From Scytolyngbya sp. HA4215-MV1 (GTDB lineage Bacteria > Cyanobacteriota > Cyanobacteriia > Leptolyngbyales > Leptolyngbyaceae): 64,000 bases of DNA. Under the pieces are notes generated by a model. That model was not told the origin of the DNA and made no database searches. It saw only the letters and a program-made list of their open reading frames with translations. Positions 1 to 64,000 of this stretch are shown here, piece by piece; within the stretch, counting starts at the first letter, position 1; each line of letters starts with the position of its first letter. A program made the position numbers and the translations under genes. The DNA lies in NCBI GenBank assembly GCA_019359045.1, contig JAHHIA010000012.1, forward strand, positions 124,001 through 188,000, written 5' to 3'.

Positions 1-30
1 CCTCCTTTTTAAGGAGGGTTAGGGAGGATC
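1..30 (+). repeat. Right arm of a C/G-rich MITE-like dispersed repeat
   Basis: The first 30 bases match the right half of the elements at 32762-32930 and 35702-35882: a CCTCC-T5-AAGGAGG core followed by a TTAGGGAGGATC-type tail, with single-base differences. The left half lies outside the window. The repeat is open in the reading frame of the transposase fragment that follows. Confidence 0.6.
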
Positions 31-152
31 AAAAGTCTCTCTGGGAAGAATGGGATACTCCGGATGAGGAAATTCGCAAGGTGGCGGAGAAGTTTGTCTT
101 GGCGAATTGTTTTGATCCTCAGGTGGCAGGGCTGAGGTTTGTGCCGCCGTGA
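3..152 (+). pseudogene. C-terminal fragment of a REP-associated tyrosine transposase (RAYT)
   Basis: Thirty-six codons ending at TGA 150-152 (W-E-E-W-D-T-P ... K-F-V-L-A-N-C-F-D-P-Q) match the C-terminus of the RAYT-like protein at 33007-33483, which has W-N-D-W-D-K-P ... K-F-V-L-A-N-C-F-D-P-Q. The frame stays open upstream through the dispersed repeat to the window edge. Either the gene continues outside the window with the repeat inserted in frame, or only this tail survives. RAYTs are HUH/Y1 enzymes linked to REP hairpin repeats (family knowledge). The catalytic part is not visible here, so activity cannot be judged. Confidence 0.6.
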
Positions 153-157
153 CTTCA

Positions 158-188
158 GATCCCGGCTTTTTTAGGAAAAGCCGGGATC
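158..188. terminator. Hairpin between the RAYT tail and the convergent GUN4 gene
   Basis: A perfect 13-bp stem (GATCCCGGCTTTT paired with its complement) closes on loop TTAGG. It starts 6 nt after the RAYT stop codon and lies between two convergent genes, so it could serve both. T and A runs lie inside the stem arms. Confidence 0.55.
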
Positions 189-285
189 TTGAGCCGGTGC
201 CAGGTAACAAATCGCCAGGAAGTTGATGATGTCGTAAGCAGCGAGTTGATAATAAATCTTTAGGAAAGTCTGAAGCGCTTATCTG

Positions 286-1488
286 CTAAAGTCTACAAGT
301 CGTTGCGCGCGAGAAGAGAACCCACCGCGACCCCCACAACAACAACCCCCCCCCAACTATCCGCCCCCTCAACATCACCCGAGGAAACTCTCCCATGGGA
401 GCTAATTCGAGGTTGTAGGTTAGGTTGTCTAAGTCCACCCACTTGCCCTCCTTGCGCCAGCCGACGCGATCGCCAAACTTTTCCCAGTCGTCATTGTAAT
501 CCATTGGGCTACCGCATTCCTGCCAGATGCGTTTCTGCACACTAAAGCCCCATTTGCCATTGCTGTATCTCACCCACAAGCGATCGAGGGTTTGCAGGTC
601 GTCGCAGGGAAAATTTTTCAGATCGGCGCGATCGAACCATTGCCCTTCTTCTTTGCCTACGGTGGTAATCATCAGCCGATAGGTTTCGTAATCTGCCTGC
701 TTCCACTGTTGTGCTCTTAGCAACGCTTCTAACGTCTGATACTTGGAGTCTTGCGCCACCTTATCCAGGCTTTGCAAAAAGGACTGCAAATCTTCGCTCA
801 GCTTTTCAGGACGGGGATACTCTTTCAGGCAAATCGTTGACAGGTCTGCGGCTTCGCTGCCCTGTTCACAGGCTTTGCGAATCACCTGATCCAGCAACCT
901 GGGATTGAGTTGGGCCGTGTAGAGCAGTACGGTTTCTCGCCAGATGGCATGATTCCAGTTTTGCAAGACCAGTTGGGCGCTTTTTTTGATGCTGTCGATG
1001 TCCTGGGGCTGTGCCAGCCTTGTGGCAGCAAAAAAGCCCTGAAAGCTGGCATGGGGAAACTCGTATTCTCCCGGTTCTCGTTCTACCAGCAACTCGCTGA
1101 CCCCCAACATTTGCTTGAGCCAGGCGGCTGGATCGACTTCCTCTTGCTGCAAAATCGGGTTTTGGCTGAGAAACTTCAGCAAGCTCGGGTGGGAAATTTT
1201 GAGCCGCTTGCTCTGCACCATTGCCAGCGCCACAATCTGCAGAATCGTCTGGTTGTGGTCGAAGGACAACAGCATCCGAATCAACCGCGCTTTAGGGCGA
1301 TCGTCCAGTTGCAGTTTGCAGATGCCGCGATAGAGATCAATCCGCTGGCGAGGCAACTCCACTGAGGGATCAAAGCGATGAAAGGTCGCCAGCATGTTCA
1401 GCAACAGGGGATTTTCTGCCATGTAGCCCAGTTCTTGCCGACGCTGTTGCAGTTGGGCGATTAAGTTGTCTGCCCGTTCATTTGCCAC
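286..1488 (-). CDS. Distal part of the NACHT-GUN4 protein (separated by an in-frame stop)
   Basis: This 400-codon segment is in the same frame as the NACHT segment at 1567-2580. The codons between (from A-Q-F-I-H-R-W onward) are open, so the two were one gene of about 765 codons. Residues 1-200 carry the helical part after the NACHT domain (A-E-N-P-L-L-L-N-M-L, then F-P-H-A-S-F-Q-G-F-F-A-A). Residues about 250-370 form a full GUN4 domain: W-K-Q-A-D-Y-E-T, N-F-P-C-D-D-L-Q-T, W-G-F-S-V-Q-K and the closing A-P-M-G-x-x-P. GUN4 proteins bind Mg-porphyrins and stimulate Mg-chelatase (family knowledge). In this fusion the role is unknown. The last 30 residues look like read-through into flanking repeat DNA. 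The segment could only be made by re-initiation (GTG at 1488) or stop read-through. Confidence 0.7.
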   Translation of the reverse strand: MANERADNLIAQLQQRRQELGYMAENPLLLNMLATFHRFDPSVELPRQRIDLYRGICKLQLDDRPKARLIRMLLSFDHNQTILQIVALAMVQSKRLKISHPSLLKFLSQNPILQQEEVDPAAWLKQMLGVSELLVEREPGEYEFPHASFQGFFAATRLAQPQDIDSIKKSAQLVLQNWNHAIWRETVLLYTAQLNPRLLDQVIRKACEQGSEAADLSTICLKEYPRPEKLSEDLQSFLQSLDKVAQDSKYQTLEALLRAQQWKQADYETYRLMITTVGKEEGQWFDRADLKNFPCDDLQTLDRLWVRYSNGKWGFSVQKRIWQECGSPMDYNDDWEKFGDRVGWRKEGKWVDLDNLTYNLELAPMGEFPRVMLRGRIVGGGLLLWGSRWVLFSRATTCRL

Positions 1489-1566
1489 CTCTTTGGCATG
1501 GCGACGTTGCTTTTCCGCCCGACAACAGCGTTCCTGACAGAGATACCAGCGGTGAATGAACTGCGC

Positions 1567-2580
1567 TTACTGTTGAGGATTGAATCTGTTGACAAAAATT
1601 GGGATGGTAGGTTGCTGGGCAACGTATTCCTTGAAGCCCGCCGGACGAGACGTGACAATAAACACCGATCGGTCATACTCCCGCATCTGAGCGCTGATCC
1701 AGTGGCTAACCTGGGGCCGATCTCCTTCTGGCAACTCATCAAAGCCATCCAGCATCACCAGTGCCGATCCACTGAGCAATAGCTTTTCTGCCCATTGAGG
1801 CGGGGCGGTCAAGGGATGGTTTTTTGACAAACTGGGCACATGAAACTCGGTAATTAGGGTTGGCAAACTGGGCGGTTGGGACTGGGTCAGTTCCTCCGTC
1901 CAATCGCGCAAGCGCAACAGCACGGGCACCAGTTTGGGAGCGCCATAGTGGCGCTGTTTCCGCTGTCCATAAATCAACGCCACATGCCGCAACAGGGTGG
2001 TTTTGCCCATGCCACCCTTTGCCCGAATGCTCATCTGGCGAAACTTACGATCGCGCCGCGATCGTGCCAGCAATTTCCAGATGCTCAAGTTCTCGGCAGT
2101 CAAAGCTGGGTCTTGCTGCCAGCGTTCCAGTTCACGCCGATCCGCCAGCATGCCCACAGCCCCACTTAAATCCAGTGGCACAAACACCTCTTCCAGCAAC
2201 GGAATGGAAGTGCGATCGGGATTGAAGCCCTCCACCGTAAACTCTTCGCATAATCTCGCTTGCTGTTTGAGATACTGTCCCTCAAAATCCGATCGCAGTG
2301 CTGACCATCCATCCAGGATCGATCGTTCTGCGGTGCCGATCGTCCAATCCAGCAAATTGTCTAACTTGGGCGATAATCTCTTGCCCACTTTAATGACCAG
2401 CCACACCCCAACAGCGCCGACAAAACACCTGCCCGCACCTGCGATATCTCCTTGCTGCACTCGGGTAATGCCCACAAAGCTGAGTGCGCCTGGTATGCCA
2501 AACGTGACCAACTTATTGTCGAGTAGTTCAAAGACTTTGGTGATCGTGGTGGGCAGATAAGGGGGCGTCTCGTCTGGCAT
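1567..2580 (-). CDS. NACHT STAND NTPase, N-terminal part (truncated by TAA at 1567-1569)
   Basis: This is a 337-aa STAND-type ATPase segment. It has an N-terminal region with one or two hydrophobic stretches (residues about 25-65, possibly membrane-associated), a P-loop G-G-M-G-K-T-T-L near residues 189-196, Walker B L-V-M-L-D-G-F-D-E-L near 273-283, and a sensor-like I-V-T-S-R-P near 308. The frame then meets TAA after F-N-P-Q-Q, but homologous sequence continues in the same frame. One C-to-T change in CAA would create this stop. Bacterial NACHT proteins include antiphage defence ATPases and other signal switches (family knowledge). Truncated here, the protein lacks the winged-helix region and GUN4 domain. 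A 21-bp repeat array starts 88 bp upstream. Alternatives are a pseudogene, an assembly error or translational read-through. Confidence 0.75.
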   Translation of the reverse strand: MPDETPPYLPTTITKVFELLDNKLVTFGIPGALSFVGITRVQQGDIAGAGRCFVGAVGVWLVIKVGKRLSPKLDNLLDWTIGTAERSILDGWSALRSDFEGQYLKQQARLCEEFTVEGFNPDRTSIPLLEEVFVPLDLSGAVGMLADRRELERWQQDPALTAENLSIWKLLARSRRDRKFRQMSIRAKGGMGKTTLLRHVALIYGQRKQRHYGAPKLVPVLLRLRDWTEELTQSQPPSLPTLITEFHVPSLSKNHPLTAPPQWAEKLLLSGSALVMLDGFDELPEGDRPQVSHWISAQMREYDRSVFIVTSRPAGFKEYVAQQPTIPIFVNRFNPQQ

Positions 2581-2667
2581 GGAAATTCTATCGGCAAGGA
2601 GATGTCTCCAGTTTTAACCCAGAAGGATAAACAATTCCATCCTCAGTCAGCGGATGACGCTGCCATT

Positions 2668-2814
2668 GAAGTTGTCCTTACGTCTGTTGAAGTTGTCCTT
2701 ACGTCTGTTGAAGTTGTCCTTACGTCCGTTGAAGTTGTCCTTACGTCCGTTAAAGCGGTTCTTAGTTCCGTTAAAGCTGTCCTTACGTCCGTTGAAGTGG
2801 ATCTTACTTCCGCT
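2668..2814. repeat. 21-bp tandem repeat array (7 units)
   Basis: Seven 21-bp units of the type GTTGAAGTTGTCCTTACGTC(T/C) run head to tail. Units 1-4 are nearly identical and the later ones diverge. The unit is three codons times seven, so an open frame at 2602-2868 reads as heptads E-V-V-L-T-S-V. A related tail, CTTCCGCTACAACTTTCG, recurs near 2811 and 2869. The array lies immediately upstream of the NACHT-GUN4 start and resembles in design the array at 36639-36806. Confidence 0.85.
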
Positions 2815-2916
2815 ACAACTTTCGTTACAAACTTATCGCTGTCCTTACGTCCGTTGAAGCTGTCCTGACTTCCGCTACAACTTTCGTTACAAACAAAACG
2901 GATTTATCGTGTTTTG

Positions 2917-3023
2917 GTGACCAAGCTGGAGCTTGGTCACTCCGCTGAGGAAGCTCCAGCTTGCTTCGCGTGATGGGGAAGCTGGAGCTTCCCACCTGGG
3001 ATTCCCAAGTCAGAGCTTGGGAA
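2917..3023. repeat. Cluster of three inverted repeats built on AAGCTGGAGCTT
   Basis: Three nested palindromes lie in the gap after xdhB: an 11-bp stem with a GG loop at 2917-2940 (GTGACCAAGCT and its complement), a GGAAGCTCCAGCTT pair at 2949-2962 and 2979-2992, and TTCCCAAG/CTTGGGAA at 3002-3009 and 3016-3023. They look like a small dispersed repeat family. The last hairpin could help end xdhB transcription, but no T-run follows. Confidence 0.75.
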
Positions 3024-3059
3024 CCAGTTCATCTTAGTAATCCAAAATCCAAAATCGCA

Positions 3060-5408
3060 TCAAACTGTGGGCGACACCAGCAAACTCTCCGCCACCCCTG
3101 ACTTTGCCCCCGATCGCGCCTTGACCGATTCGATCGCCCATAAAATCGCTTCCGGTGTAGCAGGGGATGCTAGAGGGACAAAATCGACTGCACCAAACGC
3201 CGCGATCGCATCCCGAATCGCTTCGCGCACCGACATTGCCAGCATCAGCGGCGGTTCACCCACAGCTTTGCTCCCGTAGATCACGCCTTCCTGGGCAGCG
3301 CGTTGCAGCAGTTCCACATGGAAGTGTTCCGGCACTTCGCTAATCGTCGGAATTTTGTACGTGCTGGGGGCATCGCTCCGCAATCGCCCCTGAGCATCCC
3401 AGACCAATTCTTCCATAGTCAGCCAGCCCATGCCCTGCACAAAACCACCTTCGATCTGTCCCTGATCGACCAGCGGATTGAGCGATTCGCCCACATCATG
3501 CACGATATCTACCTGCCGCAGCTTAAACGTGCCCGTAAAGCCATCCACTTCTACCTCACTCACCGCTGCCCCATAAGCAAAGTAGTAAAAGGGTCTACCT
3601 TGACTGGTCGCCGCATCCCAATAAATGTTGGGCGTACGGTAGTAGCCCGTGGCAGAGAGGCTGACCCGATCGTTATACGCTTGCTCAACTACCTGTTCAA
3701 AGCGGATGCGATCGTTAGGATAGCTACGCGAGTAAATCCAACCGTCCTCAAACACCAGGTCTTCCGGGGCATCCAGGTTCATTAGCTTAGCGGCAACCGG
3801 AGCCAGTCGCGCCTTCAGGGTTTCGCAGGCATCTTTGACCGCCTGTCCGTTCAAATCGGCTCCACTGGAGGCAGCAGTTGCCGAAGTGTTGGGCACTTTA
3901 TCGGTACTGGTGGGCATTAGACGAAAGCGATCGATCTTTACACCCAGAGCACTGGCTGCAACTTGCAGCATTTTGGTATGCAAGCCCTGCCCCATCTCGG
4001 TGCCGCCGTGGTTCAGTTGGATGCTGCCATCGGTGTAGATCAGGATCAACGCACCCGCCTGATTGTATTGGGTCTTGTTAAACGAGATGCCAAACTTGAC
4101 CGGGGTAATTGCCAGTCCCCGTTTTTTGTAAGAATGGCTCTGGTTGAAGTGGGCAATTTCTATCCGCCGTTCGGCAAAATTGGCATTGGCTTTCACCTGA
4201 CTCCAGATGCAAGCAATGCGATTATCGAAAATCTCTTGCCCGTAGTGGGTGGTGTTGGTCGCTCCCTCACCGTGATAGAAGTTGCGCTCCCGCACAACTT
4301 CCGGCGGCAGACCGAGAAAACGGGCAACGCGATCGATAATTTCTTCTCCCACCACCATGCCCTGCGGTCCCCCAAAGCCCCGAAATGCCGTATTCGAGGT
4401 TTTATGCGTTTTGACAATCTGTCCCCGCACTTCGATATCGGGAATGTAGTAGGCATTGTCCACATGCAGCGCCGCCCGCAGCAAAACAGGTGGTGAGAGA
4501 TCCAAACTCCAACCGCCATCGGCATAGAGATCCACATCCAAGGCGGTGATGTGCCCTTCTTGGCTAAACCCTACCTGGTATTGCCCCAACAAGCCATGAC
4601 GTTTGCCGGTCAAAGTCATGTCCTGCGATCGTCGAAGCCGAACTCGTGCCGGTCGTCCCGTTTTGACCGCCGCGATCGCGGCGACTGCGGCAAAGGGGTT
4701 GGCTTGCGACTCTTTGCCGCCAAAGCCCCCGCCCATCCGCAAACAGGTGACCACCACCCGATTATTGGGAATCCCCAACACCCGTGCAATAATCACCTGG
4801 GTTTCAGTGGGATGCTGGGTTGAAGAATAGATCTGATAGTTGCCTTCGCCATCGGGAATCACCCAACTTGCCTGAGTTTCCAGGTAGAAATGATCCTGTC
4901 CGTTCATTTCAACTTCCCCCGTGAGGCAAAAATCAGCCGCTTGCAATGCAGTGGTAGCATCGCCTCGACGAACCACCAAAGGTTGCCCCTGAAAGCTATT
5001 AGCAGCGATCGCGTCTTTGATACTCAAAATCGGAGGCAGAGGTTCATAGTGCACAACCACGCGATCGGCTCCTAACCGGGCAGCGGTTTCGGTTTCACCC
5101 ACCACCCAGACAACAGCCTGCCCCCAATAGGAAATGACTTCGGTTGGAAACAGCACTTCATCGCGGATAATGACGCCCGTATCATTTTCTCCTGGTACAT
5201 CTTCAGCTGTTAGCACGGTGACCACACCTGCCACCCCGTAGGCAGCAGACACATCGATGTGCGTAATCCGAGCGCTGGCATGGGGAGCGGTTACAGGGTA
5301 GAGCGAGACCATACCGATCGGTTGACGTTGGTCATCGGTATAGAGGGCTTTGCCACTGACGTGACCCGTGGCGCTTTCGTGGCTTTTGCGTTGACCAACC
5401 GTTGTCAT
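3060..5408 (-). CDS. xdhB: Xanthine dehydrogenase, molybdenum-binding subunit
   Basis: This 782-aa protein is the molybdopterin-binding large subunit of xanthine dehydrogenase, which oxidises hypoxanthine and xanthine to urate in purine breakdown. Molybdopterin loops are visible: G-G-G-F-G-G-K-E (226-233), R-G-F-G-G-P-Q (343-349), G-G-T-E-M-G-Q-G (468-475) and G-S-K-A-V-G-E-P-P (712-720). The three residues that define purine activity in bovine XDH (Glu802, Arg880, Glu1261) correspond to E233, R343 and E718, which supports a true xanthine dehydrogenase rather than an aldehyde oxidase. The length suits the bacterial XdhB subunit. xdhA lies 172 bp upstream on the same strand, so the two are probably one operon. 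A 16-bp direct duplication (GATTTTGGATGAAGTC) sits in the gap. No xdhC chaperone gene is in the window. Confidence 0.93.
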   Translation of the reverse strand: MTTVGQRKSHESATGHVSGKALYTDDQRQPIGMVSLYPVTAPHASARITHIDVSAAYGVAGVVTVLTAEDVPGENDTGVIIRDEVLFPTEVISYWGQAVVWVVGETETAARLGADRVVVHYEPLPPILSIKDAIAANSFQGQPLVVRRGDATTALQAADFCLTGEVEMNGQDHFYLETQASWVIPDGEGNYQIYSSTQHPTETQVIIARVLGIPNNRVVVTCLRMGGGFGGKESQANPFAAVAAIAAVKTGRPARVRLRRSQDMTLTGKRHGLLGQYQVGFSQEGHITALDVDLYADGGWSLDLSPPVLLRAALHVDNAYYIPDIEVRGQIVKTHKTSNTAFRGFGGPQGMVVGEEIIDRVARFLGLPPEVVRERNFYHGEGATNTTHYGQEIFDNRIACIWSQVKANANFAERRIEIAHFNQSHSYKKRGLAITPVKFGISFNKTQYNQAGALILIYTDGSIQLNHGGTEMGQGLHTKMLQVAASALGVKIDRFRLMPTSTDKVPNTSATAASSGADLNGQAVKDACETLKARLAPVAAKLMNLDAPEDLVFEDGWIYSRSYPNDRIRFEQVVEQAYNDRVSLSATGYYRTPNIYWDAATSQGRPFYYFAYGAAVSEVEVDGFTGTFKLRQVDIVHDVGESLNPLVDQGQIEGGFVQGMGWLTMEELVWDAQGRLRSDAPSTYKIPTISEVPEHFHVELLQRAAQEGVIYGSKAVGEPPLMLAMSVREAIRDAIAAFGAVDFVPLASPATPEAILWAIESVKARSGAKSGVAESLLVSPTV

Positions 5409-5580
5409 GGGGAACCTCGATCGATGTTGGATTTTGGATGAAGTCGATTTTGGATGAAGTCGATTTGAGAGGATGCTTTCAAAGTCTTATACCTAATGCC
5501 AAAAGCAAGATCTGCCGAACCCTGCGCTAACAAACCGCTACGCCGGGTGACTTTAAGACTGATTCTGCCTTTTTAATCGC

Positions 5581-6984
5581 TTAGGGATACTCTACAAAGA
5601 ATTTCTCAAACAGATTGGCGATCAATAATTTGCGGTATTCGGCACTGCCTCGCAAATCCGTCAGGGGGGTAAAGGCAGTTTTGAGGTGTGACTTAGCTTG
5701 TTGTATTGTTTCAGCCGTCCAAGGTTTGCCGAGCAGCCATTGTTCAACCACGATCGCTCGCACAGGCGTTGCTGCTACACCACCATAGGCTAAACGCGCA
5801 TGGACAATCTGATTTTGCTCATCCAGATCTATACAAAAGGCAGCCGCAACAATGCTGATGTCATCCGTGCCGCGCTTGCCAATTTTGTAAGACTGACTGA
5901 GCCGTCGCACGGCACCCGGGGCGATCGTTCGAGCAATTTTACAGGAAACAATAACTTCTCCCGGTTGCAAATCGGTTTGGCGATAGCCTTTGAAGAAGTT
6001 TGCCAGGGGGAGCGTGCGTTCGCCCACCGCAGAAGCGAGTTTGAGTTCGGCATCCAGCGCTAGTAGAACTGGAGGCAGATCGCCGATCGGGGAAGCCGTG
6101 CCAATATTGCCGCCCAGGGTCGCGCGGTTGCGCACCTGCCGTGCTGCAAACCAATACAGCATCTCATCCAGGCTAGGAAAAACTCCTCGCAGTCGATCTT
6201 CAATGTGGCTGAGGGGCACTGCCGCACCAATTTCTACGGCTTCAGTCGTTTGGTGCATGAAGTTGAGTTCGACCACAGCTTCTAGAGAAACCAGCACCGG
6301 GTAGGATTTGCGGTGGTGACTGAAATCTAACCCCAGATCAGTAGCGCCTGCGACCAAGGTGGCATTGGGATGCTGTTGCAACAACGCCAACACTTCTGAC
6401 AACTGGGTGGGGCGATAGAACTGAGATTGAGCACCGTCGTAGCTCACTTCACCCAGTTCTGTAGCAGTCTGAGCGAGCCGATCGCGAAATACATCCTGCA
6501 CGGGCGACGACGCCACTAAACTCGCTGCCCGACGAATTGCCAGATAGCCCGTACAGCGACAGAGATTCCCTTCCACACAGGCATCATTCACCGTGCCATC
6601 ATAGTAAGCCGCAAACAGACTCATGATAAATCCAGGTGTGCAGTAGCCACACTGGGAACCGCCCGTCTGCACCATTGCCGCCTGAACTGGATGCAGGCAA
6701 CCGTTGGCAATGCCTTCAACAGTGAGAATGTGTCGTCCAGCGATCGCGCCGATGGGAATCAAGCAACTGTTGACTGCCTGATAGTGCAGCTTGCCATCCG
6801 CCCCTTGCGCCATCAACGCCACAGTGCAAGCACCACAATCCCCGTCCCCACAACCTTCCTTCGTGCCAACGCGCCCACTTTGCCGCAGATACTCCAACAA
6901 GGTTGTCGTTGGTGCGATCGCCTGAATTCGGACCGTTTCGCCATTGATGGTCGCTGTCAAACAGCTTTCCAGGACTTGTTTCAC
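5581..6984 (-). CDS. xdhA: Xanthine dehydrogenase, 2Fe-2S and FAD subunit
   Basis: This 467-aa protein fuses the iron-sulfur and FAD domains that pass electrons from the molybdenum site of XdhB. The N-terminal plant-ferredoxin-type cluster uses C45, C50, C53 and C74. The second cluster uses C112, C115, C142 and C144 (G-Y-C-T-P-G-F and G-N-L-C-R-C-T-G-Y). An FAD-binding domain follows from about residue 190 (A-T-L-V-A-G-A-T-D-L and T-L-G-G-N-I-G-T-A-S-P-I-G-D), then a CO-dehydrogenase flavoprotein C-terminal domain. The fused FeS-FAD layout is the bacterial XdhA form. It is first in the gene pair with xdhB. The roughly 270 bp separating it from glmU show no clear gene. Confidence 0.93.
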   Translation of the reverse strand: MKQVLESCLTATINGETVRIQAIAPTTTLLEYLRQSGRVGTKEGCGDGDCGACTVALMAQGADGKLHYQAVNSCLIPIGAIAGRHILTVEGIANGCLHPVQAAMVQTGGSQCGYCTPGFIMSLFAAYYDGTVNDACVEGNLCRCTGYLAIRRAASLVASSPVQDVFRDRLAQTATELGEVSYDGAQSQFYRPTQLSEVLALLQQHPNATLVAGATDLGLDFSHHRKSYPVLVSLEAVVELNFMHQTTEAVEIGAAVPLSHIEDRLRGVFPSLDEMLYWFAARQVRNRATLGGNIGTASPIGDLPPVLLALDAELKLASAVGERTLPLANFFKGYRQTDLQPGEVIVSCKIARTIAPGAVRRLSQSYKIGKRGTDDISIVAAAFCIDLDEQNQIVHARLAYGGVAATPVRAIVVEQWLLGKPWTAETIQQAKSHLKTAFTPLTDLRGSAEYRKLLIANLFEKFFVEYP

Positions 6985-7256
6985 GTTGCTCTATCCAATC
7001 TGCTTAACACTCGTGTTTAACCTCACTTTAAAGCTTGACACAAGGGTTGAACACTTGACTGTTTACATGCAACAAACGAAATTCTAGGAACGTGTATAGC
7101 GCAATGCTCTGAAGAACGTCATATTTTGCAGGTGCCCCATCCCTATAAAGGCGTTGAAGATCACCGATGCGAAGCTTTGACAGAAGCCCAGCGGTGACCT
7201 TACAGACTTTAGGTGCCAGCAGCGATCGGTAAAGGCGCTCTCCCCTCCGACGACTC

Positions 7257-8627
7257 TCAACTTTCTTTGGTTTCATGGGGTTTGCCGGGTCGCCAACCCG
7301 GAAAGAGGGTTTGTTTCGCACGGGCAAGGGCGAGGCAATCATCGGGTACCTCTTTGGTGATCACAGAGCCTGCCCCGATCGTCACATCTGCGCCTACACT
7401 TACAGGTGCCACCAAAACGGTATTGGCTCCAGTTTTAGTGCGATCGCCAATTTGGGTAGGATATTTTTTATAGCCGTCGTAGTTGGCGGTAATCGTGCCC
7501 GCACCAATGTTCACCTTCTCGCCCAGTGTGGCGTCCCCTAGGTAGGAGAGATGCGCTACATTGGTGCGATCGCCGAGCGTTGAGTTTTTAATTTCTACAA
7601 AATTGCCCACTCGGCATTTGGCACCCACATGGGCATGCTTCCGCAGATGTGTATAAGGTCCAATTTGTGAGTTTGACTGCACCACGCTCTGCGATACCAC
7701 CGAATAGAGCACCGTCACCTGCTCACCAATCTGGCTATTTTCGATCAGGCTACCAGGACCAATGCGGCTTCCCGCCCCAATTACGGTTTTACCGCGCAGA
7801 TGAGTTTGTGGCTCAATCACCACATCTGGCTGCAACTCCACCGTATCATCAATTGTGATGCTATCGGGGTCAATCAATGTTACTCCAGCCGCCATCCAGT
7901 TATCTTTGATCCGGGTTTGCAAAATATCGTAAGCGGCTGCCAACTGTTTGCGATCGTTAATCCCCAAAATCTCTTCGTGGTCTTCCACATCCACGACCAT
8001 CACCGGATCGAGGTAGTTGACCGCATCGGTCAGGTAGTATTCTTGCTGGTCATTGTTACTACTGAGCTTCGGCAAAATCGCCGCCAACTTTGCCCAATCA
8101 AAACAATAGACGCCCGCGTTAATGCGGTGATTTTGCTTCTGAGCGGGCGTGCAATCGCGATCTTCCACAATTTCCTTTAAGGTATTGTCGTCATTGCAAA
8201 AAACTCGCCCATAGCCCTTGGGGTTGGGAAGATGTGCTGCTAGTAACGTCACTGCATTGCCATGTTGTTCATGGGTTTTGAGCAAAAGATTGATCGTCTG
8301 TGGACGCAGCAGCGGCACATCCCCATTCAGCACCAACAAACTCCCCTGAAAATCTTGCAAATAGGGCAGCAATTGCTGAACTGCGTGACCTGTACCCAAC
8401 TGCTGCACTTGTTCTACAAACTCGATTCCTGACCAAGGCTGGAGCGCCTCTTTGACTAATTCACTCCGATAACCCACAATCACCAAATTCCGGCTGGGTT
8501 GAACGACTGATAAACTATCCAAAACCCGTTCTACCAGCGATCGTCCTCCCAATTGGTGTAAAACCTTGGGAAGATCCGATTTCATTCGCGTACCCCGTCC
8601 AGCTGCCAGAACTGCTACCGCTAACAT
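7257..8627 (-). CDS. glmU: Bifunctional GlmU: N-acetylglucosamine-1-phosphate uridyltransferase / glucosamine-1-phosphate acetyltransferase
   Basis: GlmU makes UDP-N-acetylglucosamine for peptidoglycan and lipopolysaccharide. The 456-aa length is normal for the family. The N-terminal nucleotidyltransferase begins [15 protein letters not shown] (residues 7-21) and has [10 protein letters not shown] near 97-106. From about residue 255 a left-handed beta helix of hexapeptide repeats carries the acetyltransferase site, including R-K-H-A-H-V-G and N-Y-D-G-Y-K-K. The start at 8627 gives the usual [10 protein letters not shown] opening. The gene is divergent from the NACHT gene at 8864 across a 236-bp gap. 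Confidence 0.95.
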
Positions 8628-8863
8628 GCCGATTCCTAAAGCCTATTCATCCCCATGGAGTATAGCTTGCCAAAAGCGGATTTGGGGGATTCGGATAGAA
8701 CCTCATTTCATCCCATTCTGGAGTGATTTTTTGTGTCGGGTATTAAATTATTCGGCACACTGGAGAGGAAGCGATCGAGAAATTCAGTCGCCCCTCCCTT
8801 TCCATCCAGCCCAGCGCCTCCATTCCGTGTCTGCTTCTCCCCCCATCCCCCTACCCCCTTCCT

Positions 8864-11020
8864 ATGACTGAATTCGTAATTGGAAAACTCTTCATTCAAG
8901 CTGCCACACTCGGTTTGGCGAGTATTTTCAGCAAAGTGATTTGTGAAGGCAGTGGCAAATTGATTGGGTGGACGAAGGAGCGACTGGACGAGAAAACAGA
9001 GAAGCAAATTGAAAAAGCTGCGATTCAATATGTGCAAAATTACTGCAATCGCCATGGCATTCTGAAGGTACTGGGTATGCGAGAACCCGTAGATTTGGAG
9101 TCGGTTTATACCACCGTGCAGTTTTTGGATCGACGGGGATTGCAGAGTCTGGAGTCGATCGAAAGCATGGAGCAAGCCTATCGCCGCAGCCGTCGTTTTG
9201 AGCCGAAGGAAAGCCGCCGCCAAGATGGTATCAAGGTTGCCAACGACAAACCATTCTTAATGGTGTTGGGAGGACCGGGTGCGGGGAAGTCTACGTTTCT
9301 GCGCAAGATGGGGTTAGAGGCACTCAAGGGGCGATTAGGAAAATATGAGCATGAGTGTATTCCAGTGTTTCTGGAGTTAAAGGGGGTGACATCGAATCCG
9401 CTGGATATTGAACAAGCGATCGTCCATGAATTTCAGGTGTGCGGCTTTCCCAGTTCAGCAGCTTGTACTGCCAAGTTGTTAGAGCAGGGGCGGTTACTGG
9501 TGTTACTGGATGGGCTAGATGAAGTCCCCAGCAAAAATGTAAACGATGTGATTTGTCAAATTCAAGATTTTGTCGATCGCTACGACAACAATCGTTTCAT
9601 TGCCTCTTGTCGAGTTGCGGCTTATCGGCACAATTTTCGCCGCTTTACCGATGTGGCGATCGCCGATTTCGACGGTACCCAAATCGAGCAATTCATTAAT
9701 AATTGGTTTAACTCCACCCTTGATCGAGAAGTGGGCACTGGGCAACGCTGCTGGGAGATTTTGCAAAAGCCCGAACATGCAGCCGCCAAGGAATTAGCAC
9801 AAACCCCCTTATTGCTCACCTTACTGTGTTTGGTGTACGACCATTCGCAAAATTTCCCTAAAAATCGTAGTGGTTTATATCGCAAAGCCTTGAGAATTTT
9901 GCTAGAAGAATGGGCATCTGAAAAGCGAATTTTGCAAGAAGAAATTTATCAGGGTTTGAGCACAGAATTGGAAGAAATTTTGCTGTCCGATATTGCATAC
10001 CATGGCTTTGAAGCCGATCGCTTGTTCTTTGCCCAACGCGAATTGGTCGATCACATCAAAACATTTTTGACCAGCAATTTGAATGCTCCCAAACATTTGA
10101 ACGGGGAAGGCGTATTGAATGCGATCGCTATCCAGCAGGGCATTCTAGTCGAACGAGCAGAGGAAGTGTTCTCGTTTTCTCACTTAACCCTGCAAGAATA
10201 TCTCACTGCTCAATTTATTGAAGATCATCATCAAGTGGGGCGGTTGGTATCGGCACACCTCACCGATGAACGCTGGCAAGAGGTGTTTTTGCTGGTGGCA
10301 GGGTTGATGCGCGGTGGGGCAGATGAGTTACTGCTGCGGATGGAGCGCAAAGCCCGAAAGTTGATTAATACACCTAAATTGACCGCCTTATTAGCATGGG
10401 CAGAACAGGTCACGGTGGGTTCGGCAGGAGTCATGCCTGCCCCGACCAAGCGATCGGCAGCCATTTTTCTGGCGTTGATGTGCGATCGGGCGTTGCATCT
10501 CTCCCACAGCTTTGATCCCGAAGTTGCTCGTGTGCTCGATCTGGCGCGGACGCTGGCACGGGCAGGCGTTCCCGAATTTATCTACACCATGAACAATACG
10601 CCAGCCCGTGCCAGTACATTAACTCGTGCCTTTGCCCGTGCCTTTACTCATACCTTTGCTCGGGAGTTAGAAAAACTCAAAGTCTTCAATAACATCGACT
10701 TCAATGTATTAATTGCGCGTTTGGAAGCATTTCGTGCGCGGAAGCCCGATATTCGACAATCACCGGAAGCCCATCAGGACTTCAATTTTCGACTTTCTCA
10801 AATCTGGTTGAATGCTTTGCAACTGGACTCCAACCTCATCAGCCTATTCGATGAAGAGTTGCAATCGCTGGAACATTATCTCTATGCCAATTGGTTGATC
10901 GTGCGGTGCCGACAGGCAGCTGTGCGATTGTCCCCTCAGATTTGGCAAGCGATCGAAGACCGGATGTTGAAGGGAGAAATCGCTGAATCGATTGAAAGAA
11001 ATCATCAATACGATACTTAA
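8864..11020 (+). CDS. NACHT-domain STAND NTPase
   Basis: This intact 718-aa protein has an N-terminal helical region (1-110), then a NACHT ATPase: P-loop G-G-P-G-A-G-K-S-T-F near 145-154, Walker B L-V-L-L-D-G-L-D-E-V near 212-221, and S-C-R-V-A-A near 248. The winged-helix/helical region includes E-L-A-Q-T-P-L-L-L-T-L-L and F-S-F-S-H-L-T-L-Q-E-Y-L-T-A-Q-F near 440. The C-terminal roughly 250 residues are helical with no recognisable effector and resemble NACHT C-terminal helical domains. Related bacterial NACHT proteins defend against phage (family knowledge); its own trigger is unknown. It stands alone between glmU and a metal exporter, with a strong hairpin terminator 88 bp downstream. It is not a close relative of the NACHT-GUN4 gene. 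Confidence 0.85.
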   Translation: MTEFVIGKLFIQAATLGLASIFSKVICEGSGKLIGWTKERLDEKTEKQIEKAAIQYVQNYCNRHGILKVLGMREPVDLESVYTTVQFLDRRGLQSLESIESMEQAYRRSRRFEPKESRRQDGIKVANDKPFLMVLGGPGAGKSTFLRKMGLEALKGRLGKYEHECIPVFLELKGVTSNPLDIEQAIVHEFQVCGFPSSAACTAKLLEQGRLLVLLDGLDEVPSKNVNDVICQIQDFVDRYDNNRFIASCRVAAYRHNFRRFTDVAIADFDGTQIEQFINNWFNSTLDREVGTGQRCWEILQKPEHAAAKELAQTPLLLTLLCLVYDHSQNFPKNRSGLYRKALRILLEEWASEKRILQEEIYQGLSTELEEILLSDIAYHGFEADRLFFAQRELVDHIKTFLTSNLNAPKHLNGEGVLNAIAIQQGILVERAEEVFSFSHLTLQEYLTAQFIEDHHQVGRLVSAHLTDERWQEVFLLVAGLMRGGADELLLRMERKARKLINTPKLTALLAWAEQVTVGSAGVMPAPTKRSAAIFLALMCDRALHLSHSFDPEVARVLDLARTLARAGVPEFIYTMNNTPARASTLTRAFARAFTHTFARELEKLKVFNNIDFNVLIARLEAFRARKPDIRQSPEAHQDFNFRLSQIWLNALQLDSNLISLFDEELQSLEHYLYANWLIVRCRQAAVRLSPQIWQAIEDRMLKGEIAESIERNHQYDT

Positions 11021-11107
11021 AAGTTTAGATGCAAATAAAAGCGCCGCTCATGCTCATAACGTTAGATATAGTAGTCCTAAATCATTTGTGAATGAGAAAG
11101 GCTGTGT

Positions 11108-11136
11108 GAAAAAGAGTTCCACAGGAACTCTTTTTC
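11108..11136 (+). terminator. Intrinsic-terminator-like hairpin after the NACHT gene
   Basis: A perfect 13-bp stem, GAAAAAGAGTTCC with its complement, closes on an ACA loop and ends in TTTTTC. It lies 88 bp after the NACHT stop codon and before dmeF. Confidence 0.7.
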
Positions 11137-11298
11137 AGAATCCAGATAGGGTCGCTATAGCATCTAAATATCTTCCCTCGAGAGGTCACAATTGACAGTT
11201 TGGAGGAGCAGGGTTGGGGGTCGTACAGTCGCATAGACATGAAGAATTGGTAGGCTGAAGGGTGTCTATTCAACCAAATCCTTTTTTGTCAGTTTTTT

Positions 11299-12255
11299 AT
11301 GCACATCCATACGCTTGAACAATGGCAGCATTCTCACAATTTTTTCATTGATCAGAATCAAGCAGAGAAAAACACTAAAATCGTACTGCTGATCACAGCA
11401 GTTACCATGGTCGCTGAAATTAGCGCCGGAATAACCTTTGGTTCCATGGCGCTGCTGGCAGATGGTTGGCACATGGCAACCCATGTTGCAGCATTTGGCA
11501 TCGCGGTCTTTGCTTATCAATACGCTCGTAACCATGCAAACGACCCCCAATATACCTTTGGCACTGGCAAGGTGAGCGTTCTGGGTGGCTTTACCAGTGC
11601 GGTTGCACTGGCAATGGTTGCATTGCTGATGACGCTTGAATCCGCAACCCGTCTTTTTCACCCTCAAACGATTCAGTTCAATGAGGCAATTTGGGTGGCG
11701 CTGCTTGGCTTGGCTGTCAATCTCGCCAGTGCATTTTTATTGCAGCAACATCCTGATCACTCACACTCACATCACACTTCTCACGACCATGGACAGACTC
11801 ACCATGACCACAATTTGCGTGCAGCCTATATCCATGTTTTAGCTGATGCCCTGACTTCTGTTTTCGCCATCATTGCTTTATTCGCTGGCAAGTTCTTGGG
11901 CTGGATTTGGCTGGATGCAGTCATGGGCATCGTGGGGGCAGTGGTGATTGCAAGATGGTCTTACGGCTTAGTGAGGGAAACAGGTGTAATCTTGTTGGAT
12001 GGAGCAATTGATAAGCCAACGAAATTGGCGATCGTGGCAGCGCTTGAAAAAGACGCAGACAATCGGGTAACCGATTTACATGTTTGGCATCTGAGTCAGC
12101 ATCATCTAGCAGCAACTATCGCGTTGGTGACGCATTATCCCCAGCCCCCCGAATATTACAAAAACCAACTCCAGCACATTCCCGCGCTCGCTCATGTGAT
12201 TGTTGAAGTGAATCCTTGTCATGGAGAACCCTGTGTGGATTTGCATCCCGTCTAA
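11299..12255 (+). CDS. dmeF: DmeF-type cation diffusion facilitator (Co/Ni/Zn efflux)
   Basis: This 318-aa CDF-family transporter exports divalent metals from the cytoplasm. It opens with M-H-I-H-x-L-x-x-W-Q-H-S-H-N-F, a hallmark of the DmeF branch (Co2+/Ni2+ efflux). There are six predicted membrane segments. The metal-site pairs are H/D rich: L-L-A-D-G-W-H-M-A-T-H in helix 2 and V-L-A-D-A-L-T-S in helix 5. A His-rich cytoplasmic loop (about residues 150-172, many H and D) lies between helices 4 and 5. The C-terminal domain has the V-T-D-L-H-V-W-H-L motif. No RcnR/DmeR-type regulator gene is next to it. Metal specificity is inferred from the subfamily. Confidence 0.85.
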   Translation: MHIHTLEQWQHSHNFFIDQNQAEKNTKIVLLITAVTMVAEISAGITFGSMALLADGWHMATHVAAFGIAVFAYQYARNHANDPQYTFGTGKVSVLGGFTSAVALAMVALLMTLESATRLFHPQTIQFNEAIWVALLGLAVNLASAFLLQQHPDHSHSHHTSHDHGQTHHDHNLRAAYIHVLADALTSVFAIIALFAGKFLGWIWLDAVMGIVGAVVIARWSYGLVRETGVILLDGAIDKPTKLAIVAALEKDADNRVTDLHVWHLSQHHLAATIALVTHYPQPPEYYKNQLQHIPALAHVIVEVNPCHGEPCVDLHPV

Positions 12256-12304
12256 CTGCCCGTCTACTGGATGACCGCTTGCATTCATGCAAGCTCAGCA
12301 TGGT

Positions 12305-12329
12305 CAATGCTTCTGAAACAGAAGCATTG
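12305..12329. terminator. Hairpin downstream of dmeF
   Basis: An 11-bp perfect stem (CAATGCTTCTG and its complement) closes on AAA, 50 bp after the dmeF stop. A shorter palindrome, CTTGCATTCATGCAAG, lies just before it. Neither is followed by a clear T-run on the + strand, so the terminator role is tentative. Confidence 0.4.
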
Positions 12330-12446
12330 GCACAACGCTTATTGAAAACACCCGGGATTGACCTATTAAAAATAAATGGCTCAGGTAGGTTTGTACACTT
12401 TTTGGGAAACAACACGGCCCCAAAAGCGAGAAGGTACGCCCATACC

Positions 12447-13100
12447 TCAGTCTTTTTTCCGTCTACCGTTACCCTTTGTACTCGATGAACGAGTCGTCGT
12501 TCTAGGAGAACTCGTCCGACGGGTAGCAGTTTTAGTCGGACTCGATTTGGAAGCAGTAGAACGTCGAGCTCGAGTTTTGGGTGGTTGAACTTCAGGTTCA
12601 GCTTCAACGGTGGGTTCTTCGACCACTGCTTTGGCGGCAGTTCTGCCTCTTCTGCGCTTCACGGCAGGGGCTTCGACTTCTTCCGTGGCTTCGGCTTCGG
12701 GTTCTTCCACAGGTGCAGCGATCGGTTCTTCCTCAGCGTCCAACTCCACCACTGCAACTTCGTCAGCGCTTCTTTGTCCTCGTTTTGCCCGAGTTTTAAC
12801 CGGAGCCGCAGTCTCTTTTGCCGATTGTCGCCGACCAGAGGGCAAATAGTTTTTCAGTGTAGAAGGACTGATTTCAATTCCTTTCTCAGTCAAAACCTTC
12901 GCCAACTCTTCGTAGCTGTATCCTTTGGCTAAGGCTCCCACAATTTGGTCACGCAGTTGGCGCACAGCTTCTCGGAGCGATAACTCTTCTTTCGGTTTAT
13001 CGGGCAATGTTTCTAGAAAAGTTGAAGCATGGTCGATCGAGACACGCTTGACATTGGCGATTTTGGAACGCTTGACGGTTGCGGTTGCAGTTACTGCCAT
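12447..13100 (-). CDS. Small HTH-like protein with a long basic, histone-H1-like tail
   Basis: This 217-aa protein has two parts. Residues about 38-90 form a compact helical domain (L-S-L-R-E-A-V-R-Q-L ... G-Y-S-Y-E-E-L-A-K-V-L ... I-S-P-S-T-L-K-N-Y-L) that looks like a helix-turn-helix, with a recognition-helix-like S-P-S-T-L-K-N-Y-L. Similar modules occur in plasmid and cyanobacterial small DNA-binding proteins. Residues about 95-217 are low complexity: first acidic/Ala/Glu, then Lys/Arg/Thr/Ser with R-R-G-R, A-R-R-S-T-A and T-R-S-S-S, like histone H1 or AT-rich DNA-binding tails. A nucleoid-associated or regulatory DNA-binding role is inferred. I do not recognise a named family. It is a single gene on the minus strand. 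Confidence 0.7.
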   Translation of the reverse strand: MAVTATATVKRSKIANVKRVSIDHASTFLETLPDKPKEELSLREAVRQLRDQIVGALAKGYSYEELAKVLTEKGIEISPSTLKNYLPSGRRQSAKETAAPVKTRAKRGQRSADEVAVVELDAEEEPIAAPVEEPEAEATEEVEAPAVKRRRGRTAAKAVVEEPTVEAEPEVQPPKTRARRSTASKSSPTKTATRRTSSPRTTTRSSSTKGNGRRKKD

Positions 13101-13344
13101 AAGGAAGTTACCAAGAATGATAGGAATTTTAATTATTTTATGCGTTGAATCAGAAAGCGAACAATTTAATTATGGAATTGCACTAACCTGATACAAAGGT
13201 TAATCGAATGCCTCTATCCAGGTGAATATTCATTCTGGACTCAGGATTCAAATTAGCTGATCAAAGGATAAATAACGCCTTGGGTTTTGAGTGGAGAAAT
13301 GCAAGAATGTGCGAAATCGCTTGGATAAAACCTGCCCCATCACC

Positions 13345-13953
13345 ATGCAATCGACCTCCACTGAACTGCAAGCCGCCTTCGATCAAACTTTTGGCAAATT
13401 CTCCCCGTCCAATCCACTTCAAGCTTGTGTCGCGGTGCAATTGCTGGAAACTCCACTGGGAACTTTATTGGTTGGGGCTGTTTCTGATGGCGTTTGTCTG
13501 TTGGAATATCTCGATCGCGACAAACTTGCCCAACGCTCGGCTCAATTGCGCCAACAGTTTGGTTATCCAGTATTGTCTGTGCCGCATTTCCATCTCGATC
13601 GCTTGAAAGACGAATTGGCTCAGTACTTTGCAGGAACACTCACTCAATTCACAGTGCCTGTGTGGCTACACGGTACGCCCTTCCAAAAACGTGTGTGGAC
13701 AGAACTGCAACGGATTTCCTACGGACACACGATCGCCTACGAAGACTTGGCTCACCGCATGGGTCAACCCACTGCGATCAGGGCAGTTGCACGAGCCAAT
13801 AGTATGAACCGTGTTTACCTTTTAGTTCCATGCCATCGGGTAATTGGTAAAAATGGTCAACTCACTGGATACGCTGGCGGTTTGTGGCGGAAACGATGGT
13901 TGTTAGAACTCGAACAACCTGGGCAGCTGTCCCTTAGATTAACCACTCACTAA
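13345..13953 (+). CDS. ogt: Methylated-DNA--[protein]-cysteine S-methyltransferase
   Basis: This 202-aa suicide DNA-repair protein moves methyl groups from O6-methylguanine (and O4-methylthymine) to its own cysteine. The active-site motif P-C-H-R-V-I-G is at 162-168 with acceptor C163. The helix-turn-helix (T-A-I-R-A-V-A-R-A-N) lies just before it, and the family signature G-T-P-F-Q-K-R-V-W-T-E-L near 110-121. The ATG at 13345 gives a normal family length. An upstream ATG at 13291 would add 18 residues without homology character. No Ada regulatory domain is present, so it is the Ogt/MGMT type. It is a single gene divergent from the basic-tailed protein. Confidence 0.9.
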   Translation: MQSTSTELQAAFDQTFGKFSPSNPLQACVAVQLLETPLGTLLVGAVSDGVCLLEYLDRDKLAQRSAQLRQQFGYPVLSVPHFHLDRLKDELAQYFAGTLTQFTVPVWLHGTPFQKRVWTELQRISYGHTIAYEDLAHRMGQPTAIRAVARANSMNRVYLLVPCHRVIGKNGQLTGYAGGLWRKRWLLELEQPGQLSLRLTTH

Positions 13954-14013
13954 ATTGATAATTTGTCTGTGTGATGACTTGTCTTAGTTTGAAATAATCC
14001 AGCACAATGAGAA

Positions 14014-16044
14014 TTGGGCATAAAGCCCCTTCCGTTTAACCCTCCCCCCTTGAGCTTGATGCCTGCTCGTCTGCCCTCCGATACCCCGCGCCCTGAAACA
14101 CCCCTCTCCCCATTGCAAGAGACCCTGTCGGGAGAAGCGACCCGGATATCAATCCACGATCGTGCCAACCGATTGAGTCGTTTTCAGCCTTCCCCAGAGT
14201 CGATTGTGCTGCTTCTAGCGGTATTGATCGGCAGTGGCACGGGGATGGGCGTTGTCACCTTTCACTATCTGATTGAGCTAATTCACAGTCTGATGCTGGA
14301 AAACCTGATGGGTGTCATTGCCCACTGGGGAGCCTGGACACTGGCTTGTGTGCCCACCCTGGGTGGTGTCCTAGTGGGTCTGATGCGCTGGCGCTGGCAA
14401 GATTTTGGCCCAGGGATGTCAGCCTTGATCGCGAGTCCCCAACAGTTGCAAGAGCTATCGCCGCTGAGACCAGTCACGCGAATGGTAGCGGCAGCCGTTT
14501 CACTGGGTACAGGCGCGTCCTTGGGTCCAGAAGGTCCTAGTGTGGAAATTGGAGCAAGCTTCGGGGTATTGCTGGGGCAAGTCTTGCGGGTCTCGCAGGA
14601 ACGCCAGCGCCTATTGTTAGGAGCCGGAGCCGCTGCGGGTCTGGCAGCCGGGTTTAATGCTCCGATTGCTGGCGTTTTCTTTGCGTTGGAAGTCGTCCTG
14701 GGGACTAGCTTTGCTACCTCATCCGTGAGTGTAGTCGTGTTGGCAGCCGTGGTCTCAGCATTGATTGCGCAAATTGGTTTAGGCGCTCAGCCAGCATTTG
14801 CCCTGCCCTCTTATGAGGTACGAAGTCTTTTAGAACTGCCGCTATACCTGGGTTTAGGATTATTTGCCAGCCTGGTTTCGATCAGCTACACCTACACGCT
14901 TCAGTTCATCCAACGATGTTTTCGGGGCGAGGTGGCGGGTCTGGGTTGGCTGGGTAAGGTGCCCTCGCCAGTACAACCGATTTTAGGCGGCATGTGCGTC
15001 GGTCTAGTCGCGCTGAAGTTGCCCCAAATTTTGGGGATTGGTTATGAAACTGTGGAAGCAGTCCTGCGCGATGTAGAGTTTTCGCTGAGTTTGCTCATTG
15101 TGTTGCTAGTGGTCAAATTATTGATGACAGCAGTGAGTTTGGGCAGTGGTTTGGTCGGTGGCTTGTTTGCTCCAGCAATGTTTTTAGGCGCAGCATTGGG
15201 GGCAGCTTACGGCAAGATTTTAGCGGCAACCTTGCCGTTTGCAGCAACGACGATCGCAGCGCCACCCGCGTACGCGATGGTTGGCATGGCTGCGGTGCTT
15301 GCTGCCAGTGCCCGTGCCCCACTCACTTCAATTTTGCTTCTATTTGAGCTAACTCGCGATTATCGCATTGTCCTGCCGTTGATGGCAGCGGTTGGCTTAA
15401 GCGTTTGGCTACTCGATCACATTCGTCCTTTGCATCAAGAAAATCCCAGTACCCCTGCACTCAGTGCAACTGCGAAGCAAGATCGGTTGGATCTGTTGAA
15501 ACAAATCCCTGTCGCCCAAGCCATGCACCGCAATTTGCTACAGTTACCAGCATCAGTGCCCGTGATTGAAGCCGGACTGAGGATGACTGAACAACACTTT
15601 CACAGCGCCCTTGTGAAGGATGAGACGAACCAATTGATTGGTATCGTCACTCTCCAAGATATTAATCGGGCAATTTCTCAGTGGAAACATGCCACAACCA
15701 CTTTTGTGCCGCACAACTTGGATGAACTCACCGCGGGAGAGAAAGCAAATTATCCTTTTCTGTCCAAACATTTCATCCATCAGCCGTTGATAGACATTTG
15801 TACAAAAGATGTACTGTGTGCCTATGAAGATGAACCCATTTCTGAAGCCCTCGATCGCATGACCGCTCGAGGACTTCACCAGCTTCCCGTTGTTGATCGA
15901 AAAATGCCTCAACAAGTTATTGGACTGTTAGAGCGAGAAGGGATTGAATTGGCATGCAGTTTAGCCGTGACCAAAGACTCCTTAAATGAATGCTTGGCTC
16001 GACTGCCCCAAGACCAAAAGCTATCTTTACTATTACCTTCTTGA
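14014..16044 (+). CDS. ClC-family chloride channel/transporter with CBS domains
   Basis: This 676-aa membrane protein has a ClC core with about ten hydrophobic segments (residues 60-460), followed by two CBS domains (about 490-665). Ion-path motifs visible are G-A-S-L-G-P-E-G-P-S-V-E-I-G (gating Glu at E173 in G-P-E-G-P), A-G-F-N-A-P-I-A-G-V-F-F-A-L-E, and G-S-G-L-V-G-G-L-F-A-P-A. The first selectivity motif, usually GSGIP, reads G-P-G-M-S here, an unusual change. CBS pairs often bind adenine nucleotides and gate transport (family knowledge). The ATG at 14014 is used; ATG 14059 is also plausible. A strong bidirectional terminator follows. Confidence 0.88.
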   Translation: MGIKPLPFNPPPLSLMPARLPSDTPRPETPLSPLQETLSGEATRISIHDRANRLSRFQPSPESIVLLLAVLIGSGTGMGVVTFHYLIELIHSLMLENLMGVIAHWGAWTLACVPTLGGVLVGLMRWRWQDFGPGMSALIASPQQLQELSPLRPVTRMVAAAVSLGTGASLGPEGPSVEIGASFGVLLGQVLRVSQERQRLLLGAGAAAGLAAGFNAPIAGVFFALEVVLGTSFATSSVSVVVLAAVVSALIAQIGLGAQPAFALPSYEVRSLLELPLYLGLGLFASLVSISYTYTLQFIQRCFRGEVAGLGWLGKVPSPVQPILGGMCVGLVALKLPQILGIGYETVEAVLRDVEFSLSLLIVLLVVKLLMTAVSLGSGLVGGLFAPAMFLGAALGAAYGKILAATLPFAATTIAAPPAYAMVGMAAVLAASARAPLTSILLLFELTRDYRIVLPLMAAVGLSVWLLDHIRPLHQENPSTPALSATAKQDRLDLLKQIPVAQAMHRNLLQLPASVPVIEAGLRMTEQHFHSALVKDETNQLIGIVTLQDINRAISQWKHATTTFVPHNLDELTAGEKANYPFLSKHFIHQPLIDICTKDVLCAYEDEPISEALDRMTARGLHQLPVVDRKMPQQVIGLLEREGIELACSLAVTKDSLNECLARLPQDQKLSLLLPS

Positions 16045-16137
16045 GCTTTTGTTTTGGGGAACTTTACTTTGAACAAAAAATTCCCCACCTCGATTGCTCT
16101 GTCCAAATATCACTGAGGAACATTAAAACTTTACTAA

Positions 16138-16176
16138 TAAAAATAACGATCGTAAGATCTACGATCGTTATTTTTA
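16138..16176. terminator. Bidirectional terminator between the ClC gene and cyAbrB
   Basis: A perfect 17-bp stem (TAAAAATAACGATCGTA and its complement) closes on AGATC. It has A-rich and T-rich ends on both strands, between two convergent genes. Confidence 0.85.
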
Positions 16177-16209
16177 TCCAGTCAATCTAATGCCTAAGCA
16201 GAACTCTAT

Positions 16210-16629
16210 TTATTCATCATAATCCTCTTCATCATCTTCCTCGTCTTCTTCTTGGAGCTGATCCACTTGACGAAGATGAATATGCTTCCTACCTAGAGAA
16301 ATTTCAAACTCATCGCCAGGCTTTAATGCCATTTGCTTTGTGTAGGCAGAACCAATCAGCAAATTACCATTCGATTGCACACTAATTCGGTAGCTTGCAC
16401 TTCTGCCACCCCGTCCATTAAGACTTTGCTTCCCATCTAACTCAATGCCTTCAGCATCAATCAGAGCATTGAGGAACTTCATCATGTTGACCCGCTCTAT
16501 ACCTGCCTTCGTGACAGTATAGTAGCCACATTCCCGCGCTTTTTCTTCCTTGCTGAGGTTCTCTAATTCCTTAACTTTCTTCAGCAATGCCTCACCTGTG
16601 AGTGCCTCAATCTTCTTCTTTTTACTCAT
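16210..16629 (-). CDS. cyAbrB-type transcriptional regulator
   Basis: This 139-aa cyanobacterial AbrB-like DNA-binding protein starts M-S-K-K-K-K-I-E-A-L-T-G. cyAbrBs control carbon/nitrogen balance, hydrogenase and stress genes in Synechocystis and Anabaena (family knowledge). The body has the typical A-R-E-C-G-Y-Y-T segment (about 31-38) and a C-terminal AbrB half (S-Y-R-I-S-V-Q-S-N-G-N-L-L-I-G, then L-K-P-G-D-E-F-E-I-S-L-G). The last 16 residues are almost all Asp/Glu. The ATG at 16629 is chosen over an upstream frame start at 16686 because it gives the family N-terminus. Which paralogue it is (CalA or CalB type) cannot be told here. Confidence 0.88.
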   Translation of the reverse strand: MSKKKKIEALTGEALLKKVKELENLSKEEKARECGYYTVTKAGIERVNMMKFLNALIDAEGIELDGKQSLNGRGGRSASYRISVQSNGNLLIGSAYTKQMALKPGDEFEISLGRKHIHLRQVDQLQEEDEEDDEEDYDE

Positions 16630-16689
16630 TAACCTAAATTCAATAAGAGGACGAAGGATAGAACGCCTTGCCAAGCAATATATCAAACG

Positions 16690-17883
16690 AGAATTACTGA
16701 CAAGGGGAATGAACTTTCAACTTGATATTAGTTCGTGCAACCATCTTACACTGATGTAGTATTTTTTTAACTTTTTATATCGCGGTTCTAAATCATTCAT
16801 AAAAGTAGAAGGCTTTATGAGAAAGGTTTTCTCCGAGAAGCTTTCTCATCGTCCAGTTTATCCCATCTGATCGTCTCTTAAAAAGTTTATGAAGTGAAAT
16901 GGCTTGGAGCAAAAAGAGTCTTCTGGAAGTCTCTTTGCTCAATCGAAATCAGCTTACTAGATTGCCTGCTAGAGATTGATTGATTATCCAGGCACTTGTT
17001 AATAAACCTCATCTCAAAGCAGCCCCCATTGTATTAGCGATATTTATCAATTGAGAATGAAAGTGCTGTCTTGAGTCTGCCTGTAAAATGTCACCAAGCA
17101 TTTGACAATGGCAGATGGCAAAGCTATCAGAGCAGATAATATCCAGTCTCTGCCGATGTGCCTTGTCGAAGATATCTTGCTCAAGTGGATTGAGTTTGAT
17201 GGTCAAGCTTCATAAATTGTCAGCGTGAGCAGTGAGACGCCAGTGTTTGATGAGATTTTGAAGAGGGTCAGTGCGATCGACCCAATCCCTAACTCAATCT
17301 TCGGATTTGCATCGGTTCGTCAGGAGAGATGGGCGTCGGGTTATCAATCTGAGTTGAATTTTGACAAAAATTCTAAATCGTGCAATCGTTTTCAATCCGG
17401 ATGGATAGATAAACAGTCCGGTTGAGATCACAAATTGGTAATTTGAGCTTGGCGAGGACTGAGCAACAGTGCAGCACTGAACAAGATTTCATTGGCTTTG
17501 GTCGGTGCTTGTCAACAGTCTTCAAAATTTCTGTTTAGAATTGTTTTTGAGAGGCTCTCCTTCAGAGCGGCAGTTCAGATTGGAACCTCTTGCGATTGAA
17601 CAACATCATTGATAGGGAGAGAGGAAGCCTGACGCCCCCAGGGCAGTGCTCAGCAATTTGGCAGAAGGTTGGTTAGAGATTGTTATTCTACGAAAACCAA
17701 CGCCTCGCCATAGTTTCATGCGTTCGTAATAGGAGTTTGACTGCAACGTCACAAGTTTTGCCTAGAGTAAAGAAGTATCGAGCTCAATGGAGTTGACACA
17801 TGAAAAATCGAGAGGTTGCCTGATCACTGCTGCGAACGAGTCAAGATTCGATTGGTTGCTTTTGAAGGAGAATTTGAAAGGCG
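16690..17883. other. Long intergenic region (about 1.2 kb) between cyAbrB and htrA
   Basis: I see no convincing gene. A minus-strand open frame of 65 codons at 17009-17206 matches nothing I recognise and may be a relic. Imperfect hairpins lie near 16818-16847 and 16910-16941. The 3' end must hold the htrA promoter: TTGACA occurs at 17794-17799 without a good -10. The region is AT-rich compared with its neighbours. Confidence 0.4.
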
Positions 17884-19161
17884 ATGAAATTACCCCACAA
17901 CGATGCAGAGCTAAATCCGTCTAGTTCGGATCATTTTTCTACTACTAAAAAAACTTCTTGGAACAAATCTGTCATCTATTTTCTATTGCCTCTAGTCGGT
18001 GCAGGAATGACACTGATGGGCGATCGCTGGCTTTCTTCATCGGTTGCTTCTCCAACTCAACCCACGATCGCGCAGATACCTAGTAGTGTACCCAGTTCAG
18101 GCAGTGGGAGTTCTCGCATTCTGACTTCAACTGATCCCAACTTTATTGCAACTGCGGTTGAGCGCGTTGGACCCGCTGTCGTGCGAATCGATTCTTCTAG
18201 AACCGTGAAAAATCGGGTGCCTGAAATTTTGAATGATCCCTTTTTCCGACAGTTCTTTGGTTCAGATTTGCCCGCGCCTCCGGCTACACGAGTGGAACGG
18301 GGAACTGGATCTGGATTTCTGATTAATAAAGATGGTCTGATTCTGACCAATACCCACGTCGTCGATGGTGCAGATACGGTCATGGTGACGCTCAAAGACG
18401 GGCGCAACCTGAAGGGGAAAGTTTTGGGACAAGATCCGATCACCGATGTGGCAGTAGTGAAAATTGAAGCCAGTAACTTACCCACGGTTACCTTAGGGAA
18501 TTCTGACCTGTTGAAGCCCGGCGAGTGGGCGATCGCGATCGGCAACCCCCTCGGTCTAGACAATACCGTGACAGCAGGGATTGTCAGCGCTACCGGACGA
18601 ACCAGCGCTCAAGTGGGTGTGCCTGACAAGCGGGTTGGCTTTATTCAAACCGATGCTGCCATTAACCCTGGCAACTCTGGCGGTCCCCTACTCAACCAGT
18701 ATGGCGAAGTCATTGGCATGAATACTGCCATTATTGGGGGTGCCCAAGGCTTAGGCTTTGCGATTCCCATCAATACCGCTCGCAACATCGCCGAGCAACT
18801 GATCGCCAAGGGGAGAGTGGATCATCCCTATCTGGGCATCCGCATGACCACCCTGACCCCCGAACTGAAACAGCAAATCAACAGTGATCCCAATAGTGGC
18901 GTCACCGTCAATGAAGACCAGGGCATTCTGGTTTTCCGAGTCATGCAAAATTCACCTGCCGCCAAAGCAGGATTACGCACAGGGGATGTCATCCAGAAAA
19001 TTGACGGGAAAGCCGTGAAAACAGCCGATGATGTTCAGCGCGCGGTGGAAGCTAGCAGTGTCGGCGGTCGTTTGCAAATGGAGATCCGTCGCAATGGACA
19101 AGCAGTGAGCTTAACTGTACAGCCTGGCGCATTCCCCACTCAAACAGCCAAGAATGAGTAG
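17884..19161 (+). CDS. HtrA/Deg-family serine protease (HhoA/HhoB type)
   Basis: This 425-aa periplasmic or thylakoid-lumen quality-control protease has an N-terminal signal/membrane segment (about 29-50), a trypsin-like domain and one PDZ domain (about 310-415). The catalytic triad is visible: H158 in T-N-T-H-V-V-D-G-A, D189 in D-P-I-T-D-V-A-V-V-K and S265 in N-P-G-N-S-G-G-P-L-L. One PDZ and this length fit the cyanobacterial HtrA/HhoA/HhoB trio that degrades or refolds proteins in light, heat and oxidative stress (family knowledge). The exact paralogue is not decided. A possible weak RBS (AAGGAGAATTTGAAAGGCG) precedes the ATG. It is a single gene. Confidence 0.9.
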   Translation: MKLPHNDAELNPSSSDHFSTTKKTSWNKSVIYFLLPLVGAGMTLMGDRWLSSSVASPTQPTIAQIPSSVPSSGSGSSRILTSTDPNFIATAVERVGPAVVRIDSSRTVKNRVPEILNDPFFRQFFGSDLPAPPATRVERGTGSGFLINKDGLILTNTHVVDGADTVMVTLKDGRNLKGKVLGQDPITDVAVVKIEASNLPTVTLGNSDLLKPGEWAIAIGNPLGLDNTVTAGIVSATGRTSAQVGVPDKRVGFIQTDAAINPGNSGGPLLNQYGEVIGMNTAIIGGAQGLGFAIPINTARNIAEQLIAKGRVDHPYLGIRMTTLTPELKQQINSDPNSGVTVNEDQGILVFRVMQNSPAAKAGLRTGDVIQKIDGKAVKTADDVQRAVEASSVGGRLQMEIRRNGQAVSLTVQPGAFPTQTAKNE

Positions 19162-19305
19162 GATACCGTCCACGCGGTAACGTGCATTCTTAGTTCCTTT
19201 CCCAGTTTGGGGGAGGAACTTTGGCCATATGCCATTCGCTGATTTTAGCGATGGGGAAAGCACCAATTTCATCCTCATTTAATCGGCGGATGTAACAGAT
19301 TGAGT

Positions 19306-19350
19306 TCCTCCCCTAGTCCCCGCGCTAACACGCCACTGCACTAGAAAAAA
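19306..19350. repeat. Copy of the CGCGCTAA...CACTAG small dispersed repeat
   Basis: CCTCCCCTAGTCCC followed by a 24-bp CGCGCTAACACGCCACTGCACTAG-type unit and A6 matches the left arm of the MITE at 32762-32930 with a few changes. Here it lies between htrA and def without a matching right arm. Confidence 0.6.
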
Positions 19351-19404
19351 GCAGAACAGCCTCTGCTTGAGTCTTAATATTCACCCAGTCAAACAGTCAC
19401 CATC

Positions 19405-19932
19405 ATGACGGAGCCTCTACCCATCATCGAACTCGGTCACCCCATCTTGCGCCAGTCAGCCGTTTGGGTTGAAGATTTTGGGGATCAGCAGTTACAAAAT
19501 TTGATCGATGCCCTTTTGGTTACCGTGCAACAGGCAAATGGAGTGGGCATTGCCGCGCCCCAGGTAGGTGCCTCTTGTCGTTTGTTTATTATGGCTTCGC
19601 GTCCTAATCTGCGGTATCCCAACGCCCCGTTGATGGAGCCAACCGCCCTAATCAATCCCAAAGTCTTGAGTCATTCTGAGCAACGAGTGGATGATTGGGA
19701 AGGGTGCCTGAGTGTGCCAGGCTTGCGAGGCTCCGTGCGACGATATCAAACCATTGAAGTGGAATATGCCGATCGCACAGGTCAGCAACGAGTACAAACA
19801 TTGACTGATTTTGTTGCCCGCATTTTCCAACATGAATTGGACCACCTGGACGGGAAGGTGTTTCTGGATCGGGTGGAGAGTACCCAAGCCCTCATGACCG
19901 AGCGAGAATTTCAACAGCGCATAATGGGTTAG
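19405..19932 (+). CDS. def: Peptide deformylase
   Basis: This 175-aa enzyme removes the formyl group from the N-terminal methionine of new proteins. All three family motifs are present: G-I-A-A-P-Q-V-G (48-55), E-G-C-L-S-V-P (99-105, metal ligand C101) and the metal-binding H-E-L-D-H (143-147). Length is typical of a type 1 enzyme. Its 3' end overlaps the 3' end of the convergent TSUP gene by 4 bp, which leaves no room for a terminator between them. Confidence 0.95.
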   Translation: MTEPLPIIELGHPILRQSAVWVEDFGDQQLQNLIDALLVTVQQANGVGIAAPQVGASCRLFIMASRPNLRYPNAPLMEPTALINPKVLSHSEQRVDDWEGCLSVPGLRGSVRRYQTIEVEYADRTGQQRVQTLTDFVARIFQHELDHLDGKVFLDRVESTQALMTEREFQQRIMG

Positions 19933-20300
19933 CGCACGAGTAGATATCGCAGCCCGATCGCCAACAAAAAAATGCCGTATAACTTTTTCATCAGTTCGCT
20001 AGAAACAAAGGCTTGATTGGCAAATAGGGCACCGAACAAGTTGCCAATCACCAAGCCCAACGCAATGAGCAGAGCATGTTTCAGATTGAGATTGCCGTTG
20101 CGGTAATACACTGCCGCACCCAGAATGCCGATCGGCAAAATCTGCGCTGCCAGTGAAGTGCCCGTGGCGAATTTTTGATCCATGCCCAATAGCAGCACCA
20201 TGGCAGGCACCATAATAGCGCCGCCACCAATGCCAAATAGCCCGCCAGCAATGCCAGCAACAAACCCAATGATGAGCAGTTGAATAATCAGATTAGACAT
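19929..20300 (-). CDS. Short TSUP-family (sulfite exporter TauE/SafE-like) membrane protein
   Basis: This 123-aa protein has three to four hydrophobic helices. It shows the TSUP signature G-F-V-A-G-I-A-G-G-L-F-G-I-G-G-G near the N-terminus and a second half ending F-L-L-A-I-G-L-R-Y-L-L. TSUP permeases move sulfite, sulfonates or related organic anions (family knowledge). Full-length members have two such repeats and about 250 residues; this is the single-repeat form common in cyanobacteria and would have to dimerise. The ATG at 20300 (M-S-N-L-I-I-Q-L-L) is chosen. Upstream in-frame codons to 20492 lack membrane or family character. Confidence 0.8.
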   Translation of the reverse strand: MSNLIIQLLIIGFVAGIAGGLFGIGGGAIMVPAMVLLLGMDQKFATGTSLAAQILPIGILGAAVYYRNGNLNLKHALLIALGLVIGNLFGALFANQAFVSSELMKKLYGIFLLAIGLRYLLVR

Positions 20301-20508
20301 GGCTTGTTGATTCTCCCCAAGATTTCTGTAGACTCTCTGGCATTTTTGCAGAGTCAGACAGTGAAATAAAATGGATTTTCCATGACGATTCGCTAAAGAA
20401 AATCCATGAGTGGGGAAGATTTTTTTTGCGAGAAGCGGAAGGAGGCAGTGGTCTATGGGCGAGGCGTGATCTTGGCGAAAGGCACCAAGCATCGAGATCG
20501 TCGAATAC

Positions 20509-21120
20509 TCAAACCGCGATCGACCGCAACAGTTCAGTGAGGGCAGCGGGTGGCGACTGATCCCAGTCCCCTTCTAGCTGACGATCGGGACTGATGTGGG
20601 GTGCCGTTTCGGTCAGCGGGGACAGAATGGTACCTTCCAGATCAACATCGTTGAGAAACGTATCGGTCAAAATCGCTTCACTTAAATCTGCTTCTCGCAG
20701 CGTTGCCCCTCGACAATAAGCGCCACTGAGATTCGATCGCTTCAAATCTGCTTCTTGCAGATTTGCTTTTCTCAAGTAAGCCTGGGTCAAATCTGCTTCA
20801 AATAAATAGGCATGGTAAAGCGACGCTTCTCCCAAATAAGCCTGACTCAGATTTGCCCCAATCAGACAGGCTCGATTGAGGTTTGCCCCTCGCAAATAAG
20901 CTTCGCTCAGGTTTGCATCTAACAAGTACGCACTGCTGAGATCCGCTTCACTCAGATTGGCACGACTCAAATCCGCATCTCTCAAATCAATGCCTTGAAA
21001 GTCAACTTTTTGTAAGTCTGGAATCACTTGGGGATTCTCCTGCCTCCAACGATTCCAAGTCTCAACGCCTTGCTGGAGTAGGGTTACCAAATCCTTGCGC
21101 TGAATCGAGGACATAAGCAT
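20509..21120 (-). CDS. Pentapeptide-repeat protein
   Basis: This protein of about 203 aa has roughly 25 tandem A(D/N)LxX pentapeptides from residue about 45 to 165 (such as A-D-L-S-R, A-N-L-S-E, A-Y-L-R-G), which fold as a right-handed quadrilateral beta helix. The N-terminus (S-S-I-Q-R-K-D-L-V-T-L-L-Q-Q-G-V-E-T-W-N-R-W-R) is a short helical cap often seen before pentapeptides in cyanobacteria. The tail is acidic and proline rich. Functions differ among family members, so none is assigned. Starts at 21120 or 21114 are equally possible. The frame is open to 21216 but the added residues look non-coding. Confidence 0.85.
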   Translation of the reverse strand: MLMSSIQRKDLVTLLQQGVETWNRWRQENPQVIPDLQKVDFQGIDLRDADLSRANLSEADLSSAYLLDANLSEAYLRGANLNRACLIGANLSQAYLGEASLYHAYLFEADLTQAYLRKANLQEADLKRSNLSGAYCRGATLREADLSEAILTDTFLNDVDLEGTILSPLTETAPHISPDRQLEGDWDQSPPAALTELLRSIAV

Positions 21121-21487
21121 TGTCGGATAAAGATAAAGTATTGGCTTGAAATCACCAAAATGATGCAGCAATCTTTTGAATACGAAAATGCGAGGTTCCC
21201 TAATCTTGGATTTCATCCTAAGAGGACAATCTCAGAAGCACAAGCTGCCTTTAGACAGAGTTCAAACTGTCACATATTTTTTCCGCTAATCGTACCAAAT
21301 TGATCTCCTAATGTTGCGCTTTTCCAGTTTCAATCCTGGCAGTCGCTACGGGCTGATTCGTCGAACTGGTGTCAATCGATCGGGCAAAATCGATTGCACC
21401 CTTTTGTTAGGAAAACGTGAAAACTCAAACTGCTTCTAGATTCAATCTCTACCGTTCAGTCTCTCCACTCTGGTAGTGTTTCAAAGG

Positions 21488-21544
21488 TGTTGTTGGTATT
21501 TTTGAAAACTTTGCTGAGCAAAGTTTTCAAAAATACCAACAACA
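21488..21544. repeat. Perfect 57-nt palindrome (28-bp stem, 1-nt loop)
   Basis: TGTTGTTGGTATTTTTGAAA... pairs exactly with its complement for 28 bp around a single G at 21516. It is 38 bp downstream of the esterase gene on the minus strand and could stop transcription. Its perfection and near-absent loop are more like a recent palindromic insertion or a cruciform. Confidence 0.9.
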
Positions 21545-21581
21545 TGTCTAGACCGTAACCCTCCATTGCCAGCACTAGGAT

Positions 21582-22295
21582 TTACTCTAGTGCTGGGGTG
21601 TGAACTTCGTGTTGTTCTGAGTTGTCTTCCCTGTTGCTAGACGCCAACTCACTCGTTGGCAATAACTCGCTGACAAATGCCTGGACTGTTTCTAACACAT
21701 TGAGTTGAATCTCATGTCCCATCTCAAATTCGTGATATTGCACCTTAGCACCTAACGCCAGTAAGCCCTCTTTTGCCTGTTGCGCGGCGACCAAAGGCAC
21801 CACTGGATCTTGTCTGCCATGCACTATCAACACGGGGGGCAAGGTTGCAACTTGGGCTGGCAAAGGGGTGTGCAAATAGCCACTAAGCACCATTAACCCC
21901 GCCAACGGTAACTTGGTCCCCACATCCAGGGTCATTGCCGCTCCCTGCGAAAAGCCACCCAAAATGGTGCGAGAGAGCGGCACTCCTGTGGCTTCGGTGA
22001 TGTGACCAATCCATTCAGTCAGTAACTGACGACTGCTTACCAGTTCGGGGTTGCTGTCGAAATTGGGGGTGTTGATGAAACTAAAGTTCTGCGGAAAGCC
22101 GTACCACATCTTGCCGCCAAACGCCTGAGGATGGGCAAAGGGGGCATCTGGGAAGCTCATTTGATAGTCTGGCAGGTTGAGATAGGGAGAGAGTCCAGCC
22201 ACATCCTGAGCATTGGCTCCCCAGCCGTGCAGCAGGAGTAAGAGGGCTTGGGGAGATCGTCCCTTGGCAGATGGAATCGTAATGGCGTTTAACAA
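21582..22295 (-). CDS. Phospholipase/carboxylesterase-family alpha/beta hydrolase
   Basis: This is an esterase of about 237 aa in the carboxylesterase 2 family. The oxyanion region is L-L-L-L-H-G-W-G-A-N-A. The nucleophile Ser lies in G-G-F-S-Q-G-A-A-M, the Asp in V-H-G-R-Q-D-P-V-V-P and the His in M-G-H-E-I. A TTG start at 22295 is preferred: AAAAGGAG sits just upstream of it, and it gives the usual L-N-A-I-T-I-P opening. A GTG at 22322 in the same frame would add nine residues that include that Shine-Dalgarno sequence. It lies 52 bp downstream of the dehydratase gene on the same strand, so co-transcription is likely. The substrate is unknown. Confidence 0.85.
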   Translation of the reverse strand: MLNAITIPSAKGRSPQALLLLLHGWGANAQDVAGLSPYLNLPDYQMSFPDAPFAHPQAFGGKMWYGFPQNFSFINTPNFDSNPELVSSRQLLTEWIGHITEATGVPLSRTILGGFSQGAAMTLDVGTKLPLAGLMVLSGYLHTPLPAQVATLPPVLIVHGRQDPVVPLVAAQQAKEGLLALGAKVQYHEFEMGHEIQLNVLETVQAFVSELLPTSELASSNREDNSEQHEVHTPALE

Positions 22296-22347
22296 ACAAA
22301 TCTCCTTTTGGGTTCGTTCCACTGCTGAGTAGTGTTCGTTCCAAACT

Positions 22348-23394
22348 TTAGCTCAACTCTCTGGCAAGCGGTGCGGAATCTGCTTTTTTACGCCTCTCCT
22401 GAGCTTTATTCAACAGTTTGCCTGCCTGTTTCAAATCGATGTTGCCTCCACTGAGAATTACCCCAATTCGAGCGTTGGGATAGTGAACAACGCCTTCTAG
22501 TAAGGCGGCAGCAGCCAATGCTCCGGTAGGTTCAACGACAATTTTCAGTCGTTCCCAGAGAAAGAACATGCTGCGTAGAATGGCGCTTTCGGAAACCGTA
22601 ACCATGTCGCTGACGTAGTGCAAAATCAGGGGGAAAGTGTACTTGCCTAATGAGGGGGTGCGGGCACCGTCGGCGATCGTGTCAGGGTTGTGGACGGTTT
22701 GCAAGGCGCGGCTGTAGAACGATCGGGTGGCATCGTCGGCACGTTTGGGTTCGACGCCAATGACTTGGCAATTGGGCGCGAGGGCATGAGCGGCGATCGC
22801 AGAACCGGAGAGTAAGCCGCCGCCGCCACAACAAACCAGCAAAAAATCGAGTGCTCCCACTGCTTCAATCAGTTCTTTGGTGGCGGTGCCTTGTCCGGCA
22901 ATGATATAGGGATGGTCGTAGGGGGGAATAAGGGTGAGGTGGCGATCGTGGGCGATTTGTTGTGCCAGAGCTTCTCGCTGGGTGGTCAGCCGATCGTACA
23001 AAATCACCTCTGCACCATAGTCGCGGGTAGCAGTTTGCTTGACGCTGGGGGCATCGCTGGGCATGACGATTGTCGTGGGGATGTGTAGAATTTGTCCTGC
23101 TAGGGCGATCGCTTGGGCATGGTTGCCAGAAGAGAATGCAATGACACCCTGTCGCTTTTGGGCATCACTGAGTTGCGCTAGAGCGTTGTAGGCTCCCCGA
23201 AATTTGAAGGCACCTGCCCGCTGAAAGTTTTCGCATTTGAAAAAGACTTGACTGCCAGTGCGCTGGTTAACGGTGTTGGAGGTGAGTACGGGGGTGGGGT
23301 GGGCGTTGCCTGCAAGCCGGAGGGCAGCCGCTTCGACGTCGGCATAGGTTACTGAAGTTTCGGGATCGATCGTCGGTGGGGGGGCAGTGGTCAT
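22348..23394 (-). CDS. PLP-dependent threonine/serine dehydratase-like enzyme
   Basis: This 348-aa fold-type II PLP enzyme carries the cofactor lysine K64 in A-G-A-F-K-F-R-G-A, the substrate loop S-S-G-N-H-A-Q and the phosphate-binding C-G-G-G-G-L-L-S-G. There is no C-terminal ACT regulatory domain. It therefore resembles catabolic threonine dehydratase, serine racemase or threo-3-hydroxyaspartate ammonia-lyase rather than the biosynthetic IlvA. The choice among these activities cannot be made from sequence here. The start ATG 23394 gives a normal length. It is followed on the same strand by the esterase. Confidence 0.88.
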   Translation of the reverse strand: MTTAPPPTIDPETSVTYADVEAAALRLAGNAHPTPVLTSNTVNQRTGSQVFFKCENFQRAGAFKFRGAYNALAQLSDAQKRQGVIAFSSGNHAQAIALAGQILHIPTTIVMPSDAPSVKQTATRDYGAEVILYDRLTTQREALAQQIAHDRHLTLIPPYDHPYIIAGQGTATKELIEAVGALDFLLVCCGGGGLLSGSAIAAHALAPNCQVIGVEPKRADDATRSFYSRALQTVHNPDTIADGARTPSLGKYTFPLILHYVSDMVTVSESAILRSMFFLWERLKIVVEPTGALAAAALLEGVVHYPNARIGVILSGGNIDLKQAGKLLNKAQERRKKADSAPLARELS

Positions 23395-23508
23395 AACAAA
23401 TCCCGAATGAATCTGGATGAGCGGGTCAGATCAGGATGCGTTGCTTGTGGTAAAGTTTATAATGATCTGATGAGTTTTGGCAGTGGGAAATCCGCTCCGG
23501 GCTTCAGT

Positions 23509-23579
<71 letters not shown>

Positions 23580-23615
23580 TTGTTATGGTGTTGTTGTAGA
23601 GCGAAGGAATAAGTG

Positions 23616-23717
23616 TCCGGTAACCAGAAGCACGATTCTCGTTCCGAGAGGCTACGCCAACGCCCGTTTGAGGTTGATTCGCACCAAGGACAGGTAGTTC
23701 TTAGAGAACACCACGAC
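23616..23717 (-). pseudogene. Relic of a cyanobacterial HNH endonuclease, split by a 24-bp small repeat
   Basis: On the minus strand the frame reads V-V-V-F-S-K-N-Y-L-S-L-V-R-I-N-L-K-R-A, then eight foreign codons including TAG, then I-V-L-L-V-T-G. Joined, these match the conserved N-terminus of a common cyanobacterial HNH nuclease (x-N-x-Y-x-P-L-x-x-I-N-L-K-R-A-I-V-L-L-V-T-G). The 24 bp at 23637-23660 (TTGGCGTAGCCTCTCGGAAC on the minus strand) look like a GTAGCCTCTCG-type cyanobacterial SDR. The catalytic HNH part is missing. It lies 36 bp after tRNA-Cys. Confidence 0.55.
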
Positions 23718-23784
23718 CTAGTTCTGGAGTATGGGAATTTTCTGTCGCTGTTCGGTCTGCATGATTTTCTCCTCAAAAAATACC

Positions 23785-23811
23785 CCCCGCTTCTGGTACT
23801 TAGAAGCGGGG
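23785..23811. repeat. CCCCGCTTCT hairpin
   Basis: A 10-bp stem (CCCCGCTTCT and complement) with a 7-nt loop is flanked by C and G runs. Such CCCGCTTCT...AGAAGCGGGG hairpins are common at cyanobacterial IS200/IS605-type ends. No tnpA or tnpB gene is recognisable nearby. It could also be a terminator. The 330 bp that follow to 24146 hold no gene I can support. Confidence 0.5.
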
Positions 23812-24146
23812 GTTGGGGAAGTTGATATGGCTTTCCCTATGTCGGTGTCAGGCTTGCCCTGCACCTCCCGCTGCTAGTGAGTTGATCCGAATTGAGCCAT
23901 CCGGTCACTTTGCTATCCATGCCTTCGCTGACGGATTTACCGCCGCTAAACTGATACGTCCCCTCAAACGCAAACAGCACTGCTGCTCTACCCAAGCAAT
24001 ATTGGGGTCGAACATGGACGCTGGCTAAGGTGGCGAGGATGCGGATCATGGAAGGCTGTAGTATTTGTATTACAATTCTGGCTGTCTACAGACTACACTT
24101 GTAGTATCAGGTTGTCCACCCTTTCAGAGAAATTAGGGCGTTGGTT

Positions 24147-24569
24147 ATGAATACACCCAAACGAGGTAGCACTTCGGAAATGCAGGTGACGAGTATCCGA
24201 CTGGAACCGGAACTGAAGGAGCGATCGCGGGAAATCTCCGGAGAGCAGGGGTATCAAACCCTCATCCGAGACGTGCTCTGGCGGTTTGTAGAACAACAAG
24301 CGAGACCAGGCGATTTACTGCATGATGGGAGTTGGCAATTACCCCCAAAGGAAAACGGCTTCACACTGCCCTCCTACCCCTCAATGTTTTCCATATCAGA
24401 TATTCGAGCGACGTTTAGGGCTGTTGCCCAGCAAGAACAGCGATGCGCCATTACGGGTCAACCGATCCGTCCACAACAACCTATGTGGTTGGGATTGACC
24501 ATGACTGGAAATATGGTTCCTCTGAGTTTTGAAACAACTGGTTATGGAGAGGGAGGTGACCACCAATAA
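24147..24569 (+). CDS. Conserved hypothetical protein with RHH/CopG-like N-terminus
   Basis: This 140-aa protein has residues about 12-50 (V-T-S-I-R-L-E-P-E-L-K-E-R-S-R-E-I-S-G-E-Q-G-Y-Q-T-L-I-R-D spread over the segment) that read like a ribbon-helix-helix DNA-binding domain: a beta strand then two helices. The C-terminal part has C-A-I-T-G-Q-P-I and Q-P-M-W-L-G-L-T, a fold I do not recognise. ATG 24147 follows a weak in-frame TTG at 24141. RHH proteins often are antitoxins or repressors, but no toxin-like partner is adjacent. Confidence 0.65.
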   Translation: MNTPKRGSTSEMQVTSIRLEPELKERSREISGEQGYQTLIRDVLWRFVEQQARPGDLLHDGSWQLPPKENGFTLPSYPSMFSISDIRATFRAVAQQEQRCAITGQPIRPQQPMWLGLTMTGNMVPLSFETTGYGEGGDHQ

Positions 24570-24610
24570 TCAGCACAACCCCCTGATCGCGATGGCTGAT
24601 CGTTGCTGTC

Positions 24611-25795
24611 TCAATGTTCACCGTCAAGGCAGAACTGAACCAAACTCGCCCAGTAGGTCTGAAACACTGGCTCTATGGTCTTGAGATTGAGCCACTCGTT
24701 GGGAGCGTGGACATTGCCACTTTCACAACCATAGGCATTAATGATGGGAATTCCTAACCGACTAATCACGTTACCAACACTGCCTGCGCCATTAGCAACC
24801 AAAGCAAGATCTTGAATCTCGTCTCCTGAAGCTGCCCTGTACTGCGCTGCATTTTTCTGCAAGATCCGAACAAATGGATGACCAGGATCAGTCAAATAAG
24901 CGGGTTCAGATTGGAGCACTTCCAGCGCATACTGAAAATCGGGACTCGATCGCTGCAAATTCCGTAGTTCTTCCTCAAGGGTTTGTACGATGCTTCGAGC
25001 TTGCTGGGAGGGCAGCAAGCGAATGTCAATGAAAGCTTCTGCTTTGTCGGGCACCACATTGATCGCTTCACCACCGTCAATCTGAGCAATGTTGAAGGTA
25101 GAGCCGAATTCAAAGAAGGGTTCGGTCTGTCCTTCCAATTGGAGTTCCAATAAAGCAGAGCAGGCACGTATCAGCGCATGAACAGCATTTCTACCCTTTT
25201 TGGAGCGACTGCCTGTATGGGCTGCTTTGCCGTAGGTGGTTAGCTTGAGCCTCAGCCATCCCCGTGCCCCGATCGCAATTTCATCAAAGCTCTGATAGCC
25301 CAAAATGCAAATATCCGCTTTGGGAGCATGATGGAGAATCTCTCGAATTCCAGAAAAGTTGCCTGATTCCTCCTGAGCATCGAATCCGAGAAATAGTGAG
25401 CCGTTGAACTGGGGCGAGTCTTTCAGAGCCTTTGCAAGATAGATGAATAGGGCGATCGCCCCTTTCGAGTCAGCCACCCCTCGCCCATAAATGCGATCGC
25501 CGACAATTGTTCCAGCGAATGGGTCATGTTGCCATTGAGCGCGATCGCCGACTGGAGCAGTATCGAGGTGGGATTGCAGCCAGATTGTTTTCGTCGCAGT
25601 TGCCGCTTGATGATGACAAATGACCGAGGGATGCTCCGGATCTCCGAACATCTGTGACTCGAATCCAAGATCGGTGAGTTTCTTAGAGATATAGGTGGTG
25701 ATCGCTTGCTCTAATTCGACTGATGGAATCGAAACAAGCTGCTGAAGGAATTCAATTATTTCTTGAAGGGGAACTAGAGAAGGAACTAAAGTCAC
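24611..25795 (-). CDS. M20-family metallopeptidase (ArgE/DapE/CPG2-like)
   Basis: This 394-aa di-zinc exopeptidase or deacylase has metal and catalytic residues in the expected order: H76 in L-Q-S-H-L-D-T-A, D109 in G-R-G-V-A-D-S-K-G, the Glu pair E142/E143 in D-A-Q-E-E-S-G and a late His in G-N-V-H-A-P-N-E-W. A dimerisation domain lies about 185-300 (A-A-H-T-G-S-R-S-K-K-G). Family members act on N-acyl amino acids or dipeptides. Substrate specificity (acetylornithine, succinyl-diaminopimelate, acetyl-lysine or dipeptides) cannot be set. The wording of the zinc loops resembles the LysK/ArgE-type group. Confidence 0.85.
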   Translation of the reverse strand: MTLVPSLVPLQEIIEFLQQLVSIPSVELEQAITTYISKKLTDLGFESQMFGDPEHPSVICHHQAATATKTIWLQSHLDTAPVGDRAQWQHDPFAGTIVGDRIYGRGVADSKGAIALFIYLAKALKDSPQFNGSLFLGFDAQEESGNFSGIREILHHAPKADICILGYQSFDEIAIGARGWLRLKLTTYGKAAHTGSRSKKGRNAVHALIRACSALLELQLEGQTEPFFEFGSTFNIAQIDGGEAINVVPDKAEAFIDIRLLPSQQARSIVQTLEEELRNLQRSSPDFQYALEVLQSEPAYLTDPGHPFVRILQKNAAQYRAASGDEIQDLALVANGAGSVGNVISRLGIPIINAYGCESGNVHAPNEWLNLKTIEPVFQTYWASLVQFCLDGEH

Positions 25796-25904
25796 GCTGC
25801 GACCCCACTAAGTTACTTCAATCATCTGCGTGATTATGAAAACGGGAGTGATTTGAGTATGGAGGGGGACAGAATTTTGCTTAAAAACTCAAGTCGGATA
25901 TTAG

Positions 25905-26558
25905 CTATTTAATAGTTAAAAACAAATGAAGAAGCCTGAAAAGAAAACTTCGGCTATGCTGACGATGAGAAGTTCCATAAAGGTCTGGTATTGAACCAAA
26001 ACTTGTATCTACAGCCCAATCCTCTTCCATGCAAGTCTCTTGACACTTTTGCGTTAGATAGTCATGAATCAACTTTACACAACCGTTTCCATCACCATCG
26101 ATTACAAATCCTATCATTGCAGCCCAATCATGACCAGGACTATATTTACCAGTCACAAAGCGCATCACCCCATCATCCACATATTTTTTAGCTAAACGCT
26201 TGTTTTTGGAGGTAACCCTTTTACACTCCATACCAAAATACTCAGCCTCATCAAAGCTATAGATGATTTTGATATCAATGCGACCTTCAGGTTTATTGGA
26301 CATAGGCGAAGAGCGAGTCCCAACCTCTTCCTCTATTCGGATCTGCTTCTTTAAGCGTGGGCGACGGTTCTTCTCTAAAGTCATTTCCCGCCCTAAATGA
26401 CCTGCGATTTCGGGTTCAGTGCTGCTGATACTCACTTTTCCACTGGAGAGAACACACGACCAACCGACCATTGTGATATCTAAGACGGTTGCAATGATAT
26501 TTAGCGGCAAGTTGATAACTAATTCTCCAAATGAAGTAGGTTCATCCAATGGCAGCAC
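25905..26558 (-). CDS. Putative PD-(D/E)XK nuclease, third gene of a restriction-like operon
   Basis: This 217-aa protein has a nuclease-like core at about 92-150: G-R-I-D-I (D95), then Y-F-G-M-E-C-K-R (E111 and K113), i.e. a D-(15)-E-x-K pattern, followed by a helical stretch and D-W-A-A-M-I-G-F-V-I-D-G. It starts with GTG inside the 3' end of the methyltransferase gene (17-bp overlap), so translation is coupled. I infer the cleavage component of a modification-linked defence system. The family itself is not one I can name. The residues before 60 have some hydrophobic character. DNA is A+T-richer than the flanking core genes. Confidence 0.6.
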   Translation of the reverse strand: MLPLDEPTSFGELVINLPLNIIATVLDITMVGWSCVLSSGKVSISSTEPEIAGHLGREMTLEKNRRPRLKKQIRIEEEVGTRSSPMSNKPEGRIDIKIIYSFDEAEYFGMECKRVTSKNKRLAKKYVDDGVMRFVTGKYSPGHDWAAMIGFVIDGDGNGCVKLIHDYLTQKCQETCMEEDWAVDTSFGSIPDLYGTSHRQHSRSFLFRLLHLFLTIK

Positions 26559-29500
26559 GGTTTACCCTCAAATGTTCAGAGAGAATAAGGTCAGCATCAT
26601 TTAACCCAGCAGAGCGGCTCCAGTGACGTTTCTGAGCAGGCTTAACAATATAAATATCTTGCCCACTATAGATTCGCAAATCCCGACGTGTAAAAATTCG
26701 ATCAGCGATCTGTTGGGGTAATCGTTCAGCAATTCGATTTAAAACTGCCTTTAAATCCTGGGCTTGAGTAATCTGAACAATATGTTCACGTCCAGGTACA
26801 GGTAAAAAACTAAACTTAACTACACTTAAAGGAGATTGATTGACTTCTATCACATCAGCAACTAATACTCTTTCTCCTAAAGCTTGAAGAAAAGGTTGAA
26901 TTACGCTAATCAGCTCCATAGCATACAGTTTTAATTCAGAAGTATGGGGTTTTTGCAGAACTGCTGATTCTTCTCGATTCATATATAAATCGATAGTTAT
27001 GCTAATAGTATCCTTGACCAAAGTTTGCTCTGTTTCATCTAAATCATAAAGACTGAATACAGCAGCATCAAGTTCTCTCTTTAAGGCTGGATAGGTTAAG
27101 GTATTATGATGCTCAAATAATCGCCTTTCCAAATTAATGATTTGAGAGACAATATGTGCATTATCTTCAACAGGAAAGGGGACTGGAAGACGCGCTATAT
27201 CCTGCATCATCAGTGTCTTGCGAGCAATTCCCCATGATGATGCCGTCATAAACAAGAAGTAATTTGTCAAAGAAGAGTTAATGATTCCATTTAGATAATG
27301 AACTAAATATTCAGAGTTCTCTGAAATCGAAAGGCCATAATAGCTCTTCGGATACATCACATCTTCACTACAGAAAGCTGAGAAAACACCTGTTGACTCA
27401 ACTTTCTCAGGAACTATAAGGAGCGGAGCTTTATATGTTTCTTCATCTCTTGGAGCTTCTAACCTTAAATATGGGAGAACATCCAACTTGGTTACATCAA
27501 TGATATATTTTGGCATAACTCTAGAAGGAAGCCATTTCTTATCCTTTAGATATTGAGGTACTTCTTTACTTTGATTGCCTCTCAAAAAACCACTTTTAAA
27601 GGTATTTCCCGCTACTTGCTCAATACTTGGTAGGGAATCTCTTAGCCTCTGAACTAACGCTAAATCTCTAGCACTTCCCCATGTGGCAACTTTGAGCATA
27701 TCTGGATCTGATGCCATGCCCCAAACGGGTAGCTTTTTAATATCTTCAGTCCCAATTTCTAGAATTCCATGTTTTCTGTAATCTCCAGAACGTTGTGGAC
27801 AAACAAAGTAACAGAAATCCTTTGATGTTGAGCGACACCCTTCTGCGATTAAGATAATTGCAGGAGCTTCAGAGTTAGGAAATAAATCTTCTCTATAAAG
27901 CTTGGAAAGATTAATAATTATCCTTGGCTTAAAGCGCATTAAGAGAGCTTCTTTTGCAGTCTTAGCTTCTGAAAAATTACTGAAAAACGCTCTTCCATGT
28001 AAAATCAAACCAATTTGTGTGTTTTCATTGGAAAAGTCACCAGCACGCCAAAGAAATGCTTGATCGGGTGGATCTCCATAAGCTAGAGGATATCCCTTCG
28101 GATATTCTTGTTCGGGACGCTTACGTTTGCAATATATTGAAGCTGACTTCGTAAATTTGGACTTAGTCCAAGGAGGATTCCCTACAATTGCATGAATTTC
28201 CTTATTAGCAAGAGCGGTTACTCGGTTAAAATCAGCATTCTCGTTGAAAGCATCACAAGCAAATAAACTTCTACCAATTAAAGGCTGGAACTTTAAATTG
28301 CTTGCCAGGTATCTTTCCTGCTCCAACTCATGATCGAGTTCTAGGGCAGTGAGGTATAGACTAAATGCAGCAATCTGAATTGCTTGTGGTTCAATATCTA
28401 CACCATAAACTTGATTGTAAAGGGTATCACGAATAAGTTGTCGAGACGGCTCCTCTCCATTCGCACAACGCTTTACTACTAATCTCCTAAGAGATTCCAC
28501 TAAAAACAAGCCTGAACCACAGGCTAGGTCTAAGATTTTTGCATTACCAGAAAGTTTCTTAAAAACCTCATCAAGCACTAAATCAACCAAGTTAATGGGT
28601 GTGTAGTGTACGCTTGTCTCTGCTGCTGCTGCTGCATCTTTAGAATACAGAAAATTCTCGTAAATAGAACTGATTAGTTCTACAGGAATCACTTTGAAGT
28701 CATAGGCTCGCCAGAGCCGTCCTTGACCTGATTCAATTTCTGTTGTTCCACCTACTAAGTCTTTAACGATTTCGAGATGGCTGATTTCATAGGAATTTTG
28801 TGCATTACCAGACGAAGCTGGAAACATATCTCCATTGAATGTGACTTGCAACCATTCAAATAGGTTCTCAGTAGCTGAGACATTATCCAATACATGAGCA
28901 AAGGTATCAACGTTGAAGCGGGATTGGAAAAACTGTGTATCTAAAATGCCTCGATCTTGAAGATAGGCAACAAAGATTGATCGCATTAGAAGAGCATGAG
29001 CAATCTGAGGCTCTAGCCCTTTTGCTCTAAGCTTTTTCTCAGCCGCTTGCAAATCTTCTACCAGGACATGATCAACTCGTTTTTTCCGGTCAATCTGTCT
29101 TGCATTCTGCCACTTCCAAAATTCCCCAGATTCAATCTGAAGCCGACTAGCATATTCGTTGAGTCGCTTCAAACTCGCTTCCGTATTTTCAAAAAGTTCA
29201 ATTAAATTGGATTCAGGATTATTTTCTGTGGGTTCGGAGTAGCAGTTGTATAGACGCACGCTTGTAGGTGTCACAACCCACAGCATCGGTGCTAAACCAT
29301 GATTCCAAGAAAGTTTGTGCAGACGTGCCAACTCTCGTGGATCAGGATCAGATTGTTCTAGTTGGGAGAAGTAAATGCATGGTGATCCAGATAGCTCAAA
29401 TATCGCTGTAGCATTGATTTGTTCTGGATCAATAACAGCACTATATTTAATACGCTTTTCAAGTTGCTGATTATTATTGCGGAGTGACTCAGCTTCTATT

Positions 29501-29592
29501 ACACCTGAAGTAGGCACACCATTTCTGTAGAAGCCCGTTTCCTCCATCACACGTTGATAAAGAACTTCTGTTGCAGATCTTCTGGAAGCCAT
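26542..29592 (-). CDS. Eco57I/type IIG-like N6-adenine DNA methyltransferase (restriction-modification protein)
   Basis: This 1016-aa protein has the gamma-order N6-adenine methyltransferase motifs: S-adenosylmethionine loop I-L-D-L-A-C-G-S-G (353-361) and catalytic N-P-P-W (472-475). Y-T-P in the preceding segment (H-Y-T-P-I-N-L-V-D) is also typical. Residues 600-850 look like a target-recognition region (A-R-L-P-V-P-F-P near the end). The N-terminal 150 residues resemble a type I/IIG restriction N-terminal domain (F-E-L-S-G ... L-W-V-V-T-P-T-S-V-R-L-Y-N), but the expected E-x-K nuclease triad is not visible. A Shine-Dalgarno GGAGG overlaps the stop region of the MerR-like gene 2 bp upstream. 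It likely methylates host DNA while the downstream nuclease cuts unmodified DNA (inference). Confidence 0.8.
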   Translation of the reverse strand: MASRRSATEVLYQRVMEETGFYRNGVPTSGVIEAESLRNNNQQLEKRIKYSAVIDPEQINATAIFELSGSPCIYFSQLEQSDPDPRELARLHKLSWNHGLAPMLWVVTPTSVRLYNCYSEPTENNPESNLIELFENTEASLKRLNEYASRLQIESGEFWKWQNARQIDRKKRVDHVLVEDLQAAEKKLRAKGLEPQIAHALLMRSIFVAYLQDRGILDTQFFQSRFNVDTFAHVLDNVSATENLFEWLQVTFNGDMFPASSGNAQNSYEISHLEIVKDLVGGTTEIESGQGRLWRAYDFKVIPVELISSIYENFLYSKDAAAAAETSVHYTPINLVDLVLDEVFKKLSGNAKILDLACGSGLFLVESLRRLVVKRCANGEEPSRQLIRDTLYNQVYGVDIEPQAIQIAAFSLYLTALELDHELEQERYLASNLKFQPLIGRSLFACDAFNENADFNRVTALANKEIHAIVGNPPWTKSKFTKSASIYCKRKRPEQEYPKGYPLAYGDPPDQAFLWRAGDFSNENTQIGLILHGRAFFSNFSEAKTAKEALLMRFKPRIIINLSKLYREDLFPNSEAPAIILIAEGCRSTSKDFCYFVCPQRSGDYRKHGILEIGTEDIKKLPVWGMASDPDMLKVATWGSARDLALVQRLRDSLPSIEQVAGNTFKSGFLRGNQSKEVPQYLKDKKWLPSRVMPKYIIDVTKLDVLPYLRLEAPRDEETYKAPLLIVPEKVESTGVFSAFCSEDVMYPKSYYGLSISENSEYLVHYLNGIINSSLTNYFLFMTASSWGIARKTLMMQDIARLPVPFPVEDNAHIVSQIINLERRLFEHHNTLTYPALKRELDAAVFSLYDLDETEQTLVKDTISITIDLYMNREESAVLQKPHTSELKLYAMELISVIQPFLQALGERVLVADVIEVNQSPLSVVKFSFLPVPGREHIVQITQAQDLKAVLNRIAERLPQQIADRIFTRRDLRIYSGQDIYIVKPAQKRHWSRSAGLNDADLILSEHLRVNRAAIG

Positions 29593-29594
29593 CG

Positions 29595-30125
29595 CTAGTT
29601 AACCTCCTCAGCGACAATTTCCTGATATGCAACGTCATTCAAAAAAACTCCAGATCGCTTATCAAAGTCTAAAACATGATGTTTCTGTGCTTCTTTCCAT
29701 AGATCCGCAATCACATCACCGACGGGTCCCACTTCTTGAATAGCAACCTGCCCTTGGTTCTTACCAGATGCTTCCAAAACTAACAAACCGAAATCTTTCA
29801 AATCCTCAATCAAATAAAGCTGTGCATTAACGAAAACAAGGCTATGAACGAAAAAAGAAGGTTTATGCTCCTTTATCTTCAAAAACTCAAGTATTTTACG
29901 GATTTCCTGAAGCGACAATTTTTCCCGTAGGCGCTCAATCGTTTTTATTTCAAGGACTTGCTGCCAACTGTAGATAACCTTGGGGTGCTTGGAATTGCCG
30001 AACTTCTCAGGCACAACAAGCCCAGTCCGATCCAGATAGCTTAACCTACCTGAACTTATTCCAGTTAAAGCTAGAGCCTCCTGACGAGTAAACCCACTGA
30101 CCACAGCAATCCCTTGATATAGCAC
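29595..30125 (-). CDS. MerR-like HTH protein, first gene of the methyltransferase operon
   Basis: This 176-aa protein has a MerR-type winged helix at about 12-75: G-F-T-R-Q-E-A-L-A-L-T-G-I-S-S-G-R-L-S-Y-L-D-R in pieces, then Y-S-W-Q-Q-V-L-E-I-K-T-I-E-R-L-R and L-S-L-Q-E-I-R-K-I-L. The C-terminal 100 residues form an alpha/beta domain of unknown type, not a metal-binding tail. It is followed by the methyltransferase after 2 bp. The GTG start at 30125 lies only about 8 bp after TATAAT, so a downstream GTG (at 30104 or 30101) may be the real start. It probably autoregulates through the inverted repeat upstream. Confidence 0.7.
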   Translation of the reverse strand: MLYQGIAVVSGFTRQEALALTGISSGRLSYLDRTGLVVPEKFGNSKHPKVIYSWQQVLEIKTIERLREKLSLQEIRKILEFLKIKEHKPSFFVHSLVFVNAQLYLIEDLKDFGLLVLEASGKNQGQVAIQEVGPVGDVIADLWKEAQKHHVLDFDKRSGVFLNDVAYQEIVAEEVN

Positions 30126-30136
30126 TCCACGTTAGC

Positions 30137-30179
30137 ATTATACGCCGTTGTTTAAATCTAGAGTAAGGATTTAAACAAC
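30137..30179 (-). promoter_or_regulatory. Promoter with a perfect 12-bp inverted-repeat operator
   Basis: On the minus strand TATAAT (30142-30137) lies just before the MerR-like gene. Immediately upstream is GTTGTTTAAATC and its exact complement, with a 9-nt spacer (30147-30158 and 30168-30179), covering the -35 region. A symmetric site over the -35 element in front of a regulator gene suggests autorepression or MerR-style activation. About 230 bp between it and the hydrolase remnant hold nothing else recognisable. Confidence 0.65.
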
Positions 30180-30479
30180 TGTCTTAAAAGCTTTTGTGTC
30201 TCTTAACGACTGCCCATATAGTAAAAACTCATGGTAAGGGAGGACGATCCCCTTCAAATCTCACCATTTGACCTCAAGATACGAATTTAATGCAAATGGT
30301 TTGGAAGTCTAGGTTTTACACAACTAACCGCCGATCGCCATACCACTGGCTCAATTCCCGCTCAATCTCATCCAGGATAGAGATCGTTGTTGTAACCGAT
30401 TTTTCTAGTGTCAAGCAGAGAGAGGAAAACCTGCTGCCAGTAGCCAGCCGAAGAATAAAGCAGAGCCGATCGCATAGAT

Positions 30480-31916
30480 TCATGCTCGATTCAACAAACC
30501 TGCAACCAGAGACAAGATCCCCATCAGTGGCGGAAATAGCGGCAAAAGCAAAAACATAAATCCCAACTGAGGTAAAAAGTTGAGCGTCAACACGAAGCCG
30601 CCAATCAAAACAACGCTCTGTCCCAGCCACCAGAGAATGCGTTTGCCAACTCCAATATGCTCTTGCACGATTCCCGCCGCCAGAAACCAGGGAAAACAGG
30701 CGATCGCCACTGGCAACCAGACCCTTAGCCGAATCGGGATCAGCCACCACTGAAGCCAAACGACTTGTGCCATTGCACCAAAGGCAACCCAGAGGATGGC
30801 AAACAGCAGAACTCCCAACCCAACGGCACGCAGGGTAGGACGAGATAGATGCGCCAGCACGCCCAGCCAGGTTAATCCAGCAATCAAAAACCAGACTCCA
30901 ACCGCTCCACCGACTTGAACACCCCCTAAATTCTGAAGGTCAAACCACTGACTTAGAAGTACCAACCCTGCGGTTGCAGCCAGTGGTGCAAGGCTTAAGC
31001 CTGCCCATCGTCGGACAGGAGCTATTTCGGTGGCGATTAATGGCGGGTGAGTTAGGAGGGGTGAGATTGCGGCTAATCCGATTAACCAACCTAATAGGTG
31101 TAGTCCGTACCAAGCCATGCGGCGGTCGCGATACTGGCTATCATTGGTTCTGCCAAATGTGGCATTCAGCCACCGCAGTGCTGCTTGATGACTCCCATCA
31201 CTAAACAAAATGGTGATGTGTTCAACACCTGGAATGACCACCAGTTCTCGTCCCTGCCCGGTTGCCAGATTCGTGTTTTCTCCCCCCGCCTGTGCCAGCA
31301 ATCGTTCGGCATTACCCACAAAGCTTCCTTCTCCACTGCCTGCCTGTAGTTGCAGATTTCGGGGAGATTGGGGAGTTACATTTGCTCCAGTTGGGGAAAC
31401 GGCAACGGTTGCCGCGAAATGATCACGTTCACGAATGCCAGCATTCATCACAATGCCGCTACCCATCGAGTGCCCTAAAAGTGCCAGACGACCCGGATCA
31501 ACCTGAGGTTGTTCTAAGAGAGCTTGCAGAGCGACATCTAGATTCTGCTGTAGCTCATGCCGCTGTAAGCGAGTCCCATTCGCGCCATGCCCGTCAAAAT
31601 CCCAGAGCATGACCGCATAACCTGCATGAGCCAGGACGTGTCCATACCCCAACATCAACTGTTTAGAACCCGCGAACCCATGTGCAACTAACACTCCTGG
31701 GATTTCGCTCGCTCCTTCAGGAGCCAGGTAGAGCAACGGAATACCCTCTTTTTGGAACGTTCGCGTTAGCGCGACGTTAGTCGTTCGCACCTCCAGACCC
31801 GATCGGGCGATCGCGATTCCTAACCAGGACGAAACAATCAGCAGAATCGCGATTACCAGGAGTCCCAAGCGTTTATAGTTCAATTTCACAGGCTTCAGCC
31901 AACGTCCAAACACCAC
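30480..31916 (-). CDS. Membrane-anchored alpha/beta hydrolase with C-terminal multispanning domain
   Basis: This 478-aa protein starts with a membrane helix (about 18-38). An alpha/beta hydrolase domain (about 55-270) follows with V-L-V-A-H-G-F-A-G-S, nucleophile motif L-L-G-H-S-M-G-S-G and a likely catalytic His in G-V-E-H-I-T. Then come about seven to eight hydrophobic helices (275-478). The frame ends at TGA 30480-30482 after G-L-L-N-R-A, but 22 further in-frame codons to 30411 read I-Y-A-I-G-S-A-L-F-F-G-W-L-L-A-A-G-F-P-L-S-A, a natural last membrane helix. The TGA therefore looks like a late nonsense change. The substrate is unknown; such proteins may act on lipids or peptidoglycan-linked esters. 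Confidence 0.75.
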   Translation of the reverse strand: MVFGRWLKPVKLNYKRLGLLVIAILLIVSSWLGIAIARSGLEVRTTNVALTRTFQKEGIPLLYLAPEGASEIPGVLVAHGFAGSKQLMLGYGHVLAHAGYAVMLWDFDGHGANGTRLQRHELQQNLDVALQALLEQPQVDPGRLALLGHSMGSGIVMNAGIRERDHFAATVAVSPTGANVTPQSPRNLQLQAGSGEGSFVGNAERLLAQAGGENTNLATGQGRELVVIPGVEHITILFSDGSHQAALRWLNATFGRTNDSQYRDRRMAWYGLHLLGWLIGLAAISPLLTHPPLIATEIAPVRRWAGLSLAPLAATAGLVLLSQWFDLQNLGGVQVGGAVGVWFLIAGLTWLGVLAHLSRPTLRAVGLGVLLFAILWVAFGAMAQVVWLQWWLIPIRLRVWLPVAIACFPWFLAAGIVQEHIGVGKRILWWLGQSVVLIGGFVLTLNFLPQLGFMFLLLPLFPPLMGILSLVAGLLNRA

Positions 31917-32151
31917 CTACTGGTGTAACGCAAAACTAATCTTCAGGATTTGGAAATCTAGCCAATATTTCGAAGTTAGCGATTCATTGCCAGACGTGAA
32001 AATCAATTTCTTCTCTGTGATTGCTCCACCAATGCGAGCAAACCAGCATTCCTTGAGCAATGAGGCGAACTGAAGCAGCGAAACTCACCACTTCAGTTCA
32101 GTTGCGACAGATTGCCAATCTGGAACTGATTGTAACGGCTTCAGGCAAAGA

Positions 32152-32433
32152 TCAACGCTTTCGATCTGTTTTTACCTGCTTATTCGGGTCTTGCTTATAA
32201 ACCCAGGCGAGGAATTTTTGTAGCGGTGGGTCTTGCTTTAGCTTCTCTAGCGTATTCAGGTGCAGTGCTAGATGGGAGTTGTCGTAGAGTGTATGGATTT
32301 GGCAGTGACAGGCAGAGCAAATTTGAATTGTGGGGCTGGGGTCGAGACCTTTGCGTTTCGTCTTTTGACGAGGAATCAGGTGGTGTTCGGTGAGAGCAGA
32401 CATCTCTCGCTGGCAAAGTTCACAGTGCAACAT
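32152..32433 (-). CDS. Small HNH endonuclease
   Basis: This 93-aa HNH protein has a zinc-knuckle C-E-L-C at 4-7, the H-H-L-I-P-R core at 17-22, and C-S-A-C-H-C-Q-I-H at 39-47 with a final H-L-A-L-H. Cys pairs and His residues are arranged as in stand-alone HNH nucleases (McrA-like, ββα-metal fold). It is a single gene with no obvious partner. Free HNH proteins may be phage-, intron- or repair-linked, so no process is assigned. Confidence 0.8.
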   Translation of the reverse strand: MLHCELCQREMSALTEHHLIPRQKTKRKGLDPSPTIQICSACHCQIHTLYDNSHLALHLNTLEKLKQDPPLQKFLAWVYKQDPNKQVKTDRKR

Positions 32434-32652
32434 CGTTTAGAAATCAGAAGATGGTGGGGAACGATAACACATAACTTGATCCTAGCGATCGCCCTCCCGG
32501 TACGGCTGCTAGCTCCACGAAATGACACGTAATTCTTTGGTAGCGTTTTCTTTAAAGATTGGCAACCAAAAAGCTCAAAATCTTACTCCGCAAAGCTTTG
32601 AGACGAAAAGCAATTGTGACATTCCTTCCTTTGGTTGGGACACTGATTTCCC

Positions 32653-32681
32653 GCCCGTAGCTTGCTTCCCGTAGGGTATGC
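32653..32681. repeat. Small dispersed repeat, copy 1
   Basis: GCCCGTAGCTTGCTTCCCGT followed by AGGGTATGC is repeated in inverse orientation at 41160-41188 with two changes. It is probably a member of the GTAGCTTGCTTCC-type small dispersed repeats of cyanobacteria. The 330 bp between the HNH gene and the MITE contain no gene. Confidence 0.7.
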
Positions 32682-32761
32682 CACGCCCGGTTCGGATGGA
32701 TTGGGCATATCGTTGGGGTTGGGCGTGGCATTGGGATAAACATTTTGGGTGAGATTGGTTA

Positions 32762-32930
32762 TACCAATTTGATTTGTGTTTGCGACAGATCGAGATCCCC
32801 CCTAGCCCCCGCGCTAATGCGCCGCTGCGCTAGAAAAAAGGGGGGAAACCCAAGCCAGTCTTGAAGTCCCCCTTTTTAAGGGGGATTTAGGGGGATCTCC
32901 TAAGTGTCACATTCTCAATTTAAATTGGTA
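32762..32930. mobile_element. MITE-like element, TACCAATTT inverted ends, TTA target duplication
   Basis: Ends TACCAATTT (32762-32770) and AAATTGGTA (32922-32930) are perfect inverted repeats. Both sides are flanked by TTA (32759-32761 and 32931-32933), a probable target duplication. The interior folds as two hairpins of C5-G5 arms (GATCCCCCCTAGCCCCC and CCCCCTTTTTAAGGGGGATTT). A 24-bp small repeat (CGCGCTAATGCGCCGCTGCG plus CTAG, 32810-32833) sits inside the left arm. It carries no gene and lies just 5' of the truncated RAYT. Confidence 0.8.
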
Positions 32931-33006
32931 TTAAATCGTTGTCCAATGCCGCGCCCCTACAGGGTTTGACAGCTTAAACACGAAATCCATCAGAAGCAGG
33001 AATACT

Positions 33007-33483
33007 TTGCGCTACATTCACGGCAACCCTAAAGCGGCAAATATGCAGCAGGGTTGGTTTTATGACTACAGCAACTATGGCAGCTACGATCGCTTGACGG
33101 ATGATGGTGTGACTCAGTGGCATCCGGCATTTTTAGCCTTGGGAACAACGCTAGAGATGTGTGCGGCAGTGTATCGCAAGTTTTGTAAGCAGTACAAGCC
33201 GAAGCCGAAGCCAGAGAAGAAAAACCATTGGGGTAGTCAGTTGTTGGCAACAATGCGGGTGAAGGGAAAGCCGACCAAAACCAGTCCCGGTCAGAAAAGC
33301 TTTTGGAATGACTGGGATAAACCGTTGGAAAAAATTCGGCAGGTGTCCGAAAAATTTGTGTTAGCGAACTGTTTTGACCCTCAATTTACAGGTGCTAGAT
33401 TTAACAAATTTGAGGAAGAAAATACGAAAAAAAAAGACGGGTGGTGCCAGGTAGAAAAGTGCCAGAACCCTAATTCTACGTGA
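33007..33483 (+). pseudogene. 5'-truncated REP-associated tyrosine transposase (RAYT/Y1)
   Basis: This 158-codon frame begins M-R-Y-I-H-G-N-P-K-A-A, i.e. in the middle of the family: Y-I-H-x-N-P is the helix that carries the catalytic Tyr of Y1/RAYT enzymes. The N-terminal HUH (H-x-H) part is missing. It would lie where the MITE (32762-32930) and the unrelated bases to 33000 now stand. No ATG is available, only TTG at 33007. Downstream the tail F-V-L-A-N-C-F-D-P-Q matches the fragment at window start. Inactive by itself. It is convergent with the caspase-GUN4 gene. Confidence 0.7.
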
Positions 33484-33522
33484 AGAAGAAATGCTGTAGC
33501 AGAATTTTACAAACGCCTGAAA

Positions 33523-35169
33523 CTATTGGATGCTACAGTCTACAAGTCTCGATGCGAGAGAAGAGAATCCCACTACCCCCCCCCAATTCCCCTTAGGGAG
33601 GTGTCCCATAGGTGAAGGGAGGTGTCCCATAGGTGCTGAGGTGCTATAAGTTACCTGATCTAAGGAGATGTATTTGTTGTTCATCCTCCAACCGATGCGA
33701 TCGCAAAACTTTTCCCAGATCTTATCACCTGGATAGTTGCCATCTAGCTGGGCACCACAATCCAGATAAATTTGTTTTTGTACACTGAAACCAAACCTGC
33801 CCTGGCTGTAATGCACCCAGAGGGCATCGATCGTCTGCAAGTCCTGACAAGGAAAATTTAACAGATCCTTTTTCTCAACATCCCACCATTTTTCTTTGCC
33901 CATCGCTTTCAGCATCTGATCTGCGGTTTCCTGATCTGCCTCTTTCCACTTACCCGCTGCCAGGAGTTCTTGCAGGTGGCGGTAGTCAACCCCCTTTTCT
34001 GATGCCAGAGAGATGAGGGTGGCAGGAACAGGGGTGGCAGGGGCAGATTTTACCGCCGGGGTTAGGGTTGGTGGCGGTGGCGCAGGTGGTTGGGTCAAGT
34101 CAATGCCATGGGTGGTGAGCACTGAGGCAATATCCTCATCTCGCAGCTTTAAGACTCGCTGAAAATATTGCAGATCCTCAAGGCTGGTTGCGCTTAACTG
34201 CGGCTCCTCCGCCAGGGTCTCTTGCACCGCTTGCTCAAACTCGGCAAGCTTTGCCCAAAAGACCCGATAAGGCTGCAAAATCTCCTGGGTAATTGCCTCC
34301 ACTTCTGCATCGGACAACCCCAACTCTTGAGACCGAAATTTCAATGCACGTCGATCCACGGGTGAAAATTTGCCGCGCTTTTGTTTGGCGCGTTCATCGA
34401 TCTCTTTGCGAAACACCAGCCGGGGGTCGCCCTGGGGAGCATGGGCAATCAAAATTTTGTAGCCTTCCCGCACCGCATAAATCTCAGGCTGCATGGTGGG
34501 AGCTGCTTCCTGCACCTTTTCTTTGGCATATTCGTGCAACTCATCAACAGTGATTTTGCCATCGTCATCCCGATCGGCAGCCCCTGTTTCCAGTCCCTGC
34601 ACCAGATATTGGGTGTAGATGCTCACACCTGCGGTTTCGTAAGACACTTGCGTGGCAGTGGAAGAGGTCAATACCGCGCGTCCTTCCCCTCCTAGCTGAG
34701 TTTTCACATCGATCGCGGCATCATCCTTCGCCTTCATATCCTGGGCAAAGGCACCACTAAAGCAACAATCCAAAATCAACACTTGCCGTTTCGATTTGCT
34801 CTGGCTCATGTAGCCTTGCAAGGCGGTTGCCGGAACCGCCGTACTGGTGCGAATGCGTCCCTGGGGGGTCTTTGCCGTAATGCGGGTGGCAAGGTAAAGG
34901 GTGCCATGGTCATCCCGCACCCCATGACCAGAGAAGTAGAGCAAAATCAGATCGTCTGGTGTGCGGTTTTCGCTAAACAGTTGTTCGATCGCCATTTCCA
35001 TGCCAGTGCGATCGGGATTGGGCAACACGTCAACGGCATCAAATCCACCCACCTGGGGATCTTGTAAGACGCGCTGCATCCGCTGGAGGTCTTCCTGAGT
35101 TCCCGGTAACCCCGCCAATCCCTCGCCATATTCACTCACTCCAATCAGCAGCGCAATCTTTGCCATCAA
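33523..35169 (-). CDS. Caspase-like protease (peptidase C14 / metacaspase type) fused to a GUN4 domain
   Basis: This 548-aa protein has a caspase-fold domain (1-245) with catalytic His82 in Y-F-S-G-H-G-V and Cys136 in L-I-L-D-C-C-F-S-G. An EF-hand-like loop, D-R-D-D-D-G-K-I-T-V-D-E (199-210), may bind calcium. Residues about 255-390 are helical with a Pro-rich linker, and 397-518 form a complete GUN4 domain (W-K-E-A-D-Q-E-T, N-F-P-C-Q-D-L-Q-T, F-G-F-S-V-Q-K, A-P-M-G-H-L-P). The last motif is tandemly duplicated (P-M-G-H-L-P-S twice, 21 bp). GUN4 binds Mg-porphyrins in chlorophyll synthesis; here it may be a ligand sensor or adaptor (inference). The start ATG overlaps the upstream stop by 4 bp, so it is coupled to the EACC1-like gene. 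Confidence 0.85.
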   Translation of the reverse strand: MMAKIALLIGVSEYGEGLAGLPGTQEDLQRMQRVLQDPQVGGFDAVDVLPNPDRTGMEMAIEQLFSENRTPDDLILLYFSGHGVRDDHGTLYLATRITAKTPQGRIRTSTAVPATALQGYMSQSKSKRQVLILDCCFSGAFAQDMKAKDDAAIDVKTQLGGEGRAVLTSSTATQVSYETAGVSIYTQYLVQGLETGAADRDDDGKITVDELHEYAKEKVQEAAPTMQPEIYAVREGYKILIAHAPQGDPRLVFRKEIDERAKQKRGKFSPVDRRALKFRSQELGLSDAEVEAITQEILQPYRVFWAKLAEFEQAVQETLAEEPQLSATSLEDLQYFQRVLKLRDEDIASVLTTHGIDLTQPPAPPPPTLTPAVKSAPATPVPATLISLASEKGVDYRHLQELLAAGKWKEADQETADQMLKAMGKEKWWDVEKKDLLNFPCQDLQTIDALWVHYSQGRFGFSVQKQIYLDCGAQLDGNYPGDKIWEKFCDRIGWRMNNKYISLDQVTYSTSAPMGHLPSPMGHLPKGNWGGVVGFSSLASRLVDCSIQ

Positions 35170-35567
35170 CCCTTACTAGCATCGCTTTTTACTACTCTAA
35201 CCGTCAGATGCGAAATTTTCTCTAATGCTTGCAATTGTTGCTCCAACTGCTCTGGTGTTTGGTACTCCAGCTTGACATCTCCATACTCAATTCTCAGGGT
35301 CACTCCCACCATCCGGTTTTTTAGCCAGCCCAACACTGCCTGAACCTTTTTCAGGTCTACCTCTGCCTTGAGAAATCCTACATCAAACCCCGCTAACCCA
35401 CTTTTGCCGCCTTCTGGCACTTCTGTCGATCGCACCAGCTTTGCATCGTCTGCCAACCCCTCTTTTAGATCGGCAACCAGACGTTGAGAGTAGGTCTCCA
35501 GGTCATCCGGCTCTAATCCCAATCCGGCTGCGTTGAGATCGATAAATAGCTCAAGGGTTTCTGACAT
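35166..35567 (-). CDS. EACC1-like small protein paired with the caspase
   Basis: This 133-aa alpha/beta protein has no catalytic motif. It has a strand-rich start (L-E-L-F-I-D-L-N), a helix (residues 23-38), G-F-D-V-G-F-L-K-A-E-V-D, and a C-terminal V-T-L-R-I-E-Y-G-D-V-K-L-E-Y segment. Small proteins of this size and pattern encoded just upstream of caspase, trypsin or other effectors were described as effector-associated constant components (EACC) of bacterial conflict systems (Kaur, Burroughs, Iyer and Aravind; family knowledge). It overlaps the caspase gene by the ATGA quadruplet, so both are made together. The assignment to EACC1 rests on context and overall shape, not on a diagnostic motif. 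Confidence 0.6.
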   Translation of the reverse strand: MSETLELFIDLNAAGLGLEPDDLETYSQRLVADLKEGLADDAKLVRSTEVPEGGKSGLAGFDVGFLKAEVDLKKVQAVLGWLKNRMVGVTLRIEYGDVKLEYQTPEQLEQQLQALEKISHLTVRVVKSDASKG

Positions 35568-35701
35568 TGAAATCTTTTTTGAGATAGTTTTGTCAAAATT
35601 TTAGCCCTAGAAAGGCTTGATCAGCCAATGTTGCGATTCCCTGCCCTGTTTCCGGCAAAAAGGAATCTTAGTATTCGGGCTAAACCTTGACGATGCCCTT
35701 A

Positions 35702-35882
35702 GAGGTTGTTTGAAAAGGTATTCACTGTGATATTGAGCACTCAGAAATCCCCCCTAGCCCCCCTTAAAAAAGGGGGAACCGGACTCAAACTCCCCCTTTT
35801 TCTAGCGTTAGCGGCGCGAAGCGTGGGGATTTAGGGGGATCATATGATTTGCTGCTCACGATAGAACTTTAAAAACAACCTC
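35702..35882. mobile_element. MITE-like element, GAGGTTGTTT inverted ends, TTA target duplication
   Basis: GAGGTTGTTT at the left end and AAACAACCTC at the right end are inverted repeats flanked by TTA on both sides. The interior has the same CCCCCTAGCCCCC / CCCCCTTTTT...GGGGATTTAGGGGG core as the element at 32762-32930 but different ends. The 24-bp CTAGCGTTAGCGGCGCGAAG-type small repeat is inserted here in the right arm (about 35811-35834). No gene. Confidence 0.8.
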
Positions 35883-36017
35883 TTACAGGGTTTAACGGCT
35901 TGTCTCTCATAAAAAACGATCGCCCAACCTGTCTGCAACAGACAAACTGAGCGATCGCATCTTCTATTTAAGGACGAACTCAAGACTAATTTAAAACACT
36001 ACCAATAAACTGATTGC

Positions 36018-36401
36018 TCAAGCAGATTGCGGCTCAGGTTTAGGCGTAGATTTGCTCCGGGTCTTATTGCGACGACGAATCTGTTCGCTCTTGCGAACTC
36101 CCCCAGCGCCCTCATACTCGCTGCTGTTGCGACCAAACTTGGATGCAACTCCCAGCAACATGTGATCGCTCAAATCAGCCAGAGACTTCTCAAACTCCAG
36201 CATTTCCACATAGGATGAGTCGATCGTCGCCAGTAGCTGGTTATAGGCTTCCTGTCTAGCGCGCATCTCATCGATCGACGCCAGGAAATTGGTCAAAGTG
36301 TGGGCGTTCCCAAAGTCCAGATCAACACCTAAAGATTTCAGTCCAGCCGCTCGACGTTCGGCTTTTTCTAAGACAATGGAGCTTCGTTTTTTACGAGCCA
36401 T
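36018..36401 (-). CDS. Conserved cyanobacterial hypothetical protein
   Basis: This 127-aa protein is helical with basic ends. It has a central helix (about 40-85: F-L-A-S-I-D-E-M-R-A-R-Q-E-A-Y-N) and the motif Y-E-G-A-G-G-V-R-K-S-E-Q-I-R-R-R-N near residues 95-112 that recurs in cyanobacterial small proteins. No enzyme signature. The Lys/Arg-rich tail may contact nucleic acid. An imperfect CGATCGC/GCGATCG hairpin (35918-35957) lies downstream and may end it. No function is assigned. Confidence 0.65.
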   Translation of the reverse strand: MARKKRSSIVLEKAERRAAGLKSLGVDLDFGNAHTLTNFLASIDEMRARQEAYNQLLATIDSSYVEMLEFEKSLADLSDHMLLGVASKFGRNSSEYEGAGGVRKSEQIRRRNKTRSKSTPKPEPQSA

Positions 36402-36638
36402 ATTTGTGATGTCCCTGTCATCGCTTCATACTGTTCAAACTGAAATTTCCCGCTGTTACTTGAAATAATCTCAGCAAAATTATTGAAATTGTGGCAGACG
36501 ATCGCGTTGATTGCTCGGTATTTTCCAAGAGGATGCTGTGACTTCAAAACGCTGGGCGAGCATTGCTTCATGTCTGAAACGCTTATCAGATAAGACTTAC
36601 ATTACACAAAGGATGTCAGTCCTTTCAGATTAACGGTG

Positions 36639-36806
36639 AACCAGTTCTGGTTTACGGTTAAGCAGTTCTCATTTACGGTTAATGAGTTCTCATTCACGGT
36701 TAAGCAGTTCTCATTCACGGTGAATGAGTTCTCATTCACGGTAAAGCAGTTCTATTTCACGATAAAACAGTTCTCATTTACGGTTAACGAGTTCTCATTT
36801 ACGGTA
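36639..36806. repeat. 21-bp tandem repeat array (8 units)
   Basis: Eight 21-bp units of two alternating types (AAGCAGTTCTCATTCACGGT and AATGAGTTCTCATTYACGGT, each plus one base) encode heptads K-Q-F-S-F-T-V and N-E-F-S-F-T-V in a frame from 36636. Unit length and codon phase equal the array at 2668-2814, though the sequence differs. No spacers are present, so it is not CRISPR. It runs straight into a Uma2-like coding remnant. Confidence 0.85.
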
Positions 36807-36944
36807 AATGCGGAGGTGATTAACGGGTTAGGGGCGGGTATTGCGGCTGAATCCGTTGCCGGGACAATGGGTCGGTTCGCTACAGTACAGCCTGCGGGCG
36901 ATTTGCCTCTAGCAAGACGCTGCCAACGCTGCCTGCACGCTAAA

Positions 36945-37043
36945 ATCTTGCAACTGACCCAGCGACGGCTGACCATTACGCTGGATATGCCACCCTCTCG
37001 CCTGATCGTGGAAGTGGTTAGTCCCGGCAAAACCAACCGCAAT
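36945..37043 (+). pseudogene. Fragment of a Uma2 (DUF820) family gene
   Basis: Thirty-three codons read I-L-Q-L-T-Q-R-R-L-T-I-T-L-D-M-P-P and then L-I-V-E-V-V-S-P-G-K-T-N-R-N. This is the central strand-helix of cyanobacterial Uma2 proteins, where P-P-x-L-V-V-E-V-V-S-P is a hallmark including an active-site Glu. Both flanks have lost homology. It is fused in frame behind the 21-bp array, so a chimeric product of 144 residues is possible from 36636. Confidence 0.6.
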
Positions 37044-37097
37044 TCTCCTTCGGAAAAGCTATGCCAATGAGATGATCGCCACAAACGCGACAAACTC

Positions 37098-40000
37098 CTA
37101 ATCTTCAACCGCCCCCAATGCCAACAAAGAAGCCCTCTGCGCCTCCGTCAACCCCGTTGCACCTGTAATATTCATCCCCTCATAGGGTCTGGGTGCCCTT
37201 AAGATTGCCAAACACTCACCGGTCTTGACATCCCACAGGCGAATCGTTTGATCATCTGCCCCACTTGCGAGTATGGCTCCATCAGGGCTGAAAGTAACGA
37301 ACCATACCCGATTTGCATGACCTGGAAGAACGTGGAGGCATTGATGGGTGCTCACATCCCATAGACGAATCGTATGATCTGCACTGCCACTCGCGAGCAT
37401 TGCTCCATCAGAACTGAAAGCAACGGACCATACCCGATTTGCATGACCTTGCAGGATATAGAGACATTGATGCGTGCTCACATCCCACAGGCGAATTGTG
37501 TGATCTGCACTACCACTTGCTAGCGTGGCTCCATCAGGGCTGAAAGCAACGGACCATACCCAATTTGCGTGACCTTGCAGGACTTGGAGGCATTGATGCG
37601 TCTTCATATCCCATAGGCGAATCGTATGGTCTGCACTGCCACTCGCTAGCATTGCTCCATTGGGGCTGAAAATAACTGACCATACTCGATTTGCATGACC
37701 TTGCAGGACTTGGAGGCATTGATGGGTGCTCACATCCCACAGGCGAATCATGTGATCTGCACTACCACTTGCTAGCGTGGCTCCATCAGGGCTGAAAGCA
37801 ACGGATCGTACCGAATTTGTATGACCTTGCAGGACTTGGAGGCATTGATGGGTGCTCACATCCCACAGGCGAATTGTATGGTCGTCTGACCCACTCGCAA
37901 GCATGGCTCCATCGGAACTGAAAATAACTGGACACACCCAACTCGCATGACCTTGCAGGACGTGGAGGCATTGATGTGTACTCATATTCCATAGACGAAT
38001 CGTGTGATCTGCACTGCCACTCGCTAGCATGGCTCCATCAGGGCTGAAAGCAACCGACCATACCGAATTTGTATGACCTTGCAAGATATGGAGGCATTGA
38101 CGTGCTTTCACATCCCATAGACGAATCGTTTGATCTTCACTGCCACTGGCTAGCATGGCTCCATCAGGGCTGAAAGCAACTGACCACACCGAATTTGCAT
38201 GACCTTGAAGGACATGAAGGCATTGATGTGTACTCATATTCCACAGACGAATCGTATGGTCTGCACTGCCACTGGCTAGCATGGCTCCATCAGGGCTGAA
38301 AGCAACCGACCGTAACCAATTTGCGTGACCTTGCAGGATGCGGAAACATTGATGCGCGCTCACATGCCACAGACGAATCGTGTGATCTGCACTGCCACTC
38401 GCTAGCATAACGCCATCGGGGCTGAAAGCAACCGATCGTACAGAATTTGCATGACCTTGAAGGATTTGGAGGCATTGATGCGTACTAACATCCCATAGGC
38501 AGATCGTTTCATCATTACTGCCACTCGCGAGCATGACTCCATCAGGGCTGAAAGCAACGGACCATACCTGATCTGTATGACCTTGCAGGATATGGAGGCA
38601 CTGATGCCCTTTCACATCCCACAGACGAATCGTTTGATCTGCACTGCCACTCGCTAGCGTGGCTCCATCGGGGCTGAAAGTAACTGACCACACAGAATTT
38701 GCATGACCTTGCAGGACGTGGAGGCATTGATGCGTACTCGAATCCCACAGGCGAATCGTTTGATCATCTGACCCACTCGCGAACATGGTGCCATCGGGGC
38801 TGAAAGCCAGTGACCGGACCCAATCAGTATGTCCGCGATAGGTTATTAAGGATTGCCCATCTGCCACTTGCCAAACATGGATATTTCCATTGCTATCACC
38901 GGTTGCCAACAGTTGTCCATCCGGGCTAAAGGCAACAGCGAAAACGCTTCCAAACGTGTGGGTTAGGGCAGGACTAACAAAATGTGAGTTGGCGAAGTTA
39001 ATCGAATATAAATGCTTACGCTTGAGATATGCCTGACGAATAGTCAAGTGAGAAAAATTATGGTTTCTTGAATCGAAACTCAAATGACAGAACATGTTCA
39101 AGAGATTTCCGGCGATGTACCCTGAAGATAATTTTGGTTGGCTCCGCACAACTTGCAGCAGGGTTACTAGCTGTTTTTCTATCTGATCTAAGCTATCCAC
39201 GATCGGTTGTAAAATCAATCGAACTTGGGTTTCTCGCACATAGTCTTTTGCAGTTGCTTTAATCAGAGCATGACGATTGAAGAGCAAAATCTGTTGAGTT
39301 TGGATCTCCTGGGCAACTTGAGTAACAAACCTGTCCGTCACATACTCCATCACCACATTTTGCAGCGTAAACCCGTCGTCCACCCGTTCAATCAACGATC
39401 GTCGTCGCAAAGATTCCAGAATGGTTTGCAGATGTTGGGTGGAGATGGGTTCCAGCAAATCTTCCTGGAGTTCAGCCAGTTGCACAGGTTCTCGATTGAT
39501 GGCGAGCCAATACATCACCGATCGTCCTTCTGCCGATAAACGATCGAACTGTTCTTCCAGCACATCCCGAATATCGCCAAACACGATCGACCCCTGGGTG
39601 AGAAACTCGGTGATGTTGCCGCCGTAGAGGTCTTGAATGTTGGTCGCAGCAATTTTGAGCGCTAAGGGATTTCCGGCGTAGCGATCGAACACCACCTGCC
39701 ATTGCGGATCAGCAGCCGACAGTCCCTCTGCCCGAAAAATCTCCTGCCCATCCGTTGCTTCTAAACCTTGCAGGAGCAGCGATCGTACCGGACGATTGCG
39801 TCCCTCCTGCTTCGCCACCTCCTTCGGTTTTTCCCGACTGGTAATCACCAAACAACTCTGGTGCAGCGACTCCCCCACCCGTTGCAACAACGTGCCATAG
39901 CCTTCATACCCTTCCCGATACTGTCCCGCCTGGGTGCCCCCCTGCAAAATCGCTTCGGCATTGTCCAACACCAGCAAACAACGAGCCGCCTGGAGATAGT

Positions 40001-40643
40001 GAACGAGTTGAGTGACCGCTTCCCCCACCGTATTGGGCAAGTCTAGCTGTTGTTGATTCGAGAGAAATTTGATACAGTCCGCCAGGATTTTTTCCACAGG
40101 TGGCGCTTCCCGCAGACTGCGCCATAGGATGTACTGAAACTGGTTTTGAAGGGTTTGAGCCAGTTTTACAGATAAAGCGGTTTTGCCGATTCCACCCATG
40201 CCCAGTAGCGCAATCAGGCGACAGGGTTGGCTTTGCCGCTCCGTTGCAGCATCGCCCACAATCCAACCTGCCAGATCGGTTAACTCTTGCATGCGTCCGT
40301 AAAAGATAGAAACATCCGGTGCTTCTCCCCAATCGATGCGGGGCTCTCTGGTAGGTCTTTGCTCCCCTTGGGCAATGGACTTGCCGTAATCATCCTGGCA
40401 GAGTTCTAGGTTAAAGGCTTGAAAGAACCGTTCCAGCGTGCGACGATCGACCCGCTCCTCACCATCCAGAACTTTGGCGACGGTGCCTGCATCCAATTGG
40501 GTCAGAACCGCCAAGGCTTCGATCGTCAACTTTTCACCAAAGTTCTCCTGCTCCTCCCAGGCGGCGATCGCTGCTTGAAGTTTTTGCCGTCCAGCAGGCG
40601 TGAGTACAACCCCCCGTTTGCGTTTGGCTTGTCCTGAGGTCAT
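37098..40643 (-). CDS. NB-ARC STAND NTPase with 14 WD40 repeats
   Basis: This 1181-aa signalling ATPase has three parts. Residues 1-95 form an N-terminal HTH-like domain ([10 protein letters not shown], then [13 protein letters not shown]) of the kind found in cyanobacterial vWA-MoxR/STAND proteins. The NB-ARC has P-loop [10 protein letters not shown] (148-157) and L-V-L-D-N-A-E (Walker B, near 224-230). From about 562 to 1150 there are 14 WD40 units of 42 residues (G-H-A-N[11 protein letters not shown], then D-H-T-I-R-L-W-D-V), enough for two seven-bladed propellers. The propeller is expected to sense a ligand and release NB-ARC. No effector domain is recognisable. The unusually similar units suggest recent tandem duplication. 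Shares its N-terminal domain with the NB-ARC-TPR protein at 42878-45217. Confidence 0.88.
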
Positions 40644-40900
40644 GGCAGATGTTCAGTGAGGAATTCAGAAACTGAAGTTAAGCCCCATTTCAGGAAGATA
40701 AATGGCGGTTCCCGATTTTAAGCCGATTCTATCGATTCTGGAGCTAAATTCTACAAACACTGAAAAGCAGACCAATTGGATGCTGGAAGCGTTTGCCTGA
40801 AAAAGGGTTAACTTCGGCACTAAACGCCTGGATTTTCCCTGGTTCAAAAGCGTTAGGACTCGCATACTGAGGACATCCAATCCCAGAAGGAGTTTCAGAA

Positions 40901-41152
40901 ATGAATCTGATTGTCGCCCCCGAAACCTTCGAGCTGTTCCCTCAAGTCGAACCCGGTAAAGTCGAGCAAACCATTACCCCCCAACAACCCGGACGCGTGC
41001 GATCGATGGCAACCTCCTGGCCCGCCCGCTTCTATGATGCAGCAGGGCAAACGATCGCCGTGCCCAATACTCCTGTACAAGTAGTCGGTAGAGTTGGCAT
41101 CACGCTGCTGGTCATGCCGATGGGTCATGCCGTCAGAGACTTGCGATCGTAA
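40901..41152 (+). CDS. NfeD-like OB-fold small protein
   Basis: This 83-aa protein matches the soluble OB-fold module of NfeD proteins: G-R-V-R-S-M-A-T-S-W-P-A-R-F-Y near 31-45 and P-V-Q-V-V-G-R-V-G-I-T-L-L-V near 58-71. It has no membrane or protease part. AAGGAG lies 9 bp before the ATG. NfeD modules work with SPFH membrane proteins (family knowledge). The small membrane protein at 41335 is downstream on the same strand and may be co-expressed. Confidence 0.75.
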   Translation: MNLIVAPETFELFPQVEPGKVEQTITPQQPGRVRSMATSWPARFYDAAGQTIAVPNTPVQVVGRVGITLLVMPMGHAVRDLRS

Positions 41153-41159
41153 GGGCAAC

Positions 41160-41188
41160 GCATACTCTACAGGAAGCAAGCTACGGGC
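41160..41188. repeat. Small dispersed repeat, copy 2 (inverse)
   Basis: Inverse copy of the repeat at 32653-32681 with two base changes. Begins 8 bp after the NfeD-like stop codon. Confidence 0.7.
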
Positions 41189-41230
41189 AAAGAACCTGGC
41201 TGGTTCTCACTCAATTTATGTCAATTCAGC

Positions 41231-41303
41231 GTAGGGGCGCAGCATTTGGCGCAAAACTCTTGCCGAGCCTGAAAATTGTTGCCCAAATGCTACGCCCTTC
41301 CAC
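41231..41303. repeat. MITE-like inverted repeat GTAGGGGCGCAGCATTTGG
   Basis: GTAGGGGCGCAGCATTTGG (41231-41249) is paired, with a few mismatches, by CCAAATGCTACGCCCTTCCAC (41283-41303). Such TAGGGGCG-type ends with short interiors are frequent non-coding elements in cyanobacteria. It lies between the NfeD-like gene and the small membrane protein. Confidence 0.6.
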
Positions 41304-41334
41304 GGGTTAACTATTGAATTAGGAGAAAACCATC

Positions 41335-41568
41335 ATGATCAAAGATTCTCATCAGCACGGCTGGCTGTTCCGGTTTGCCAGCCAGATGCTCAAATATGTT
41401 CTGCTAGGTCTGTTTGGACTGGGGATTGCCTGTCTAGTGTCGGCAGTGCTGGGAGTCTTCCCCCTGGTTGAAATTCTGATCAGCATCCTGGCTCAGGCAG
41501 TGCTTCGGATCATGGTTGTACTGGCATGTCTGTTAGCAATAGCTGTCGCTTTTGAGTCGGTTCGATAA
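41335..41568 (+). CDS. Small two-helix membrane protein
   Basis: This 77-aa protein has two hydrophobic helices (about 19-43 and 47-71). AGGAG lies 8 bp before the ATG. No known domain. It may belong with the NfeD-like protein at 40901, since NfeD partners are membrane proteins, but this is inference. Confidence 0.6.
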   Translation: MIKDSHQHGWLFRFASQMLKYVLLGLFGLGIACLVSAVLGVFPLVEILISILAQAVLRIMVVLACLLAIAVAFESVR

Positions 41569-41778
41569 GACAGCAAACTATGCCTCAGTCAGGTTTTACT
41601 AACTCACGTAAACTATGATTCTGCATTGACTCCCTTCAATTGTCTCGTATTTCATAGTCTCCCTGCGCTGGGCAAAATGGCTAATCAAGCAAATGAAGCA
41701 GGAGAGAGATGGAAAAAGGAGGCTAACGCTTGAATTTGATCAGGTATCAATTTGCTCCTATGGTTCAAATTTTCTATT

Positions 41779-41976
41779 TTATGCGGGGATTGAATACTCG
41801 ACAGCTCGTGGGTTTTCCATCTTTTTTGATGCATCCAGTATCTCTAAGCCAACAATGTTGCCAGCCTGATCATAGTCAAAGATTAAACCTGGCTTTTCTT
41901 CATCGCTCTCTTCAATTGCAGTATCACTAAAAATAATTCTCAAAATATCAACTTCAGGATCGTAAGTAATTTTCAT
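41779..41976 (-). CDS. DUF2283 family protein (antitoxin-like)
   Basis: This 65-aa protein has the DUF2283 pattern M-K-I-T-Y-D-P-E-V-D-I-L-R-I, then I-F-D-Y-D-Q-A-G-N-I-V-G-L-E-I-L-D-A-S. The upstream DUF4258 gene ends 2 bp before it on the same strand. The DUF4258-DUF2283 couple is widespread in cyanobacteria and is considered toxin-antitoxin-like on the basis of context. The biochemical role is not established. Confidence 0.85.
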   Translation of the reverse strand: MKITYDPEVDILRIIFSDTAIEESDEEKPGLIFDYDQAGNIVGLEILDASKKMENPRAVEYSIPA

Positions 41977-41978
41977 CG

Positions 41979-42233
41979 CTACCTCCAGTATTTTTGAATT
42001 CTGCTAGTTCGATAAACAGTGATGACAATGACAGGATCTACATCATCATTTACAATGACCCGCAATAAGAAAAGTTTTCCGCTACCAAAATCAATCTGAG
42101 ACTGATATATCTTTCTACCCTCACGTTCGGGAATAACTTGCTGAGGATGAGCTAAAACAGACTCAACTAGAGTAAGAGGAATCCCTCTCTGACGTATCTC
42201 TTCTTGAGCATGACGAGTTAACCTATATTTCAT
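41979..42233 (-). CDS. DUF4258 family protein (toxin-like partner)
   Basis: This 84-aa protein is a small alpha/beta fold similar to RelE/BrnT-like toxins. It has R-L-T-R-H-A-Q-E-E-I-R-Q-R-G-I at the start, V-L-A-H-P-Q-Q-V-I-P-E-R-E-G-R-K-I-Y-Q-S, and a C-terminal V-I-V-I-T-V-Y-R-T-S-R-I. The His and Arg residues typical of the family are present. It precedes the DUF2283 gene by 2 bp. The HicB-like gene lies 33 bp upstream on the same strand. Confidence 0.85.
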   Translation of the reverse strand: MKYRLTRHAQEEIRQRGIPLTLVESVLAHPQQVIPEREGRKIYQSQIDFGSGKLFLLRVIVNDDVDPVIVITVYRTSRIQKYWR

Positions 42234-42266
42234 GAATTACGATTATCTGATTATCTTCTTAGCTCC

Positions 42267-42482
42267 TCATCCTTGTTGTAGGCAGATTGATTTTTTTGGT
42301 TCAGGAATGGGGTTGCCTTCTGTTTTTGCCACGTCTAACCAGGCTTGTTTGGCATTTAGCACTTCACGCAAGGCTTCTTCCTTAGTTTCACCGAAGGCAG
42401 AACAATATTTCAAATCAGGAATGTCAGCAATATAACCTCCATCTTCTGCGCTGTAAAAAATATTGATGTGATATGCGTTCAT
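42267..42482 (-). CDS. HicB-like antitoxin (orphan)
   Basis: This 71-aa protein has the partial RNase H-like HicB fold: Y-H-I-N-I-F-Y-S-A-E-D-G-G-Y-I-A-D-I-P-D-L, then F-G-E-T-K-E-E-A-L-R-E-V-L-N-A. HicB antitoxins neutralise HicA mRNA interferases (family knowledge), but no HicA gene lies within 200 bp on either side. This HicB also lacks the C-terminal HTH seen in longer forms. It is an orphan, or works with the DUF4258 protein. Confidence 0.8.
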   Translation of the reverse strand: MNAYHINIFYSAEDGGYIADIPDLKYCSAFGETKEEALREVLNAKQAWLDVAKTEGNPIPEPKKSICLQQG

Positions 42483-42549
42483 GACTCATTCTCTAGCGTT
42501 AGTAAATATTACTCAATCAAGGCTCTACGTCTCCATTCGATAGCAATTC

Positions 42550-42606
42550 CTAATCTTCTACAGCTAAACCTTCAACACGATTGAATTCTTGAGTATTGTG
42601 CTTCAC
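42550..42606 (-). pseudogene. Remnant of vapC (PIN-domain toxin) C-terminus
   Basis: GTG at 42606 overlaps the TGA of the upstream antitoxin gene. The 18 codons read V-K-H-N-T-Q-E-F-N-R-V-E-G-L-A-V-E-D. N-T-x-E-F-x-R-V-x-G-L-x-V-E-D is the conserved end of VapC PIN toxins (usually preceded by L-V-T). The rest of the toxin, with all catalytic Asp residues, is deleted. Confidence 0.6.
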
Positions 42607-42854
42607 TTCAACTCTTCTCGCATCTCATATTCTCCCTGCTCTGAACGAACCAGGGGTTCACCCTCCCAGCTACCAATCACCTCATCAAAAAAACCTGCCA
42701 TCCAGCGTGTGTGTTCTGGTTTTTCTATTTCAGGTTTAGCAAAAGGTTGAATAATCACCATCACTTCCAATTCGGTGTTGGTTATGCCTATAGGAACTTG
42801 CAAATTGAGAATTCCATCTGCGCCCACATGAGAACGAAACGATACACTTTTCAT
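42603..42854 (-). CDS. VapB-like antitoxin, partner deleted
   Basis: This 83-aa protein has a short beta-strand N-terminus like the cyanobacterial antitoxins paired with PIN toxins (S-F-R-S-H-V-G-A-D-G-I-L-N-L-Q-V-P), then E-V-M-V-I-I-Q-P and a C-terminal toxin-binding arm W-M-A-G-F-F-D-E-V-I-G-S-W. Only 18 codons of vapC survive immediately downstream, so it is an orphan antitoxin. An intact pair would have the usual stop-start overlap, which is preserved here. Confidence 0.7.
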   Translation of the reverse strand: MKSVSFRSHVGADGILNLQVPIGITNTELEVMVIIQPFAKPEIEKPEHTRWMAGFFDEVIGSWEGEPLVRSEQGEYEMREELK

Positions 42855-42877
42855 CTCAAACCTCCATTCCTAATTTC

Positions 42878-45217
42878 TCATTTTGAATTTTGCATTGACT
42901 GCCTCACTCTCTCCACCTGCTTTGGTGCTTCCATTTCAGTAAAGAGCTGAATTGCTTTATGAAAACTGTCTTGACTTCTTTTAAGTTCATCCATCGCTTG
43001 GTAAGTTAAACCAAATTGATAATAAACTTGGGCTATATCATTTTTTGCTTCAATTTTTTCTAAAATATCTAATGCTTCTAGATGGTATTCCAAAGCAAAT
43101 TTAAAGTTAGCTTGCTCTCGGTATAACTCTGCTAATCCATTAACAGCTCTTGCTTTCACCTGGGGATAATAACTAATTTCAGCATATTTGACAGACTGTT
43201 CATAGATTTCAAATGCTTCTTCAAACATCTTCAAATTTTTATATGTTGAGCCAAGAAAAAATAAACCATAACCAGTAGTGATTCGATTTCGGCTCCTAAT
43301 CCTTTTACAAGCTTTTTCAATAAAGTCAAATGCTTTCTGCTTTCTCTCAAAATTCGAGTACAAAAAAGCAAGTGCGATAAATATGAAAGCTTTTGAATCC
43401 ATTTCATCAATATCTATATAAAGCTTTTCAAAAATATCTAAAGCATCCAAAAGTTCCCATAATTCTATTTTACATATTCCTATAGCAGCCAAAGCTCCTA
43501 CTTTCTTTTGTTTAAATTTTCTAATATCAGAATCATCAAGTTCATTTGCTAAATTCAAGAACTCAATACAAATATTTTTTCCTTTCTCATGAAATCTAAT
43601 TGCTTGATGAATTTTTCCTGTTATTTGATACGAAACACCCAGTAATCCATAAAGTTCACTTTTAGCATAACTGGGACTGGTTTTATCTATAATCAAATGG
43701 ATAGCTGATGTAAGTTGCTGAAATATACCCAGTTTGTAAAATGAGCGTCCAAGACGTTCTGGATCTGATAAATTGCAAATTCGCTCTTGCAGTATTACAC
43801 TTCCAGCCTTCTCAAGATTATTGATTGCTGTCCAATGATAGTAAGACTCGAATGCTAATAGTGCATCATCTATTGATGTAATGGTTTTTATTTTTTCTGT
43901 CCAAAACTCTGCTGCTTTTGTATTTGCTACTTCCCAATCGTTACTTGTTCTTAAACGACTAATTGCCTCTATCCTAATCACTGGATGTAACCAAAACTCT
44001 CCATTCTCAAAATCAATCAACGATCGATCCTGCAACGACTTAATCACTCGTCGATGGCGGTTTTCTGGGACATCCCAGAGCAGGCAAAACAAGCCTTCAA
44101 TGGGAACCGTTGGCACATCTTGATAGCGGTAACAACCCATGCGGCAGAGCAGGTTGTAGGCATCAGGGTCGAGTTGTTGCAGACGATCGAACTGTTTGGT
44201 GACTAAATCTTCCAGATCCCGTTCGATAAATAAGTCGTCTTGGTTGGCTTGCCAGTAGGCTTCCACATTGCCCGCAAAGTCTTCCAGAACCGCACCACTA
44301 ATGATGTCCATTGCTTTGGCATTCCCGCCATAAGCGTTATGTAACGCCGCTAGAGCGCCCTCACCCACAACCCCTCTCCCAGCAAGAGAGAAAGGCGTTA
44401 TTTGGATATTGCGGCTTTGGAAGAACTGTTCCCAGGCTGACACATCCAAACTTCTCAAAGGGTAGTGCTGCACCGTGACATCGGCTTCTCGCAGGCGTTC
44501 TCGACTGGTGATTAAGGTAATCGACTGCAGGGTTGGATCACTCAGCACGCGCAGCAGTTCCACATAACGACGATGCGCTTCGATAAACTTGCCTGCCGAA
44601 TCTAATGCCGGTTCCAAGTTATCGATCAGAATACCGATACGATCGCTTTGCAGTTTGCGCTTGAGCCGATCGAGGGACACCCAAAACTCGCGTCCCGGTT
44701 CTTCCCCCAGTTGTCGCAGTTTCTCTTCAATCAATCCCTCGATCGAGGCAATGTCCTTGGTCTCCTTAGCAATGGGAAACTCCAGAAAGGAGCCAAATTT
44801 CTGCTGGAGATACTTCCGTGCCAGTGTGGTTTTACCCACACCCCCTCTTGCCTGAATCACAATCACTTTGGCATTGCGACTGACCAATGCGTTGAGATCA
44901 GCGATCGCTTCATCCCGTCCGACAAAGTTGGGGTCAGCGGTTGCCGCGATCGCCTGGTTTGCCGGAATGTGGTCGCTATCCTCTAGCGTCAGGTCAAAGG
45001 ACTCAAAACAACGAGCGATCGTCCGTTTGTCTGACCCTCGACAATCCAGGACATTTTTCACCGTCTCTGGATCTAGCCCGGTCAACTCCCCCAGCCGTTC
45101 CAGCGTGTATTTGCCGCCCGCATTTTCTTCGGCTTCGTGCGATCTCAGCCTCTCTCGTAGCTTCTTTAATCCGTCGGTGGTAAGAATCCGCGCCCGATTC
45201 CGTTTGGGTGAATTCAT
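42878..45217 (-). CDS. NB-ARC STAND NTPase with C-terminal TPR repeats
   Basis: This 779-aa protein has residues 1-85 resembling the N-terminus of the WD40 STAND protein at 37098-40643 (I-L-T-T-D-G-L-K-K-L, L-T-G-L-D-P-E-T-V-K-N-V-L, D-K-R-T-I-A-R-C-F-E). NB-ARC P-loop A-R-G-G-V-G-K-T-T-L lies at 123-132 and I-L-I-D-N-L-E-P-A-L near 196-205. From about 470 to 775 there are tetratricopeptide-like repeats (A-Y-N, Q-Y-G-L-T-Y-Q-A-M-D and similar), probably the ligand or partner sensor. At codons about 274-287 the frame holds P-F-S-L-A-G-R-G-V-V-G-E-G-A, which is a dispersed repeat inserted in frame (44358-44395). No effector domain is visible. Codons in the TPR half are A+T-richer than in the NB-ARC half. 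Confidence 0.88.
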   Translation of the reverse strand: MNSPKRNRARILTTDGLKKLRERLRSHEAEENAGGKYTLERLGELTGLDPETVKNVLDCRGSDKRTIARCFESFDLTLEDSDHIPANQAIAATADPNFVGRDEAIADLNALVSRNAKVIVIQARGGVGKTTLARKYLQQKFGSFLEFPIAKETKDIASIEGLIEEKLRQLGEEPGREFWVSLDRLKRKLQSDRIGILIDNLEPALDSAGKFIEAHRRYVELLRVLSDPTLQSITLITSRERLREADVTVQHYPLRSLDVSAWEQFFQSRNIQITPFSLAGRGVVGEGALAALHNAYGGNAKAMDIISGAVLEDFAGNVEAYWQANQDDLFIERDLEDLVTKQFDRLQQLDPDAYNLLCRMGCYRYQDVPTVPIEGLFCLLWDVPENRHRRVIKSLQDRSLIDFENGEFWLHPVIRIEAISRLRTSNDWEVANTKAAEFWTEKIKTITSIDDALLAFESYYHWTAINNLEKAGSVILQERICNLSDPERLGRSFYKLGIFQQLTSAIHLIIDKTSPSYAKSELYGLLGVSYQITGKIHQAIRFHEKGKNICIEFLNLANELDDSDIRKFKQKKVGALAAIGICKIELWELLDALDIFEKLYIDIDEMDSKAFIFIALAFLYSNFERKQKAFDFIEKACKRIRSRNRITTGYGLFFLGSTYKNLKMFEEAFEIYEQSVKYAEISYYPQVKARAVNGLAELYREQANFKFALEYHLEALDILEKIEAKNDIAQVYYQFGLTYQAMDELKRSQDSFHKAIQLFTEMEAPKQVERVRQSMQNSK
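44358..44395. repeat. CCCTCACCCACAACCCCTCT-type dispersed repeat inside the NB-ARC coding region
   Basis: CCCTCACCCACAACCCCTCT then CCCAGCAAGAGAGAAAGG matches the widespread cyanobacterial CCCTCACCCCC-AACCCCTCTCCC repeat type, with an internal hairpin CTCTC...GAGAG. It keeps the reading frame and adds about 13 residues to the NB-ARC domain. Confidence 0.6.
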
Positions 45218-45374
45218 GGCTGAAGGATGATTGCCTAATTCATCATATTTTGGCTGATGTTCTCGAAGATAAGGGAGATTACCCGATTTTAAGCTTGAAT
45301 TTTGTTTTCGTACATTATCTTGAGCTTCCTCAAACCTTTACTCAGAAGGAGCTAGAAAATACAAATAAAAGATA

Positions 45375-46035
45375 CTAAGGATGCTTCAAAAATAAGTCGG
45401 TAACTAAGCAGTTCTTCGCGTGTCCACCGTTTTTGAATTGCCCCGAATTCTCCTTCTTCTTGGTGTCAATAGAGATCACCGCGCGGTGCCGACGTTGAAA
45501 CGCTTCGACGTCGAGCAATGTGGTGAAACTGATCATCTCGGTCTGGATGTTGCTTACCTTCTTAGGTTTTACGGTTGCTCTGCAAACTGTACCCCCTCTC
45601 CACCAGCAGGGTGTATACAGTCGTGGCACAAACGCTATACCCTTCTCTTGCAATGCATCAGCCGGTTGATTGACACTCTTGCACGTCCAGCGCGAAGCAC
45701 ATTCGGATTCTCCCCGACTGGTGGGTTCGACTAAGCTGTCTAACGTTTCTAAAATCAGAGGTTCTCGTTCTTCGACTCGTGTACGCCCCCGCCAATTTGG
45801 TGAATTCGTTCAGGTGCAAGCAACTCTGTTGATTGACTGCTCAATTCTTTGAGTCCCGCACGAATTGTATTTTGGCTCAGTCCAGTCGCACAATGAAGGG
45901 CAAGGATGCCAAAGCTTCTGCTTCTGCGGCAGCCCATAACCGACGGCTACGCTCATTCAACATGGGGCTAAGGTGTTGATACTTGTGTTTGATTTGCTTG
46001 ACGATTGAATCAGCAATCATAGGAAATCGGGGCAT
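45375..46035 (-). pseudogene. ISAzo13-family transposase relic
   Basis: From ATG 46035 the frame reads M-P-R-F-P-M-I-A-D-S-I, L-N-E-R-S-R-R-L-W-A-A-A-E-A, then after a frameshift A-T-G-L-S-Q-N-T-I-R-A-G and L-A-P-E-R-I. Further shifts lead to R-W-T-C-K-S and finally A-V-I-S-I-D-T-K-K-K-E-N-S-G-Q-F-K-N-G-G. These are the landmarks of ISAzo13 (IS630-superfamily-related) transposases, ending at the D-T-K-K-K-E catalytic strand. The C-terminal half is gone and at least two frameshifts are present. Non-functional. Confidence 0.75.
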
Positions 46036-46130
46036 CGCTCTATTTAATCAGCGATTCCATTCAGGTAAAGATAGAGTTGTGCAACTTATTTTTGTAAGGC
46101 TCCTAACTGGATTCCCCGATGCCACAGAGT

Positions 46131-48074
<1,944 letters not shown>

Positions 48075-48197
48075 TTAAGCGCTCCAACAGGCAAACCGAA
48101 GCTATGATAGCCTTCAAATAGCATTTATTACTAAAATTTTAACACAAAAGGCTTAGACGCGATTTTAGGGCAGTCTCAAGCGTCATTTTTAAAGGGG

Positions 48198-49262
48198 ATG
48201 GATCAGTCTTTTTCTGCAAAGCAACCTTGCCATCAGGATAAACCTGACAATAGTTCGATTGTACCAAAAATGGTTGTCATCTGTGGTCCGACGGCATCTG
48301 GAAAGTCTGGGCTGGCGATCGCACTGGCAACCCGTTGGCAAAGCATGATTCTCAGTGCGGATTCGCGACAAGTGTATCGAGAGTTTAACATTGGAACGGC
48401 TAAACCGAACGCTTTTGAGCAGCAACAGGTACCGCATTCTCTAATTGACATTTGTGATCCTACGGAGACACTGACTCTGGCGGAGTATCAGGCACAGGCG
48501 AAAAGAGTGATTGCAGAATGGATGGGAGACGAGAGCGGGGAGGAAAGTCTGCGGGGAGCGGGGGACGCGAAAATACAAGGAGGACAGCTCAGTAAGCAAG
48601 AGGAGACACAAGGTTTGCCATTGCTGCTGGTGGGGGGAACAGGGTTATATATTCGCTCGATCGTGCGAGGGTTAAAGATCCCCAGAGTTGCGCCTCAGCC
48701 AGCATTGCGATCACAATTACAGGCATTGGGACAATGCCAACTGTATGCCATGTTGCAACAAGTTGATCCGATGGCAGCAGCACGAATTCATGCCAACGAT
48801 GAAACGCGAACGTTGCGAGCCCTGGAAGTGTTTTATGTAACCGGGCAACCGATTTCAGCACAACAGGGTGAAGATCCCCCCAATTACCCAATTTTGCAAA
48901 TTGGTTTGGATTGTGCCGAGCCAGAGGCGATCGCCCAGCGAATTCATCAGCGAACCCACCAGATGGTGGCAGAGGGGCTAGTAGAGGAGGTCGCGTTTTT
49001 GTGTGAGAAGTACGGCGCAGAGTTGCCCTTGCTGGATACGCTGGGGTATCGGGAGATGAAGCAATATCTGGCAGGCGAGGTCCCTCTGGCAGCGGCGATC
49101 GACTTAACCGTGCTGCACACACGCCAGTTTGCCAAACGTCAACGCACCTGGTTTCGGGCTGATCCCACGATCGAGTGGTTCGATGCCGATGCCCCAGATT
49201 TGCTAGAACAAGTCTGGCAGCGAGTACAGGAATTTGAGCAAGTATCCGATAATAGGAAATAG
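48198..49262 (+). CDS. miaA: tRNA dimethylallyltransferase
   Basis: This 354-aa enzyme adds a dimethylallyl group to A37 of tRNAs reading UNN codons. It has the P-loop C-G-P-T-A-S-G-K-S (29-37), S-A-D-S-R-Q-V-Y-R, G-G-T-G-L-Y-I-R and F-A-K-R-Q-R-T-W-F-R near the C-terminus. There is an insertion at about residues 109-138 (G-D-E-S-G-E-E-S-L-R-G-A-G-D), purine-rich DNA coding Gly/Glu/Ser, that most relatives lack; it keeps the frame. ATG 48198 has AAAGGGG before it. ATG 48270, 24 codons later, is an alternative and gives the usual short N-terminus. Confidence 0.93.
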   Translation: MDQSFSAKQPCHQDKPDNSSIVPKMVVICGPTASGKSGLAIALATRWQSMILSADSRQVYREFNIGTAKPNAFEQQQVPHSLIDICDPTETLTLAEYQAQAKRVIAEWMGDESGEESLRGAGDAKIQGGQLSKQEETQGLPLLLVGGTGLYIRSIVRGLKIPRVAPQPALRSQLQALGQCQLYAMLQQVDPMAAARIHANDETRTLRALEVFYVTGQPISAQQGEDPPNYPILQIGLDCAEPEAIAQRIHQRTHQMVAEGLVEEVAFLCEKYGAELPLLDTLGYREMKQYLAGEVPLAAAIDLTVLHTRQFAKRQRTWFRADPTIEWFDADAPDLLEQVWQRVQEFEQVSDNRK

Positions 49263-49323
49263 CAAGGCTTAAATCTCTGGAAATTTGTCCTAACGTTGCC
49301 CTGAGCTTGACGAGGTTGTAACC

Positions 49324-50004
49324 ATGGTTTCTCCCCCAATACTCAACACCCCTTCAGAAGTTATCTACCCTGATCGGGATGGCGAACCCATGGCAGACAA
49401 TACCGAGCAGTTTCAGTGGATTGTAGTTATTAAAGAAAATCTGGAACTCTTATTTGCCAATGATCCCAATGTGTTCGTCGCGGGTGATTTGCTCTGGTAT
49501 CCCGTCGAAGGGAACCCCAAAATTCGCACAGCACCCGATGCGTTAGTGGCGTTTGGTAGACCGAAAGGGCGGCGTGGTTCTTACCAGCAGTGGCGAGAGC
49601 AGGGAATTGCGCCCCAAGTGGTGTTTGAAGTGCTGTCTCCGGGGAATCGCAAAGTTGAAATGGACAAAAAGCTCTTGTTCTACGATCGCTATGGCGTAGA
49701 AGAGTACTACCTGTACGGTCCCGACACCAACGACTTAAGCGGTTGGTTGCGAGCGGATGACTACCTGGATGCGATCGAATCCCTGGCAGATTGGATCAGT
49801 CCCCGATTGGGCATTCGGTTCGATTTATCGGGTGAGGTCTTGCGGATTTACAGCCCCGATGGCAAACCCTTTCTGACCCACGTCGAAATTGGGCAACAAC
49901 TGGAGCAAGCGCGCCAACAGGCAGAGCAGGAAAAGCAACGAGCAGACGAAATGGAAAAGTTATTGCAGCAGTACCGCGATCGCTTTGGTTCCCTGCCAGA
50001 ATAA
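49324..50004 (+). CDS. Uma2-family (DUF820) putative endonuclease with coiled-coil tail
   Basis: This 226-aa protein has the PD-(D/E)XK-like DUF820 core: T-A-P-D-A-L-V-A-F near 76-84 (Asp), P-Q-V-V-F-E-V-L-S-P-G-N near 104-115 (Glu), and K-L-L-F-Y-D-R-Y-G-V-E-E-Y-Y-L-Y. The C-terminal 40 residues form a charged coiled coil (E-Q-A-R-Q-Q-A-E-Q-E-K-Q-R-A). Cyanobacterial genomes hold dozens of these; their cellular role is unsettled and they are often called Uma2 restriction-like nucleases. Confidence 0.85.
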   Translation: MVSPPILNTPSEVIYPDRDGEPMADNTEQFQWIVVIKENLELLFANDPNVFVAGDLLWYPVEGNPKIRTAPDALVAFGRPKGRRGSYQQWREQGIAPQVVFEVLSPGNRKVEMDKKLLFYDRYGVEEYYLYGPDTNDLSGWLRADDYLDAIESLADWISPRLGIRFDLSGEVLRIYSPDGKPFLTHVEIGQQLEQARQQAEQEKQRADEMEKLLQQYRDRFGSLPE

Positions 50005-50102
50005 CACTGCAGTGTCTTCTGCATCTTTTCGATATCCTGCCTATGTAACCCCGTACAATCAGAATCAATGATTGATCCCGCAACTTTGATCCCAAAACTG
50101 TA

Positions 50103-51584
50103 ATGCTCGCTCAACCGCCCCAACCCCAGACAACCCGAAACTGGCAGCCTATTGTCAAAGCCTTTGAAGCTGCGATCGATCAAAAGAATGTGGTTCGCAA
50201 GAGAGAAGAACTACTAGTCTATGAATGCGATGGGTTAACCAGCTATCGTCAACGCCCAGAAGTCGTCGTATTGCCCCGCACCACAGAAGAAGTCGCGGCG
50301 ATCGTCAAAATCTGCAATCAATACCAGGTGCCTTTTGTCGCCAGAGGATCAGGCACAGGGCTTTCAGGTGGCGCTTTGCCGATCGAGGATTGCGTTCTGA
50401 TTGTCACTAGCCTAATGAAAAAGATCCTTCGGGTTGACCTGGAAAACCAGCGCGTCGTGGTGCAACCGGGTGTGATCAATAACTGGGTCACTCAGGCAGT
50501 CAGCGGAGCAGGCTTCTACTATGCCCCTGATCCCTCCAGCCAAATTATTTGCTCGGTCGGAGGCAACGTAGCAGAAAATTCCGGCGGAGTGCATTGCCTC
50601 AAATATGGAGTCACCACCAACCATGTGTTGGGACTCAAGCTGGTGTTGCCGACTGGGGCGATCGTGGATGTGGGTGGCACAATACCTGAAATGCCCGGTT
50701 ATGACCTGACAGGTTTGTTTGTCGGTTCTGAAGGGACCCTGGGAATTGCCACTGAGATTACCCTGCGCATTCTCAAAACACCAGAATCAGTGCGCGTGCT
50801 TCTGGCAGACTTTACCAGCGTGGCAGCCGCAGGGGCAACCGTTGCCGACATCATTCGTGCAGGTATTATCCCCGGTGGCATGGAAATGATGGACAACCTC
50901 AGCATTAATGCGGTCGAGGATGTCGTTGCCACCAATTGCTATCCCAGAGATGCAGAAGCCATTTTGCTGGTCGAAGTGGATGGGTTGGAAGTCGAAGCAG
51001 AAACGAATACCCAACGAGTCCGACAGATTTGCTTGCAGAACGGAGCACGTAATGTCACTGTTGCCACAGATCTTGAAGAACGGTTAAGGCTCTGGAAAGG
51101 GCGCAAAGCCGCATTTGCTGCCATGGGTAAAATCAGCCCTGACTACTATGTGCAGGACGGTGTCATTCCTCGCACTCAACTCGAATATGTTTTGACTGAG
51201 ATTGCCCGCTTAGGCGAACAATACGGCTACTTTGTCGCCAATGTTTTTCATGCCGGAGATGGCAATCTGCATCCTCTAGTGTTGTATGACAATGCAGTGC
51301 CTGGTGCTTTGGAAAAAGTTGAAGCACTCGGCGGAGCCATTCTCAAGCTTTGTGTGCAGGTAGGGGGAAGTATTTCAGGGGAACATGGCATTGGGGCAGA
51401 TAAACGCTGCTACATGCCAGAAATGTTTACACCGACTGATTTGGAAACAATGCAATGGGTACGGCAGACATTCAATCCTCAGGGATTAGCCAATCCCACC
51501 AAAATCTTTCCCACTCCGAAAACCTGTGGCGAAGCTGCCAGAGCGGAAACCGCTAAACAGTTTAAAGGGGTCGATCGTTTCTAG
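50103..51584 (+). CDS. glcD: Glycolate oxidase/dehydrogenase FAD-linked subunit GlcD
   Basis: This 493-aa FAD enzyme of the GlcD family oxidises glycolate (or D-lactate) in photorespiration. It has the FAD-binding V-A-R-G-S-G-T-G-L-S-G-G (about 80-91), G-G-N-V-A-E-N-S-G-G and G-L-F-V-G-S-E-G-T-L-G-I near 226-237. The C-terminal half carries H-A-G-D-G-N-L-H-P (metal and substrate site) and S-G-E-H-G-I-G. Cyanobacteria use GlcD1/GlcD2 as glycolate dehydrogenase (family knowledge). No glcE or glcF is adjacent. A D-lactate dehydrogenase role is the main alternative. Confidence 0.92.
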   Translation: MLAQPPQPQTTRNWQPIVKAFEAAIDQKNVVRKREELLVYECDGLTSYRQRPEVVVLPRTTEEVAAIVKICNQYQVPFVARGSGTGLSGGALPIEDCVLIVTSLMKKILRVDLENQRVVVQPGVINNWVTQAVSGAGFYYAPDPSSQIICSVGGNVAENSGGVHCLKYGVTTNHVLGLKLVLPTGAIVDVGGTIPEMPGYDLTGLFVGSEGTLGIATEITLRILKTPESVRVLLADFTSVAAAGATVADIIRAGIIPGGMEMMDNLSINAVEDVVATNCYPRDAEAILLVEVDGLEVEAETNTQRVRQICLQNGARNVTVATDLEERLRLWKGRKAAFAAMGKISPDYYVQDGVIPRTQLEYVLTEIARLGEQYGYFVANVFHAGDGNLHPLVLYDNAVPGALEKVEALGGAILKLCVQVGGSISGEHGIGADKRCYMPEMFTPTDLETMQWVRQTFNPQGLANPTKIFPTPKTCGEAARAETAKQFKGVDRF

Positions 51585-51641
51585 AAAAAGGGAGGTGGTG
51601 CTGAATAGCAGTATGGAGTTGGAACCAAATTTCAACTCATA

Positions 51642-51676
51642 CGACTCCAAATTCATACCCAAAATCAGCAACGCCA
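51642..51676. repeat. Dispersed repeat CTCCAAATTCAT...CAGCAACGCCA, copy 1
   Basis: ACTCCAAATTCATACCCAAA followed by ATCAGCAACGCCA recurs at 55912-55946 with a few differences and the same orientation. The 230 bp between glcD and glgA hold no gene. Confidence 0.65.
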
Positions 51677-51813
51677 AAAGGGACGGAGGGTTGAGAGCAT
51701 TGGGGCTTTGGATGATGCCTGAAGCCGAAAAGCGATTTTAATACACTGGTGCTTAAAAATCGATCGTCCAGAGTCCCAAGTCTATATCGCGCGCTCTACC
51801 CACTCAATCCTCG

Positions 51814-53295
51814 TCACGACCGATGCCGAATGTGCTCGTACACTCCCACATACTTGCTACCTGGGATGTTCCACGAGTTGTCGTACTCCATCCCCTGAAT
51901 TGCCAACTGTTGGAAATGTTTGGGAGATTTCGTCCAGAGATCTAAAGCCCGCTCCATGGCTGATTCCAGAGCCGTAGAATCCGTTTGGTAAAAGACAAAG
52001 CCATTGCGTGTTTCGGGCGAATGATGCTCGTCATAATCCCAATCAAACACAGTGTTGAGCAACCCACCAACTCCACGCACGATCGGCACCGTACCATACC
52101 TCAGTCCAATCATTTGGGTCAGCCCGCAAGGCTCGTAGTTACTGGGAACCACAATCATATCTGCGCCAGCATAGATTAGATGCGCCAATTCTTCATTGAA
52201 GCCTAGCTCCAAATGGCAGTCAGGGTTACTGTTTAAGAAGGTTTTCTCATGCCAGAACCAGGAATTAATTCCCGATTCCGTCGCCGATCCCAACAATACA
52301 AACTGTGCCCGTTTGTGCAATGCGTAATAGAGAGCATGGTGCACCAAATGCACCCCTTTCTGCCCATCGAGCCGTCCAATGAAGCAAATCAGTGGCTTGT
52401 CGGGGTCATCCTGCAACATCAACTGTTCACGCAACGCTTTCTTGTTCTTCGCTTTTTCTTCAAAATTGTCGATGCTGAAGTGGTGAGGGACGTACTGATC
52501 CTTTTCTGGATTCCACACCTCGTAATCAATGCCATTGAGAATGCCACCAAACTTGTGATGATGGACTTCTAGCGTAGGATTTAGCCCACAACCCACCTCC
52601 GAGAACCGGGCTTCCCAAGCATGATGGGGGGAGACCGTATTGATGTAATTGGAATAAACAATCCCTCCCTTCATCAAATTAATGGCTCCAGGATGATGAT
52701 TATCTTGCAAGCGATCCCAGGTGTAGTAATACGCATCGTTGTTTAGCCCAGTGGCATGCAAAATATCCGCTCCGCATACTCCCTGGTGCTTAAAGTTGTG
52801 AATGGTATAGCAAACCCGTTGATTCCAGAGGCCGTGATACTTATACATTTCAAAGAGCATCACTGGCACCAATCCGGTCTGCCAATCGTGGCAGTGGATG
52901 ATATCGGGACGCTTATTCGACTGTTGTAGAAACTCCAACGCAGCTTTGCTGAAAAAAGCAAATCGTATGGTGTCATCTAGCGCCCCGTAGTAAAGACCTC
53001 GGTTAAAAAAGTTGTCGCTGGAGTGGGGCTGGATAAAAAAACACAGACGTCCGTGCACCCAGCCACAAAAGACAGAACAGTGAATTGCTCCGTCATACCA
53101 GGGCACCCACAAATCCCGATAGGCATCGTGCAAACCCCAGATATGGTCGTAGCGCATACAGTCGTACATCGGCAGGATGAGTTCGACACAATGCCCCTGA
53201 ATCTCTAACTCTCTGCTTAGCCCATAAACCACATCGCCTAAGCCCCCAGCCTTAATCACTGGGGCACACTCAGAGGCAATCTGCACAACGTACAT
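51814..53295 (-). CDS. glgA: Glycogen synthase (ADP-glucose)
   Basis: This 493-aa GT5 glycosyltransferase extends alpha-1,4-glucan from ADP-glucose. The ADP-glucose-binding K-A-G-G-L-G-D-V is at residues 15-22. Other landmarks are H-C-H-D-W-Q-T-G-L-V-P near 134-144, T-I-H-N-F-K-H-Q-G, N-T-V-S-P-H-H, I-G-R-L-D-G-Q-K-G near 305-313 and P-S-N-Y-E-P-C-G-L-T-Q-M near 395-406. Cyanobacteria have two GlgA isoforms; this could be either. It is divergent from a GH57 glucan enzyme across 687 bp, which fits coordinated glycogen metabolism. Confidence 0.95.
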   Translation of the reverse strand: MYVVQIASECAPVIKAGGLGDVVYGLSRELEIQGHCVELILPMYDCMRYDHIWGLHDAYRDLWVPWYDGAIHCSVFCGWVHGRLCFFIQPHSSDNFFNRGLYYGALDDTIRFAFFSKAALEFLQQSNKRPDIIHCHDWQTGLVPVMLFEMYKYHGLWNQRVCYTIHNFKHQGVCGADILHATGLNNDAYYYTWDRLQDNHHPGAINLMKGGIVYSNYINTVSPHHAWEARFSEVGCGLNPTLEVHHHKFGGILNGIDYEVWNPEKDQYVPHHFSIDNFEEKAKNKKALREQLMLQDDPDKPLICFIGRLDGQKGVHLVHHALYYALHKRAQFVLLGSATESGINSWFWHEKTFLNSNPDCHLELGFNEELAHLIYAGADMIVVPSNYEPCGLTQMIGLRYGTVPIVRGVGGLLNTVFDWDYDEHHSPETRNGFVFYQTDSTALESAMERALDLWTKSPKHFQQLAIQGMEYDNSWNIPGSKYVGVYEHIRHRS

Positions 53296-53482
53296 GTCCG
53301 ATCCTCACCAACTGACTACTTAACAGAATTTTATCTTCCTACGTCTTTCTTCATATAAGATGCGTCTTTTGTCAAGTCAAGCGATCGGGGTAATCCTTTT
53401 GGTTCATTAGCAAAGGCGTCATTGAAACCCTTTCTCGCAAAGCCATCCAATCGCGCAACCTGCTTGAAAAAGATCTCTCAAG

Positions 53483-53538
53483 TATTATGAAGATCCAATC
53501 AGTATTAGAAGATCTGCTCCAAACACATTAGAAGATCC
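53483..53538. repeat. Three ATTAGAAGATC-type direct repeats between glgA and the GH57 gene
   Basis: ATTATGAAGATCC (53483), ATTAGAAGATCT (53503) and ATTAGAAGATCC (53527) are spaced 20 and 24 bp apart, about two helical turns. They lie about 190 bp upstream of glgA on its side of the glgA-GH57 gap and could be regulator sites. The rest of this 687-bp region has no gene I trust. Confidence 0.5.
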
Positions 53539-53982
53539 AATTTTATAGATTAGCGCCTTGTGGGCGTGAAAACGCCTTGCTTTGCACTTTTCCTTCAGGA
53601 AATTTTGGCGATCGAGTGATGAACTGGAGCTATGAAAGCGTACTTTTTGGTAAAAGGCAGCTCATCGCTTTTGAGGCTCACGAATCATTGCGTTCTGCAA
53701 CAGAATTGTGCAATAGGATGAAGAATTTTGACGAGAACAGTGAAGTTGCGATCGCGTCTCTCCTGACAATTCCCCCATCCCGAGGGGATATGAGGGACAC
53801 CAGGCATTGCGTTCTCACTGTGAATCAATTTGCAATTTTATTGAATCCACGTTCCTCAGGCAGCCGTTCCCTTAATAACCTTTTAATTTCCCATGTTTCA
53901 GGACTGCTATATTATTTTGACCGGAGCATCGCTCTATGTGGGGTGAAGAGTGCCACAGAACAGCGAATATTGAGGAAAATTC

Positions 53983-55482
53983 ATGATTGCAGCCGCATCA
54001 TCCAGTAGCCCGTCCACACCCGCAGGAACTCGTTCGGATTTACCAAATATTTGTGGGTTAGAAGCAGAAATTAGTGCAATAGTAACCCAAAACGAACCTA
54101 TCTTTTTACCCAACACAAACCTTCGTTTAGAAGATATCTCAGCCAGTTTTGCTTGTGCACTACACATGCACCAACCCACGATTCCTGCAGGTGCGCAGGG
54201 CGAACTGATCAGTAACCTGCAACATATGTTTGAGCATCCCCATGATGGGGACAATCATAATGCGAGTGTTTTTGCCTGGTGTTACAGTCGCATGGGAGAT
54301 TTTATTCCCGAACTCGTAAGTCGTGGTTGCAATCCCCGAATTATGCTGGATTATTCGGGCAATTTGCTGTGGGGATTGCAGCAAATGGGACGAGAGGATG
54401 TGTTGAATAACCTCAAACGTCTGGCATGTGATCCCACCTACCAACCCTACGTGGAATGGTTAGGAACGATGTGGAGTCATGCGGTGATCCCTTCCACCCC
54501 GATTCCGGATATCAAATTGCACATTCAAGCCTGGCAACATCATTTTGCCTCACTCTTTGGCAATGACGCGCTGAAGCGTGTGAAAGGATTTTCTCCGCCA
54601 GAAATGCACCTGCCCAACCACCCCGATACGCTCTATGAATATGTCAAAGCGCTGAAAGAATGTGGCTACCGCTGGTTGATGGTGCAGGAACATTCGGTGG
54701 AACGGTTAGATGGTTCGGAATTGTGGCAAGACCAAAAATATATTCCCAATCAACTAGTTGCCCGCAATTCTCAAGGCAAAACGATCGCCATTACAGCACT
54801 GATTAAGACCCAAGGCTCGGATACCAAGTTGGTGGCACAGATGCAGCCTTATCACGAAGCTAAAGGACGGGGTCAGCAGTCGATCGCAGATAAACTCGTG
54901 CCTGCCTGTGTGACTCAAATTGCCGATGGTGAGAATGGTGGGGTAATGATGAATGAATTCCCCCGTGACTTTCAGCCTCTCTGGTCTGAGATTAAGGACA
55001 ATGGTAGAGGAACCAAGGGCGTGGTCGGGCTAAATGGCACAGAATACCTGGAATTGCTGGAGGCAGCAGGGGTCAGTTCGGAGGACTATCCAAAAATTCA
55101 GGCAGTTCAGCAGCATAAAATTTGGCAGCGGGTCGATCCCCATCAATCAACCTCGGCAGAGATCGAACAGGCGATCGCCGAACTCAAAGCCACCGATCAT
55201 CGCTTCCATATGGATGGTGCTTCCTGGACGGATAACCTGAGTTGGGTCAAGGGCTACGAGAATGTATTGGAACCAATGAATCAACTCAGTGCGATGTTCC
55301 ACAAAAAATACGATCCGCTGGTTCAGCAAGATCCCTCCATCACCCAGAGATCGGACTACCAGGAAGCATTGCTCTATAACCTGCTCGTGCAAACCAGTTG
55401 TTTTCGCTACTGGGGGCAAGGCACCTGGACCGACTATGCCCGGGAACTGTATCGTCGTGGCGCTGAATTGGTTAAAGAGTAA
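53983..55482 (+). CDS. Glycoside hydrolase family 57 protein
   Basis: This 499-aa GH57 enzyme acts on alpha-glucans. It has the start strand A-C-A-L-H-M-H-Q-P-T (about 57-66), nucleophile region G-F-S-P-P-E-M-H-L-P (about 205-214) and D-G-E-N-G-G-V-M-M-N near 308-317 carrying further acid residues. GH57 includes alpha-amylases, amylopullulanases and branching enzymes (family knowledge). The gene sits opposite glgA, pointing to glycogen trimming or branching. The specific activity cannot be set from sequence. The residues before 50 are low-complexity. Confidence 0.9.
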   Translation: MIAAASSSSPSTPAGTRSDLPNICGLEAEISAIVTQNEPIFLPNTNLRLEDISASFACALHMHQPTIPAGAQGELISNLQHMFEHPHDGDNHNASVFAWCYSRMGDFIPELVSRGCNPRIMLDYSGNLLWGLQQMGREDVLNNLKRLACDPTYQPYVEWLGTMWSHAVIPSTPIPDIKLHIQAWQHHFASLFGNDALKRVKGFSPPEMHLPNHPDTLYEYVKALKECGYRWLMVQEHSVERLDGSELWQDQKYIPNQLVARNSQGKTIAITALIKTQGSDTKLVAQMQPYHEAKGRGQQSIADKLVPACVTQIADGENGGVMMNEFPRDFQPLWSEIKDNGRGTKGVVGLNGTEYLELLEAAGVSSEDYPKIQAVQQHKIWQRVDPHQSTSAEIEQAIAELKATDHRFHMDGASWTDNLSWVKGYENVLEPMNQLSAMFHKKYDPLVQQDPSITQRSDYQEALLYNLLVQTSCFRYWGQGTWTDYARELYRRGAELVKE

Positions 55483-55537
55483 TTAGGCTGTCCCAGCGGG
55501 GAGATGGGCACCACGCTAAAATACCACACACAGGAAT

Positions 55538-55579
55538 AATCAGCATGAATGCTTCTTTTTGAGAAACTTCATGCTGATT
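55538..55579. terminator. Inverted repeat downstream of the GH57 gene
   Basis: AATCAGCATGAA and its exact complement lie 18 nt apart, 56 bp after the GH57 stop. The loop contains T5 but no T-run follows, so it may be a repeat rather than a terminator. The remaining 450 bp before the HD gene contain one dispersed repeat and no clear gene. Confidence 0.45.
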
Positions 55580-55911
55580 AACAGTGGGCTATTCTGATCT
55601 AGTCACAATGCGAAGGTCTACCTATCTGGACTTTGGAGGAAAGATAGGCAACTATCGCACCTAGTTAGCTTTCTGGCAAGTCCGCCAACTTTACGCCAAC
55701 CATTGGCTTTTTTTTGCGAAAACCATTGTTTTGACACCCTCGATCTCGTCTATCCAAAGCCATTTGCCCGATTCCAGCGATCTCACTTTCCTGAATTACA
55801 CGAGTAGATATGTAAAAAAATGTAAAGAAGAAAAGCAGTGATGACCATCCACCTGACACCCCAGCGAGCACCCGTGAACAATACCAACACACACTGGCTC
55901 AAGTACCCTTA

Positions 55912-55946
55912 CAACTCCAAATTCATCTCCAAAGTCAGCAACGCCA
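55912..55946. repeat. Dispersed repeat CTCCAAATTCAT...CAGCAACGCCA, copy 2
   Basis: CAACTCCAAATTCATCTCCA followed by AAGTCAGCAACGCCA matches 51642-51676. It is 78 bp upstream of the HD gene. Confidence 0.65.
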
Positions 55947-56023
55947 GAAATTCTGTCTTTGGATGAGGCAACTTGAACCTGGCGTAACAGGACAGTTTAT
56001 CAAATTGAACCACAGGAGTAAAC

Positions 56024-56662
56024 ATGGCTGAACCTGAGAAATGGCAGAGCTTTCTATCCGCTCTACAAACTGATATTTTGCCCATCTATGCTCAGCATGA
56101 ACAAAGTTTCGATCATGAGCAGATTCATGGCAGATTGCATATTTGTCGCAGCTTAATTTTGGCAGAATGTATGGCGACTTTATATGCTCCGTTTGTGGAA
56201 ATCGATCGCTTTGCCATTCGCTATGCTGTGGCATTCCATGATTCGGGTCGGCGCGGCAACGGGGTCGATATTTGGGAGCCTGCGAGTGCAGTCAACTGTT
56301 TCAAATATTTGCGAGATCGCTGTTCGCTCGACCCGGTGCAAGCGGAAAGTATTGCTCGCTACATCATCAAAAAAGGGGCGCCCGTTGACCTAAATCAACA
56401 AATTGCCAACGATGCAGATACGTTGGAAATCATGCGATTGACACAGCTAGGAGGGTTTAAGCCCATGCTGCTGGCTTTTGGGCGTAGTATCCCTGAACTG
56501 GAATCTTTGCGAGAACCGCTGATTCAGGAAGCGTGGCAATTCATCCAGATTACTGAACTGGTCAAAACTCGGCTGTCTACAGAAAATTATTGGGCAGAGA
56601 CGACTGCATTAGTCCAAGCCTATCCATTGCTCGTTTCGGGGTTACCTAAGGAATCCGTTTGA
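56024..56662 (+). CDS. HD-domain phosphohydrolase-like protein
   Basis: This 212-aa HD protein has metal ligands in order: H-G-R-L-H-I (residues about 35-40), the H-D pair in V-A-F-H-D-S-G-R-R-G-N-G (near 71-72), and the late Asp in A-N-D-A-D-T-L-E-I-M (near 128-131). HD proteins hydrolyse nucleotides or phosphoesters (family knowledge). The substrate is unknown. It appears to be a single gene with its own start, close to the dispersed repeat. Confidence 0.8.
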   Translation: MAEPEKWQSFLSALQTDILPIYAQHEQSFDHEQIHGRLHICRSLILAECMATLYAPFVEIDRFAIRYAVAFHDSGRRGNGVDIWEPASAVNCFKYLRDRCSLDPVQAESIARYIIKKGAPVDLNQQIANDADTLEIMRLTQLGGFKPMLLAFGRSIPELESLREPLIQEAWQFIQITELVKTRLSTENYWAETTALVQAYPLLVSGLPKESV

Positions 56663-56686
56663 GCACAAAGCTTTCGGACTGAGCAA

Positions 56687-56893
56687 TTAGTCCAACTTCA
56701 GAGCATTGACGGGAACTTCATCCCAGGTTTCGACCTTGCGGAGGCGCGCAGTCCAGCCTTCTGCTTTCTGATAATCTGACAAATTGTCCTGAAAGGATTC
56801 ATGACATTCTAAAGCCTGTGTTTCATCGCAACAGGCAATGCAGGTATACAAAATCCCACAAGCATCAATCTGCTCATTTACCCAAATGGTCAT
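56687..56893 (-). CDS. Small conserved hypothetical protein (cyanobacterial)
   Basis: This 68-aa protein starts M-T-I-W-V-N-E-Q at ATG 56893 with AAGGAG just upstream. It has C-G-I-L-Y and C-I-A-C-C, two cysteine-rich spots, but no metal motif I recognise. Convergent with the HD gene, 25 bp between stops. No function is assigned. Confidence 0.65.
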   Translation of the reverse strand: MTIWVNEQIDACGILYTCIACCDETQALECHESFQDNLSDYQKAEGWTARLRKVETWDEVPVNALKLD

Positions 56894-57002
56894 GATCTCG
56901 CTCCTTGTCGCGTCACGCACAATGACAGTTTAGCGCTGCATTCTGTTTTTAGCGGATGCGATCGCTCAACACAAGTAAAAGTAAGGCTTTTTTAACAAAT
57001 CG

Positions 57003-57509
57003 CTAACCGTCCGCCAATTGCTGCAATCCGTCCCCGGTAATCCGACAAATCCGCCAATCGGGCAGGATGGTTGCCCCGATCCGTTCGTAGAAAGCGATCG
57101 CAGGGGCATTCCAATCCAGCACACTCCATTCCACCCGTCCGCAGTTGCGATCAACTGCGAGTTGCCCCAGATGGGTGAGTAGCGCACGGGCAATGCCTCG
57201 ACGACGATAATCGGGTAACACAAATAAATCTTCCAGGTACAGCCCTGGCTTGGTGAGGAAAGTAGAGTAATTGTAGAAAAACAGGGCAAATCCAGCCGGT
57301 TTTTCTGCAAATTCTGCTAGGATCGCTTCTGCATAGGGTTTATCCCCAAATAAGTGGGCTTCCAACTCAGCCACCGTCCCTGTAACTGCATGGGAAAGCT
57401 TTTCGTATTCTGCCAGGGCTTGAATCAGCCCAAAAAGCGTTGGAACATCTCCTGGCATTGCAGGACGAATAACGATCGGAGAGGACACAGTTTCCATCGA
57501 TTTAGACAC
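57003..57509 (-). CDS. GNAT-family N-acetyltransferase
   Basis: This 168-aa GNAT has the acetyl-CoA pyrophosphate loop R-R-R-G-I-A-R-A-L-L near 101-110, preceded by L-Y-L-E-D-L-F-V-L-P-D-Y. The C-terminal W-N-A-P-A-I-A-F-Y-E-R-I-G-A is the motif of the diamine (spermidine/spermine)-like subgroup. The acceptor substrate is unknown. It is followed on the same strand by the small protein at 56687 after 110 bp. Confidence 0.88.
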   Translation of the reverse strand: MSKSMETVSSPIVIRPAMPGDVPTLFGLIQALAEYEKLSHAVTGTVAELEAHLFGDKPYAEAILAEFAEKPAGFALFFYNYSTFLTKPGLYLEDLFVLPDYRRRGIARALLTHLGQLAVDRNCGRVEWSVLDWNAPAIAFYERIGATILPDWRICRITGDGLQQLADG

Positions 57510-57922
57510 ACTGAATGACTCACTCGAGTAGAGTCGTTTGCATTTGTATTGTTAATCAAGTGTTGTCGTCTTATCAATCACTTTTTAACGTATCGATTGA
57601 GAATCCTTAAACTTACTACGGGATTTATGAGTACGGGTTGCTTTGCCTGATTCGTTTCATTCGCACGATTTCGCAATCCTGACCCGATCGAATCCTTTGA
57701 ATCTAACCGTTCCCTGCCTCTGAGCGCGCAAATCGCTCTTGGATAAGCACTTTTGGGCGCTGGCGATCGCGACCGAATCTATCGGCTGCGTGAGATGAGA
57801 TCGCTCAATTTTTCATACAATTTTTAATCGAACAATTTCCAACCCATTTTTTATAACAACTGATTTTTGGCACAGGTGAACTCAACAGATCCGCTGACCT
57901 TTATTTACTCCTACCTACCCTC

Positions 57923-58113
57923 ATGCCAGTCAATCCCATTCGCTTTGCCCAATTCAACCCTCACTCAACCGCAATAAAGCCGCACAACTAATCGCCGATC
58001 TGTCTAACGCCAATAACGCCCAAGCTCAGGCAGTGGCAGAAATCATTCAGCGAACCAATCCTGATGATTCGACCACTGCGGTGAATGAAAACCTGGGCGG
58101 CTTTTACTCTTAA
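57923..58113 (+). pseudogene. Possible frameshifted small gene (about 63 codons)
   Basis: ATG 57923 opens M-P-V-N-P-I-R-F-A-Q-F-N-P. A shift of reading frame near 57960 then leads to L-N-R-N-K-A-A-Q-L-I-A-D-L-S-N-A-N-N-A, ending N-E-N-L-G-G-F-Y-S at TAA 58111-58113. The two pieces have coding-like codons and together resemble one small protein with one indel. I do not recognise it. There is no gene for 410 bp upstream. Confidence 0.3.
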
Positions 58114-58988
58114 TCACACGAAAGCAGGAGATCAACTTCTGGCAGTGCTATCAGGAGTCCAGGCAAGCACCATGAATGCGAACATTTTATATTTCTGTAA
58201 GGTGTAAGTCGCTTCTAAAGAACGATCGCATCGACTCTGAAACCCAATTTTGCACCCAACCCTGATTCCCTAAAAAGCCGGAGTTGGGTGCATTTGATAG
58301 TTGAGGGACGAGCGTTATCGCTCAGGGGCATCAGGACGTATTGATTACTGGGCACAGAAGAAGTTGAGCCTTCACAACTTTCATACGCGCGCACCTGAAC
58401 AAACCAGACGTTGACTTTTTGTTTGATTATAAAAAATCTCTCTGGTCTATAGAGCAAGCATCTGAGCCTTAGCTAAAAACTACATTGAGAGGCGAGAATA
58501 ACTTCTGTAAACCAACAGATGCACACTACAATTTCATCATAAAAAACACTAAAAATACCAATATTTGATGACGTAAATGTTTCTATATTAGGCATCATGA
58601 TCATGGAAGCACCTCACAATATCCTCAGACATGAGGAATTCAGGTCGAAATTAACAAAACAGAGACTCAGATAGAACGGCATTTCAAGAAGCGATCTCAA
58701 ATAATGGTTCAAAGGCGTTGATGGGCGAAAAGAGCTTACTGCTTCACCCTCCTTTACGAAATAGGATTACCCAAGTAATAATTGACTACCAGTAACGAAG
58801 TTGACGATTTTTCTTAATCTTTTATCCAAGACACGCCCTCAATCCGTAGGGATTAAGAGTCGTATTCGGGATGAGGTTTTCAATGTGGATTGTCGTCCTT
58901 CTCTAGACATATACCTGCCTGAGCCGAGTAATGTTAGTCTACTAAACAGTATCTTCCTACTCACACTTAACCTTCAGAGAGGACATCG
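58114..58988. other. Intergenic region upstream of sodB (about 0.87 kb)
   Basis: No gene that I can support. A minus-strand open frame of 80 codons at 58215-58457 reads S-S-V-P-S-N-Q-Y-V-L-M-P-L-S-D-N-A, which has a coding feel but no recognisable family. The sodB promoter should lie in the last 200 bp. GAGAGGA precedes the sodB ATG. Confidence 0.35.
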
Positions 58989-59588
58989 ATGGCATATCAA
59001 TTACCCGCTTTACCCTATAGCTACACCGCTCTGGAGCCTTTTATTTCTAAGAGCACGCTAGAATTTCATCACGACAAACACCACGCCACTTACGTAACCA
59101 AATTCAACGAAGCCGTGCAAGGCACCGATTTAGACAGCAAATCGTTGGAAGAAGTGATCAAAGCGATCGCGGGTGACTCCAGCAAGACTGGGATTTTTAA
59201 CAACGCGGCTCAAGCCTGGAACCACACTTTTTACTGGAATAGCCTCAAGCCAAGCGGGGGCGGTACTCCCTCCGGGGCACTGGCAGATAAAATTGCCGCT
59301 GACTTTGGCAGCTTTGACAAATTCCTGGAAGCCTTCAAAACTGCTAGCACCACTCAGTTTGGCAGCGGTTGGGCTTGGCTAGTATTAGATGGCAGCACGC
59401 TAAAAGTAACCAAAACCTCCAACGCAGACAACCCGCTGACCAGCAACCAAGTGCCATTGCTGACCCTGGATGTTTGGGAGCATGCTTACTACTTAGATTA
59501 TCAGAACAAGCGTCCCGACTACATTGAGGCATTTCTCAAGAACCTGCTCAACTGGGACTTTGCTGCTCAGAACTTCGCAGCAGCATAA
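58989..59588 (+). CDS. sodB: Iron superoxide dismutase
   Basis: This 199-aa Fe-SOD removes superoxide. Metal ligands are H27 in E-F-H-H-D-K-H-H, His in A-W-N-H-T-F-Y-W near 77, and D and H in L-D-V-W-E-H-A-Y-Y near 159-164. A-A-Q-A-W-N-H-T with Gln before the second His, plus S-G-W-A-W-L, mark the iron type rather than manganese. It is a single cytosolic form with no signal peptide. A terminator hairpin follows. Confidence 0.95.
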   Translation: MAYQLPALPYSYTALEPFISKSTLEFHHDKHHATYVTKFNEAVQGTDLDSKSLEEVIKAIAGDSSKTGIFNNAAQAWNHTFYWNSLKPSGGGTPSGALADKIAADFGSFDKFLEAFKTASTTQFGSGWAWLVLDGSTLKVTKTSNADNPLTSNQVPLLTLDVWEHAYYLDYQNKRPDYIEAFLKNLLNWDFAAQNFAAA

Positions 59589-59788
59589 CATTGGGTCTCA
59601 CCACCCCATTCACCCGGCCACCAAAGACCTGACAATGAGCGCATAGGTATCCCATAGCTGACGCTAACGCACCGCCCCTCACGAGTGAATCGGGCATTAC
59701 GGCATTACCTCACGCATGCTATGCAGCCAGACTGCCCTGGTCAAATCAACATGAGCAAAGGTTGCCAGGTTAACTATTTTCCCATAAC

Positions 59789-59835
59789 AAAACCTGGCTG
59801 GAAGTAACTGACTTGGTTGCCTCTAGCCAGGTTTT
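59789..59835. terminator. Bidirectional terminator between sodB and the sigma factor gene
   Basis: AAAACCTGGCT and AGCCAGGTTTT form an 11-bp stem with a 25-nt loop between two convergent genes; A and T runs at the ends suit both directions. Confidence 0.75.
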
Positions 59836-59868
59836 ATTGTGGGCGCAGTTGAGTGATTGCACAGCTTA

Positions 59869-61065
59869 CTATCCCAACCATCCCTTTAATCGTTCCGCAA
59901 TTTGGGGGCGCCGCAGCTTTCGCATTGCTTTGGTTTGGATTTGCCGTACCCGTTCTCGTGAAAGGTTGAACAAACCACCCACTTCTTCCAGGGTGCAGGG
60001 TTGGCTAGTAGTTAGCCCATACCGTAACGAGATAATATCTTTCTCCCGTTCGGTCAGCACATCGCTTAACACTTCCCAAATTTCTTGCCGCAACATCAGG
60101 TCACTCATTTGCTGTTCTGGCGATCTCGTTTCACCATCTTCCAGCAAATCCATCAGTTCGGTGTCTTCCCCTTTACCAATGCGATGGTTGAGTGAGAGCG
60201 ATTTGCGTCGGACTTGCAACAGGCTTTGCAGTTGGCTAACGGACATTTCCAAAGCATCTGCCAACTCTGTCTCGCTAGGGGCACGGTTGAACTCTTTGCG
60301 TAAATCACGCTGGATTTTTTTTAGCTTATTCAGCTTCTCAACAATGTGAATGGGCAGACGAATCGTCCGCGCATCGTTGGCGATCGTACGGGTAATCCCC
60401 TGACGAATCCACCAGTAAGCATAAGTCGAAAATTTATATCCCTTGTCTGGATCAAACTTCTCAGCTGCCCGATTTAAACCCAGAGCACCCTCCTGGATCA
60501 AATCTAGAAAAGGGACACCTCGATTCAGGTAACGTTTGGCGATCGACACCACCAATCGCAAATTCGAGCGGATCATTTTGCGTTTCGCCACTCGACTGCG
60601 GTAAAGCTGCTGTTCCAATTGCCGTTCGGTCATCCCGACAGCCGTTGCCACCTCGGTGCGGGTTGGTTGCCGCCCCAACTCAGTTTGCAATTGATTTTGC
60701 AGATCATCAATTTCGACCGAATATTTGACCCGGCGGGCAAGCTCAACCTCTTCGTTGGGCTTTAGCAACGGATAACGAGCCATCTCTTTGAAAAAAGCTC
60801 CAACTGCATCATCAGAGACGGTTTTATGATGCCCTGTAGAACGCGCGATCGCCATCTGATCAACTGTCTCCGAATCCATTGCTGTATCGACATCTGCGGC
60901 AAGATTTGCCTCAAACTCAGCCAGATCAGCATTTTCCAGATCAGCATTGAGCGACACATCCATCACGTTAGCGTCTGGCTCAGCATCAGCGAACGTCGGT
61001 CCTTGATTTTGAAAAAAATCTGGGTGAAAACGGTTATCCGTGTGATTGAGTTGATACATAACCAT
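59869..61065 (-). CDS. sigC: Group 2 sigma-70 factor (SigC-like)
   Basis: This alternative sigma factor of about 398 aa lacks region 1.1. Region 1.2 has D-D-A-V-G-A-F-F-K-E-M-A-R-Y-P-L-L, region 2 N-L-R-L-V-V-S-I-A-K-R-Y and Y-A-Y-W-W-I-R-Q-G-I-T-R, region 3 A-D-A-L-E-M-S, and region 4 T-L-E-E-V-G-G-L-F-N-L-S-R-E-R-V-R-Q-I-Q. Length near 400 fits cyanobacterial SigC (around 404 aa) better than SigB, SigD or SigE, but I cannot rule out a paralogue. ATG 61065 (M-V-M-Y-Q-L-N) is preferred; 61110 or 61059 are alternatives. SigC-type factors act in stationary phase and carbon/nitrogen stress (family knowledge). Confidence 0.8.
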   Translation of the reverse strand: MVMYQLNHTDNRFHPDFFQNQGPTFADAEPDANVMDVSLNADLENADLAEFEANLAADVDTAMDSETVDQMAIARSTGHHKTVSDDAVGAFFKEMARYPLLKPNEEVELARRVKYSVEIDDLQNQLQTELGRQPTRTEVATAVGMTERQLEQQLYRSRVAKRKMIRSNLRLVVSIAKRYLNRGVPFLDLIQEGALGLNRAAEKFDPDKGYKFSTYAYWWIRQGITRTIANDARTIRLPIHIVEKLNKLKKIQRDLRKEFNRAPSETELADALEMSVSQLQSLLQVRRKSLSLNHRIGKGEDTELMDLLEDGETRSPEQQMSDLMLRQEIWEVLSDVLTEREKDIISLRYGLTTSQPCTLEEVGGLFNLSRERVRQIQTKAMRKLRRPQIAERLKGWLG

Positions 61066-61571
61066 GTTTACCGTAAATGGATTAAATGGTTTGACAGGCA
61101 GACTGTGCAAGGGACTGCTAGATTGACTAACACTGGGAAATGGAGAAATTTGCAGAGGGAAGGTCCCACCTTAAAGGGTGCATTTTAGAAGGAATTCGAA
61201 CTTGAGCAGCGGTAACCCGTAATCTCAGTAGAGCGACAAAAATGGATCGGACAGAGGGGTAGCGGCCAACTCAAGCAAGAAAAACGATTTTGGATACATG
61301 ATTAAGGAGGCTGACTGAGATTTCTGTAAGCGTTGTTCCTAAATCGTCAAATTTTTAGATTTTTATCTGAATCAACCACGCCTTAATAGCCTCCCATACT
61401 GATCTGATATTCCTCCTCTATCGATAGTCAGAAAGTATTCTGTACCTGAAGGTTGCCGTATTCAATCATTGCTGTCTCTCAAGGTCTTTCAAGATTGCGA
61501 CTGAAGAGAGTCGGTGCTCAGATAGGGTTTGATCGCTGAGGAGAAAGAGCAGAGTATGTTAGAGTATTTCG
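61066..61571. other. Divergent intergenic region between the sigma factor and priA
   Basis: About 500 bp with no gene I can support. It should carry promoters for both flanking genes. I could not identify a confident -10/-35 pair. Confidence 0.4.
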
Positions 61572-61607
61572 ATGTTTGAGGCATCTTGCAGAACGACTGC
61601 CAACCCT

Positions 61608-64000
61608 ATGTTTGCCAACCCTTTAGGTATTTCAGCTCCGATTCTGGCTGAGGCTGGCGGTCATTATCCAACCCCTCCAGTAGAGCAATGGGTTGAGGTG
61701 TTGGTCGATTGTCCAGGTGCACCCGGTGTCTTTACGTATCAACTCCCACCCCAAATCTCCGTTCAGGTCGGTGACATTCTCACAGTGCCTTTTGGTTCAC
61801 AGCAGGTGGGGGCGATCGCCCTATGTTTGCTGAAAACACTCCCTGCCCATATCGATCTGGTACAGGTCAAACCCATTCACGAAGTTGTAAGCCGTAGCTT
61901 TTTCCCCGCCAATTATTGGACGTTATTACAAAAAGTTGCTCATTACTACTATACTCCCCTCATGCAAGTGGTTCGTGCGGCATTGCCACCGGGTCTGCTG
62001 TCTCGTTCTCAACGCCGAATTCGCTTAAAGGCTCAGCAGCCTGAGCTAGACGCACAAAAGCCAGAGCAGTCAGGTCTGAACCTGGGTACCGAGTTCACCC
62101 ATTCCACGCAAAACTTAAACTTTACCCCTCACACTGCTTTTTTTCGGACGTCTACCGCTCAGCCAATTCTGGAATTACTTCAGCGCAGCAAAACGGGAGA
62201 TTACACCTGGCAATATTTACAACGACACATACCGGGTGCACGGCAAGGATTGCAAGAACTGTTGCAACAAGGATTTGTGGAAAGTTACTTAGAACCGCCC
62301 ACACCCATTCGTCCCAAGGTGAGACAAGCTGTCATTCTCACTGCCACAGCGTTTCAGCATCTCGAGAGTCTTAGTCCTCGCCAGCGAGAAATTTTGGATA
62401 TCTTAAAGCGAGAAGGGGGAGATTTGTGGCTGAGTGATTTGTTGCAACGTAGCCACACGACCAGTACAACGCTTAAAAATCTGGAGCAGAAAGGGTGTGT
62501 GACTCTGCAACCCCGAGAAGTATTGCGTGCCGAGGCAGGAGGCACCTTACAATCGGATTGTCCTAAACGCCTAACCGCTACTCAAGCACTGGCACTGGAG
62601 CAAATCATCACGCTCACTGGTACAGCGCAGGTATTATTGCATGGAGTCACGGGGTCGGGTAAAACAGAGGTCTATTTGCAGGCGATCGCCCCAATCTTGC
62701 AGCGAGGACAGTCAGTGCTGGTACTGGTGCCAGAGATCGGCTTAACCCCTCAGTTGACTGATCGCTTCCGGGCGCGGTTTGGCAGTCAAGTCCGCGTCTA
62801 CCACAGCGCCCTCTCCGAGGGGGAACGCTACGATACCTGGCGACAAATGCTCCATGCCCAACCCCAAGTGGTCATTGGCACGCGTTCTGCTATCTTTGCT
62901 CCCCTTCCTAACCTGGGGTTGATTGTGCTGGATGAGGAGCATGATGCCAGCTTTAAACAAGATCAACCGGCCCCTTGCTATCACGCTCGTACCGTTGCCC
63001 AGTGGAGATCGCAGCTAGACCATTGCCCCCTGATTTTGGGTTCTGCAACCCCATCGCTAGAAAGTTGGGTGACTGCACAAGTTGCCAACATAACGCCAAT
63101 CAACTCCTGCGATCCGGATTTAACCTTCCCAGTCGAGGCTCCCTCGCTTTACCTCACGCTCCCCGATCGGGTTTACAATCGTCCCATGCCAGAGGTCGAA
63201 GTCATCGACATGCGGCAAGAACTACAACAAGGCAATCCGTCCATTTTTAGCCGTCGTTTACAATCTGCTTTGCAAGATCTCCGGGAAAAGCAACAGCAGG
63301 GCATTTTGTTCATCCATCGGCGTGGACACAGTACTTTTGTCTCCTGTCGAAGTTGTGGCTACGTTATTGACTGCCCGAATTGTGATGTGTCACTCTCCTA
63401 CCACCACAGCCACACAGAAGCGACACCTTTGCTGCGCTGTCACTATTGCAACTACACCCGGTTACATCCACCACGTTGCCCCGAATGCAGTTCCCCTTAT
63501 CTCAAGTTTTTTGGCAGTGGCACGCAGCGAGTCGTACAAGAATTAAGTCGTCAGTTTCCTGATCTCCGGTGCTTACGGTTTGATAGCGACACCACACGCA
63601 CCAAAGGTTCACATCGGGCGATTCTCAGCCAATTTGCGAGTGGAACCGCTGATTTATTAGTTGGAACACAAATGTTAACTAAAGGCATCGACCTACCGCA
63701 AGTAACACTGGTCGGGGTGGTGGCAGCAGATGGACTATTGAACTTATCAGACTTTCGGGCAGGGGAACGAGCATTTCAAACCCTGACTCAGGTAATTGGG
63801 CGAGCCGGACGGGGAGAAATTCCGGGACGAGCGATCGTCCAAACCTACACACCCTCCCACCCGGTAATTGCAGCCGTACACCAGCATGATTACACCCGCT
63901 TTGTTGAAACAGAACTGGCACAACGGGCAGAGTTAAACTATCCCCCCAGGGGTCGTTTGATTTTGTTACGCCTGAGCAGCCCCGAGGCAGTTGCCGTGCA
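61608..64000 (+). CDS. priA: Primosomal protein N' (PriA helicase), 3'-truncated by the window edge
   Basis: About 797 codons of the replication-restart helicase PriA, open to the window end. The N-terminal DNA-binding part has V-D-C-P-G-A-P-G-V-F-T-Y-Q. Helicase motifs are the P-loop H-G-V-T-G-S-G-K-T-E-V-Y (about 345-356), L-V-P-E-I-G-L-T-P-Q, G-T-R-S-A-I-F-A-P, and D-E-E-H (about 444-447). The zinc-binding region near 580-627 has C-R-S-C, C-P-N-C, C-H-Y-C and C-P-E-C. G-T-Q-M-L-T-K-G-I-D and Q-V-I-G-R-A-G-R-G are the later helicase motifs. A linker around 140-180 is longer than usual. ATG 61572, 12 codons upstream in frame, is an alternative start. Confidence 0.95.
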   Translation, partial: MFANPLGISAPILAEAGGHYPTPPVEQWVEVLVDCPGAPGVFTYQLPPQISVQVGDILTVPFGSQQVGAIALCLLKTLPAHIDLVQVKPIHEVVSRSFFPANYWTLLQKVAHYYYTPLMQVVRAALPPGLLSRSQRRIRLKAQQPELDAQKPEQSGLNLGTEFTHSTQNLNFTPHTAFFRTSTAQPILELLQRSKTGDYTWQYLQRHIPGARQGLQELLQQGFVESYLEPPTPIRPKVRQAVILTATAFQHLESLSPRQREILDILKREGGDLWLSDLLQRSHTTSTTLKNLEQKGCVTLQPREVLRAEAGGTLQSDCPKRLTATQALALEQIITLTGTAQVLLHGVTGSGKTEVYLQAIAPILQRGQSVLVLVPEIGLTPQLTDRFRARFGSQVRVYHSALSEGERYDTWRQMLHAQPQVVIGTRSAIFAPLPNLGLIVLDEEHDASFKQDQPAPCYHARTVAQWRSQLDHCPLILGSATPSLESWVTAQVANITPINSCDPDLTFPVEAPSLYLTLPDRVYNRPMPEVEVIDMRQELQQGNPSIFSRRLQSALQDLREKQQQGILFIHRRGHSTFVSCRSCGYVIDCPNCDVSLSYHHSHTEATPLLRCHYCNYTRLHPPRCPECSSPYLKFFGSGTQRVVQELSRQFPDLRCLRFDSDTTRTKGSHRAILSQFASGTADLLVGTQMLTKGIDLPQVTLVGVVAADGLLNLSDFRAGERAFQTLTQVIGRAGRGEIPGRAIVQTYTPSHPVIAAVHQHDYTRFVETELAQRAELNYPPRGRLILLRLSSPEAVAV

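Follow-up and report, generated by a model that had tools for sequence, protein, structure and literature searches.

A candidate restriction-modification operon in which a type IIG-like methyltransferase is followed by a separate predicted nuclease

Type IIP enzymes such as BamHI read DNA themselves. The methyltransferase of the AhdI system is made of M and S subunits. In PMC4081073 AhdI, a type IIH system, is presented as pairing an unusual methyltransferase with a separate nuclease that is type IIP-like, and PMC12707154 traces the first recognition of C genes to the PvuII and BamHI systems. Regarding the origin of separate R and M genes, an evolutionary proposal outlined in PMC6158711 starts from the duplication of a IIG-like gene, after which the methyltransferase would have lost its nuclease domain. 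The operon described here bears on that proposed step from a IIG-like gene to separate R and M.

The window, a stretch of 64,000 nucleotides of cyanobacterial DNA, carries on its minus strand three ORFs of 176, 1016 and 217 aa, encoding in this order a MerR regulator, a methyltransferase and a small protein. Their recomputed coordinates give a gap of 2 bp and an overlap of 17 bp, the operon spacing given in a preliminary description of this DNA. The G+C content of the operon is 40.2%, against 49.2% in the rest of the window, and none of the 42 GCGATCGC sites of the window lies inside it. Its features are:

29595..30125, minus strand: regulator of the MerR family, which may control the operon (Pfam MerR_1, E = 1.3e-7)
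26542..29592, minus strand: N6-adenine methyltransferase that includes a target-recognition region (AlphaFold pLDDT 88.2; PADLOC REase_MTase_IIG)
29098..29592, minus strand: N-terminal domain, residues 1-165, located where type IIG enzymes have their nuclease domain (residue alignment)
27793..28605, minus strand: methyltransferase core, residues 330-600, with DLACGSG and NPPW (motif conservation)
27178..27675, minus strand: target-recognition region, residues 640-805 (weak TaqI_C match; divergence between close pairs)
25905..26558, minus strand: predicted 217-aa PD-(D/E)XK nuclease with a BamHI/OkrAI-like fold, candidate trans cleavage subunit (model and conserved residues)
26220..26276, minus strand: predicted catalytic motif of the nuclease, D95...E111-C-K113 (alignment)
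30149..30177, no strand: candidate MerR operator core TGTTTAAA-N13-TTTAAACA, inside a perfect 12+12 dyad at 30147-30179

We consider it probable that these genes constitute a restriction-modification operon with a separate nuclease. Judging from its family and fold, the 1016-aa protein would read a DNA site through its target-recognition region and methylate adenine at the recognised site. The 217-aa protein, whose fold and active-site residues are predicted and conserved, would act as a metal-dependent PD-(D/E)XK endonuclease cutting DNA that does not carry the mark. Cleavage would be supplied by this protein in trans, a step that we propose because the N-terminal domain of the methyltransferase in the window looks worn out.

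Both motifs previously noticed in the methyltransferase are present, DLACGSG at residues 355-361 and NPPW at 472-475. In an alignment of the window copy with 44 representatives of its close relatives (A4), D355, C358, G359, S360, N472, P474 and W475 were found in 45/45 sequences, and P473 in 44. The protein matches the PADLOC type IIG models over nearly its full length (E = 5.8e-72), and REase_MTase_IIG matches 44 of the 45 close relatives at E ≤ 1e-30. The VIA matches of its model, with their Z scores, include CamA (21.0; rmsd 3.0, 454 aligned), M.BseCI (20.0), M.TaqI (17.8), MmeI (17.6), BpuSI (15.9), BrxX/PglX (15.4), BsaXI (14.9) and DrdV (13.7). As in type IIG enzymes, the N6 methyltransferase core precedes a recognition region; TaqI_C matches there weakly, with an E-value of 0.0016 that does not reach the cutoff of the model, and residues 640-805 are the most divergent stretch between otherwise close pairs. 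The preliminary description had not recognised this exact set among named defence systems. That stands for the nuclease partner, which is uncatalogued, but not for the methyltransferase, which matches type IIG models directly, an outcome named in advance as counting against the claim. Because of this match, our finding is a re-reading of a catalogued methyltransferase family together with an uncatalogued partner. A search of the open-licence literature found no description of this gene set.

Hence, one could argue that the large protein is a genuine type IIG enzyme and cleaves in cis, the small nuclease having only an accessory part. Besides the PADLOC matches, the residues left in the N-terminal domain agree with this: D62 is present in 35/45 and K76 in 42/45 sequences of A4, and E-A-K occurs in 4/10 members of a more distant set, A1 (L012, L013, L024 and L026), without a conserved D. 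However, position 74, the acid of E-x-K, is non-acidic in 45/45 close relatives, and in the window copy D and K are missing too, T62, Y74 and S76 standing where D...E-x-K is expected, so we find cis cleavage unlikely. The window copy does not contain the intact nuclease motif that type IIG enzymes have in the same polypeptide. This agrees with the restriction-like domain without catalytic residues described earlier, and by its sequence the domain gives the impression of being related to the cis nuclease domain of type IIG enzymes, but worn out. That cleavage was handed to the third gene, as also suggested before, is plausible: the window domain has no catalytic set, but D and K are kept in most close relatives and E-A-K in those four distant ones. 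The E-A-K members also carry the separate nuclease. We rejected a uniform death of the domain across the family, given the E-A-K found in A1. The idea that the trans nuclease arose from a duplicated N-terminal domain found no support either, with no detectable sequence similarity and an hhalign probability of 0.3%. Another IIG-like family in related genomes reads PDIKLL...GDLKK (6 loci), and in L100, which holds a similar PD...Y-F-K domain, a PemK/MazF gene occupies the place of the nuclease.

Regarding the small protein, D95, E111 and K113 form the D-x15-E-x-K motif already noticed in it. Alignment A3 contains 52 sequences, namely the window and 51 of 54 representatives (L104, L092 and L067 were omitted as overlong or cut). 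In it, D95 and K113 are found in 52/52, E111 in 51 (one Q) and E48 in 51 (one gap), the active-site residues remaining near-invariant in homologues that are 18-60% identical to the window copy. Searches of Pfam, PADLOC, NCBIfam and PHROGs gave no family above noise, and phmmer gave no match among PDB sequences. The AlphaFold model (pLDDT 93.1) presents the alpha-beta-beta-beta-alpha-beta topology with D...E-x-K that defines PD-(D/E)XK enzymes. Its VIA Z scores were 9.0 with OkrAI (rmsd 3.6, 146 aligned), 8.0 with BamHI, 7.7 with BglII and 7.5 with BstYI, on a scale where, according to the tool's own note, about 8 is attainable by unrelated models, and where unrelated Rep15 chains reached 6.6-6.8. 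Foldseek alone was not significant, with no PDB match at E ≤ 0.001. The best VIA matches being restriction endonucleases, the nuclease fold anticipated for the third gene was supported at the level of the model, and a PD-(D/E)XK fold for the 217-aa protein is supported by VIA alignment, predicted topology and residues.

We searched for relatives with the methyltransferase alignment against genome contigs and took the best 80 of 383 as loci; a contig search with the 217-aa sequence alone as the query returned no relative. Among these best 80, located by the methyltransferase alone, a nuclease homologue adjoins the methyltransferase in 78, the adjacent methyltransferase and endonuclease genes that characterise separate R and M. 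It lies directly 3' in 74 of the 78, and the paired loci belong to many phyla of bacteria and archaea. The first nuclease profile included four small proteins chosen by position (L024-L027); rebuilt from the seven search-found ones, the profile again gave 78/80 and also matched the other four, with E-values from 4.5e-61 to 3.4e-13. Within 194 genomes, the methyltransferase has a nuclease partner at 10/10 places, window included, while searching with the nuclease alone yielded 7 of the 194, the copy in G179 lying at a contig end with its upstream neighbour outside the contig. We also detected nuclease-profile matches directly downstream in 5/5 inspected plasmid loci and in 9 of the 11 best loci on viral contigs (two identical in sequence).

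One could also propose that the methyltransferase works in epigenetic regulation and that the nuclease is a decaying remnant. A locus of this kind may be L172 in genome G202, where MerR and the methyltransferase are kept and the nuclease was not found, but the retention of the nuclease gene in 78/80 loci and its near-invariant catalytic residues make this explanation very improbable. In 3/80 loci (L030, L097 and L104) the methyltransferase ORF is interrupted while the adjoining nuclease gene is open. Barring sequence errors, such an arrangement should not be tolerated in plain restriction-modification.

We then compared domain identities, using for the covariation tests the 69 representatives left after removing sequences more than 97% identical, and discarding pairs below 0.68 identity in the patch and disjoint-pair tests. 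Close pairs were found with recognition regions 57-70% identical where their nucleases are 81-90% identical. In 21 disjoint pairs, nuclease minus other-domain identity averaged -0.085 for the seven with a diverged recognition region versus -0.074 for the 14 without. As recognition regions diverge in blocks and the nuclease is about as conserved as the rest, we give roughly even chances to the idea that the nuclease may be directed by the methyltransferase, not reading a site of its own. If so, methylation and cleavage would both move to a new target when a single recognition region is changed, although the nuclease is unfused. An ordinary type II system, in which the nuclease, as BamHI does, recognises a short site by itself and this site is protected independently by the methyltransferase, is quite possible, though short of likely. 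Type IIP enzymes give the best fold matches, and over all pairs the identity of the nuclease follows that of the recognition region more closely than the other domains account for (partial r of 0.39 over 2346 pairs and 0.26 over 548); besides, a few residue changes could switch nuclease specificity unseen. Yet in 6/7 of the diverged disjoint pairs, like in the 14 undiverged ones, nuclease identity differs by no more than 0.12 from that of the other domains, and covariation is not significant in the disjoint pairs. Two patches of the nuclease, residues 61-75 and 181-195, were less identical in pooled pairs when the recognition region differed. These patches were not upheld as covarying, the signal not being significant in the 21 disjoint pairs (family-wise p of 0.49 and 1.0, respectively).

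Ahead of the MerR gene lies a perfect 12+12 dyad, GTTGTTTAAATC-N9-GATTTAAACAAC, at 30147-30179. Allowing up to three mismatches, the full dyad matches once in the window and never in 100 shuffles, and the operator core is single-copy in the 6.6-Mb genome (G000). MerR would bind this dyad, which precedes the merR gene itself, and time the expression of the operon as a controller. The operator is supported by its conservation: the core is exact in 8/9 cyanobacterial loci of the same module (module A, window included) that hold MerR. Since the ORFs of close homologues begin with MASGFTRQE or similar, the MerR start is probably a GTG near 30104 rather than 30125. The regulator family ahead of the methyltransferase differs from locus to locus. 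Among 64 upstream proteins (candidate ORFs from 62/80 loci, the window and L050, over 81 loci, some clearly unrelated genes), Pfam identified MerR_1 in 32, window included, HTH_3 in 5 and HTH_11 in 2.

A survey of 291 genomes gave 40 with a MerR match at E ≤ 1e-10. In the eight genomes with at least 71% MerR identity, a methyltransferase adjoins MerR in 8/8: three hold module A (G000, G148 and G202) and five, from related genomes, hold module B. The latter consists of a methyltransferase and, as third gene, an MBL-fold protein whose relatives include defence effectors, behind an orthologous MerR with the same operator (core with at most one mismatch in 5/5 loci); one of the five loci is syntenic with the window. 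The regulator had been described as having its own operator. The dyad is indeed perfect and unique in the genome, but the operator is common to the MerR subfamily and extends beyond this operon, and we rejected a MerR specific to it. The same MerR and operator preceding two different modules suggests that effectors are exchanged behind one controller. In 13 inspected loci of weaker MerR homologues, no N6-methyltransferase module was seen behind MerR. A gene resembling C5-methyltransferases is present in L184, and L190 carries a divergent member of the window methyltransferase's family.

Module B, together with the BrxX/PglX fold match (VIA Z 15.4), is also consistent with a BREX-like or methylation-sensing system, which would block phage by means other than sequence-specific cleavage; the small protein would then be an effector acting under certain conditions, possibly by killing the host. 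However, inspection of the listed loci revealed no further partner gene recurring around them, and inspection of the window ORFs no other BREX gene, and we regard such a system as improbable. Returning to a restriction-modification operon with a separate nuclease, we only tentatively extend it to a widespread unnamed class, in which specificity would reside solely in a methyltransferase with a dead or dying nuclease domain, and cleavage would come in trans from an exchangeable effector: PD-(D/E)XK here, and the MBL-fold protein behind the orthologous MerR and operator in relatives.

Compared with known systems, BREX PglX/BrxX shares the methyltransferase fold (VIA Z around 15), but the NCBIfam models of PglX, whose cutoffs are 400-900 bits, give the window protein 26-43 bits, and no BREX partner was recognised by inspection. 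With type I and IIB systems (HsdRMS, BsaXI, BcgI) the operon shares a related methyltransferase core, and one recognition module would likewise serve both activities, whereas it has neither a helicase motor gene nor a separate S subunit. It resembles type IIP systems with a C protein (BamHI, PvuII) in its predicted nuclease fold near BamHI (VIA Z 8.0) and in a candidate operon regulator with its own dyad; it differs in that the regulator is of the MerR family and the large methyltransferase is of another kind. As in AhdI (type IIH), a separate nuclease gene adjoins an unusual methyltransferase, but here recognition and methylation are in one polypeptide, which carries a degenerate nuclease-like domain. 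Finally, type IIG/IIC enzymes (BpuSI, MmeI, DrdV) have the same methyltransferase core, attached recognition region and N-terminal domain in the nuclease position. Unlike them, the window family has no N-terminal catalytic acid in 45/45 close relatives, and a separate nuclease gene follows. What PADLOC treats as a single-chain type IIG family thus seems to be one of the two proteins of a joint system. Annotation pipelines would miss the other, the cutter, since none of the four libraries searched includes this nuclease.

The open reading frames of the three-gene operon lie on the minus strand, and re-reading them bore out both the gene positions and the motifs that had been proposed for it:

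25905-26558, minus strand, 217-aa protein
26542-29592, minus strand, methyltransferase
29595-30125, minus strand, MerR

Two bp separate MerR from the methyltransferase gene, which in turn overlaps the gene of the 217-aa protein by 17 bp. The operon has a G+C content of 40.2%, whereas the remainder of the window has 49.2%; none of the 42 GCGATCGC sites of the window falls inside the operon. The operon is also found in another cyanobacterial genome of the same class (G148).

At E<=1 neither PADLOC nor NCBIfam matched the 217-aa protein; Pfam gave a single weak match (Thioredoxin_4, E 0.06, below its cutoff). Among 52 members of its family, none matched PADLOC, two unrelated Pfam models hit one member each (E 0.003-0.005) and one unrelated NCBIfam model hit one member (E 0.006); none of the five members tested matched PHROGs. 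Its AlphaFold model (pLDDT 93.1) has an alpha-beta-beta-beta-alpha-beta topology. Foldseek alone gave no significant match; with VIA-align the best was OkrAI (Z 9.0, rmsd 3.6, 146 aligned), followed by BamHI (Z 8.0, rmsd 4.0, 146 aligned), BglII (Z 7.7) and BstYI (Z 7.5), with unrelated Rep15 chains reaching 6.6-6.8. D95 and K113 are invariant in the 52 sequences (18-60% identity to the window protein), and E48 and E111 are each present in 51. The protein is likely to have a nuclease fold, and we infer nuclease activity.

Used as query against 194 related genomes, the methyltransferase turned up 10 places where the ORF is about 1000 aa long, and at each of the 10 a homologue of the small protein, 211-232 aa in length, lay directly downstream. 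At a looser threshold, a second piece of one of the 10 places matched at E 1e-24, and after a jump the next matches came at 1e-11, with partial protein coverage only. Conversely, the small protein as query hit 7 of the 194 genomes; the methyltransferase is present in six, and the hit in the seventh lies at a contig end. A second collection yielded 383 methyltransferase relatives, of which we kept the best 80; these come from cyanobacteria, planctomycetes, proteobacteria, archaea, bacteroidota and others. The small-protein profile, run over 5662 ORFs, matched one ORF per locus in 78 of these 80 loci, and a profile from independent seeds gave the identical result. In 74 of the 78, the nuclease gene lies within -130 to +60 bp of where the methyltransferase ends, the two genes overlapping by 4 bp in 36 loci; it lies at +130 bp in locus L081, is a long ORF call with a 376-bp overlap in L092 and sits beside truncated methyltransferase ORFs in L097 and L104. 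This profile found no nuclease in L044, which is at a contig end, or in L100, where a PemK/MazF-like gene takes its place (at 4755-8296, the family methyltransferase and then this gene, overlapping by 16 bp).

Regarding mobile elements, all five plasmid loci opened carry the nuclease homologue (profile E 2.9e-69 to 1.1e-14), annotated as hypothetical and once as a Fis family regulator. The phage-record collection gave no match; 21 viral contigs had relatives, and the nuclease was found in 9 of the 11 best loci (two of the 9 being the same sequence), while one of the two loci lacking it is cut within the methyltransferase. The pair occurs on IMG/VR viral contigs in L204 (repeated in L205), L206, L207, L209 and L211-L214, and some copies adjoin, by eye, apparent phage genes. 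The copy on viral contig L208 (3333-7093) is closely preceded, by eye, by a Dam-like methylase gene; in the sequence up to the contig end no nuclease was found.

The window methyltransferase matches Pfam Eco57I and N6_Mtase, its catalytic motifs are intact and PADLOC type IIG models cover it nearly end to end; of the 45 sequences in an alignment of the window protein and 44 representatives, one such model matches 44 and the other 37. The predicted model of this methyltransferase, METHYLTRANSFERASE, has a pLDDT of 88.2 and aligned in VIA-align to CamA (Z 21.0), M.BseCI (20.0), M.TaqI (17.8), MmeI (17.6), BpuSI (15.9, rmsd 11.6), BrxX (15.4) and DrdV (13.7). The preliminary description saw no catalytic residues in its N-terminus. 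The domain is degenerate in the window's branch, though not uniformly across the wider family, because the acidic position is acidic in none of the 45 aligned sequences (P-D...Y-F-K in most; in the window T, Y and S where the catalytic residues would stand), whereas 4 of 10 more distant relatives (L012, L013, L024 and L026) have E-A-K, three residues further on and without a conserved D. Therefore, the type IIG label probably misdescribes at least the window's branch. These four loci also hold the separate nuclease, possibly giving two nuclease sites per system. In related genomes, a second IIG-like family has the intact PD...D-x-K set (6 loci).

Several close pairs differ chiefly at methyltransferase residues about 620-805, the recognition region. 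L054 and L046 share 95-99% identity across the first three domains, 88% across the final one and 90% across the nuclease, but 70% across the recognition region, a pattern also seen in L033/L031 and L047/L042. In 7 of 21 disjoint pairs, the identity of the recognition region falls short of that of the rest by 0.15 or more; the mean nuclease minus other-domain identity was -0.085 in these 7 versus -0.074 in the other 14, and within the 7 the two nucleases of the pair L028/L034 clearly differ (-0.245). Contrary to guidance of the nuclease are partial correlations between nuclease and recognition region over all pairs, and two local nuclease dips in pooled pairs, not significant in disjoint ones. 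In IIG enzymes, a change of recognition module shifts restriction and modification together, according to PMC4081073; the present system would behave likewise only if its nuclease takes its target from the methyltransferase.

Among 64 upstream proteins scanned, 32 matched MerR_1, five HTH_3 and two HTH_11. A dyad, TGTTTAAA-N13-TTTAAACA, lies upstream of MerR with no mismatches in 8 of 9 MerR-holding cyanobacterial loci of this module (window, L028, L029, L031, L032, L033, L035 and L172) and in part in L034. In L172 (genome G202), with MerR, operator and methyltransferase, the nuclease was looked for and not found; this may be an orphan methyltransferase. The same dyad occurs at <=1 mismatch in 5 of 5 loci of a second module that this MerR subfamily also heads (L133:3406-7745, syntenic with the window, and L173-L176), and at up to 3 mismatches in none of five weaker MerR homologues checked (L177-L180, L184). 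One of these, L184:575-2397, directly precedes, on sequence inspection, a cytosine-C5-methyltransferase-like gene.

The second module comprises MerR, a 923-938-aa N6 methyltransferase (Pfam N6_Mtase in L133) and a 345-349-aa MBL-like protein, which in L133 matches Lactamase_B just under the Pfam cutoff and PADLOC RTasMBL, LmuA and Avs1a. L191 has a 920-aa methyltransferase and an MBL-like gene without MerR. In genome G003, this module has the same genes on either side as the window operon; by blastn the flanks align at 88.9% identity (2117 nt) and 81.8% (1589 nt), and MerR at 68% (456 nt). Because MerR is more diverged than the flanks, the whole cassette may have been replaced, which is as possible as exchange behind a resident MerR. 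Genome G011 has the peptidase flank with other neighbours, and the operon is absent.

Besides the operon, the window contains:

33523-35169, caspase-domain (Peptidase C14) protein with a GUN4-like tail, parts matching PADLOC caspase and PD-T4-6 models
37098-40643, WD40-repeat protein
42878-45217, AAA/NB-ARC-TPR-like protein

The last two share, by eye, an alike short N-terminal stretch, and the G+C of the window falls to 32-40% at 42-44 kb.

We found no published description of the gene set in the open-licence literature searched. Precedents exist for separate R and M, for C-type regulators and for recognition-region exchange. What is new is an uncatalogued, putative nuclease family as the near-constant partner of a methyltransferase family listed under type IIG, the degenerate N-terminal domain of the methyltransferase in the window's branch, and one MerR and operator ahead of two putative effector types.
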